Positions 1 to 43,287 of a stretch of DNA of 43,287 nucleotides are shown piece by piece. The stretch comes from a virus. The DNA lies in IMG/VR virus record IMGVR_UViG_3300025410_000035, positions 1 to 43,287 of that record, one strand, 5' to 3'. The notes under the pieces were generated by a model, which worked only from the letters and a program-made list of their open reading frames with translations, was not told the DNA's origin and did no database searches. The translations under genes were made by a program, and so were the position numbers. The stretch's first letter is position 1; every line of letters starts with the position of its first letter.

Positions 1-1
1 T

Positions 2-325
2 GAAGATTCAGATTACAAAGACTACGTTCCTTTTGTGGTGAATCGTGCTTTGTCTTATCATATGGACTGTGTGTTGTATGTCAATGATTTGAACCAACAT
101 CCATCCATGGATAAGGATATGCAATATCATTATCTTCTAAATAGTATTAGGCCGATGAAACGTAAGTTCCAACCATGGCAGAAACCATCGGCAGATAAAG
201 ATATTGATTGCGTCAAAGAATACTTTGGTTACAATAACCAAAGAGCCAAAGAAGCCTTGGCTATTCTGACTAAAGAACAAATCGCTGAAATAAGAATAAA
301 AACAGATAAAGGCGGAGTGAAATGA
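2..325 (+). CDS. 62: Clamp-loader small subunit, T4 gp62-like (5' end missing)
   Basis: The frame is open from the window edge, so only the C-terminal part is present. The stretch from the conserved VVNRALSYHMDCVLY segment through HYLLNSIRPMKRKFQPWQK aligns with the middle of T4 gp62, which assembles with gp44 to load the gp45 sliding clamp onto primer-template DNA. The last codons overlap the ATG of regA (ATGA junction), the same gene order as T4 (62-regA). Assignment rests on remembered similarity plus synteny. Confidence 0.8.
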   Translation, partial: EDSDYKDYVPFVVNRALSYHMDCVLYVNDLNQHPSMDKDMQYHYLLNSIRPMKRKFQPWQKPSADKDIDCVKEYFGYNNQRAKEALAILTKEQIAEIRIKTDKGGVK

Positions 326-729
326 AAGATATTTCCAGTTTAATTGAAGTTACACTGAATGAGAAAGATGATTTCCTAAAAGTAAGAGAGACACTAACTC
401 GAATTGGTGTAGCTTCCAAAAAAGATAAAACCTTGTACCAATCTTGCCACATTCTACACAAGCAAGGTAAGTACTACATCGTGCATTTCAAAGAGTTGTT
501 TGCACTTGACGGAAAACCAACAGACATTACAGATAATGATTTGTCTCGTAGAAACGCTATTGCAAACTTGTTGCAAGACTGGGGCTTGATTGCTTTGGTA
601 AATAAAGATTCAACCAAAACACCAGAACCAATTTTCTTGTCACAGGTGAAAATCTTGTCTCATAAAGAGAAAGGTGAATGGCAATTAGTACCGAAATATA
701 ACATCGGAAATAAGACGAAAGCTGTATAA
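322..729 (+). CDS. regA: RegA translational repressor
   Basis: 135 aa against 122 in T4. Strong resemblance to T4 RegA along the whole length: FLKVRETLTRIGVA near the N-terminus, LYQSCHIL-KQGKYYIVHFKE in the middle, LLQDWGLI and LVPKYNIGN near the end. RegA binds the initiation regions of phage early mRNAs and blocks ribosome entry. It sits directly after gp62 as in T4. Its stop codon lies inside a late-promoter-like TATAAATA. Confidence 0.93.
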   Translation: MKDISSLIEVTLNEKDDFLKVRETLTRIGVASKKDKTLYQSCHILHKQGKYYIVHFKELFALDGKPTDITDNDLSRRNAIANLLQDWGLIALVNKDSTKTPEPIFLSQVKILSHKEKGEWQLVPKYNIGNKTKAV

Positions 730-732
730 ATA
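725..732 (+). promoter_or_regulatory. T4-type late promoter (TATAAATA)
   Basis: Exact match to the T4 late -10 consensus TATAAATA, overlapping the regA stop codon (TAA at 727-729). It would drive the Hsp20 gene at 892. The motif is seen; late timing is inferred from T4. Confidence 0.65.
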
Positions 733-891
733 ATTGTATCTCAGTCCCATCGGGATGGGAAAAAGGTGCTCCACCTACCTTAGGAGCGTATTAAAACGGG
801 TGTACGTCATCACCGCTGGAAAACGTAACCAGCACCAACGATATGCCTTCGGGGTATCAAAAATTTAACTTGCTTATTTAAGGAGAAAACT
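733..891 (+). other. Structured 5' leader of the Hsp20 gene
   Basis: About 160 nt without an ORF. Hairpins visible by eye: TCCCAT/ATGGGA near 748-764, GCTCC/GGAGC near 769-788, and GCTGG/CCAGC near 816-834. A strong ribosome-binding site (AAGGAG) sits about 6 nt before the ATG. Leaders of small heat-shock genes are sometimes RNA thermometers, but I see no convincing pairing that hides the AAGGAG. Confidence 0.4.
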
Positions 892-1317
892 ATGAACGAC
901 ATGTTCAACTTCCATCGCTTCGACCCTTTCACAATCGGTTTCACCGATGTTTTTGAAGAACTTGAAAAGGCTTCAAAAAAACTACAGAAAGCGGCATTCC
1001 CTCCATACAATATCAAACAGTTGTCCGAAAACGAATACGTCATTGAAATGGCTGTTGCTGGTTTTGGTAAACAAGATATTGAAGTTACTCTAGAAGGTAA
1101 CAAGCTTGTCGTTAAAGGCAACGCTAAAGAGGATGAACCAGATACTTTCATCTACAAAGGAATTGCTAACCGAAACTTCACACATGAATTCACTATTGCC
1201 GATAAGGTAGAAATTGAAAATGCCGAATTGGTAAACGGTATGTTGAAGATAGGTTTGTCTAATATGGTAAAGATGCAAGACGCCATCAAAAAGATTCCCC
1301 TATTCTCTAAAGAGTAA
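892..1317 (+). CDS. Small heat-shock protein (Hsp20/IbpA-like)
   Basis: 141 aa with an alpha-crystallin domain from about residue 35. The pattern ENEYVIEMAVAGFGKQDIEVTLEGNKLVVKG is typical of IbpA-type Hsp20, with a later strand AELVNGMLKIGL (the GxL element). These proteins hold unfolding proteins in a refoldable state. Hsp20 genes occur in many marine and freshwater T4-like phages, often near regA. Start chosen for the AAGGAG upstream. Terminated by the hairpin at 1322. Confidence 0.88.
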   Translation: MNDMFNFHRFDPFTIGFTDVFEELEKASKKLQKAAFPPYNIKQLSENEYVIEMAVAGFGKQDIEVTLEGNKLVVKGNAKEDEPDTFIYKGIANRNFTHEFTIADKVEIENAELVNGMLKIGLSNMVKMQDAIKKIPLFSKE

Positions 1318-1321
1318 TAAG

Positions 1322-1349
1322 AAAAGGGTCTTGACAGACCCTTTTTTTT
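1322..1349 (+). terminator. Rho-independent terminator after Hsp20
   Basis: Perfect 10-bp stem AAAAGGGTCT/AGACCCTTTT with a TGAC loop, followed by a run of eight T. A sigma70-type promoter starts inside this hairpin. Confidence 0.88.
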
Positions 1350-1359
1350 CATGTATAAT
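1331..1359 (+). promoter_or_regulatory. Consensus sigma70 promoter nested in the terminator
   Basis: TTGACA at 1331-1336 and TATAAT at 1354-1359 with exactly 17 bp between them, a perfect consensus pair. The -35 lies in the terminator stem and loop. The predicted start (~1366) is only about 3 nt before the ATG at 1369, so the transcript may be practically leaderless. Confidence 0.75.
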
Positions 1360-1368
1360 GGTGATATT

Positions 1369-1557
1369 ATGAAAAAATTAGACTTTATTAAAATGCGAGT
1401 GGTTTCTTCAAGAGAAATTGTGTACACATTCAAACACTGGCCAACCCAAGAAATTGATGGTGTGGAGTTTTTGTCTGTCTGTAAACGTGAACCTTCACAA
1501 GAACTGACACAAGTATCACATTGGATGCGTAAAGATTCTTTGGAAAGAGTGAAATGA
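1369..1557 (+). CDS. Small hypothetical protein
   Basis: 62 aa starting MKKLDFIKMRVVSSREIVYTF. No family recognised. An in-frame ATG at 1351 lies in the -10 box and cannot be on the transcript of the nested promoter; ATG 1369 would be at the extreme 5' end of that mRNA. ATG 1393 is a further alternative. None has a clear Shine-Dalgarno sequence. The end overlaps the next gene (ATGA). Confidence 0.6.
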   Translation: MKKLDFIKMRVVSSREIVYTFKHWPTQEIDGVEFLSVCKREPSQELTQVSHWMRKDSLERVK

Positions 1558-2132
1558 TTCCACGTAAAATTGCAACCGAAGAAGATGCGAACCGGTTATA
1601 CGACCATTTTCTAGAAGATATTGTTGGTCATGACCGTTATCTGAGGTTTGGTTATGCTGCATCCGATGCTAATATAATTGACTACTTAGATAAGGCCTTT
1701 GATGAATTTGGTTTCAAGAACATGTGGTTTATTGTTGAACACGAAAACGCTGGGGTTGTTGGCTCTGTTCATGTTACTTTTTATCCACTAAGCAAAGATG
1801 GTGATTATTCTGCTGAAATGGGATTCACCGTTTCACCAGAATTTCGTGGCCAAGGTCTAGGCCAAGAGTTATTCATTCGTGGTGCAACATGGGCAATGTC
1901 TAAAGGCGCAAAGACTCTATTCACTCAATGCCTATCAGATAATAAGGTAATGCAACACATCGCCAAGAAAAATGGCATGACTGTTGTAACGATTGCACAA
2001 GGTGAAAAAGAAGCCACTATTCAGGCAACAAAAGGTAAAATTCAATCCTACTTTGATGATAAGTACTTTGATAATCTTGCGTTTGTTGATAAGGCGGTAT
2101 CTTTACAACAACAAATTTTTAAATCATTATTG

Positions 2133-2141
<9 letters not shown>
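1554..2141 (+). CDS. GNAT-family N-acetyltransferase
   Basis: 195 aa. GNAT motif A is clear: AEMGFTVSPEFRGQGLGQEL around residues 87-106, with the acetyl-CoA pyrophosphate-binding R/Q-x-x-G-x-G/A signature RGQGLG. The motif B region is CLSDNKVMQHIAKKNGM. Substrate unknown. The stop codon lies inside the first base pairs of the tRNA that follows, so CDS and tRNA share 9 nt. Confidence 0.82.
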
Positions 2142-2209
<68 letters not shown>

Positions 2210-2226
2210 TTTTGAAGGAGTATATT

Positions 2227-2448
2227 ATGGATATGGATGTAGCAGCAGAAGTGCTTGCAGGTAGTATTTTGACTGGGTTATCTCTTATTATTTTTGTATC
2301 TACTGTTGTAGTAATTAACAACATCATACACCGATACTGGAAGCCAATTCAGATGTTTAAGTTCTTAGAGTACCCACCATCGGTACCGGAAGAATCAAAA
2401 ATTACCCAAAGTAACGACACTATCACCACGATTAAAAATAACAATTAG
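2227..2448 (+). CDS. Small single-pass membrane protein
   Basis: 73 aa. The ATG at 2227 follows AAGGAG by 5 nt. One long hydrophobic segment (about residues 9-33, GSILTGLSLIIFVSTVVVINNII) is followed by a basic/aromatic HRYWKP and a polar Asn/Thr-rich tail. No family recognised. Confidence 0.65.
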   Translation: MDMDVAAEVLAGSILTGLSLIIFVSTVVVINNIIHRYWKPIQMFKFLEYPPSVPEESKITQSNDTITTIKNNN

Positions 2449-2465
2449 ACTTTTGATGAAAATAG

Positions 2466-2474
2466 TGATATACT
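2466..2474 (+). promoter_or_regulatory. Extended -10 promoter before rubrerythrin
   Basis: TG-A-TATACT extended -10 element; a weak -35 (TTAGAC, 2445-2450) lies 18 bp upstream. Would serve the rubrerythrin-rubredoxin-dCMP deaminase genes. Confidence 0.45.
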
Positions 2475-2518
2475 ATCATAAGTAATTATTTGATTGCTAA
2501 ACTTTATAAAGGAAAAAT

Positions 2519-2968
2519 ATGTCAGTTACAATGAAAAATCTTGAGAGTGCATTGGCAGGCGAATCAATGGCTCACATCAAGTACCGTTATTTTGCTAAGT
2601 TGGCTCGTGCAGAAGGCTTTGAAGAAGTTGCAAAACACTTCGAACACACTGCTGACCAAGAAATTCTCCATGCATGGGGTCATTTAGAGTTACTAATTGG
2701 TAAACCAACAACTAAGAAATGCTTAGAACTTGCCATTGAAGGTGAGACACATGAATTCACAACCATGTATCCTGGTTTTGTTACCGATGCACAACAAGAA
2801 GGTCATCGTGCAGTAACAGAATTCCAAGAACAGGTTGACGAGTCTCAACAACATGCGGAACAATTCAAGAAAGTTCTAGAGATGGCTGAGAAACGTTTTG
2901 CTGCATTGGCTAAAGTTGAAAAACGTCATGCAGAAGCATATCAAGTTAAACTAGGAGAAATGAAATGA
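2519..2968 (+). CDS. Rubrerythrin-like diiron protein (ferritin-like domain)
   Basis: 149 aa four-helix ferritin-like domain. Candidate iron ligands are E15 in LAGES, E48-x-x-H51 in DQEILH, E76/E79 in EGETHEF and a late acidic/His helix (DESQQH). Rubrerythrins reduce peroxide using the diiron site. The usual C-terminal rubredoxin domain is missing here and is encoded by the next overlapping ORF (ATGA at 2965). AAGGAAAAAT precedes the ATG. Confidence 0.85.
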   Translation: MSVTMKNLESALAGESMAHIKYRYFAKLARAEGFEEVAKHFEHTADQEILHAWGHLELLIGKPTTKKCLELAIEGETHEFTTMYPGFVTDAQQEGHRAVTEFQEQVDESQQHAEQFKKVLEMAEKRFAALAKVEKRHAEAYQVKLGEMK

Positions 2969-3096
2969 GCGAAAGAATTTACGTTTGTGTAGTTTGTGGC
3001 CACCAATTGTCTGAAGCAGACTGGTTGAGTCTTCCTGATGAAGTCAACTGTCCAGAATGTGGTGTTTCTAAAAATGATTATGTGTTGATGGAATGA
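2965..3096 (+). CDS. Rubredoxin-like protein (separate rubrerythrin C-domain)
   Basis: 43 aa: MSERIYVCVVCGHQLSEADW, then CPECGVSKNDY. The two knuckles CVVCG (residues 8-12) and CPECG (29-33) give the four cysteines of a rubredoxin iron site, and GVSKNDY matches the end of rubrerythrin rubredoxin domains. It overlaps the ferritin-like gene by 4 nt and dCMP deaminase by 4 nt, so the three are translationally coupled. Likely electron donor to the diiron subunit. Confidence 0.82.
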   Translation: MSERIYVCVVCGHQLSEADWLSLPDEVNCPECGVSKNDYVLME

Positions 3097-3527
3097 AAGA
3101 AAAGTTTCGTAATGCGTATATGAGGGTGGCAGAGACTTTCGCAGGATTGTCTTCTGCCAGACGACTTCATGTTGGTGCCATTATTGTCAAAGATGACCGT
3201 ATCATAAGTATTGGTTATAACGGAATGCCATCCGGTTGGAACAATAATTGCGAGTTTGAATTCACTAATGAACAAACAAAAATAACAGAACTGGTAACTA
3301 AAGCTGAGGTTTTACATGCTGAAACAAATGCGATTGCAAAGTTGGCTAAATCGACCGAATCTGGTGATGGCGCTACTATGTTCGTTACCCACGCTCCTTG
3401 TTTGGACTGTGCCAAGTTGGTATATCAGAGTGGCATCAGTAACGTGTTCTATCGTGATGCTTACCGGAATGATAGTGGAATTTTATTCCTTGAAAAAGCC
3501 GGAGTTAAGGTAGAGCAGATTCGATAA
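3093..3527 (+). CDS. cd: Deoxycytidylate (dCMP) deaminase
   Basis: 144 aa. Zinc/catalytic signature HAETNA (H75-A-E77) and PCLDC (C103, C106) of the cytidine/deoxycytidylate deaminase fold, preceded by VGAIIVKDDRIISIGYNGMPSGWNN. Converts dCMP to dUMP, the substrate for thymidylate synthesis by the ThyX encoded at 40624. Equivalent to T4 gene cd. Its stop lies in a GATAAATA late-promoter-like element. Confidence 0.93.
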   Translation: MKEKFRNAYMRVAETFAGLSSARRLHVGAIIVKDDRIISIGYNGMPSGWNNNCEFEFTNEQTKITELVTKAEVLHAETNAIAKLAKSTESGDGATMFVTHAPCLDCAKLVYQSGISNVFYRDAYRNDSGILFLEKAGVKVEQIR

Positions 3528-3530
3528 ATA
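3523..3530 (+). promoter_or_regulatory. Late promoter-like GATAAATA
   Basis: One mismatch to the T4 late consensus; overlaps the dCMP deaminase stop codon, the same arrangement as at 725. Would serve the SprT-like gene. Confidence 0.45.
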
Positions 3531-3558
3531 GGTCGAGGACAACTCCTTGGAGAAACTG

Positions 3559-4095
3559 ATGCAACTAAGTATCATAAAATGTCCCGATAAAGAAAGATTT
3601 CGTCCTTTTGTGAAGCGTGCAACACACTTCTTTGCAGAAGAACTAATGACTAAAAATATGTTGGAAAACATACACTTAACCATCAAGTTTGATAAATCAC
3701 TTGAGGTTTGTGGATACGCATCTGTTGAGGAATACACATACTCTGGTAAAGCCAGAGAATTTTTGGTAGAAGTAAATCCAAATATCGGTGCAAGAGAAAT
3801 CTTGGAAACCATTGCACATGAAATGGTGCATGTCAAACAGTATGCTTACAGTGAAACCAACGAACGCCTAACCAGATGGAAAGGTGAATATATATCTGAT
3901 GATGTAGATTACTACAGTCAACCGTGGGAAATTGAAGCTTATGGTATGGCAGTAGGCCTACTTAACAAATTTGTGGTGAAAGAAAAATTGTGGGAAGTCT
4001 TTGAAGGTATTGCCAATCCAGACTCTCCAATTGAAAAGATACCTTTAGGATGGAAACGTTATGCAGAAGATTGTGTTAGTGACAGGAGGATTTGA
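3559..4095 (+). CDS. SprT-like zinc metalloprotease
   Basis: 178 aa from ATG 3559 (GGAG 6 nt upstream; an upstream in-frame TTG is less likely). The zincin motif HEMVHVKQ (H87-E88-x-x-H91) lies in an amphipathic helix, and PWEIEAY downstream is a likely third-ligand region. SprT-type phage proteins are seen in many T4-like phages; substrate unknown. The 3' end overlaps the next gene by 35 nt. Confidence 0.75.
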   Translation: MQLSIIKCPDKERFRPFVKRATHFFAEELMTKNMLENIHLTIKFDKSLEVCGYASVEEYTYSGKAREFLVEVNPNIGAREILETIAHEMVHVKQYAYSETNERLTRWKGEYISDDVDYYSQPWEIEAYGMAVGLLNKFVVKEKLWEVFEGIANPDSPIEKIPLGWKRYAEDCVSDRRI

Positions 4096-4822
4096 TCCTC
4101 TACATTCAGGTCACATTCAATATTTTAAAGAAGCCGCAAAACTCGGCGACTTATTGATTGTTGGTTTGAATAGTGATGCATGGTTAGAACGCAAAAAAGG
4201 TCGTGCGTTTATGCCTTTGAATGAACGCAAAACAATCATAGAACACCTTTCAATCCTTGATGCAGTTATCACATATAACGATGATGACAATTCAAGCAGA
4301 GCTGCAATTTTAAAAGTAAGAGAAATCTGGCCAGATGCAAGAATTATTTTTGCAAACGGTGGTGATAGAACACAATCAAATATTCCAGAAATGGATGTTG
4401 TAGATGACAACCTTGAATTTGTTTTTGGTGTAGGTGGTGAGAATAAGAAAAATTCTTCTTCATGGATTCTAAAAGAATGGAAAGCACCAAAGACTGACAG
4501 AGCTTGGGGTTACTATCGTGTTCTACATGAAGTACCTGGAATGAAAGTCAAAGAGTTGACTGTAGAACCTGGCAAATCTTTGAGTATGCAAAGACATTCA
4601 CATCGTGCTGAGTATTGGATCGTTAGTGAAGGTTGTTGTGTTGTGAATAGTATGATGAATGGTGGTTATGCATTACCTCCTCTGTTGTTAAACAAACACG
4701 ATGAATACAAAGTGCCTGTAGGTTCATGGCACCAACTAACTAATCCATTCGATCATCCTTGCAAGATTGTAGAGATACAATATGGTCTTGAATGTGATGA
4801 AGAAGATATCGAAAGAAAATAA
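4061..4822 (+). CDS. Cytidylyltransferase-like nucleotidyltransferase fused to a cupin
   Basis: 253 aa with two domains. Residues 1-140 are a HIGH-type nucleotidyltransferase (TGGFDPLHSGH, H15-x-G-H18) like the adenylyltransferase half of HldE/RfaE or glycerol-3-phosphate cytidylyltransferase. Residues 150-250 are a cupin resembling the C-terminus of mannose-6-phosphate isomerase/ManC (LSMQRHSHRAEYW, H179, H181, E184; later VPVGSWHQLTNP). This suggests a sugar-phosphate activating enzyme. ATG 4061 starts inside the SprT-like gene. Confidence 0.75.
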   Translation: MQKIVLVTGGFDPLHSGHIQYFKEAAKLGDLLIVGLNSDAWLERKKGRAFMPLNERKTIIEHLSILDAVITYNDDDNSSRAAILKVREIWPDARIIFANGGDRTQSNIPEMDVVDDNLEFVFGVGGENKKNSSSWILKEWKAPKTDRAWGYYRVLHEVPGMKVKELTVEPGKSLSMQRHSHRAEYWIVSEGCCVVNSMMNGGYALPPLLLNKHDEYKVPVGSWHQLTNPFDHPCKIVEIQYGLECDEEDIERK

Positions 4823-4825
4823 TTT

Positions 4826-4833
4826 AATAAATA
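4826..4833 (+). promoter_or_regulatory. Late promoter-like AATAAATA
   Basis: Close to the late consensus, just after the nucleotidyltransferase-cupin stop. Weak evidence alone. Confidence 0.3.
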
Positions 4834-4847
4834 TACCAAAATAGTTG

Positions 4848-4876
4848 TTGCCAAGGCTCAAAAGTTCCTATATAAT
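4848..4876 (+). promoter_or_regulatory. Sigma70-type promoter (TTGCCA-17-TATAAT)
   Basis: TTGCCA 4848-4853 and TATAAT 4871-4876, spacing 17. First of a series of near-identical promoters spread through the tRNA region. Confidence 0.72.
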
Positions 4877-4909
4877 ACAAACATTGAAAAATTTTTAGAA
4901 AGAAAATTC

Positions 4910-5035
4910 GTGTCTCTCATATCCCATAAACCCTTTTCGTTGCAACCAGAGTATCGCACAGTTACAAATAATTGTGGTGATAGCTCATGGGCGATTCAAA
5001 AAGGTGGGTTTTGTGTAGAGGGATGGGACGAATAA
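4910..5035 (+). CDS. Possible 41-aa protein
   Basis: GTG-started frame MSLISHKPFSLQPEYRTV... ending with CGDSSWAIQKGG and WDE. It lies between a good promoter (4848) and a good terminator (5063), which is the main argument for it. AGAAAG upstream is a weak Shine-Dalgarno sequence. No homology recognised; the segment could instead be an untranslated small RNA. Confidence 0.35.
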   Translation: MSLISHKPFSLQPEYRTVTNNCGDSSWAIQKGGFCVEGWDE

Positions 5036-5062
5036 CAAAGTTCTAAAAAAGATACCAAACGC

Positions 5063-5097
5063 AAAACCCTAGTCAGAGAAATCTACTAGGGTTTTTT
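5063..5097 (+). terminator. Rho-independent terminator
   Basis: AAAACCCTAGT / ACTAGGGTTTT perfect 11-bp stem with an 11-nt loop, then T6. It ends the 4848 transcript just before the tRNA array. A second small palindrome (TGTTGTTT/AAACAACA, 5101-5118) follows. Confidence 0.88.
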
Positions 5098-5124
5098 GTT
5101 TGTTGTTTTGAAACAACAAGTGTA

Positions 5125-5152
5125 TTGACAAGAATCTCGGTTCTGATACAAT
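5125..5152 (+). promoter_or_regulatory. tRNA-array promoter 1
   Basis: TTGACA 5125-5130, 16-bp spacer, TACAAT 5147-5152 with an extended TGA just upstream. Preceded by the TGTTGTTT/AAACAACA palindrome. Leads into the BoxA-like leader and the first tRNAs. Confidence 0.75.
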
Positions 5153-5159
5153 ACACACA

Positions 5160-5186
5160 TGTTCTTTAAAAATTTGTAGAGTCAAA
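5160..5186 (+). promoter_or_regulatory. BoxA-like leader element, copy 1
   Basis: TGTTCTTTAAAAATTTGTAG followed by AGTCAAA. The first 12 nt match the rRNA antitermination BoxA (E. coli TGCTCTTTAACA) except for two positions. Located right at the predicted transcription start. An exact 27-nt copy is at 6102-6128. Confidence 0.55.
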
Positions 5187-5193
5187 AAATTGT

Positions 5194-5269
5194 TCCCTGT
5201 TCGCCTAGTGGTCTAAGGCACCGGTCTTTGAAATCGGTATCATTGGTTCGAATCCAATACGGGGTGCCA
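5194..5269 (+). tRNA. tRNA-Gln (UUG)
   Basis: Anticodon loop CTTTGAA, stem CCGGT/ATCGG, T-arm ATTGG-TTCGAAT-CCAAT, G73 and encoded CCA. The 1:72 pair is an unpaired U-U, in keeping with the weak first pair of bacterial tRNA-Gln. Confidence 0.9.
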
Positions 5270-5347
5270 TATAAAAACACATTACTCTGCTGTCTTTTAC
5301 GGTGGAGAGGATTGTCTATTACGGTCCGTTAGTGTGTTTCTATATGG
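5267..5347 (+). repeat. Clamp hairpin element 1 (CCATATA...TATATGG)
   Basis: The spacer between tRNA-Gln and tRNA-Ser folds into a long stem. The 5' arm begins at the CCA of tRNA-Gln (CCATATAAAAACACATTA) and the 3' arm ends with the first GG of tRNA-Ser (TAGTGTGTTTCTATATGG), with two non-Watson-Crick positions. The enclosed ~45 nt contains the short palindrome ACGGTCCGT. Same design at 7142 and 8803. Possible RNase III or tRNA-processing signal. Confidence 0.7.
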
Positions 5348-5437
5348 AAGCGTGGTCGAGTCTGGTTTATGGCAGCAGTCTTGAAAACTGCCGGCTCAGG
5401 AATGGGTCCGTGAGTTCGAATCTCACCGCTTCCACCA
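5346..5437 (+). tRNA. tRNA-Ser (UGA)
   Basis: Class II cloverleaf: GGAAGCG/CGCTTCC, loop CTTGAAA, long variable arm, T-arm GTGAG-TTCGAAT-CTCAC, A73, CCA encoded. Confidence 0.93.
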
Positions 5438-5443
5438 AACAAC

Positions 5444-5535
5444 GGTGAGTTGGATGAGCGGTTTAAATCGGCAACCTGCTAAGTTGTTGTGTGTAGAAAT
5501 ATGCACCGTGGGTTCAAATCCCACACTCACCACCA
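5444..5535 (+). tRNA. tRNA-Ser (GCU)
   Basis: Class II cloverleaf: GGTGAGT/ACTCACC, anticodon stem GCAAC/GTTGT with loop CTGCTAA, long variable arm, T-arm GTGGG-TTCAAAT-CCCAC, A73, CCA. Confidence 0.93.
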
Positions 5536-5538
5536 AAT

Positions 5539-5630
5539 GCCTCGGTGGCTTGGTAGTCAGAGAGTCCTTATAAGACTTTTAGCGCCAGATTAGCGTTCTT
5601 GAGAAGGTTCGATTCCTTCCCGAGGTACCA
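5539..5630 (+). tRNA. Class II tRNA with apparent anticodon UAU (Leu-like body)
   Basis: GCCTCGG/CCGAGGT acceptor with G1-U72, A73 and CCA, a long variable arm (GCGC/GCGT stem) and T-arm GAAGG-TTCGATT-CCTTC are features of bacterial tRNA-Leu. Yet the 7-nt loop flanked by AGTC/GACT is CTTATAA, giving UAU (Ile, AUA) when U33 is kept. Either a Leu UAA gene with an altered loop or an odd class II Ile tRNA. Confidence 0.75.
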
Positions 5631-5645
5631 AATGAAAGTGAGATT

Positions 5646-5882
5646 ATGTGGAAAGTTTATTTGAGTGATCGTGATTGTTTTTTCAAAACATTGGATGAAG
5701 CAATGAAGTTTGCAACCAATGAAACAAACGAATTTGTAACCATCACCGATGGAACCACGGAAATTGTGGGTAAGTTTGGTGTTGATGCAGTAGAAAACAA
5801 AGTTCTACCGGATGGTGGAACATACGATTGGACTATGAGGCGTGATGAAACACACCGTAGTTCAAGGAAAAAGTTAGTGTAG
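5646..5882 (+). CDS. Hypothetical protein in the tRNA array
   Basis: 78 aa, MWKVYLSDRDCFFKTLDEAM..., small mixed alpha/beta protein with a basic C-terminus (HRSSRKKLV). AGTGAG lies 4 nt before the ATG. Flanked by tRNAs; the stop codon overlaps the first 4 nt of tRNA-Cys. No family recognised. Codon use resembles the neighbouring phage genes. Confidence 0.7.
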   Translation: MWKVYLSDRDCFFKTLDEAMKFATNETNEFVTITDGTTEIVGKFGVDAVENKVLPDGGTYDWTMRRDETHRSSRKKLV

Positions 5883-5954
5883 GCATGACCCGAATGGCTA
5901 GGGACTGGATTGCAAACTCAGTATATGCAGGTTCGACTCCTGTTGCCTACTCCA
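5879..5954 (+). tRNA. tRNA-Cys (GCA)
   Basis: GTAGGCA/TGCCTAC acceptor, loop TTGCAAA, T-arm GCAGG-TTCGACT-CCTGT, U73 as in bacterial tRNA-Cys, CCA encoded. Overlaps the preceding CDS stop by 4 nt. Confidence 0.92.
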
Positions 5955-5978
5955 AGTTGTAAAAAAACAACAAGACGG

Positions 5979-6006
5979 TTGACAAACTATCTGGTTGTGA
6001 TACAAT
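5979..6006 (+). promoter_or_regulatory. tRNA-array promoter 2
   Basis: TTGACA 5979-5984, 16-bp spacer, TACAAT 6001-6006 with upstream TGTGA. Preceded by a GTTGT/ACAAC palindrome (5956-5971), the same layout as promoters 1 and 3. Confidence 0.72.
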
Positions 6007-6065
6007 ACATTCATGTTTTGAGAAATCGAAACAAAAAACAGATGTTGTAATCATACAACAACTGG

Positions 6066-6094
6066 TTGCCAAGTAAGTGATGTTCTGATACAAT
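6066..6094 (+). promoter_or_regulatory. tRNA-array promoter 3
   Basis: TTGCCA 6066-6071, 17-bp spacer, TACAAT 6089-6094. Preceded by TGTTGT/ACAACA (6042-6059). Tandem to promoter 2, followed by the second BoxA-like leader. Confidence 0.72.
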
Positions 6095-6101
6095 ACTTAC
6101 T

Positions 6102-6128
6102 TGTTCTTTAAAAATTTGTAGAGTCAAA
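6102..6128 (+). promoter_or_regulatory. BoxA-like leader element, copy 2
   Basis: Exact 27-nt repeat of 5160-5186, beginning TGTTCTTTAAAAATT, again immediately downstream of a strong promoter and before a run of tRNAs. Confidence 0.55.
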
Positions 6129-6129
6129 T

Positions 6130-6204
6130 GCACGATTCGTCTATCGGTTAGGACGCTGCCCTTTCAAGGCGGAAAGACGAGTTCGATTCTCGTATCGTGT
6201 ACCA
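6130..6204 (+). tRNA. tRNA-Glu (UUC)
   Basis: GCACGAT/ATCGTGT, anticodon stem CTGCC/GGCGG with loop CTTTCAA, T-arm ACGAG-TTCGATT-CTCGT, A73, CCA encoded. Confidence 0.92.
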
Positions 6205-6410
6205 TACTAAAACACATTGGGTTACCAACTCCAGTAGGTGACTGGCAGAGAATTTCAGCAGCCGTGCTGACTCTGGCCATAATCACATGAAGCCTTCCGA
6301 TGGTGCTGGATAAAGTTGAAGTGTAATGTGGACATTGCCTTATCGGTGGACGGCACCGTGAGAAGACCCTGGTGGTAAAGGCATTGACACCCTAATGTGT
6401 TTTAGTATGG
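6202..6410 (+). repeat. Structured RNA domain closed by a perfect 17-bp inverted repeat
   Basis: Arms CCATACTAAAACACATT (6202-6218) and AATGTGTTTTAGTATGG (6394-6410) are exact reverse complements; GGGT/ACCC extends the stem. Inside, TCAGCA/TGCTGA and CAGAG/CTCTG form another hairpin. The 5' arm contains the CCA of tRNA-Glu. No ORF and no known RNA family recognised. Confidence 0.72.
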
Positions 6411-6537
6411 TATCATTTGTTTTGCTGATGTAAGCCACGGGGGAAACGTCAACCCCGAGTAACTGCGTACATAAACGGTAGTGTGGCCACCAATTCCGTT
6501 GAGCGTAGCAAATAGTGCGTCAGCAAAACAAATGATA
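6411..6537 (+). repeat. Structured RNA domain closed by a perfect 18-bp inverted repeat
   Basis: TATCATTTGTTTTGCTGA (6411-6428) pairs exactly with TCAGCAAAACAAATGATA (6520-6537). Abuts the preceding domain without a gap and ends 1 nt before tRNA-Lys. Internal hairpins: CGGGG/CCCCG and AACGG/CCGTT around GTGGCCAC. Confidence 0.72.
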
Positions 6538-6538
6538 T

Positions 6539-6613
6539 GGGGGTATAACTTAACGGCTAAAGTAGCTGGCTTTTAACCAGCAAATCAGAGTTCGATTCTC
6601 TGTGCCCCTACCA
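6539..6613 (+). tRNA. tRNA-Lys (UUU)
   Basis: GGGGGTA/TGCCCCT (two wobbles), anticodon stem GCTGG/CCAGC with loop CTTTTAA, T-arm CAGAG-TTCGATT-CTCTG, A73, CCA. Confidence 0.92.
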
Positions 6614-6622
6614 AAAAGTTAT

Positions 6623-6708
6623 GGAGACATGGCAGAGCGGTTGATTGCACCAGACTGTAAATCTGGCCCCTAAAAAGCACGGTGGTTCGAATCCATCTGT
6701 CTCCACCA
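6623..6708 (+). tRNA. tRNA-Tyr (GUA)
   Basis: Class II: GGAGACA/TGTCTCC, stem CCAGA/TCTGG with loop CTGTAAA, variable arm, T-loop TTCGAAT, A73, CCA. Confidence 0.93.
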
Positions 6709-6713
6709 AATTC

Positions 6714-6788
6714 GCCCCGTTAATATAACGGCTATTATGCCCGCCTGTCCAGCGGAGAACAGGAGTTCGACTCTCCTACGGGGCGCCA
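6714..6788 (+). tRNA. tRNA-Asp (GUC)
   Basis: GCCCCGT/ACGGGGC, loop CTGTCCA, T-arm AGGAG-TTCGACT-CTCCT, G73, CCA encoded. Confidence 0.92.
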
Positions 6789-6795
6789 GTTTTAT

Positions 6796-6870
6796 TCCAC
6801 AGTAGCACAGCGGTAGTGCAGGTGACTGTTAATCACTTGGTCGTAGGTTCGATCCCTGCCTGTGGAGCCA
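6796..6870 (+). tRNA. tRNA-Asn (GUU)
   Basis: TCCACAG/CTGTGGA, anticodon stem GGTGA/TCACT with loop CTGTTAA, T-loop TTCGATC, G73, CCA encoded. Confidence 0.92.
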
Positions 6871-6875
6871 TTTTT

Positions 6876-6933
6876 AGGATACTTGCAGCAAGCAAAAAAC
6901 TTTTTATTGGAAAAAAGAAAAGGTATCCTGTTG
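6876..6933 (+). ncRNA. CAGCAA-type structured RNA, member a
   Basis: Closing stem AGGATAC (6876-6882)/GTATCCT (6923-6929), then GTTG. After the 5' strand comes the shared motif CAGCAA and an A-rich run. The interior holds only one hairpin, CTTTTT/AAAAAG. Lies between tRNA-Asn and tRNA-Pro. Member of a five-copy family (7512, 8624, 10569, 10673); function unknown. Confidence 0.6.
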
Positions 6934-6940
6934 ATTTTAT

Positions 6941-7017
<77 letters not shown>

Positions 7018-7030
7018 AATGATTTCGCCT

Positions 7031-7066
7031 TGACTGATGGCGTACAATGAGATAAGTAATCAGTTA
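7031..7066 (+). repeat. Spacer hairpin before tRNA-Ala
   Basis: TGACTGAT (7031-7038) pairs with ATCAGTTA (7059-7066), 8 bp with one G-U, closing most of the spacer. Confidence 0.4.
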
Positions 7067-7069
7067 TAT

Positions 7070-7144
7070 GGGGGCAGCAGTGGGCTGCGGTTCTCCCTTG
7101 CAAGGAGAATGTCTAGAAGGATTCGATTTCCTCGGCCTCCACCA
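7070..7144 (+). tRNA. tRNA-Ala (UGC)
   Basis: GGGGGCA/GGCCTCC acceptor (last pair mismatched), anticodon stem TCTCC/GGAGA with loop CTTGCAA, T-loop TTCGATT, A73, CCA encoded. Confidence 0.87.
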
Positions 7145-7270
7145 TATAAAAACATTCTGAGTGACTACAGCGGATAAACAGTAAACTTGCAAATGTCGAC
7201 CAATGCAAGAACCTGCCGTGAAGTAGGGTCACCATGAGATTCAAGGACTCGGCAGAGTGTTTCTATATGG
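7142..7270 (+). repeat. Clamp hairpin element 2 (CCATATA...TATATGG)
   Basis: Arms CCATATAAAAACATTCT (7142-7158) and AGAGTGTTTCTATATGG (7254-7270), linking the CCA of tRNA-Ala to the GG of tRNA-Met. Interior 95 nt is branched: CTTGCA/TGCAAG hairpin inside a GTGACTAC/GTAGGGTCAC stem. The 8th position of the stem is mismatched as in elements 1 and 3. Confidence 0.7.
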
Positions 7271-7344
7271 TTCAGTAGCAAAGCGACTAATGCAGCATCT
7301 TCATACGGTGCCTATCGTGAGTTTGAGTCTCACCTGAACCACCA
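7269..7344 (+). tRNA. tRNA-Met (CAU)
   Basis: GGTTCAG/CTGAACC, stem GCATC/GGTGC with loop TTCATAC, T-arm GTGAG-TTTGAGT-CTCAC, A73, CCA. Probably the elongator methionine tRNA. Confidence 0.88.
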
Positions 7345-7350
7345 AATAAT

Positions 7351-7427
7351 GCGCTCGTAGCACAACTGGAGAGTGTTCCGTCCTACGAAGTCGTGAGGTG
7401 GGGGTTCGAATCCCTCCGAGCGCACCA
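7351..7427 (+). tRNA. tRNA-Arg (ACG)
   Basis: GCGCTCG/CGAGCGC, loop CTACGAA, T-arm GGGGG-TTCGAAT-CCCTC, A73, CCA. The anticodon stem has two imperfect pairs. A34 would need host deamination to inosine to read CGU/CGC/CGA. Confidence 0.85.
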
Positions 7428-7432
7428 TATAT

Positions 7433-7506
7433 ACCCCGATAGCTCAATGGCAGAGCCCACGACTGATAATCGTGTGACCCAAGTTCGATTCTTGGTCAGG
7501 GTACCA
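7433..7506 (+). tRNA. tRNA-Ile (GAU)
   Basis: ACCCCGA/TCAGGGT (one C-A mismatch), stem CACGA/TCGTG with loop CTGATAA, T-arm CCAAG-TTCGATT-CTTGG, A73, CCA. Confidence 0.91.
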
Positions 7507-7511
7507 GATTT

Positions 7512-7577
7512 AGGATAGTAACAGCAAAAATTATACATTAGACTTTTAATCTAAACCGTAAAAATTCTATCCTGTTG
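7512..7577 (+). ncRNA. CAGCAA-type structured RNA, member b
   Basis: Closing stem AGGATAG (7512-7518)/CTATCCT (7567-7573), followed by GTTG. CAGCAA and an A-rich strand follow the 5' arm. The interior hairpin TTAGA-CTTTTAA-TCTAA (7538-7554) has the exact geometry of a tRNA-Lys(UUU) anticodon arm, but no T-arm is visible, so it is not a functional tRNA gene by eye. Confidence 0.6.
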
Positions 7578-7582
7578 TTTAT

Positions 7583-7656
7583 ATCTCGTTGGTGTAATGG
7601 TAGCACAAGAAACTCCAAATCTCTTGGCGGGAGTTCGATTCTCTCACGGGATACCA
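7583..7656 (+). tRNA. tRNA-Trp (CCA)
   Basis: ATCTCGT/ACGGGAT, loop CTCCAAA (anticodon CCA), anticodon stem with one A-C, T-arm GGGAG-TTCGATT-CTCTC, A73, encoded CCA. Confidence 0.88.
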
Positions 7657-7677
7657 TAAAAAAGAAAGGTGATTGAT

Positions 7678-8160
7678 ATGAAAGATTTTAACATACAAGA
7701 AGTAAAAGACTTCATTTTGGCTCAAGGTCAAGACACTAAGATTTATCTTGGTGCAGACTCCGAACGTGTTAGAATTAACGGCGTTTGGTACGCTGACTAC
7801 GCTCTAGCGGTTGTAGTTCATATTGATGGCCGTCATGGTTGTAAAATCTTTGGTTTCGTGGATCGTGAAATCGACTACGACCATAAGAAAAGCAAACCTG
7901 CAATGCGTTTGATGACCGAAGTATACAAGGTATCAGAATTGTTCCAAGAAATGCAGGACGTGTTGGAAGACCGTCATGTAGAAGTTCACTTGGACTTGAA
8001 CAAGGATGAAAACCATGGTTCTTCTTGTGTTGTTCAACAAGCGATTGGTTATATCAAAGGTACATGTAACATGACACCTATGGTTAAGCCAAACGCACCT
8101 GCTGCATCATTCTGTGCTGACCGTCTTAAGCGAATTCTAGCAGAACAAGAAGCAGTATAA
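7678..8160 (+). CDS. YkuK/DUF458-like RNase H-fold protein
   Basis: 160 aa from ATG 7678 (AAGGTGA upstream). The pattern IYLGADSER (residues 22-30), EVHLDLNKDE (102-111), GYIKG and MVKPNAPAASFCADRL (134-150) matches the predicted RNase H-like family PF04308 (B. subtilis YkuK), with conserved D27, D106 and D148 as plausible metal ligands. Biochemical role not established for the family. Embedded among tRNAs, so an RNA-processing role is an attractive inference. Confidence 0.72.
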   Translation: MKDFNIQEVKDFILAQGQDTKIYLGADSERVRINGVWYADYALAVVVHIDGRHGCKIFGFVDREIDYDHKKSKPAMRLMTEVYKVSELFQEMQDVLEDRHVEVHLDLNKDENHGSSCVVQQAIGYIKGTCNMTPMVKPNAPAASFCADRLKRILAEQEAV

Positions 8161-8190
8161 AAAAATTCAAAGCAATTAAGTTTGCTTTGG

Positions 8191-8265
8191 GGAGTCATTA
8201 GTTTAGTGGCAAAACCACGGGTTGTGATTCCGTTATCACGAGTTCGATTCTCGTATGACTCCCCA
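8191..8265 (+). tRNA. tRNA-His (GUG)
   Basis: Extra G-1 facing C73, GAGTCAT/ATGACTC, stem ACGGG/TCCGT with loop TTGTGAT, T-arm ACGAG-TTCGATT-CTCGT, CCA encoded. Preceded by a CAAAGCAA/TTGCTTTG hairpin (8168-8189). Confidence 0.92.
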
Positions 8266-8278
8266 AAGTAAATTTTAT

Positions 8279-8353
8279 GCCTCGTTAACTCAGCGGTAGA
8301 GTAACTCTTTTACACGGAGAAGGTCGGCAGTTCGATCCTGTCACGAGGTACCA
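8279..8353 (+). tRNA. tRNA-Val (UAC)
   Basis: GCCTCGT/ACGAGGT (G1-U72), loop TTTACAC, T-arm GGCAG-TTCGATC-CTGTC, A73, CCA encoded. Confidence 0.9.
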
Positions 8354-8356
8354 AGT

Positions 8357-8533
8357 TTTGTAAGTGTAGATGTTGAGAAAGCATGGCCTCGAAAACCATG
8401 TGAGGAGAAGTCCACACGGGATATGGTGCCCGCTCCAAGTATCAACTGTTACTACGTACCTCTAACCAGTCGGCCGCTTTAAAGAAAATACTGGTAAAAT
8501 GTTGGGAAATGAAGGAGGTCCCATGCTTACAAA
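8357..8533 (+). ncRNA. Multibranched structured RNA spacer with a perfect Shine-Dalgarno
   Basis: Closed by TTTGTAAG (8357-8364)/CTTACAAA (8526-8533). Inside, GTTGA/TCAAC (8372/8442) encloses CATGG/CCATG (8382/8396) and CGGG/CCCG (8417/8429); then ACCAGT/ACTGGT (8465/8490). AAGGAGGT at 8512-8519 is a full anti-Shine-Dalgarno complement 3 nt before an ATG opening a 10-codon frame that runs into tRNA-Phe. No known family recognised. Confidence 0.5.
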
Positions 8534-8541
8534 TTCAATAT

Positions 8542-8617
8542 GCAACTCTAGCTGATGTGGTCATAGCGGCGGTCTGAAGAGCCGTTGAAACAGGTTCGAT
8601 TCCTGTGGGTTGCACCA
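8542..8617 (+). tRNA. tRNA-Phe (GAA)
   Basis: GCAACTC/GGGTTGC, D-arm GCT/AGC, loop CTGAAGA, T-arm ACAGG-TTCGATT-CCTGT, A73, CCA encoded. Confidence 0.91.
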
Positions 8618-8623
8618 AGTTTA

Positions 8624-8725
8624 AGGATCGGTTCAGCAAACCAAAACGTACGGTCATGGTGACCAATTTGACTTATAATCAAACCTTGGGGGTTCAATTC
8701 CCTCTACAAAAAAACGATCCTGTTA
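8624..8725 (+). ncRNA. CAGCAA-type structured RNA, member c, enclosing a tRNA-like core
   Basis: Closing stem AGGATCG (8624-8630)/CGATCCT (8715-8721), then GTTA; TTCAGCAA follows the 5' arm. The interior is a tRNA body without a normal acceptor: GGTC/GACC D-like arm (8652-8664), anticodon arm TTTGA-CTTATAA-TCAAA (8667-8683, UAU) and T-arm GGGGG-TTCAATT-CCCTC (8688-8704), closed only by GTA/TAC. Resembles the tRNA-like module of bacterial Y RNAs in design, not in sequence. Confidence 0.62.
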
Positions 8726-8728
8726 TAT

Positions 8729-8805
8729 GCCCTCCTATCCCAATTGGTAGAGGAAGCAGTTTCAAACACTGTGTAGTCTGAGTTCGAATCTCAGGGTGGG
8801 CACCA
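8729..8805 (+). tRNA. tRNA-Leu (CAA), class I body
   Basis: GCCCTCC/GGTGGGC (one mismatch), stem GCAGT/ACTGT with loop TTCAAAC, T-arm CTGAG-TTCGAAT-CTCAG, A73, CCA. The variable region is only GTAGT instead of the long arm normal for bacterial tRNA-Leu. Confidence 0.87.
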
Positions 8806-8900
8806 TATACAAACATTCTAAACTGGACGCAGGATCGGAGAAGGTTGAAAGTGGGTTAGCTACCACAAGTATGCTGGAGATTAAGAATGTTTCTATATGG
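8803..8900 (+). repeat. Clamp hairpin element 3 (CCATATA...TATATGG)
   Basis: Arms CCATATACAAACATTCTAA (8803-8821) and TTAAGAATGTTTCTATATGG (8881-8900), spanning from the CCA of tRNA-Leu to the GG of tRNA-Lys. C-C mismatch at stem position 8. Interior hairpin GTGG/CCAC around TAGCTA. Confidence 0.7.
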
Positions 8901-8973
8901 GTTATAAGCTTAAGTGATGAAGCAACCGGCTCTTAACCGGTAGAACAGAGTTTGATTCTCTGATGACCCACCA
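8899..8973 (+). tRNA. tRNA-Lys (CUU)
   Basis: GGGTTAT/ATGACCC, stem ACCGG/CCGGT with loop CTCTTAA, T-arm CAGAG-TTTGATT-CTCTG, A73, CCA. Second lysine isoacceptor, reading AAG. Confidence 0.9.
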
Positions 8974-8974
8974 A

Positions 8975-9122
8975 TTTTTGAGCTAGACGTTTGGATTGAG
9001 TCCCATGTGCGCTAGGTCCCTAATCTTGAGACTGACACACCAGTAGCAACACAAGGTCGTTAAACTCTCCTATACGAGACAACCTGATGAGTCCTTGAGA
9101 AAGATAGTCAGTCGCTCAAAAA
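8975..9122 (+). ncRNA. Structured RNA spacer closed by a 9-bp stem
   Basis: TTTTTGAGC (8975-8983) pairs with GCTCAAAAA (9114-9122); nested GACTGAC/GTCAGTC and a hairpin CTC/GAG extended by GTT/AAC and AGG/CCT. No ORF. CTGATGAG at 9084 is reminiscent of a hammerhead core but the rest of that core is absent. Confidence 0.5.
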
Positions 9123-9130
9123 CCTATAAT

Positions 9131-9204
9131 GCTCTTATCGTATAGTGACATTACACATCCTTGGTACGGATGTTACCCAAGTTTGATTCTTGGTGGGAGC
9201 ACCA
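9131..9204 (+). tRNA. tRNA-Thr (GGU)
   Basis: GCTCTTA/TGGGAGC, stem CATCC/GGATG with loop TTGGTAC, T-arm CCAAG-TTTGATT-CTTGG, A73, CCA. Confidence 0.91.
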
Positions 9205-9355
9205 ATTGTTTTAATTCGGTAGGCACAAATTCAGCGGCTTGCCTTTTAGCGTAAGATGGTGTAAACTCTCTTACTGTTGTAGAGAATTTAGATTCTTTGT
9301 ATGGTGGTGCTTTGGCAAATTCCCAAAGATGTGGTTCTGCGGATTTAAGTGTCAT
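9173..9355 (-). CDS. Possible 60-aa protein, antisense in the tRNA array
   Basis: Leftward frame MTLKSAEPHLWEFAKAPPYK... with phage-like codon use through about codon 50. The last codons run antisense into the 3' end of tRNA-Thr. A late promoter-like AATAAATA on the minus strand (9372-9365) lies just upstream, but no Shine-Dalgarno sequence is evident. No family recognised. It fills an otherwise empty 170-nt spacer. Confidence 0.45.
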   Translation of the reverse strand: MTLKSAEPHLWEFAKAPPYKESKFSTTVREFTPSYAKRQAAEFVPTELKQLVLPPRIKLG

Positions 9356-9375
9356 GATACAAAGTATTTATTTTT

Positions 9376-9452
9376 GCCCCGGTGACGGAATTGGTATACG
9401 TGTTGGTCTTAGAAACCAAATTTTAGGAGTTCGAGTCTCCTCTGGGGCACCA
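9376..9452 (+). tRNA. tRNA-Leu (UAG), class I body
   Basis: GCCCCGG/CTGGGGC, Leu-type D-arm (GGAATTGGTA), stem TTGGT/ACCAA with loop CTTAGAA, short variable region ATTTT, T-arm AGGAG-TTCGAGT-CTCCT, A73, CCA. Confidence 0.88.
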
Positions 9453-9458
9453 AACATT

Positions 9459-9533
9459 CTGGCGTTAGTATAATGGATAATACAGTAGGCTTCTACCCTT
9501 CTGATGGGAGTTCGATTCTCTCACGCCGGACCA
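9459..9533 (+). tRNA. tRNA-Arg (UCU)
   Basis: CTGGCGT/ACGCCGG, loop CTTCTAC, T-arm GGGAG-TTCGATT-CTCTC, A73, CCA encoded. An AAACCAT/ATGGTTT hairpin (9541-9567) follows and may be a terminator or processing signal. Confidence 0.9.
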
Positions 9534-9588
9534 AAAAGTGTAAACCATTATGTACAAAATGATGGTTTTGTAAAGAATAGGAAACATT

Positions 9589-10206
9589 ATGCCAGCAGTA
9601 TTTCTTGTAAGTGATACACACTTTGGCCATGCCGGTGTATGTCGTTTCACCGATTCAAACACAGGTGAAAAAATTCGACCATGGACTGATCCTGCTGAAA
9701 TGGATGAGGAAATGGTAAAGCGTTGGAACGAAACAGTTCGACCAAATGACAAAGTATATCACCTTGGTGATGTAGTGATTAACCGTAAAGCACTTTCAAT
9801 TATGAGTAGACTTAACGGTGACAAGGTTCTTATCCGTGGTAACCACGATATTTTCCGTGATGAAGAATATAGACAATACTTCCGTGAGCTTCGTGCTTAT
9901 CATGTAATGAACGGAATGATTCTTTCACATATTCCTATTCATCCGGATAGTCTTGGTCGCTTTGGTACTAACATTCATGGACATCTCCACACAGGTCGTG
10001 TGATGAAAACGGTAAAACGTGAAAAGGTTAGTAAATATGATCCACGTCCATTTACGGTTGAAGAACCGGAAATTGACACTAGGTATCATTGTGTTTGCGT
10101 TGAACAAACAGACTTTAGACCTATCCTTTTTGAGGATGTTATCAAACGAATCAAAGAAGAAGGTGGTCAAGTTGGTTTTCAAAACGGAAACGGACCAACA
10201 ATGTAA
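9589..10206 (+). CDS. Calcineurin-like metallophosphoesterase
   Basis: 205 aa with all core motifs in order: D9-x-H11 (SDTHFGH), GD (HLGDV, 60-61), GNHD (84-87), a His motif (SHIPIH, 113-118) and GHLH (131-134). Two-metal phosphoesterase; substrate unknown. TAGGAAA precedes the ATG. Located between tRNAs for Arg and Leu, so action on RNA ends or nucleotides is possible but unproven. Confidence 0.85.
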   Translation: MPAVFLVSDTHFGHAGVCRFTDSNTGEKIRPWTDPAEMDEEMVKRWNETVRPNDKVYHLGDVVINRKALSIMSRLNGDKVLIRGNHDIFRDEEYRQYFRELRAYHVMNGMILSHIPIHPDSLGRFGTNIHGHLHTGRVMKTVKREKVSKYDPRPFTVEEPEIDTRYHCVCVEQTDFRPILFEDVIKRIKEEGGQVGFQNGNGPTM

Positions 10207-10208
10207 GT

Positions 10209-10285
10209 GCGGGTATAGGCCAATTGGTAGAGTCAACAGACTTAAACCCTGTGTAGTGTCGGTTCGAATCCGTCTACCCGCACCA
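10209..10285 (+). tRNA. tRNA-Leu (UAA), class I body
   Basis: GCGGGTA/TACCCGC, loop CTTAAAC, variable region only GTAGT, T-arm with TTCGAAT, A73, CCA. Starts 2 nt after the metallophosphoesterase stop. Confidence 0.88.
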
Positions 10286-10286
10286 C

Positions 10287-10315
10287 TTGCCAAAGGTTTG
10301 AAAATGATATATAAT
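10287..10315 (+). promoter_or_regulatory. tRNA-array promoter 4
   Basis: TTGCCA 10287-10292, 17 bp, TATAAT 10310-10315, starting 2 nt after the CCA of tRNA-Leu. Drives tRNA-Gly and tRNA-Thr. Confidence 0.72.
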
Positions 10316-10326
10316 AGACACAAATT

Positions 10327-10400
10327 GCGGGATTAGTTTAATGGTCAAACGAAACCTTGCCAAGGTTTAGTTAAGAGTTCGATTCTCTTATCCCGCTCCA
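10327..10400 (+). tRNA. tRNA-Gly (GCC)
   Basis: GCGGGAT/ATCCCGC, stem AAACC/GGTTT with loop TTGCCAA, T-arm AAGAG-TTCGATT-CTCTT, U73 as in bacterial tRNA-Gly, CCA. Confidence 0.92.
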
Positions 10401-10404
10401 AATA

Positions 10405-10478
10405 GCCCTTATCGTATAGTGGTATTACCGCGGATTTGTAACCCGCTTACAGGAGTTCGATTCTTCTTGGGGGCACCA
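10405..10478 (+). tRNA. tRNA-Thr (UGU)
   Basis: GCCCTTA/TGGGGGC, stem GCGGA/CCCGC (inner A-C) with loop TTTGTAA, T-arm AGGAG-TTCGATT-CTTCT, A73, CCA. Confidence 0.9.
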
Positions 10479-10505
10479 AACTGTGGCATATTTACAACAT
10501 GTCGC

Positions 10506-10534
10506 TTGACTCTACAAATTTTTTGTGATACAAT
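10506..10534 (+). promoter_or_regulatory. Promoter of the structured-RNA/Ro-like operon
   Basis: TTGACT 10506-10511, 17 bp, TACAAT 10529-10534 with upstream TGTGA. The spacer contains GACTCTACAAATTTTT (10508-10523), the exact reverse complement of the second half of the BoxA-like leader repeat. First transcript features are RNA elements d and e, then the Ro-like gene. Confidence 0.72.
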
Positions 10535-10568
10535 AACATCTTGTTATGAAACATTGAAGAAAGTTTTT

Positions 10569-10666
10569 AGGTAAGGTTCAGCAACAAAAATTTTCGGATC
10601 ATATCCGAGCCCGTCTGTGAGTTTCGATTTCTCACTTTAATCAAAAAGTAGAAAACTTACCTGTTG
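10569..10666 (+). ncRNA. CAGCAA-type structured RNA, member d, with tRNA-like arms
   Basis: Closing stem AGGTAAG (10569-10575)/CTTACCT (10656-10662), then GTTG and T7. GTTCAGCAA plus an A-rich strand follows the 5' arm. Interior: anticodon-like arm TTCGG-ATCATAT-CCGAG (10593-10609) and T-arm-like GTGAG/CTCAC (10617-10635) with a TTCGATT loop core. The T-run may stop part of the transcripts, giving a free RNA of about 100 nt. Confidence 0.65.
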
Positions 10667-10672
10667 TTTTTT

Positions 10673-10844
10673 TGGATGAATTCAGCAAAACAAAAATAAC
10701 TTGAGCTTATGCTCACGCCTCGCACCGAAAGGTGATAGTGTCCATAGAATATGGAATCGATTTCAATAGCGAGTATTGAATAGGGTTGTGAAAGTATACA
10801 CATGGCAACCAGAAAATAAATTACAGCTTTCGGTCATCCAGTTA
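10673..10844 (+). ncRNA. CAGCAA-type structured RNA, member e (leader of the Ro-like gene)
   Basis: Closing stem TGGATGA (10673-10679)/TCATCCA (10834-10840), then GTTA. TTCAGCAAAACAAAAAT follows the 5' arm. Interior hairpins: TGAGC/GCTCA, CACC-GAAA-GGTG, CCATA/TATGG, TTCAATA/TATTGAA and GGTTG/CAACC. The element ends just before the AAGGAG of the Ro-like gene, so binding or folding here could also control translation. Confidence 0.6.
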
Positions 10845-10861
10845 TTTTGAAGGAGTTAATA

Positions 10862-19089: not shown

Positions 19090-19402
19090 AGGCCTAGATT
19101 ATTGTTTCATCTACCCTAAAGAAGATGCTCAAACAGTACACATTAAATTTTTAGAAGGACCTTACAAAGATACCGTATTCAAATACGGTAAGGTAAAGTT
19201 TAAGGAAGAAAACGACCAGGTCTATTTACTTTTTGCGTATGATGTGTTAGAATCTCCTGTAAATAAGCCAAGTAAGTTGGAGAAAGATGATGCTTTCAAA
19301 AATTATATTGGTGATTTATTAGTAAGCATTATGAGTGGAAACCTAGAACAGGATATTATTGATGAAACTGGAACAGACGATTCTCAAGAATCTAATTTAT
19401 AA
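19082..19402 (+). CDS. Hypothetical protein between uvsX and helicase
   Basis: 106 aa from ATG 19082 (GGAGGG upstream), MVEGLDYCFIYPKEDAQTVHIKF... Compact beta-rich N-terminal half and acidic tail. Overlaps both neighbours (8 nt and 41 nt). No family recognised. Confidence 0.68.
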   Translation: MVEGLDYCFIYPKEDAQTVHIKFLEGPYKDTVFKYGKVKFKEENDQVYLLFAYDVLESPVNKPSKLEKDDAFKNYIGDLLVSIMSGNLEQDIIDETGTDDSQESNL

Positions 19403-20756
19403 TGATGAATATTTGCGGAAAGTTCTCCCGTTTCTTAAACCCGAATATTTCTCTGAGAATTCCGACCGCACATTGTTCAACGAGTTACACCAATTCGTAC
19501 AAGATTACAATGGTGCGCCAACGGTTGAAGCACTTACATTGGCCATCGAAGACCGGAGAAATCTCACGAATGATGAAATGGAAAGATGCAAAGAGAGTTT
19601 ACAAGAGATTGCATCATCTACACTTGAAGGATCAGAACTTCAATGGCTTGTTGATAGGACCGAAAAGTTCTGTCAAGAGAAAGCAGTCTACAACGCAGTA
19701 TTGGGGGCAATTTCTATACTTGACGGGAAGGACAAAACTTCCGAGAAAGGTGCGATTCCCAAGATATTATCGGATGCCTTGGCTGTAAGCTTTGATAGTT
19801 CCGTAGGTCATGATTATTTGGAAAACTCGGATGAACGATATCAATTCTACCACAGACACGAAGAAAGAATCCCATTCGATTTGGAATTCTTTAACAAGAT
19901 TACAAAAGGCGGTCTTCCAGCCAAAACGCTCAACATCGCATTGGCAGGAACTGGCGTTGGTAAGTCTCTTTTTATGTGCCATGTGGCTTCTAGTTGCATG
20001 GTACTGGGTAAAAATGTACTTTACATAACAATGGAAATGGCTGAAGAAAGAATTGCGGAACGTATTGATGCAAATCTTTTGAATGTGACCGTTGATGATT
20101 TAGTGTCTATGCCTAAAGATATGTTTGATAAACGAATCAACAAACTACGTGAGAAGACTGTTGGTAAATTAATCATCAAAGAATATCCAACCGCATCGGC
20201 TTCTGTTACACACTTTAGGACACTACTCAATGAGCTCAATCTCAAAAGGTCTTTTAAGCCTGACATTATTTTCGTGGATTATCTTAATATCTGTTGTAGT
20301 TCAAGACTCAAAGCCGGAGCCAACGTCAACAGTTACACTTATGTCAAAGCTATCGCAGAAGAATTGCGAGGTCTTGCCGTTGAATTCGGACTACCAATTG
20401 TTTCTGCTACGCAAACTACAAGAAGCGGATTTAGTTCATCTGACCCAGGGTTGGAAGATACAAGCGAGTCTTTTGGTCTGCCAGCAACCGCAGACTTGAT
20501 GTTTGCTCTTATTTCATCCGAAGAACTAGAAGAAATGGGACAGATTATGGTCAAGCAATTGAAGAATCGTTACAATGATCCAACATATCTGAAACGATTC
20601 ACACTTGGCATCGACCGTTCTAAAATGAGATTGTATGACGTTGAACAATCAGCACAGCAAGGCTTGGCTGATGCTGGTCATAGTGACAAACCTATAAACA
20701 CATTCGGCAATAGAGAAAAACCTACCAAGAAGGCATTTGATGGATTTAAAGTTTGA
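19362..20756 (+). CDS. 41: Replicative DNA helicase, T4 gp41/DnaB-like
   Basis: 464 aa from ATG 19362. N-terminal helical domain, then RecA-like motor: Walker A ALAGTGVGKSLF (about 191-202), NVLYITMEMAEERIAERID, Walker B PDIIFVDYLNI, and SATQTTRSGF. Unwinds DNA 5'-3' at the fork with the primase encoded at 39600. Confidence 0.95.
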   Translation: MKLEQTILKNLIYNDEYLRKVLPFLKPEYFSENSDRTLFNELHQFVQDYNGAPTVEALTLAIEDRRNLTNDEMERCKESLQEIASSTLEGSELQWLVDRTEKFCQEKAVYNAVLGAISILDGKDKTSEKGAIPKILSDALAVSFDSSVGHDYLENSDERYQFYHRHEERIPFDLEFFNKITKGGLPAKTLNIALAGTGVGKSLFMCHVASSCMVLGKNVLYITMEMAEERIAERIDANLLNVTVDDLVSMPKDMFDKRINKLREKTVGKLIIKEYPTASASVTHFRTLLNELNLKRSFKPDIIFVDYLNICCSSRLKAGANVNSYTYVKAIAEELRGLAVEFGLPIVSATQTTRSGFSSSDPGLEDTSESFGLPATADLMFALISSEELEEMGQIMVKQLKNRYNDPTYLKRFTLGIDRSKMRLYDVEQSAQQGLADAGHSDKPINTFGNREKPTKKAFDGFKV

Positions 20757-21846
20757 TGAAGCCTTGCATTGTGCAAAGGTATTTGAAAATTATTTTGGTA
20801 ACTTCAATCGCATCGATGAATATATGAAGGATCAAAAACTCAAGTCACTTAGTGGTTTGGGTGATCCTTTGTTTCCATTGGAAGATGACTTGTTCTCCGA
20901 TTTTACGATGCATCCAAAAGATATGAATTTTGAAATCATCGAAATGCAAACTGAATCGTGGGAAAACTTGTTGAACATTACCAGTTCACACATCAACATT
21001 TCTCCTGTTGGTCGTCAGGTTAGGCTTGCTGTTAGAGAAACCAATACAGGTAAGATTGTTGGCTTCTTGAGACTTGGTTCTCCAGTTATCAACATGAAGC
21101 CTCGTAATGAAATGCTAGGTCAGGTCTTCACACAACAAAAAGAATGGGGTACTCGTTTCAATAACTCTGCTATGATGGGTTTTGTTATTGTGCCAGCACA
21201 ACCTTTCGGTTACAATTATCTTGGTGGAAAGTTACTTGCAGGTATCTGTACTAGCCATGAAGTGCGTGAAATTGTCAACAAGAAGTATGGCATGAACCTG
21301 TGCCTATTTGAAACCACAAGTCTGTATGGTTCATCTAAGACCGTGTCTCAATATGATGGCATGAAACCCTTCATTCGTTACAAAGGTTTGACCGACTCTG
21401 ATTTTATTCCTATGATGCACGGCCAAGAGTATGATGACCTAGTTGCATTTGTAAAAGATAAAGTTGGTGATATTGTAGATGAAGATGCTTCAAGTAAGAA
21501 GTTGAAAACCACAATGAAGATTATTGCCATGGTTAAAGCATCATTAAAGAGTGATAAAGACGCTTTAAGTGCATTTAATGATACAATAACAAAAGCCAAA
21601 GACTTGACCGAACAGAAACGTTACTATATCAGTGACTATGGTTTCAAGAATATGGTTGACTATGTGAACTGCAAAACTGATGTGTTGATTCCTGGTGAGA
21701 ACTATGCAAAACATAAAATGGCCAACATTGTTGAATGGTGGAGAAGTAAAGCAATCAATCGTTATGCAACACTACATAATGAAGGTCGTTTGAGAACAGA
21801 ATTGGAAGTCTGGACTTCTGGTAAGGACATTCAGATTATCAGATAA
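20740..21846 (+). CDS. DUF4338/DruA-like protein
   Basis: 368 aa; AAGAAGG before ATG 20740. Central GYNYLGGKLLAGICTSHEV... NKKYGMNLCLFETTSLYGSSKTVSQY is the kind of core seen in DUF4338 proteins, a family that includes DruA of the Druantia defence system. Proteins of this type also occur in T4-like phage replication blocks. Biochemical activity unknown; assignment by motif memory. Confidence 0.6.
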   Translation: MDLKFDEALHCAKVFENYFGNFNRIDEYMKDQKLKSLSGLGDPLFPLEDDLFSDFTMHPKDMNFEIIEMQTESWENLLNITSSHINISPVGRQVRLAVRETNTGKIVGFLRLGSPVINMKPRNEMLGQVFTQQKEWGTRFNNSAMMGFVIVPAQPFGYNYLGGKLLAGICTSHEVREIVNKKYGMNLCLFETTSLYGSSKTVSQYDGMKPFIRYKGLTDSDFIPMMHGQEYDDLVAFVKDKVGDIVDEDASSKKLKTTMKIIAMVKASLKSDKDALSAFNDTITKAKDLTEQKRYYISDYGFKNMVDYVNCKTDVLIPGENYAKHKMANIVEWWRSKAINRYATLHNEGRLRTELEVWTSGKDIQIIR

Positions 21847-21849
21847 ATA
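21842..21849 (+). promoter_or_regulatory. Late promoter-like GATAAATA
   Basis: Overlaps the stop codon of the DruA-like gene (TAA 21844-21846); 19 nt before the next ATG. Confidence 0.5.
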
Positions 21850-21867
21850 CTTCCATTTGAGGTTCAA

Positions 21868-22617
21868 ATGGCAGCTCAACAGGGTTTTCAATATGAAGAA
21901 AATGCAGCAAAGGTTTTGAAAAAGATGGGTATTGTTCCTAAAAACTTTACACCTGCTGGTGCAAGCCATGACCAACCAGACTTGATGTTGGAACACAACA
22001 AGAAAAAGTCTGGATGTGAATTGAAGATTACAGCTGCATCAGCAGGTTCTCTTGTTTTGAAATACGATACAAAAGATAAAAAGAATCCGTGGAAATTTGG
22101 TGACATTGACAAAAACGATACAGAAAAGATGTTCATCAAAGACTTGGCTGATGAGATTGGATTGTTTGATACAATTAGAAAACAATGGAAAGAGATTCCA
22201 TTCAAAAGAGAAAAAGATGAATTGTGGGAAGCCACAGCAGGTAAACTAACCAAGAAGCAAATCTATGAAAGAGATAGAGACACCTTCAAGGACATTCGAG
22301 GTGAAATTCCTGCAACAAAAATTGAACAGTATTATAACAAGAAGAAGACCTACTATGTAAACGTAGGAACACACGGATTTTATTTGATGGGTAGAAGTAA
22401 CCCATTAAAGTTAAAAGATGTACCAACTTTTGGTTCATCAGCTAAGGCAACATATCGTGCAAGAGTACAATATAAAGGAAGTGACAATTATCAATTCACT
22501 TTTGAAATGCAGTTCTCCATACCCGCTGCAAAAAAGTCACCTTACAACATAGCACCTGTCGATGGTAAAACTGTAAAGATCATCGAAAAGGATATCAACT
22601 TAAACTGTTTCGTATAA
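21868..22617 (+). CDS. Predicted PD-(D/E)XK nuclease-like protein
   Basis: 249 aa. N-terminal QGFQYEENAAKVLKKMG, then HDQPDLMLEHNKKKSGCELKI (about 34-54) fits the PD-x(n)-ExK core of restriction-endonuclease-like folds (D38, E52, K54). The remainder is lysine-rich and beta-rich. Substrate unknown. A protein with a similar lead-in (GFAYEQQFVDRLKKH) is encoded at 29228. Confidence 0.55.
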   Translation: MAAQQGFQYEENAAKVLKKMGIVPKNFTPAGASHDQPDLMLEHNKKKSGCELKITAASAGSLVLKYDTKDKKNPWKFGDIDKNDTEKMFIKDLADEIGLFDTIRKQWKEIPFKREKDELWEATAGKLTKKQIYERDRDTFKDIRGEIPATKIEQYYNKKKTYYVNVGTHGFYLMGRSNPLKLKDVPTFGSSAKATYRARVQYKGSDNYQFTFEMQFSIPAAKKSPYNIAPVDGKTVKIIEKDINLNCFV

Positions 22618-22618
22618 A

Positions 22619-22921
22619 ATGGCACTCGTAGATTTTGACAAACTCGCAAAAGAATATGCTAGCGTTAACGTTAGTGATACATTCAATTTTTCTGCTATAT
22701 CGGAAGATGAATACAAAAAAACTCTTGAAGATGCACAAAATGATGCATCAGAATTGACAGCTGAACAATATAAAGAAAAGTTGAAGAAACTTGAAGCAAT
22801 GATTGTTCCTTTCCTACACAAACTACATAGTACAGGCGATAAAGAATATATCTATTGGCCTAATCGTAAACCTGTTATTGAAAAACAAATTGAAGAAATT
22901 TTGAAACTGACTAGAGAATGA
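22619..22921 (+). CDS. Conserved hypothetical helical protein
   Basis: 100 aa, acidic and helical (MALVDFDKLAKEYASV... WPNRKPVIEKQIEEILKLTRE). I recall similar short proteins in cyanophage-like T4 relatives, without known function. Starts 1 nt after the previous stop. Confidence 0.68.
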   Translation: MALVDFDKLAKEYASVNVSDTFNFSAISEDEYKKTLEDAQNDASELTAEQYKEKLKKLEAMIVPFLHKLHSTGDKEYIYWPNRKPVIEKQIEEILKLTRE

Positions 22922-22922
22922 T

Positions 22923-23630
22923 ATGACTGCTACTGTTATTATGCCAACTACAGGTTCGCCTGAGTTGAAAGATGCTTTGACTTCGGTATTAAATCAAACT
23001 TACCCAACAACCGCATATGTTGTTGCGGATGGACCAAAGGCACATTCATCGACAAGACTGAATGTTGGTTACCATGAAAATCTATACATTTGTAATTTAC
23101 CAATCAACGTTGGTGCAAATGGTTATTATGGCCATCGTGTGTATGCCGCTTTTACACATTTGGTAAATACCAAGTATGTTCTTTACTTGGATCAAGATTG
23201 TTGGTTTGAACCAACTCACGTAGAGTCTTGCATCAAACACATAGAAGAAAACAACCTAGACTGGTCCTATTCACTCCGGAACATCATGGATAAAGATGGT
23301 AAATTCTTGACTACCGATGATTGTGAATCTCTTGGTAAATGGCCAGTTTTTAGTGGTAATTATAACCATATAGACACTAATTGCTATTGCATAAAAACTG
23401 AAGTTGCGATAAAATTGGCACAGATTTGGCACGGTGGTTGGGGACAAGATAGAGTTTGGTTACAAGCCTTGTCGCAATACTTTCCAAAATTTGATTGTAC
23501 GGGTGAATACACCGTCAATTATAGAGTTGCAGGAAATGCTGGCTCAGTAAAACCAGAATTCTTCTTGCATGGTAATGAAGTGATGAAACAGAAATATAAT
23601 GGAGTTTTCCCATGGCGAAACAAAATCTAA
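22923..23630 (+). CDS. Family 2-like glycosyltransferase
   Basis: 235 aa GT-A fold: ATVIMPTTGSPELKDALTSVLNQTY at the N-terminus and YVLYLDQDCWFE (DQD as the DxD metal motif, about residue 83). Uses a nucleotide sugar donor; acceptor unknown. First of a run of sugar-related genes overlapping by 4-19 nt. Confidence 0.82.
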   Translation: MTATVIMPTTGSPELKDALTSVLNQTYPTTAYVVADGPKAHSSTRLNVGYHENLYICNLPINVGANGYYGHRVYAAFTHLVNTKYVLYLDQDCWFEPTHVESCIKHIEENNLDWSYSLRNIMDKDGKFLTTDDCESLGKWPVFSGNYNHIDTNCYCIKTEVAIKLAQIWHGGWGQDRVWLQALSQYFPKFDCTGEYTVNYRVAGNAGSVKPEFFLHGNEVMKQKYNGVFPWRNKI

Positions 23631-24478
23631 TTATTGGTGGTTGCACCAATTACGGTATCAATGAACTAAAACCATGGGTGTTGTCTATCAATGAGACAAT
23701 GCCTAATGTGAAAAAAGTAATGTGTGTTGGTAATGCGACACAAGAAACCAGAGATTGGTTGGTTGAACAAGGCTTTGAAATTTTTCCTATGCCACAAGCC
23801 AACATTCCAGTTCATGTGTTGCGCTTCTTGTCTATCTATGAATACCTACGTCAGAATTGGGAACAGTTTGAATATGTTATCACCACTGATGTGAAAGATG
23901 TGTACTTCCAAAAAGACGCATTTAAATTCTTAGACTACCATAATGTTGGTGTCAGAGATATGCACCAATTGGTTTGTGCCTCCGAAGCACTGAAATACAA
24001 AGATGAATCTTGGGGTAACGAGAACTTATTGCAAGCCTATGGTCCATACATCCACAATCTGTTCAAAGATAATATTATCTTCAACGTTGGTGTTCTAGGT
24101 GGTTCTGCTGAATACATGAGAGACTTGGTGTTTAACATCTTCTCTAATGCAACCAATCGTCCAATTGCTATTGTTGACCAAGCCGTGTTCAACGTACTAA
24201 TCAACACACAACCATACAAAAATATTGTGTTCAAAACTTGGATGGATCATGGTTGGGCAGTTCAAGCAGGTACAGTTGCAGACCCATCTAAGATTGATGG
24301 TTTCAGACCAAATCTTTTGGAACCAGAACCAAAATTTGTTGATGGTAAAGTAGTCAACTCTAAAGGCACAGAATTTGCCATCGTACACCAATATGACCGT
24401 GTGCCAGAATGGAAGAAGTTCGTGGCTGAAAAATACGGACAAGAAGATCAATCTCAATATTTTACATATAAAGCATGA
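23612..24478 (+). CDS. Glycosyltransferase-like protein
   Basis: 288 aa; EYVITTDVKDVYFQKD (about 88-103) is a DxKDV-type donor/metal motif of GT-A-like phage and bacterial proteins; NVGVLGGSAEYMRDL and VDQAVFN follow as in GT8-like enzymes. Probably transfers sugar within the same pathway as its neighbours. Confidence 0.68.
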   Translation: MAKQNLIIGGCTNYGINELKPWVLSINETMPNVKKVMCVGNATQETRDWLVEQGFEIFPMPQANIPVHVLRFLSIYEYLRQNWEQFEYVITTDVKDVYFQKDAFKFLDYHNVGVRDMHQLVCASEALKYKDESWGNENLLQAYGPYIHNLFKDNIIFNVGVLGGSAEYMRDLVFNIFSNATNRPIAIVDQAVFNVLINTQPYKNIVFKTWMDHGWAVQAGTVADPSKIDGFRPNLLEPEPKFVDGKVVNSKGTEFAIVHQYDRVPEWKKFVAEKYGQEDQSQYFTYKA

Positions 24479-25464
24479 AAAAAATCTTATACGTAGTGCA
24501 TCGTTATGCACCATACCCTGGTGGTTCTGAAAATTATGTGCGTGATATGGCTGAAGAAACCTTATCACGTGGTCATCAAGTTGCCGTATTTGCAGGCGAA
24601 CACAAAGGTGATGTGAACGGAGTTAGAGTAACTTCAGATGTACAAATCTTTGGTGAAAAATGGGACTTGATTGTTGTTCATGGTGGTGATGTACCATTAC
24701 AAGATTTTGTTCTTACAAACATCAATAAAATCCCTTCGCCGGTTATGTTTATGTTGATTCGTCCTTCACAATCATATACCTATACTGTTGCAATGAGAGA
24801 CTGTAGTTACATTGCTTGTTCAACCGAAGAAGATTGGGAATTTGTTAGAGCCAAAGGTTATGAACATAAGTCAGTACAAGTATCACATGGCGTTGTCGGT
24901 GATAACTGTTTGGCTAATAGAAAGAAATACGAATCTTTACCTGATCTTACAGATGATACTTTCCGTAAAAGATACGATATCAAAACTAAAAACATGTTCT
25001 TGTCTTGTGGTGGTTTCTGGCCAAACAAAGCATTCCATGAACTTATCGATTGTTTTAAGAAAGCAAACCCATCAGATACAACATTAGTGTTGACTGGTTA
25101 TGATAATCGTCACGGTATCATGCCACCAGATGAGGAAAACATCAGAACATTGATGTTAGACAATCACAAAGAAGTGTATGAAGCTATTGCGGAATCAGAC
25201 CTATATATTATGCACTCACACAGTGAAGGTTTTGGTCTAGTTCTATTGGAGTCGATGGTCAACACGACTCCTTGGGCTGCAAGAAACATTGCTGGTGCTA
25301 GAGTATTGAAAGACTATGGTTTCACATATGATAATGATGAACAGTTGATTGAATATTTGAAAGATTTTAAACCTGATCTAAATCAAATTTCGGAAGGTTA
25401 TCATTTTGTATGGAAGAACCATCAAATTAAAAATACAGTTGATGGAATATTGAACGTACTATGA
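24475..25464 (+). CDS. GT4-type (GT-B) glycosyltransferase
   Basis: 329 aa. N-terminal VVHRYAPYPGGSENYVRDMAEE and C-terminal HSEGFGLVLLESMV (about 248-261; the E-x7-E signature of GT4 family enzymes). Retaining GT-B glycosyltransferase predicted. ATGA overlap with neighbours. Confidence 0.85.
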   Translation: MKKILYVVHRYAPYPGGSENYVRDMAEETLSRGHQVAVFAGEHKGDVNGVRVTSDVQIFGEKWDLIVVHGGDVPLQDFVLTNINKIPSPVMFMLIRPSQSYTYTVAMRDCSYIACSTEEDWEFVRAKGYEHKSVQVSHGVVGDNCLANRKKYESLPDLTDDTFRKRYDIKTKNMFLSCGGFWPNKAFHELIDCFKKANPSDTTLVLTGYDNRHGIMPPDEENIRTLMLDNHKEVYEAIAESDLYIMHSHSEGFGLVLLESMVNTTPWAARNIAGARVLKDYGFTYDNDEQLIEYLKDFKPDLNQISEGYHFVWKNHQIKNTVDGILNVL

Positions 25465-26834
25465 CCAAATTAGTTATCTTTGACCTTGATGGTGTGTTAC
25501 TTGATTCACGTGAATTACATTATGAAGCTTTGAATGAAGCACTTCGTAAAATCGGTGAACAATTCATAATCACCAGAGAAGAACACCTATCGACCTACGA
25601 TGGGTTAAACACCACCAAAAAACTCCAGTTGTTATCACAAAACAAAGGTTTGCCAACAGAATTGTACGACCAAGTTTGGCAAGATAAACAACAAGCAACC
25701 TTTGACTTAATTCCAAATGCACCAAAAAATCCTTCAATAAGATATATTGTAGGCCAATTAAAGTTGCATGGTTGGAAAGTTGCTGTTGCATCAAACTCAA
25801 TACGACACACAGTAAAGCTTGCATTAGCTTCTATGGGTGTATTGGAACACATTGATTACTATGTGAGTAATGAAGATGTGTTTAGAACAAAACCATATCC
25901 AGAAATGTATTGGAAATGCATGACCGCATTAGGTGCTTTACCAAAAGATACAATCATCGTTGAAGATAGTCACATTGGTCGTGAAGGTGCAATCAATTCT
26001 GGCGCAACATTATATCCAGTGAAAGATGCTTACGAATTAAATGGTATAGTGTTTATGCAATATCTCGAAAGCTTTGAGAAATCACAAACAAGTAAAAATA
26101 TACCATGGAGAAATAAAAAGATGAACGTACTTATTCCTATGGCTGGTGCAGGTTCTAGATTTGCACAAGCTGGTTATACATTCCCTAAACCATTGATTGA
26201 TGTGAATGGTAAACCAATGATTCAGGTTGTGGTTGATAACCTAAACGTTGAAGCACACTTCATTTTCTTGGTTCAAAAAGAACACTACGAGAAGTACAAT
26301 CTACAATCAGTTTTGAATTTGATTGCACCTGGATGTGATATTGTACAAGTTGATGGCTTGACAGAAGGTGCTGCATGTACTACACTATTAGCTAAAGACT
26401 TCATTAATAATGATGAACCATTGTTGATGGCTAACTCAGACCAATTCGTAGAATGGAACTCCAATGAATGTTTATATGCTTTTACTGCCGACTCAATTGA
26501 TGGTGGCATTGTCACTTTTAAGTCAACTCATCCTAAGTGGTCTTTTGCCAAAATCGGAGAAGACGGATTTGTTACAGAAGTCGCTGAGAAGAATCCTATT
26601 AGTGACATTGCTACTGTCGGTATTTACTATTGGAGCCATGGTTCTGACTACGTGAAGTATGCAGAACAGATGATTGCAAAAAATATTCGTGTCAATAACG
26701 AATACTATGTTTGTCCAGTATTCAATGAAGCTATTGCAGATGGCAAGAAATTCCGTGTGAAGAACATTAATAAAATGTGGGGTCTAGGTACTCCAGAAGA
26801 TTTACAACATTATTTGGAACACCACAAATCATGA
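25461..26834 (+). CDS. HAD phosphatase fused to sugar nucleotidylyltransferase
   Basis: 457 aa. Residues 1-215: HAD hydrolase with DLDGVLLD (D8, D10), VASNS and IVEDSHIG, beta-phosphoglucomutase-like. Residues 221-457: nucleotidylyltransferase with PMAGAGSRFAQAGYTFPKPLI and NSDQFVEW, like RfbA/GlmU-type enzymes. One polypeptide could dephosphorylate and activate sugar phosphates. An internal ATG at 26121 opens the second domain and might give a separate product. Confidence 0.83.
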   Translation: MTKLVIFDLDGVLLDSRELHYEALNEALRKIGEQFIITREEHLSTYDGLNTTKKLQLLSQNKGLPTELYDQVWQDKQQATFDLIPNAPKNPSIRYIVGQLKLHGWKVAVASNSIRHTVKLALASMGVLEHIDYYVSNEDVFRTKPYPEMYWKCMTALGALPKDTIIVEDSHIGREGAINSGATLYPVKDAYELNGIVFMQYLESFEKSQTSKNIPWRNKKMNVLIPMAGAGSRFAQAGYTFPKPLIDVNGKPMIQVVVDNLNVEAHFIFLVQKEHYEKYNLQSVLNLIAPGCDIVQVDGLTEGAACTTLLAKDFINNDEPLLMANSDQFVEWNSNECLYAFTADSIDGGIVTFKSTHPKWSFAKIGEDGFVTEVAEKNPISDIATVGIYYWSHGSDYVKYAEQMIAKNIRVNNEYYVCPVFNEAIADGKKFRVKNINKMWGLGTPEDLQHYLEHHKS

Positions 26835-27550
26835 ACGTAGCATTAGTTTTAACAGGACACTTGCGTTGTTGGGAACAAGTGTTTCCAAACACCAAAGAAA
26901 CAATCCTTGATCGTTGGAACCCAGACGTATTCATCCATTCTTGGGACGAACAAGCTTGGTGGGACCCACATAGTAAAGAAGGTTTTGTTGCAAATTCACC
27001 TGAAATTGATATCAAAGGTGTTCGTGAAGCATATAAACCTGTTTCTTTTGTAACTGAAGACTTTGAAAACTATCGTGCAGGCTTTGACCAACACGCCGAA
27101 TTATATGAAAAACACTATCATGTAAAACGTAATATCATTTCCATGTTCTATAAGATGCACAAGGGTATGGAATTGGTAAATGATTATACAGCTAGAACAG
27201 GCAAACACTACGATATGGTTATTCGTATGCGTCCTGATTTGGTGTTTAAGAATCATCTACCCAACTTTGATCCTAATAAATTCTATACTATCTTGCATAG
27301 AAACCATGTTGGCCAAGGTACAGGTGATATGTTCCAAGTCAGTAACCCATGGTTGATGACCATTTATACAAACATACTTACCGTTCTACCGCACATCTAT
27401 AAAGAAACTGGCATTTTGTGTCCACATATTGTATCAGAACACTTCTTTAAAAAGATGAACTTTCCTTGGGAAGAATTTCCAATCGAACGTATGTTGATGC
27501 ACACTCCAGCCGGTGAGTATAAACCAAAACAAGTATACGGATTTCAATGA
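26831..27550 (+). CDS. Putative glycosyltransferase-like protein
   Basis: 239 aa from ATG 26831. MNVALVLTGHLRCWEQVF at the N-terminus and YDMVIRMRPDLVF (about 130-142) are typical of a phage/cyanobacterial glycosyltransferase-like family. Embedded in the sugar gene cluster; ATGA junctions on both sides. Confidence 0.65.
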   Translation: MNVALVLTGHLRCWEQVFPNTKETILDRWNPDVFIHSWDEQAWWDPHSKEGFVANSPEIDIKGVREAYKPVSFVTEDFENYRAGFDQHAELYEKHYHVKRNIISMFYKMHKGMELVNDYTARTGKHYDMVIRMRPDLVFKNHLPNFDPNKFYTILHRNHVGQGTGDMFQVSNPWLMTIYTNILTVLPHIYKETGILCPHIVSEHFFKKMNFPWEEFPIERMLMHTPAGEYKPKQVYGFQ

Positions 27551-28005
27551 TTTATATTGCACATAGAGGCCTGATTGCAGGTCCAGACAAAGACAAAGAA
27601 AATAACCCTGAATGGATTCAAGAAGTTTTGAATAAGGGTTTTTCGGCTGAGATTGACCTATGGAGATACAACGATGAGTTAATCTTAGGTCACGATGAAC
27701 CACAATATAGAGTCTCGATAGACTTCTTACTGGCTAACCGTCAGAAGTTGTGGATACATGCAAAAGATATTGATGCATTAGAGTATCTGTCCACTGGTCA
27801 AGGTCTAAACTACTTCTGGCACGACAAAGACGACTACACCATTACTAGCTATGGTTATATTTGGGCTTATCCAGGTAAGAAAGTACCTTCAATGGGTATT
27901 TGCGTACAACCGGAATGGGACAGCAATTTTGACCCTACGAACTTTAAACCTAAATGCATAGGTATTTGTTCAAAACATGTCGGACTACTAGCCGAATATA
28001 ACTAA
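27547..28005 (+). CDS. GDPD/PI-PLC-like TIM-barrel fragment
   Basis: 152 aa. IAHRGL (residues 4-9), AEIDLW (34-39) and LGHDEP (47-52) match the active-site motifs of glycerophosphodiester phosphodiesterases, but the protein is much shorter than the usual ~240 aa, so only part of the barrel may be present. May act in glycan or lipid head-group chemistry with its neighbours. Confidence 0.68.
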   Translation: MIYIAHRGLIAGPDKDKENNPEWIQEVLNKGFSAEIDLWRYNDELILGHDEPQYRVSIDFLLANRQKLWIHAKDIDALEYLSTGQGLNYFWHDKDDYTITSYGYIWAYPGKKVPSMGICVQPEWDSNFDPTNFKPKCIGICSKHVGLLAEYN

Positions 28006-28008
28006 ATA
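28002..28008 (+). promoter_or_regulatory. Late promoter-like CTAAATA
   Basis: Weak match to the late consensus, overlapping the GDPD-like stop codon; about 45 nt before the next gene. Confidence 0.3.
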
Positions 28009-28052
28009 GTCCTTAGGTACAACCATAGTGTGTTGCATTTCTAAAGGTATTC

Positions 28053-29231
28053 ATGTATACATTCAAGTCGTTTTTAACAGAAGAAACCGAAGAAGGTACG
28101 AAACTTAAGCATATTACTCATGCTGAGGATCGTCCTTTGCAGCATGGAGCAAAAGGGTTTCAACATGCATATAATGCTTTACATCATGTGCATGACCATA
28201 TCAAATCAGGTGCAAATAGTTCGGCTCTAACTATGAAATATGATGGTTCTCCGTCAGTTGTTTTCGGTCACCATCCAGAGACAGGTAAGTTTTTTGTTGC
28301 ATCAAAATCAGCCTTCAACAAGAACCCTAAACTGAATTTCAACCACAAAGATATTCAAAAGAACCATGGCCACGCACCAGGTTTGATGGACAAACTACAT
28401 TCCGCACTGAATCATCTACCAAAAATTGCACCAAAATCTGGTGTGTATCAAGGTGACCTGATGTATTCAGAAGGTGATTTGAAACACAAAGATGGTGGAA
28501 AAGTATCGTTTGAACCAAATACCATCAGATACACAGCCTCCGGTGACAAGGCAGATAAGATCAAAAATTCTAAGATGGGTATTATCGTGCATACACAATA
28601 TCACGGTAACGATATCCATACGATGGCTGCGGATCCACATCCAGACCTACACAACTTTGCACAACACAAAGACGTATGGCACCAGTCTGCAAACCACGAC
28701 ACAAAACACATTCACTATTCTGAAGAAGACCAAAAAGAATTTAAAAAACATATGGCCGAAGCTGATAAGATTCATTCAGCAAATAGAGGTACAATGTACA
28801 AAGCCACAGAACCACATCGTGGTGAAGGTAGTCATCTAGAAACTTACATTAACCATACAGTAAGAACCGATGAAGAACCTACTTCTGAAGGTTTGAAAAA
28901 ACACATTCAAGATAAGTATGACAAGTCAGCAGCTAAACTAAAAACTCCTGCTGGCAAGGCAAAACGATCACAAGAAGCAAAATCGCATATGTTACATATT
29001 GATGCAAATAAAGAACAATATGATAACATGTTAAAAATGCACTCACATCTACAAGCTGCTAAAAATGTTCTAATTAAAAACTTAGAACAACATGAGGGTG
29101 GACTTGAACATCATATTGACAACAAGAGAAGTAAGCCAGAAGGTTTCGTTGTCAATCATGGTGGCGAACCAACTAAATTGGTTAACCGTAAAGAGTTTGC
29201 TCGTGCCAATTTATTGAAGGTTAGAAAATGA
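28053..29231 (+). CDS. Ligase/nucleotidyltransferase-fold virion-associated protein (DUF6267-like)
   Basis: 392 aa. Starts MYTFKSFLTE, like a T4 capsid-targeting sequence ending in an L/I-x-E protease site. Then covalent nucleotidyltransferase signatures: MKYDGSPSV (K62-x-D-G, motif I), GVYQGDLMYSEGDL, EGFVV (363-367, motif IV) and KLVNRK (375-380, motif V). These are the motifs of ATP-dependent nucleic-acid ligases. His-rich middle. Product probably joins or caps nucleic acid ends; not demonstrated. Confidence 0.65.
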   Translation: MYTFKSFLTEETEEGTKLKHITHAEDRPLQHGAKGFQHAYNALHHVHDHIKSGANSSALTMKYDGSPSVVFGHHPETGKFFVASKSAFNKNPKLNFNHKDIQKNHGHAPGLMDKLHSALNHLPKIAPKSGVYQGDLMYSEGDLKHKDGGKVSFEPNTIRYTASGDKADKIKNSKMGIIVHTQYHGNDIHTMAADPHPDLHNFAQHKDVWHQSANHDTKHIHYSEEDQKEFKKHMAEADKIHSANRGTMYKATEPHRGEGSHLETYINHTVRTDEEPTSEGLKKHIQDKYDKSAAKLKTPAGKAKRSQEAKSHMLHIDANKEQYDNMLKMHSHLQAAKNVLIKNLEQHEGGLEHHIDNKRSKPEGFVVNHGGEPTKLVNRKEFARANLLKVRK

Positions 29232-30223
29232 AAACACTGAATTACTTATTGTTTGAAGCATTAGAAATGTCACGTGGTTTCATCAAAGGAACTGGTGCAG
29301 AAGCTGCACGCCACGAAAGACAATACATCACACCACATCTTGGTGCAACAGATTATACTCACACTCTAGGTAAAGCACATGATGATGTACCGGCTGGCGC
29401 AAAGTTAATGTTCCACAAAACAGAAGTGCTTGATGGTAAATTGCATGTACATGCTACTGACGACCAAACTCGTACAAAACATGTTATTCCAGTTTCAAAG
29501 ATTCATAAACCAGGTGAAGTAAAAGCCAACAAAGGTTTTGCATATGAACAACAATTCGTTGACCGTTTGAAGAAACATGGTTTGATGGAAGGTGAAGCTG
29601 CTGGTTTCACATCAGGTAATGACTTCAATCTAGTTAACAAAAAGAACAAGACCAAACACAAAGGTGAAGTACACAACGAAAGTGCTTTACAAGGTGAAAC
29701 AAAAGCAGGCAAGACAGCCGCATTTGGTCAACTAACAATTGCATACGATAAGAAAAAAGGTGGTTGGCATATTCCAGATGATGCTCGTCAAAAACGACCT
29801 GGTTATGCAAAACACATTGAAGACAAGGGTATTGTTGAACATATGAACAAACACCACAAACCAGAAAAACAAGGTCTGGTTGCTGGTGGTCCACTTGCAA
29901 AGAACGTTATGTTTGAACATGATAATTTAGAACCAGCAAATGCATATTTGGGTGACCATCATGTAGACGTTGTTCAAGTTGGTAAACATGGAACATACAA
30001 GGTCGGTAAGAAAGATAAAACAGGCCACGGTCTTCCTAGTTTGACAGGTAAAGGTCAATGGAGAGTCCGCCAAAAGACTGCCGATCCACTAAAACGTACA
30101 GTACAATTCATGGTTAAAAATGCAGATAAGAGTCACGTTGACCTAGATAATGATGACCACTTGGCAGCCATGGCAAAAACATTGGGTCATAAACCACTTA
30201 ACTTCAAGAAATCAGAAGAATGA
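29228..30223 (+). CDS. Possible nuclease-like virion-associated protein
   Basis: 331 aa. Short N-terminal segment MKTLNYLLFEA resembling a capsid-targeting sequence. Central GFAYEQQFVDRLKKHGL ... SGNDFNLVNKKN ... QGETKAG has the E, D and E-x-K order of a PD-(D/E)XK nuclease core. Lys/His-rich. Overlaps neighbours by 4 nt. Confidence 0.5.
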   Translation: MKTLNYLLFEALEMSRGFIKGTGAEAARHERQYITPHLGATDYTHTLGKAHDDVPAGAKLMFHKTEVLDGKLHVHATDDQTRTKHVIPVSKIHKPGEVKANKGFAYEQQFVDRLKKHGLMEGEAAGFTSGNDFNLVNKKNKTKHKGEVHNESALQGETKAGKTAAFGQLTIAYDKKKGGWHIPDDARQKRPGYAKHIEDKGIVEHMNKHHKPEKQGLVAGGPLAKNVMFEHDNLEPANAYLGDHHVDVVQVGKHGTYKVGKKDKTGHGLPSLTGKGQWRVRQKTADPLKRTVQFMVKNADKSHVDLDNDDHLAAMAKTLGHKPLNFKKSEE

Positions 30224-32121
30224 AATCATTCCTACAGTTAGTCGAGGAAAAAGAAAAAACCAAAAAGCCAGTCGTAATGGCTTTTGGTCGTATGAATCCG
30301 CCTACAACCGGTCACTTAAAACTGATCGATAAGGTACGTTCAGAAGCAGAGAAACGTAAAGCTGCACATACAATTATTGTTTCTCATTCACAAGACACCA
30401 AAAAGAACCCACTTTCTGGTGCTCAAAAGGTTAAACACCTAAAGCGTTATTCTCCAGGTACTCACTTTGAAGCATCTTCAAAAGAACACCCAACAATTAT
30501 GCACCATGCAGCACGTTTACATGCAGCAGGTCATGACCACTTGGTGGTTGTTGGTGGTTCAGACCGTGTAAAAGAATACCACGATTTATTGCACCGTTAC
30601 AATGGAAAACCAGATAAGTCTGGCCATGTACCTTTCAACTTTAAAAAGATTGAAGTGGTTTCAGCAGGACACCGTGATCCTGACGCTGAAGGTGCAGAAG
30701 GTATGTCCGCTACTAAGATGAGAGATCACGCCAAGAATAATGACTTCAGTTCATTCCGTCAGGGTGTGCCACATCACGTTTCAGATAACCATGCAAGAGA
30801 ATTGATGAAAGATGTCCGTAAAGGTATGGGTATCAACGAATCTTTTGACCATGGTATCTTTAAGGCAGTTTTTGTGACTGGTGGTCCAGGTTCTGGTAAA
30901 GATGTTGTTATTCGTGAAGCCATTCCAGAAGCACATGCAGTAGAATTGAATGTGGTTCAAGCTTACGATTACCTTGCAGACAAAATGAAGTTGTCGGAAC
31001 AGTCTAGTGACTACCGCAGAGAAGCATTGCGTACCCGTGGTCCTTTGATTATCAATGGTCCAGCCGATGACATTCAACGTATTTCATACATCAAAGAAGA
31101 GCTAGAAGAACTAGGATATAACACTTTGATGATTTTTGTACACACTTCCGATGAAGTATCACAAGAGCGCAACACCAGATTGTCACGTATGATGGTAGAA
31201 TCCGTAAGACATGACAAATGGATTCGTTCACAAAAAAGTAAAGATATGTACTTTGAAATGTTTGAACACATGATTGAATTTGATAACTCCGATTCGATTA
31301 TTGAAGAAAATATCAACGATATCTACCAAATTTCTGAAAAATTCTTTGATAAAAAGAGTTTCAATGACATTTCTGAGAGCTGGCTAGAAAGTCAAGGAAA
31401 GCTAAATATACTAGAGAAAAGTTCGAAATCTATTCAGACTTCTACCGTTAAAAAATACAACCCTTTCTATCAGGCAGCTGGACCGTCAGATGCAATTCCA
31501 GACAACGATAGAAAGAGAAGTTCATCGGATCAAATCAAGGGTGATACTTTCCCTAGAAAAAATCCTAATGGTAATGGTCATTCAGGTGGTGCTTGGTCTG
31601 GTGCATATAGTACCGAAGAAGCAAAACCTATGTTAAAGATTAGTGCTCCTCCAAAAGAACCAAAATTTAGACTTGATAAAGATAAATTGAAGAAGTTGAA
31701 AAGAGGAGATACAAGTTTAAGTGCTGCTCGTGTTGGTAAACCTTCTGGCGTTGGACCAGAATATGATACGAGAGCTGGTGGTCAGGGTGCCGCAGCAGGC
31801 GCCGGCTTAGGTGACCAAACGTACAGTGAAGATTATGCTGGTCCTACAACAAGTAATGCAGATGTAAGCAATTATGCAGGTATGACTGGTGTATCCGTAA
31901 ATCCTTTGGATTCAAGATATCAATCTAAAGAATTTGACAAATTTAGAAAGAAATTTAAGAAAGAAGCCATTGATGATCCAGGTTCAACAGACATGGGTGT
32001 TGGCGGAACTCTTGGTGGTGCAAGTAACAAAGAAGGTATGGATACCTACAAGGATACCATGCGTAATGTACAAAACGATTACGGTCTGAAAATTAAAAAG
32101 AAGAAAAAAGGGGCAAAATAA
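30220..32121 (+). CDS. Nucleotidyltransferase-kinase fusion, virion-associated
   Basis: 633 aa. N-terminus MKSFLQLVEE is capsid-targeting-like. Residues 17-190: HIGH-type nucleotidyltransferase (FGRMNPPTTGH, 22-32; GMSATKMR, 161-168, the ISSTxxR-like motif). Residues 210-370: P-loop kinase (VTGGPGSGKD, 219-228). C-terminal 250 aa are low-complexity, Gly/Lys-rich. Domain order recalls NadR-type nicotinamide nucleotide enzymes, but substrate is unknown. Confidence 0.72.
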   Translation: MKSFLQLVEEKEKTKKPVVMAFGRMNPPTTGHLKLIDKVRSEAEKRKAAHTIIVSHSQDTKKNPLSGAQKVKHLKRYSPGTHFEASSKEHPTIMHHAARLHAAGHDHLVVVGGSDRVKEYHDLLHRYNGKPDKSGHVPFNFKKIEVVSAGHRDPDAEGAEGMSATKMRDHAKNNDFSSFRQGVPHHVSDNHARELMKDVRKGMGINESFDHGIFKAVFVTGGPGSGKDVVIREAIPEAHAVELNVVQAYDYLADKMKLSEQSSDYRREALRTRGPLIINGPADDIQRISYIKEELEELGYNTLMIFVHTSDEVSQERNTRLSRMMVESVRHDKWIRSQKSKDMYFEMFEHMIEFDNSDSIIEENINDIYQISEKFFDKKSFNDISESWLESQGKLNILEKSSKSIQTSTVKKYNPFYQAAGPSDAIPDNDRKRSSSDQIKGDTFPRKNPNGNGHSGGAWSGAYSTEEAKPMLKISAPPKEPKFRLDKDKLKKLKRGDTSLSAARVGKPSGVGPEYDTRAGGQGAAAGAGLGDQTYSEDYAGPTTSNADVSNYAGMTGVSVNPLDSRYQSKEFDKFRKKFKKEAIDDPGSTDMGVGGTLGGASNKEGMDTYKDTMRNVQNDYGLKIKKKKKGAK

Positions 32122-33650
32122 TGTTCACAACTAACAAAGTATCTAAGTCATTGCTTGATGCAGTATCTACCATCACAGAAGATAAAAAAAGAATGCTTAC
32201 TGATGATGATTTAGATGAAACTGGTTTTCATAAAGCTGCTCATGCTGCTAAGAAAGCAAATCAGAAGCATTTTGAATTCATGGGTAAAAAATATCCAGTT
32301 ACAGCCAAGTCTCACAAAGAAGAATATGAATTGGCCAAAGAAGGTAACTGTGTTACACCTATGAAAGCAAAAGATATTGCTAAAAAAGAAGTTGGCAAAC
32401 ATGAAAAAGGTATGCATGGTAAGAACGGTGAAGTAGCTCAACACGTTAAGAAAATGCACAAAGAAGAAACTGTAGATGAAGGTCTAAAAGACACTTTGAA
32501 ATCAGCAGGCAAAAAAGTATTGTCTAAACTAGGTCATGGTGACGATGAAGCTATGCGTAAAGACTTGCAAAAGAAAATGGGTATGCCACAAACAGGTAAG
32601 AAACCAGAATCACCAATGGCATCACACAAAGAAGAAACTGAAGTTGCACCTTTGAACTTCAAAGAACGTTTGTTAGAACGTGAAATGACCAAGAAAGAAA
32701 AAGCTAAGAGACATGAAATCTCTGGTGCTATGGAAAAAGACCCATCATACTTCAAAAAGAAATATGGCGCAAATTGGAAAAATGTAATGTACGCTACTGC
32801 TACCAAGAAAGCCATGGGTGAAGAACTTGAACAAGTAACTGAAGCCGAAACAAAAGATGTTGCAACAGATATGTTGAGTGGTCGTGAACAAGGCGAAGGA
32901 AAAACAAATAGCTTTAGAAACTTCAAAGTGAAAATTGAAGGCAGCCAAAAGACTGCAAGAGAACCTGAAGTTGAAAAAGCACCAGACTCAAAAGCAAAAG
33001 AATCTATCAAAGCTCACGGTGGCGGTGTAAACCCAATCGAACAACCAAAAATTGGTGTTGATGGCCACGGTAATGTTGAATTCACTAAACAAGGTTTCGC
33101 TGAAGAAGTAGAATATCTTGACGAAGCAAACATCACACACGCAGCTCACTTTGATGATCCAAAAACAGGTAAATGGGCAAGTATGGCTTTGTTGACTGCT
33201 AAAAACGATGCAGAAGCCATGGAACAAGCTAAAGACTTGTTGAGAACACATGCATATCGTCATTATAAATTGTCTGCTGTTGAAAAACACGAGCCAATTA
33301 AAATGAAGATGAAAATGAAAGAAGAAGTTGAAAACGTTGAAGAAGGTTGGGATGACATGATGAAGGATGTTAAATCCAAAAGTGCTCCACAACCAAACGG
33401 CGGCGCAGGTAAGAAACAAGGTTCTCGTTACGGTGGTTCTAAACAAAAAGACAAACCAGAACATGACGACAAACCAATGAAAGAAGGCAAAGACCCTGAA
33501 ATGGATTCTGGTGCCGGTTCTGCACCAAACTTTGCAACTCCTGCTAATACAACATCTAGTCCAGTGATGAAACGTGTTAAAGAAATCACAAAATCAGCAA
33601 TGGGCCGTGTTAAGAATGAAATGTTGGGTAAAGCATCAGGAAACCAATAA
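32121..33650 (+). CDS. Lys/Glu-rich virion-associated protein
   Basis: 509 aa, mostly charged and low in hydrophobics. Recognisable blocks: HKAAHAAKKANQKHFEFMGK and DPSYFKKKYGANWKNVMYAT, both recurring in proteins of aquatic T4-like phages as I recall. Several (L/I)-x-E sites suggest processing by a gp21-type protease. Probably an internal or head protein. Confidence 0.6.
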   Translation: MFTTNKVSKSLLDAVSTITEDKKRMLTDDDLDETGFHKAAHAAKKANQKHFEFMGKKYPVTAKSHKEEYELAKEGNCVTPMKAKDIAKKEVGKHEKGMHGKNGEVAQHVKKMHKEETVDEGLKDTLKSAGKKVLSKLGHGDDEAMRKDLQKKMGMPQTGKKPESPMASHKEETEVAPLNFKERLLEREMTKKEKAKRHEISGAMEKDPSYFKKKYGANWKNVMYATATKKAMGEELEQVTEAETKDVATDMLSGREQGEGKTNSFRNFKVKIEGSQKTAREPEVEKAPDSKAKESIKAHGGGVNPIEQPKIGVDGHGNVEFTKQGFAEEVEYLDEANITHAAHFDDPKTGKWASMALLTAKNDAEAMEQAKDLLRTHAYRHYKLSAVEKHEPIKMKMKMKEEVENVEEGWDDMMKDVKSKSAPQPNGGAGKKQGSRYGGSKQKDKPEHDDKPMKEGKDPEMDSGAGSAPNFATPANTTSSPVMKRVKEITKSAMGRVKNEMLGKASGNQ

Positions 33651-33651
33651 A

Positions 33652-34893
33652 ATGGATGCTAAAAAAGTAAAAGATATCATTAAGAAAACGGTTGCACCAA
33701 AGTCTACCTTTGGCACCGATCCAAGAGACCCATGGTCCGCAAAAGCTGGCATTGCTGAGTCAGCTTTGCTGGACCGTTACTTGTTGTCTAGAGGTATTCA
33801 ACCAAAATTTGCAAGTAAAGATATAAAGGTTGCACACTCAAAGTCTAATGAGTTTAAGAAGTGGGCTCGTGACCATATGAACACCGAAGAAATTCAAGTG
33901 GAAGATATGGGTCATATGGCAACCAAAGGTGAAGGTGGTAAAACTTCTGACCGTGCAGGTGAAATTAAAAAAGCAAAAGATTCTTATAAAGAAATCAAAA
34001 CACCTCGTGGACCAGGTACTCACAACGAAGGTTATGATGATAACCGTACCGGTTTTGCGAAGAAATCACGTGAAGATGATGAAGGTCATCCAAGAACTAA
34101 ATTCAAAGCAAAATCATTGATGGACCGTCCACATACAGTTCATGTTGATGGTAAATCTTGGAAAAGATTCCCTAACGGTCACCAAGCACACAAGGCTGTA
34201 GAGACACTTACATCAAAAGGTAAGAAAGCTGTTGCTATCGCACATTTCAAAGAAGAAACTGGTTTATGTCCTTTGTGTAATGAGGATCCATGTTCTTGTA
34301 GTCACGGTTTTGTTCAAGAAGCTCGTATGACAGCTGCAATGAAACTTCAACGTGCTTTGGGTCGTGAACAAGAAAGAAGTGAACGTGAACGCCGTTTAGG
34401 TGCAGAGTTGATTAAAAAACCAACAACACCACAAAAACAAGACCACGATCCACTTTCACAAACACCTAAAATGACACAGGAAGATGTTGGTGATGCAAAG
34501 GCTGCTGTTAATGCAGATGGTCTACCTAACGCACAACTAGAACCGGTGTCAGAAGTTAAAAAACAACTATCAAAATCGGCTCGAATGCTTAAATCTATCT
34601 TTAAAAAAGATATGATGAAAGAAGATATGTACGACCATGAGAAAGAAGATAAGTCTGTTGCCACATACGGTAAAAAACCAAAGATGGACTCAGCAGACCC
34701 AAAAGACAGTAAAGGTGAGAATAAACCACAAGCTGCCGCAGTTCTAACTGGTGGTACAACACTAACAGGTCAAAAACGTGATACTATTGAAATTGATCCG
34801 ATGATGAGAGCACGTCCTGGTCAACCTGATCCTACTAAGAAGAAGGAAGGTGAGAAGGATGACAAAAAAGACGATAAGAAAAAAGATAAATAA
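33652..34893 (+). CDS. Charged virion-associated protein with Cys cluster
   Basis: 413 aa from ATG 33652. KxxDPRDPWSAKAGIAESALLDRYLLSRGI near the N-terminus; CPLCNEDPCSCSH (about 218-230) could bind zinc; lysine/aspartate-rich tail. No enzyme family recognised. Follows the 509-aa protein by 1 nt. Confidence 0.6.
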   Translation: MDAKKVKDIIKKTVAPKSTFGTDPRDPWSAKAGIAESALLDRYLLSRGIQPKFASKDIKVAHSKSNEFKKWARDHMNTEEIQVEDMGHMATKGEGGKTSDRAGEIKKAKDSYKEIKTPRGPGTHNEGYDDNRTGFAKKSREDDEGHPRTKFKAKSLMDRPHTVHVDGKSWKRFPNGHQAHKAVETLTSKGKKAVAIAHFKEETGLCPLCNEDPCSCSHGFVQEARMTAAMKLQRALGREQERSERERRLGAELIKKPTTPQKQDHDPLSQTPKMTQEDVGDAKAAVNADGLPNAQLEPVSEVKKQLSKSARMLKSIFKKDMMKEDMYDHEKEDKSVATYGKKPKMDSADPKDSKGENKPQAAAVLTGGTTLTGQKRDTIEIDPMMRARPGQPDPTKKKEGEKDDKKDDKKKDK

Positions 34894-34920
34894 GCCATAA
34901 GTTTTCAAAGGAGAAAAACC

Positions 34921-35541
34921 ATGCCAATGTGGGGTAATACTGACAACGCTAATAAAAAGCCAAAGTCACCAAACACAAGAAACGTAAGAGAAGTAATTCA
35001 GATATCACTAGGCTCTTGGGCAAACACAGGACAAGCTAACCTTACGTTAGTTTATAATGACGGTGCAGGCAACAACGTTGCAAACATCGGTGTTGCTACA
35101 GGTCAGTTCGTATATTTCTATCCTAACGGTGCGAATAATGCTGGTGGTGCTGCTGGTAACGGTTATCCAAGTATGTTTTCATCCAACAACACTGTATTGT
35201 CTATCAGCGGCAACACAGTAACATTGGCTGCTAACGTGTTTGCTAACACATCACCAGGCGCAACAATCGAATTTGATAAGACACTTCCATATAACTCAAA
35301 CAAAGTATATGAAAAGAACTTTAACCAAGACGTAGTATTGGTAACACCAACTCGTATGGCTAACGCATCATTTGCTAATAACGCAACATCACATGCCGGT
35401 TGGGTAAAAGTAACAACAGGTACTGGTGGTCGTGCAGGTCGTGTTCAAACAGAAGTTTTGGTTGCATTGGCAAGTCCAACAGCAGCTAACACATTGTCTG
35501 GTAACACATCTAATAGTTCGACTTACTACGCTGGCGTTTAA
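34921..35541 (+). CDS. Virion structural protein
   Basis: 206 aa, beta-rich, Asn/Gly/Ala-rich. MPMWGNTDNANKKP at the N-terminus and HAGWVKVTTGTGGRAGRVQTEVLVA near the C-terminus match a structural protein repeatedly seen in cyanophage-type T4 virions. Strong AAAGGAG before the ATG indicates high expression. Followed by a UUCG-capped terminator. Confidence 0.75.
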   Translation: MPMWGNTDNANKKPKSPNTRNVREVIQISLGSWANTGQANLTLVYNDGAGNNVANIGVATGQFVYFYPNGANNAGGAAGNGYPSMFSSNNTVLSISGNTVTLAANVFANTSPGATIEFDKTLPYNSNKVYEKNFNQDVVLVTPTRMANASFANNATSHAGWVKVTTGTGGRAGRVQTEVLVALASPTAANTLSGNTSNSSTYYAGV

Positions 35542-35548
35542 TGATAAG

Positions 35549-35571
35549 GGGTGCTTCGGCACCCCATTTTA
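35549..35571 (+). terminator. Terminator with UUCG loop
   Basis: GGGGTGC-TTCG-GCACCCC, 7-bp perfect stem with a stable tetraloop followed by ATTTTAAT. Sits between the structural protein stop and the next ATG (35574); readthrough is probably partial since genes continue. Confidence 0.72.
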
Positions 35572-35573
35572 AT

Positions 35574-35960
35574 ATGTTTGAAAATCTTAATGATGACAAT
35601 TTCATGATGTATGCGATGAAGTGCTATAACTCACCTCATTACATAATGTCTGAATTTGACGGAGATATGAAACGAACAAAGTACCTAAAAAGACTTTTTC
35701 GCAGATATAAGAATGGTGGTTCGTTGAAGGAACGCCTGATACTAAACCACATTATTTTATTGAATAATGTTTTTGGTCCTGAAGCCACGGCTAGAATATT
35801 ATTCTATAAGATAGAAGAACGTGATTATGATGTATTGAAAACTTTTTTGTGTTATCTAAATATTATGCCAGAAACGATTTTGGGTATTAACGGTAAGGAC
35901 TTGTCTTCTTACGAGATACCAATGAACGGCCAAGTTGCAGAAATACTAATAAAAATATGA
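35574..35960 (+). CDS. Conserved T4-like phage protein (DUF7207-like)
   Basis: 128 aa from ATG 35574; the in-frame ATG at 35541 would place the terminator hairpin in the coding region. NFMMYAMKCYNSPHYIMSEFDGDMKRTKYLKRLFRRY and LKERLILNHIILLNNVFG match a helical protein conserved in cyanophage-like T4 relatives. Function unknown. Confidence 0.72.
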   Translation: MFENLNDDNFMMYAMKCYNSPHYIMSEFDGDMKRTKYLKRLFRRYKNGGSLKERLILNHIILLNNVFGPEATARILFYKIEERDYDVLKTFLCYLNIMPETILGINGKDLSSYEIPMNGQVAEILIKI

Positions 35961-36466
35961 GAACATTCAAACAATACGTAAACGAAAGATGCTGGACAGG
36001 TTACAAACCAGTACCTGGCAAAAAGCCATACTCTAAAGGTTCATGCAAAAAAGAAGATATCAATTATGATATCGAAATGTATGAAGCTGACGATGAAGAA
36101 GAATTCACTCACGTTTTGGAAATGGTGAATGAAGAAGGTGAAGAACTGGACTTGTTCATTGTTGCTGAATCTGATGAAGATGCAGAAACACTTGTAGACC
36201 TAATTGAAACAGCTGCATGGCAACGTAAAGAAGGTAAGAGTGCAACTGGTGGACTAAACGCCAAAGGTATTGCATCATATCGTAGACAAAATCCAGGTTC
36301 TAAATTGAAGAAGGCTGTTACAGGCAAAGTAAAACCTGGTTCTAAAGCTGCTAAACGTAGAAAATCATTCTGTGCTCGTATGTCTGGAATGAAAGGCTCT
36401 ATGAAGAAACCAAATGGTGAGCCAACCAGAAAAGCACTAGCTTTACGCAAGTGGAAATGCAGATGA
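35957..36466 (+). CDS. Conserved phage protein (DUF6321-like)
   Basis: 169 aa. N-terminal MRTFKQYVNER is capsid-targeting-like. C-terminal block AWQRKEGKSATGGLNAKGIASYRRQNPGSKLKKAVTG...KAAKRRKSFCARMSGM is a well-conserved basic module of aquatic T4-like phages. Likely nucleic-acid binding because of its charge; no activity known. Confidence 0.72.
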   Translation: MRTFKQYVNERCWTGYKPVPGKKPYSKGSCKKEDINYDIEMYEADDEEEFTHVLEMVNEEGEELDLFIVAESDEDAETLVDLIETAAWQRKEGKSATGGLNAKGIASYRRQNPGSKLKKAVTGKVKPGSKAAKRRKSFCARMSGMKGSMKKPNGEPTRKALALRKWKCR

Positions 36467-36660
36467 AAAAATTTAAAGACTACATAACAGAAATGGGTGC
36501 AGGTGCTGCAGCTGCTGCAGGACCCACAAACGCTGTTAGTTCAGGCGCAATCGCTGGTTCTGGTGGCAAAGGCGGAGAACCTGGTGTTGATATGAAAAAA
36601 CGAAAACGCAATTATAATCCCATCATGATGAGTATGGGTAAAAGAAAGGCGCAGAAGTGA
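36463..36660 (+). CDS. Small capsid-targeting-like protein
   Basis: 65 aa from ATG 36463 (ATGA overlap), MKKFKDYITEMGAGAAAAAG... The first 10 residues resemble the T4 internal-protein targeting sequence (MKTYQEFIAEA) with an I-T-E cleavage site. The rest is Gly/Ala-rich with a basic tail. Confidence 0.6.
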   Translation: MKKFKDYITEMGAGAAAAAGPTNAVSSGAIAGSGGKGGEPGVDMKKRKRNYNPIMMSMGKRKAQK

Positions 36661-36893
36661 TTTTTGATGATATTGTAAATTATGTTGAAGATCAGTTTGG
36701 CATCAGAGTTCAAACTGAAAAAGCTGCAAATGTAATGTTTATGAAAGTGTCTGGATTGGATGATGTTAGTTTGGCTAGATATATCAACGAAAAATACGAT
36801 GTTAATATAATTACAAGAAAAGTTGAAGGGTATAAATTCTTCAACAATGATTGGATAAAAATAGAGAATGTGGATTCTAAAGTTCTTACCTGA
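36657..36893 (+). CDS. Small hypothetical protein
   Basis: 78 aa from GTG 36657 (overlapping the previous TGA), MIFDDIVNYVEDQFGIRVQ... No family recognised; alpha/beta and acidic. Overlaps the spanin gene start. Confidence 0.6.
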   Translation: MIFDDIVNYVEDQFGIRVQTEKAANVMFMKVSGLDDVSLARYINEKYDVNIITRKVEGYKFFNNDWIKIENVDSKVLT

Positions 36894-37305
36894 TTGGTTG
36901 TTTTATGTGATACTATTATGTGGCATCGCTGGCTTAGTTGCAACCTACATTCTCAAATATCTCTCTTTTATTCCCCTAATTTCAGTTTATAGACTTCCTA
37001 TTAGAATTGCATCATGTGTTGCAATCGTGATTGGTCTATACATGTCAGGTGCAATACATGACAATAACGCATGGGAAGACCGTGTCAAAGAGATGCAAGC
37101 CAAAGTCGCCAAGGCTGAACAAGAATCAAAACAAGCCAACGACAAGATAAATGATAAGTCCAAGCAGAGATTGGACAGCAACAAACAAAAAGAGATCATC
37201 GTCAAACAATACATTGACCGTGAAATCACCAAATACGATAGTACTTGTGTAATTCCAAAAGAATTTGTGGATGCACACAATCAAGCAGCGGAGCCACCAA
37301 AATGA
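36868..37305 (+). CDS. Inner-membrane spanin (Rz-like)
   Basis: 145 aa. Hydrophobic N-terminal segments (about 9-32 and 46-64), then a periplasmic coiled coil (75-125) and CVIPKEFVDAHNQAA near the end, as in i-spanins. Immediately followed by an overlapping lipoprotein gene, the usual Rz/Rz1 order. Joins inner and outer membranes at lysis. Confidence 0.72.
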   Translation: MWILKFLPDWLFYVILLCGIAGLVATYILKYLSFIPLISVYRLPIRIASCVAIVIGLYMSGAIHDNNAWEDRVKEMQAKVAKAEQESKQANDKINDKSKQRLDSNKQKEIIVKQYIDREITKYDSTCVIPKEFVDAHNQAAEPPK

Positions 37306-37556
37306 AATATTTTATTCTGGTATTAATGCTTGCAGGATGTTCAACTACTGTTCCGGTGACAGCTAAATTTCCTGAACCACCTAAATATACAGATAGGTGC
37401 CCACAATTGGAAAAACTAAAAGAAGATGCCAAACTGAGTGATGTGGCCACTACTGTTAATGTTAATTATTCTACATATTACGAATGTGCTGTGAAAAATG
37501 ATGCTTGGAATGAATGGTATCAAGTTCAGAAACGTATATTCGAAAGTGTAAAATAA
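37302..37556 (+). CDS. Outer-membrane spanin (Rz1-like lipoprotein)
   Basis: 84 aa from ATG 37302. Signal peptide with lipobox LMLAGC (Cys12) then TTVPVTAKFPEPPKY; Pro-rich start after the lipid Cys is typical of o-spanins. Overlaps the i-spanin stop by 4 nt. Confidence 0.72.
   Translation: MKYFILVLMLAGCSTTVPVTAKFPEPPKYTDRCPQLEKLKEDAKLSDVATTVNVNYSTYYECAVKNDAWNEWYQVQKRIFESVK

Positions 37557-43287: not shown

Follow-up and report, generated by a model that had tools for sequence, protein, structure and literature searches.

An acceptor-less tRNA-like RNA in a phage tRNA array carries a recurring, Y-RNA-like frame associated with DUF2828 genes

A tRNA-like RNA within the phage tRNA array

The window analyzed here, the whole 43,287-nucleotide stretch of IMG/VR record IMGVR_UViG_3300025410_000035, is a fragment of a large phage. 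ARAGORN identifies 28 tRNA genes, 27 of them in one array at ~5.2-12.6 kb, and BLASTN comparison of the array with phages returns mostly ordinary tRNA genes. A tRNA-Ile(TAT) at 5539-5630 is 92 nt long with a long variable region, and the tRNA-Ile-TAT of phage DLP_6 is also 92 nt (L229:20701-20792). Two further segments are missed by ARAGORN: 8899-8970, which the Rfam tRNA model matches with 53.4 bits and whose loop, CTCTTAA, reads Lys CTT, and ~7069-7146, missed by Rfam as well, which resembles tRNA-Ala with a CTTGCAA loop, an ACCA end and an unusual D-arm region.

Between tRNA-Phe (8542-8617) and tRNA-Leu (8729-8805) lies an RNA at which ARAGORN calls no tRNA. It comprises the following parts:

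8624..8721, + strand: acceptor-less tRNA-like RNA in its frame, the main finding (direct reading, relatives, covariation)
8624-8630 / 8715-8721, + strand: 7-bp closing stem AGGATCG/CGATCCT, read from the sequence
8634-8639, + strand: CAGCAA, separated from the 5' closing-stem strand by a GTT spacer and followed by a linker
8648-8650 / 8705-8707, + strand: inner 3-bp helix GTA/TAC in the acceptor's place
8652-8664, + strand: D-arm GGTC-ATGGT-GACC, with GG in the D-loop
8667-8683, + strand: anticodon arm TTTGA-CTTATAA-TCAAA, followed by CCTT
8688-8704, + strand: T-arm GGGGG-TTCAATT-CCCTC, followed by TAC, seven A and the 3' closing-stem strand
8722..8725, + strand: conserved tail GUUR following the closing stem (GTT terminates 255 strict frames)

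The RNA proper stops at 8721; its tail is GTTA, and CCA is absent. An earlier note on this DNA had described a D-like arm, an anticodon arm with loop CTTATAA, a T-arm with loop TTCAATT, GTA/TAC in place of an acceptor and no CCA, and direct reading confirms every part. The Rfam tRNA model (RF00005) matches 8648-8708 with 26.0 bits (E 0.05) against a gathering score of 29, and the 3-bp stem and GUUA tail likewise place the RNA outside this family, which has a 7-bp acceptor and CCA. The sub-threshold match and the lack of an ARAGORN call rule out an ordinary tRNA. Apart from this match, no Rfam family is found over 8624-8721 at gathering score or at E 10. The folding energy of the segment is weak (z -1.33), and minimum free energy alone is uninformative.

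Comparison with relatives decides the matter in favor of the structure. Acceptor-less tRNA cores in the same frame occur in ~20 phages, including the cultured Stenotrophomonas phage DLP_6; a one-off capture of a tRNA gene by the element, one origin offered in the earlier note, is thus unsupported. In a MAFFT alignment that included all 21 acceptor-less copies, some rows had misplaced 3' ends; covariation at the 24 proposed pairs was therefore counted on 17 aligned relatives with the same layout. Among these, 97.8% of pairing cells are paired, compared with 79.3% after shuffling and 32-46% when partners are slid, and both-sided changes are present at 16 of the 24 pairs. The covariation score is 0.505, against 0.151 for shuffled and 0.04-0.10 for slid pairs. 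All five helices are backed by covariation, including the 3-bp GTA/TAC helix, where every one of the three pairs changes on both sides and 86% of cells pair. The closing stem retains 7/7 pairs with 100% of cells paired and double changes at three pairs. Unaided, RNAalifold recovers the frame, D, anticodon and T helices from the alignment of acceptor-less relatives, but not the 3-bp inner stem. GG in the D-loop never varies and TTCRA in the T-loop hardly does, which is what retention of the tRNA elbow would predict. The anticodon arm is strongly conserved as TTTNN-CTTNTAA-NNAAA; CTTCTAA is the commonest loop, CTTTTAA, CTTTCAA and CTCATAA occur too, and the Ile/UAU anticodon is therefore a variant specific to the window copy.

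A constant frame with variable payloads

The frame consists of a 7-bp stem, 3 nt, CAGCAA, a variable payload, the 3' stem strand and GU. A search for its strict form (N7-N3-CAGCAA-payload-N7'-GTT) covered 82 records that surround the DUF2828 gene of the window and its relatives; the gene strand carries 255 frames, the opposite strand one, and mono-nucleotide shuffles give 1.3. Each element is specific in this search: other permutations of CAGCAA yield at most 13 frames each, gaps other than exactly 3 at most 15, and among the 64 trinucleotides tried as tails, GTT (255) is followed by a next best of 23 and a median of 3. A slightly relaxed frame recovers 575 distinct sequences in 256 phage-locus records, many of them mutually related, such that the counts are not independent events. 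Five frames are present in the window, at 8624-8721 and at four sister positions:

6876..6929, + strand: sister frame, 54 nt, plain hairpin payload
7512..7573, + strand: sister frame, 62 nt, isolated anticodon-arm mimic TTAGA-CTTTTAA-TCTAA
10569..10662, + strand: sister frame, 94 nt, payload of a hairpin plus a T-arm-like part
10673..10840, + strand: sister frame, 168 nt, located in the DUF2828 gene's 5' leader, with its end ~20 nt before the ATG

The payloads include isolated anticodon arms, acceptor-less tRNAs, circularly permuted tRNAs, plain hairpins and longer structures; these classes were set by simple pattern rules, and their sizes are approximate. In about 70 payloads, a T-arm precedes an acceptor hairpin that is sealed; most of these have a recognizable D-arm, and they are circularly permuted tRNAs; the 7-bp acceptor is closed by a short loop in many sister copies, and an anticodon arm is present in some and absent in others. 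Among the short frames (44-70 nt, 292 in number), 114 contain an anticodon-like hairpin of 5 bp and 7 nt, whereas shuffling predicts 1.7; UUU and UGU lead among their anticodons. Many payloads are without any tRNA feature, which indicates that tRNA mimicry is not the whole function. Moreover, the elbow is common to the acceptor-less and permuted payloads, and the anticodon arm to the acceptor-less and short ones, so that no single tRNA-binding partner fits all and a set of baits is favored.

This variety bears on two simple readings of the 8624-8721 RNA. In the first, it is a decayed tRNA pseudogene, functionless itself and trapped in a transcript-processing hairpin; its position in a 28-gene tRNA array and its score just under the tRNA gathering threshold fit such a history. 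Nonetheless, all helices show strong compensatory covariation in phages down to quite different sequence, the acceptor-less design recurs across ~20 phages, and the same frame holds non-tRNA payloads. A pseudogene is therefore very unlikely, and a neutral one is ruled out by the conserved covariation. In the second, an ordinary intron-containing or permuted tRNA gene regains its acceptor through splicing, as the acceptor-like 7-bp length of the closing stem might suggest. Two insertions, one per side, would then have to be removed, and the tail is GUUA rather than NCCA. Further, the same stem, spacing and CAGCAA surround payloads without tRNA in hundreds of other frame copies; the closing stem is part of the frame itself, and the arrangement that the earlier note had named as fatal to its reading, a permuted or spliced gene with a restored acceptor, is not what is found. 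Spliced tRNA is thus ruled out, with only the slightest residual probability. The reading of the core as a tRNA mimic, by comparison, is well supported, and the mimic fills the variable position of a frame that recurs in linkage with the gene of a Ro60-fold protein.

The DUF2828 protein, Y RNAs and a proposed role

Downstream of the frames lies a single proposed partner gene:

10862..12301, + strand: DUF2828/DUF7788-vWA protein with a predicted Ro60 (TROVE + vWA) fold, the proposed frame-binding partner (Pfam, PHROGs, AlphaFold2 with Foldseek/VIA-align)

Pfam detects DUF2828, DUF7788 and VWA domains only, with no sequence match to TROVE, and phmmer against PDB sequences returns nothing significant, so that the Ro60 likeness is visible by structure comparison alone. 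PHROGs assigns the protein to phrog_850, RNA-binding protein, and some mycobacteriophage records label it 'Ro-like RNA binding protein'. An AlphaFold2 model (pLDDT 76, pTM 0.74) gives six Foldseek PDB hits at E <= 0.001, all of them Ro60/TROVE proteins, including D. radiodurans Rsr and the Ro60 of Thermus phage phiLo. With VIA-align, the Z score to 9kop is 18.8 over 395 residues; Ro60 1yvr gives 16.5 and D. radiodurans Rsr 12.8, and the best match to a vWA-only structure reaches 11.8. The helical-repeat plus vWA fold is thus common to the DUF2828 model and solved Ro60/TROVE proteins (1YVR, 2NVO, Thermus phage phiLo 9L5Y; Z 12.8-18.8), although identity is only 11-15% and the Pfam TROVE match is lacking. 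As modeled, DUF2828 is a Ro60-fold protein with TROVE and vWA parts.

Frames and DUF2828 genes are closely linked. In the phage loci, a frame lies <=200 nt upstream of the start codon in 75 of 76 usable DUF2828 genes, compared with 8 of 515 other ORFs; starting from the frame, 24 of 27 frame-bearing contigs encode DUF2828, a gene that is rare overall (673 of 50,697 phage records). Ten of 11 cultured phages examined carry frames near DUF2828 (KVP40, BUCT-ZZ01, S13, DLP_6, wV8, LeBron, A511, CPX, RHph_I1_18 and Milchi), in a scan that accepts any tail starting with G and has some background (40 hits on the gene strand, 6 on the opposite one). In jumbo phage GAP32, DUF2828 is present and no frame is found in the flanks scanned. 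Bacterial DUF2828 loci also carry frames (163 on the gene strand vs 19 on the opposite), mostly in Clostridia, Synergistaceae and Chloroflexi, on contigs that may include prophages, and with a different stem consensus, AAGGCAC/GTGCCTT. On a 522-kb contig of Chloroflexi bacterium 54-19 (L263), 24 Rfam tRNAs at 1770-6686 are arrayed around the DUF2828 gene, and three frames lie upstream of that gene.

A second protein also recurs at these loci. The window encodes an RNase H-like PF04308 protein at 7678-8160, relatives of which are found in 40 of 80 DUF2828 loci, and in KVP40 a PF04308 gene directly follows DUF2828. It is a possible effector candidate.

The placement of one frame nearly always just upstream of the DUF2828 start, as a leader element, would also suit an RNA that acts in cis (as operon leader, attenuator or processing signal, for example) instead of in trans as part of an RNP, and frames lie just upstream of 14 of 38 PF04308 RNase H-like genes as well. 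However, most copies, including that at 8624, are flanked by tRNA genes and precede no coding sequence, and LeBron and wV8 carry tandem copies 3' of the DUF2828 gene. A purely cis-acting role is accordingly improbable, and a trans-acting, Y-RNA-like RNA is the preferred reading.

Y RNAs tether tRNA-like modules to Ro60. In the YrlA RNA, the D, T and acceptor arms form a module that is modified by DusA and TruB and tethered to Rsr (PMC8394870). YrlA (RF02553) and the frame RNAs are both encoded beside a Ro60-type gene, and in both the ends pair as a basal stem around a tRNA-like module that lacks CCA. They differ in what is kept: the window copy retains the D, anticodon and T arms but not the acceptor, whereas in YrlA it is the anticodon that is replaced. 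The basal motif differs also, since N3-CAGCAA takes the place, in the frame, of the canonical Ro60-binding sequence of the YrlA consensus, and the frame's payload is highly variable. RF02553 (gathering score 69 bits) does not match 8624-8721 even at E 10, and the YrlA topology, in which T, loop-closed acceptor and D arms are arranged with the basal stem replacing the anticodon stem, is not that of the window copy. Score and topology thus rule out YrlA membership. Frames in three other loci (L013, L018 and L231) do show a YrlA-like permuted topology, and a LeBron frame located immediately 3' of the Ro-like gene reaches 39.8 bits (E 1.9e-7) against the YrlA model; this score is under the gathering value of 69 and the best of any frame, and it links the frame dock with Y RNAs. 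Two features of the Y RNA class are present in the window copy: its 5' and 3' ends pair as a basal stem, and its frame is encoded with a Ro60 orthologue (75/76 DUF2828 loci, by fold). The window RNA would act as a Y RNA yet lies outside the YrlA family, and looks like a member of a widespread new Y RNA branch.

Phage Y RNAs have been proposed before. PMC12282133 reports Y RNAs for mycobacteriophages (citing Chen et al. 2014) and suggests them for Listeria phage CKA15, whose DUF2828 homologue CKA15_055 has an HHpred match to D. radiodurans Rsr. These proposals pair a phage Ro-like protein with suspected Y RNAs, as is the case here, but the passages on them do not describe the frame motif. The highly transcribed noncoding region of CKA15, 26,236-26,727, corresponds to about 10,490-11,020 of the Listeria phage A511 locus (L232). 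No frame is found there, at ~10490-11050, and three frames lie just downstream, directly before the gene (L232 11702-11965); these coordinates rule out the super-abundant CKA15 RNA as a member of the frame family. PMC7824862 also mentions a jumbo-phage Ro/TROVE protein, which in cells has a tRNA-like partner. The frame motif, the DUF2828 link, the acceptor-less topology and the payload variety are absent from Rfam and were not found in the literature searched, which lay outside the original YrlA reports (Chen 2014, Sim 2020). Small, stable RNAs inside a phage tRNA gene cluster have a precedent in T4 stable RNAs C and D, for which no function has so far been found.

Taken together, the 8624-8721 RNA is most probably a Y-RNA-like noncoding RNA in which the frame docks a Ro60-fold DUF2828 protein and the acceptor-less tRNA core serves as an effector or decoy module. 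The frame RNA may be cut out of the tRNA transcript. Its stem, 3 nt, CAGCAA, A-rich 3' strand and GU tail would, by analogy, form the dock for the DUF2828 protein, which is encoded ~2.1 kb downstream. The core would display a tRNA elbow and anticodon arm that cannot be aminoacylated, and could thereby hold a tRNA-binding protein on a phage Ro60 particle or act as a decoy for it. Such a protein might be a modification enzyme, an exonuclease like PNPase or a tRNA nuclease of the host, and the other tRNA pieces of the sister frames may be other baits. The position of one frame immediately ahead of the DUF2828 start codon suggests autoregulation of the Ro60 protein. We infer physical binding, processing of the tRNA transcript, the effector and decoy roles and autoregulation, while the covarying structure, the frame family, its DUF2828 linkage and the Ro60 fold are results of the analysis. 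More tentatively, the frames may constitute a large unregistered class of phage and bacterial Ro60 RNAs, with one dock, interchangeable tRNA-piece baits for tRNA-targeting enzymes that include host immune nucleases, and an autoregulated Ro60.

A narrower version holds that the payloads are decoys for tRNA-targeting immunity that sequester anticodon nucleases or similar enzymes, while the Ro60 protein merely stabilizes or concentrates them. Isolated anticodon arms are the commonest recognizable payload, with UUU and UGU most frequent, the anticodon arm of the acceptor-less cores is strongly conserved, and the copies are located in a phage tRNA array; the tRNA-like domain of YrlA has also been proposed as a competitive inhibitor of anticodon nuclease (PMC7790460). 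On the other hand, the nuclease did not cut Salmonella YrlA in that study, some permuted payloads (T, acceptor and D arms) are without an anticodon arm, and the family is found in Clostridia and other bacterial genomes, where the need for an anti-defense decoy is not obvious. This narrower version is rather unlikely, and docking of varied modules on the DUF2828 protein remains the preferred reading.

The frames may be useful beyond this phage. A short searchable motif finds hundreds of Y-RNA-like frames, many in tandem, tied to a gene family still named DUF2828. Bacterial Y RNAs have been described in few systems, and their tRNA-like module has, to our knowledge, still no assigned partner. Frames occur in bacterial genomes and in cultured, tractable phages (KVP40, wV8/Felix O1-like, LeBron, A511), and since one frame carries several kinds of tRNA mimic, payload swapping can ask what the tRNA-like part binds. 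The payloads also suggest how phages with tRNA arrays might handle tRNA-cutting defenses.

Other structured segments in the array and relatives

The array contains further segments with paired ends. The segment at ~8363-8536 is closed by TTTGTAAG/CTTACAAA and has relatives in three other loci (L024:6140-6337, L051:6027-6238 and L061:177-389) with the same CTTACA-AATTCAAT end. CAGCAA follows the stem in these relatives, some of which carry a permuted tRNA-like part, and the segment and its relatives are probably a sister RNA class.

Long inverted repeats with arms of 29, 18 and 20 nt are present at 6200-6412, 6411-6537 and 8803-8900, respectively; they lie between tRNA genes, and their arms are 58-155 nt apart. 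Similar segments closed by AAACA..TGTTTCTATATGG lie at ~5273-5349 and ~7145-7268. All of these resemble structured RNAs of a kind other than the frames. In KVP40, three genes annotated 'tRNA-Pseudo' (L225 8507-8619, 8630-8753 and 10304-10419) are tRNA-like with an insertion between the D-arm and the anticodon/T region, and a ACTGACAAG motif is common to two of them.

Follow-up and report, generated by a model that had tools for sequence, protein, structure and literature searches.

Five genes confined to 8.6 kb of the 43,287-nucleotide viral DNA analysed here (the window) encode proteins that begin with a ten-residue leader resembling that of the T4 internal proteins (MKTYQEFIAE). The capsid-targeting-like nature of these N-termini, which an earlier note on this DNA had proposed, is supported by position-specific conservation, by the occurrence of the leader in families that are not homologous and by mass spectrometry data published for relatives that bear the tag. 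The leaders read MYTFKSFLTE (28053-28082), MKTLNYLLFE (29228-29257), MKSFLQLVEE (30220-30249), MRTFKQYVNE (35957-35986) and MKKFKDYITE (36463-36492); in all five translations of the window the letters match exactly those given in that note. Each leader fits the pattern M-x-x-[FL]-x-x-[FLY]-[LIV]-x-E, residues 4 and 7 being hydrophobic or aromatic. The L/I-x-E processing site proposed for them holds strictly in 28053, 29228 and 36463, while the 35957 leader ends in V-N-E and the site in 30220 can be read as LVE at positions 7-9 or VEE at 8-10. The 36463 protein starts at an ATG inside a longer open frame, four codons downstream of the GTG (36451) from which that frame is listed.

We propose that the first ten residues of these proteins would act as a capsid-targeting sequence like that of the T4 internal proteins. 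Residues 4 and 7 would bind the scaffold core during prohead assembly, enclosing the attached protein in the head; the gp21-type protease of the phage would cut the tag after Glu10 or at the nearest L/I/V-x-E, and the freed enzyme would then share the head with the packaged DNA. At infection the enzymes would enter the host with the genome and act before phage gene expression, the delivered cargo comprising an RNA-ligase-like protein, an HhaI-like nuclease and a nucleotidyltransferase-kinase. We consider this explanation as a whole, with T4-type capsid targeting, trimming and injection of the five proteins, to be probable. What we infer is that the tag binds the core and is cleaved off, that this phage packages and injects the proteins, and that they are catalytically active; the steps that follow the targeting determinants would proceed by analogy with T4.

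The window lies at positions 96,363-139,649 of a longer IMG/VR genome of 166,639 bases (IMGVR_UViG_3300025838_000019, hereafter G001), as placed by 100% matches of three query proteins and by nine 60-mers sampled from it, all of which lie at the same offset; a genome-wide scan of its 240 called genes covers most of the phage. The broad pattern given above matches 5/240 genes, exactly the five described here, against a shuffled mean of 0.33 and a maximum of 3 in 2000. As this pattern was devised after the five genes were known, the T4-leader class pattern, with F or Y at position 4, is the fairer test; it matches four of the five genes against a shuffled mean of 0.08. The five window genes are thus the only convincing tag carriers in G001. 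Further matches in this genome, when any start codon is allowed, lie at internal or alternative starts, and matches of this kind were dropped before counting in G001, S-CREM2 and T4. A candidate sixth tagged gene at 141,373 of G001 was ruled out on this ground, since its match begins at an internal Met, within a sequence that we take to be NrdB. Among the annotated T4 coding sequences, used as a positive control, the broad pattern picks up ipII, ipIII, gp24 and gp61.1; ipI and alt, the leaders of which are longer or different, give no match.

The containing genome encodes a gp21-type protease (Peptidase_S77, PF03420, E = 2.5e-35), a family present in all six named phages, and a gp23 (PF07068, E = 5e-147). 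The gp23 and gp22-like proteins of G001 themselves start with L-T-E sites (MYLTED... and ...AILTED...), which, judged from the sequence, would fit a protease of L/I-x-E specificity, though they do not prove it. T4-type late promoters do not occur above chance in the window and no TATAAATA late promoter lies immediately upstream of 28053; these results give no support either way for late expression of the cluster.

In the leader of T4 IPIII, residues 4 and 7 govern targeting and residues 8 and 10 govern processing, according to a review (PMC9026906). The N-termini of DUF6267 proteins, the family of the 28053 product, carry 2.23, 2.15, 1.86 and 1.81 bits of information at positions 4, 7, 8 and 10, and only 0.59, 0.65 and 0.80 bits at positions 5, 6 and 9 (77 single-ATG rows, not chosen by motif). 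This contrast between positions is informative because kinship acts on all positions equally. In the AlphaFold models of both the 28053 and the 29228 proteins, residues 1-15 fall below a pLDDT of 50, which is what a detachable peptide predicts.

The tag recurs across the families encoded in and around the cluster. In the loci compared, which are the closest 80 of at least 597 and therefore bias the counts to the neighbourhood of the window, distinct N-terminal sets are tagged in 102/112 cases for DUF6267, 12/21 for DUF6321 and 35/72 for cytidylyltransferases near the window, and in 23/36 cases for the nuclease family of 29228, rising to 34/36 when one extra residue is allowed. Two control families encoded in the same cluster have no tagged sets, with 0/21 for DUF7207 and 0/8 for the 34921-type proteins. 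Many relatives of the 30220 protein read MKSFLEKLEANS, a degenerate tag in which residues 7 and 10 are missing. UvsX, a protein not expected to be packaged, matches in 3/6 sets, and the fit of the cytidylyltransferases is weaker than that of the other tagged families; the pattern gives false positives. Over 91 sequences, 125/1508 genes are tagged at their first start (shuffled mean 3.3), a match rate of 8.3% compared with 0.30% at internal Met residues. The tagged proteins form 33 clusters, a figure that should not be read as the number of true families: the largest cluster joins DUF6267 to the cytidylyltransferases, and some matches, several of the singletons included, are probably due to chance. 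In four fusions of DUF6267 to a cytidylyltransferase (loci L036, L039, L063 and L080) the inner protein lacks the tag.

Published virion proteomes of four cyanophages report a cytidylyltransferase/NMNAT-like protein related to the 30220 product, in S-SM1 (PMC3037559), S-CREM2 (PMC10665884), S-SZBM1 (PMC9146016, Table 1) and S-SCSM1 (PMC9602691). Translated here, these four proteins start with MKKFSAFLNE, MKNFSSFLTE, MRFRQFIIE (shorter by one residue) and MKSFLQFLKE, respectively, so that the virion-detected cytidylyltransferase is tagged in 4/4 cyanophages. The passages of these papers that deal with the proteins propose no packaging signal for them. A cytidylyltransferase of S-CREM1 is also tagged; the passages on the 14 virion proteins of that phage do not name it (PMC9964418).

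Agreement between tag and virion content can be followed across a whole proteome in S-CREM2. The four coding sequences of this phage that carry an exact tag, encoding a SAM hydrolase, gp13, an APH-like kinase and the cytidylyltransferase, are all found in the virion list as published (52 of 219 coding sequences detected; p = 0.0029, or 3.5e-4 when 24 structural proteins are set aside); this count uses the annotated start of gp14, and an upstream-GTG call gives 3/3 (p = 0.011, or 0.0023 without the structural proteins), with two of the 52 detected proteins having no match among the gene calls. Doubtful matches in S-CREM2 were checked against annotated starts, and one at 133679 falls inside the annotated nrdB. 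Two further proteins in the virion list come close to the tag: gp136 (MQTFSMFFSE) and the Cas9-like gp12, which has RFASFMAEAA after residue 16. The DUF6267 protein of S-SZBM1 lacks the tag and was likewise not detected in virions. In the S-SCSM1 cluster (ORFs 89-97), 7/9 genes are annotated as virion proteins. The majority of the cluster-encoded virion proteins in S-CREM2, S-SZBM1 and S-SCSM1 are untagged, and the tag is therefore not the sole packaging route.

The first tagged gene (28053..29231, + strand) encodes a DUF6267 protein of 392 aa (PF19782, E = 2.3e-98), modelled with an RNA-ligase-like fold behind its leader (AF2, pLDDT 90.1). Every one of the 50 VIA-align matches listed for the model is either a ligase acting on RNA or DNA or an NHEJ complex that contains a ligase; the best is an RNA ligase (6vt9; Z 9.0, rmsd 3.8, 183 aa), and T4 Rnl2 (2hvq) aligns with Z 7.9. 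A Foldseek search returned no E-value below 0.001, the best being 0.026. K62, D64 and G65 of motif I (K-x-D-G) are invariant in 53 sequences of the family. The model and the invariant catalytic motif together bear out the description of this protein as ligase-like, and we assign to it a predicted ligase adenylylation-domain fold. It has this fold and motif I in common with T4 RNA ligase 2, Naegleria RNA ligase and fungal Trl1, but is only ~10% identical to them and differs in having a helical insert and the putative head-targeting leader. None of the papers searched mentions DUF6267.

The neighbouring gene (29228..30223, + strand) encodes a leader-bearing protein of 331 aa with an SH3-like N-terminal domain and a PD-(D/E)XK nuclease-like domain. 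In its AF2 model (pLDDT 84.3), residues 17-98 align with SH3-like domains and residues 101-318 superimpose on the restriction endonuclease HhaI (6uke) with Z 10.9 and rmsd 3.5 over 173 aa, the next row having Z 7.4; in Foldseek alone, HhaI is not among the top 50 matches listed. D132, E157, K159 and Q168 are invariant in 45 sequences of the family, giving a D...E-x-K arrangement. The model and this motif agree with the earlier description of the protein as nuclease-like, and point to an HhaI-like PD-(D/E)XK fold with an active site predicted from sequence conservation. The likeness to HhaI lies in the fold of residues 101-318 and in the D...E-x-K motif, with 11% identity in the structural alignment, whereas the SH3-like domain and the leader are additions of the phage protein. 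No relatives were found in annotated phages. A leaderless paralogue is encoded in the same genome (21868..22617, + strand; pairwise BLASTP E = 2e-5, residues 100-306) and starts MAAQQGFQYEE.

The third tagged gene (30220..32121, + strand) encodes a protein of 633 aa with a cytidylyltransferase/NMNAT-type nucleotidyltransferase domain and a P-loop kinase-like domain. The nucleotidyltransferase-kinase assignment made previously has support from Pfam (PF01467 above cut-off), PHROGs (phrog_3041, E = 7e-62) and NCBIfam, where the general TIGR00125 domain alone passes; its kinase half is weakly assigned. Assignment as a NadR-type NMN adenylyltransferase was rejected, TIGR01526 scoring 15.7 bits against an equivalog cut-off of 341.15. 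The protein shares a homologous domain and the same tag with the virion cytidylyltransferases of S-SM1, S-CREM2, S-SZBM1 and S-SCSM1, as well as its genome neighbourhood with those of S-SM1, S-SZBM1 and S-SCSM1, and differs from them in its additional P-loop domain.

The two remaining tagged genes encode smaller proteins that are not recognisable enzymes. One (35957..36466, + strand; 169 aa) is a DUF6321 protein (PF19846, E = 1.8e-22), the leader of which is retained in homologues from loci L011 and L014; the other (36463..36660, + strand; 65 aa) is a Gly/Ala-rich basic protein, and a similar protein from locus L064 starts MKTFKEYINE. By eye only, the 36463 protein resembles T4 gp61.1. The suggestion that the phage loads a set of DNA/RNA end-processing enzymes might thus hold for two or three of the five proteins, 35957 and 36463 having no assigned activity. 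The genes between the tagged ones, all on the + strand, comprise 32121..33650, encoding a 509-aa protein with a longer N-terminus that ends in ITE at residue 20, a possible leader that we do not claim, and three members without a leader: 33646..34893 (415 aa), 34921..35541, the negative-control family, similar to a protein of HTVC008M over a short N-terminal stretch, and 35541..35960, a DUF7207 protein by family match that served as the other negative control.

The same leaders could be explained in other ways. The tag might tether proteins to the prohead scaffold, where they would act or be degraded before being expelled ahead of maturation. T4 core proteins have similar sites and are mostly removed, as the review describes (PMC9026906), and two tagged small proteins, SSZBM1_191 and SSCSM1_30, were not detected in the virions of S-SZBM1 and S-SCSM1; tagged cytidylyltransferases, the SAM hydrolase and the kinase, however, were reported from purified particles, and we regard simple tethering as improbable. 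The enzymes found in virions might instead be abundant impurities, with the N-terminus forming a generic amphipathic helix used elsewhere, for example in binding the replication machinery. The authors of two of the proteomes themselves allow for contamination (PMC10665884 and PMC9602691), and the matches in UvsX would suit such a use. Against this, detection in the published S-CREM2 list tracks the tag, and the constrained positions are precisely those that govern targeting and processing in T4, among them Glu10, for which a generic helix would have no use; there is little chance, in our view, that contamination accounts for the data.

Common ancestry or an effect on translation starts might also produce a shared beginning, if genes copied from one another had retained their first codons. 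The four-base gene overlaps at 29228 and at 30220 and the adjacency of the leader-bearing genes would be expected from this. The mature parts of the tagged proteins are unrelated, however, an untagged paralogue of the nuclease (21868) is encoded in the same genome, untagged genes of the cluster are just as close-packed and have different starts, and positions 5, 6 and 9 are variable, all of which make such an origin very unlikely. Capsid targeting of the T4 type is accordingly the reading that we prefer.

The capsid targeting sequence is itself already known, and the review authors noted similar sequences in other T4-related phages (PMC9026906); our search of the literature on the tag in cyanophages found nothing beyond that review, and a broader one listed three papers, none of which combined all of its terms. 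The novelty lies in the range of families that bear the tag, in the enzymes among the presumed cargo and in the agreement with published virion lists. The leaders of T4 IPI/IPII/IPIII correspond to those described here in their length of ten residues, their spacing and their constrained positions 4, 7, 8 and 10, and both systems have a gp21-type protease in the genome and variable cargo. The T4 internal proteins are small and basic, whereas here the tag is also borne by multi-domain enzymes of 330-630 aa and by numerous protein families in Kyanoviridae-type phages. A precedent for an enzyme that travels in the head and is released into the host, as proposed for the tagged enzymes, is Alt of T4 (PMC9026906); it is an ADP-ribosyltransferase and its leader, unlike the five described here, falls outside the tag pattern. 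If the tag reading is right, gp61.1 would be a possible unrecognised internal protein of T4.

The delivered proteins may have several roles, with the nuclease attacking host or rival DNA, the ligase and kinase repairing RNA after host defences and the nucleotidyltransferase controlling cofactors; tentatively, and with low confidence, we favour RNA repair combined with early takeover. A wider reading, which we hold to have about an even chance of being correct, is that in aquatic T4-superfamily phages the ten-residue tag is a modular, secretion-like code, whereby any bearer would be packed into the head, processed and delivered to the next host as one of a swappable set of ready-made effectors that act before transcription. 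That set would include the RNA-ligase-like protein, the HhaI-like nuclease and the nucleotidyltransferase-kinase, to which S-CREM2 would add a SAM hydrolase and an APH-type kinase. If this is true, injected effectors would be predictable from sequence alone. If the tag acts as proposed, a single short motif would be enough to list what a phage brings into the host cell with it, and would explain the recurrent cytidylyltransferases of cyanophage virions, which the authors of those studies could not separate from contamination. It would also reveal that T4-type phages of aquatic habitats have a stock of nucleases, ligases and kinases that act early in infection.

The hypothetical protein encoded by T4 gene 61.1 (18966-19130 of the T4 locus, 54 aa) begins with MKTFKEFIKE, which, judged from its residues, would be a near-perfect capsid-targeting sequence. 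By eye, gp61.1 resembles the small basic protein encoded at 36463-36660 of the window, and gene 61 lies close to both genes.

In cyanophage S-CREM2, a group of minus-strand genes (gp6 and gp12-gp15; 3000-23000) includes tagged or almost tagged virion proteins; in the Cas9-like protein of this group the tag-like segment comes after residue 16. The tag-like stretch TFKEFLEYIE closes, rather than opens, the small virion protein S-SCSM1_93 of cyanophage S-SCSM1 (6627-6836 of its locus). Within the window, the N-terminus of the 32121-33650 product (...LLDAVSTITED) is similar to that of the same phage's gp22-like scaffold (...SDAAKAILTED) and is possibly a longer type of leader.

The tagged genes are directly preceded by a row of what we take, by eye, to be glycosyltransferase-like and sugar-nucleotide genes (22923-28005). 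ARAGORN predicted 28 tRNA genes at 2132-12603, and between them lies a gene (10847-12301) whose product, recognized by eye, is presumably a Ro60/TROVE-like RNA-binding protein.

In six of the compared loci (L036, L037, L039, L040, L063 and L080), tagged DUF6267 forms the N-terminal part of long proteins of 590-736 aa. A cytidylyltransferase domain directly follows DUF6267 in L036, L039, L063 and L080, a fusion suggesting that the two work together.
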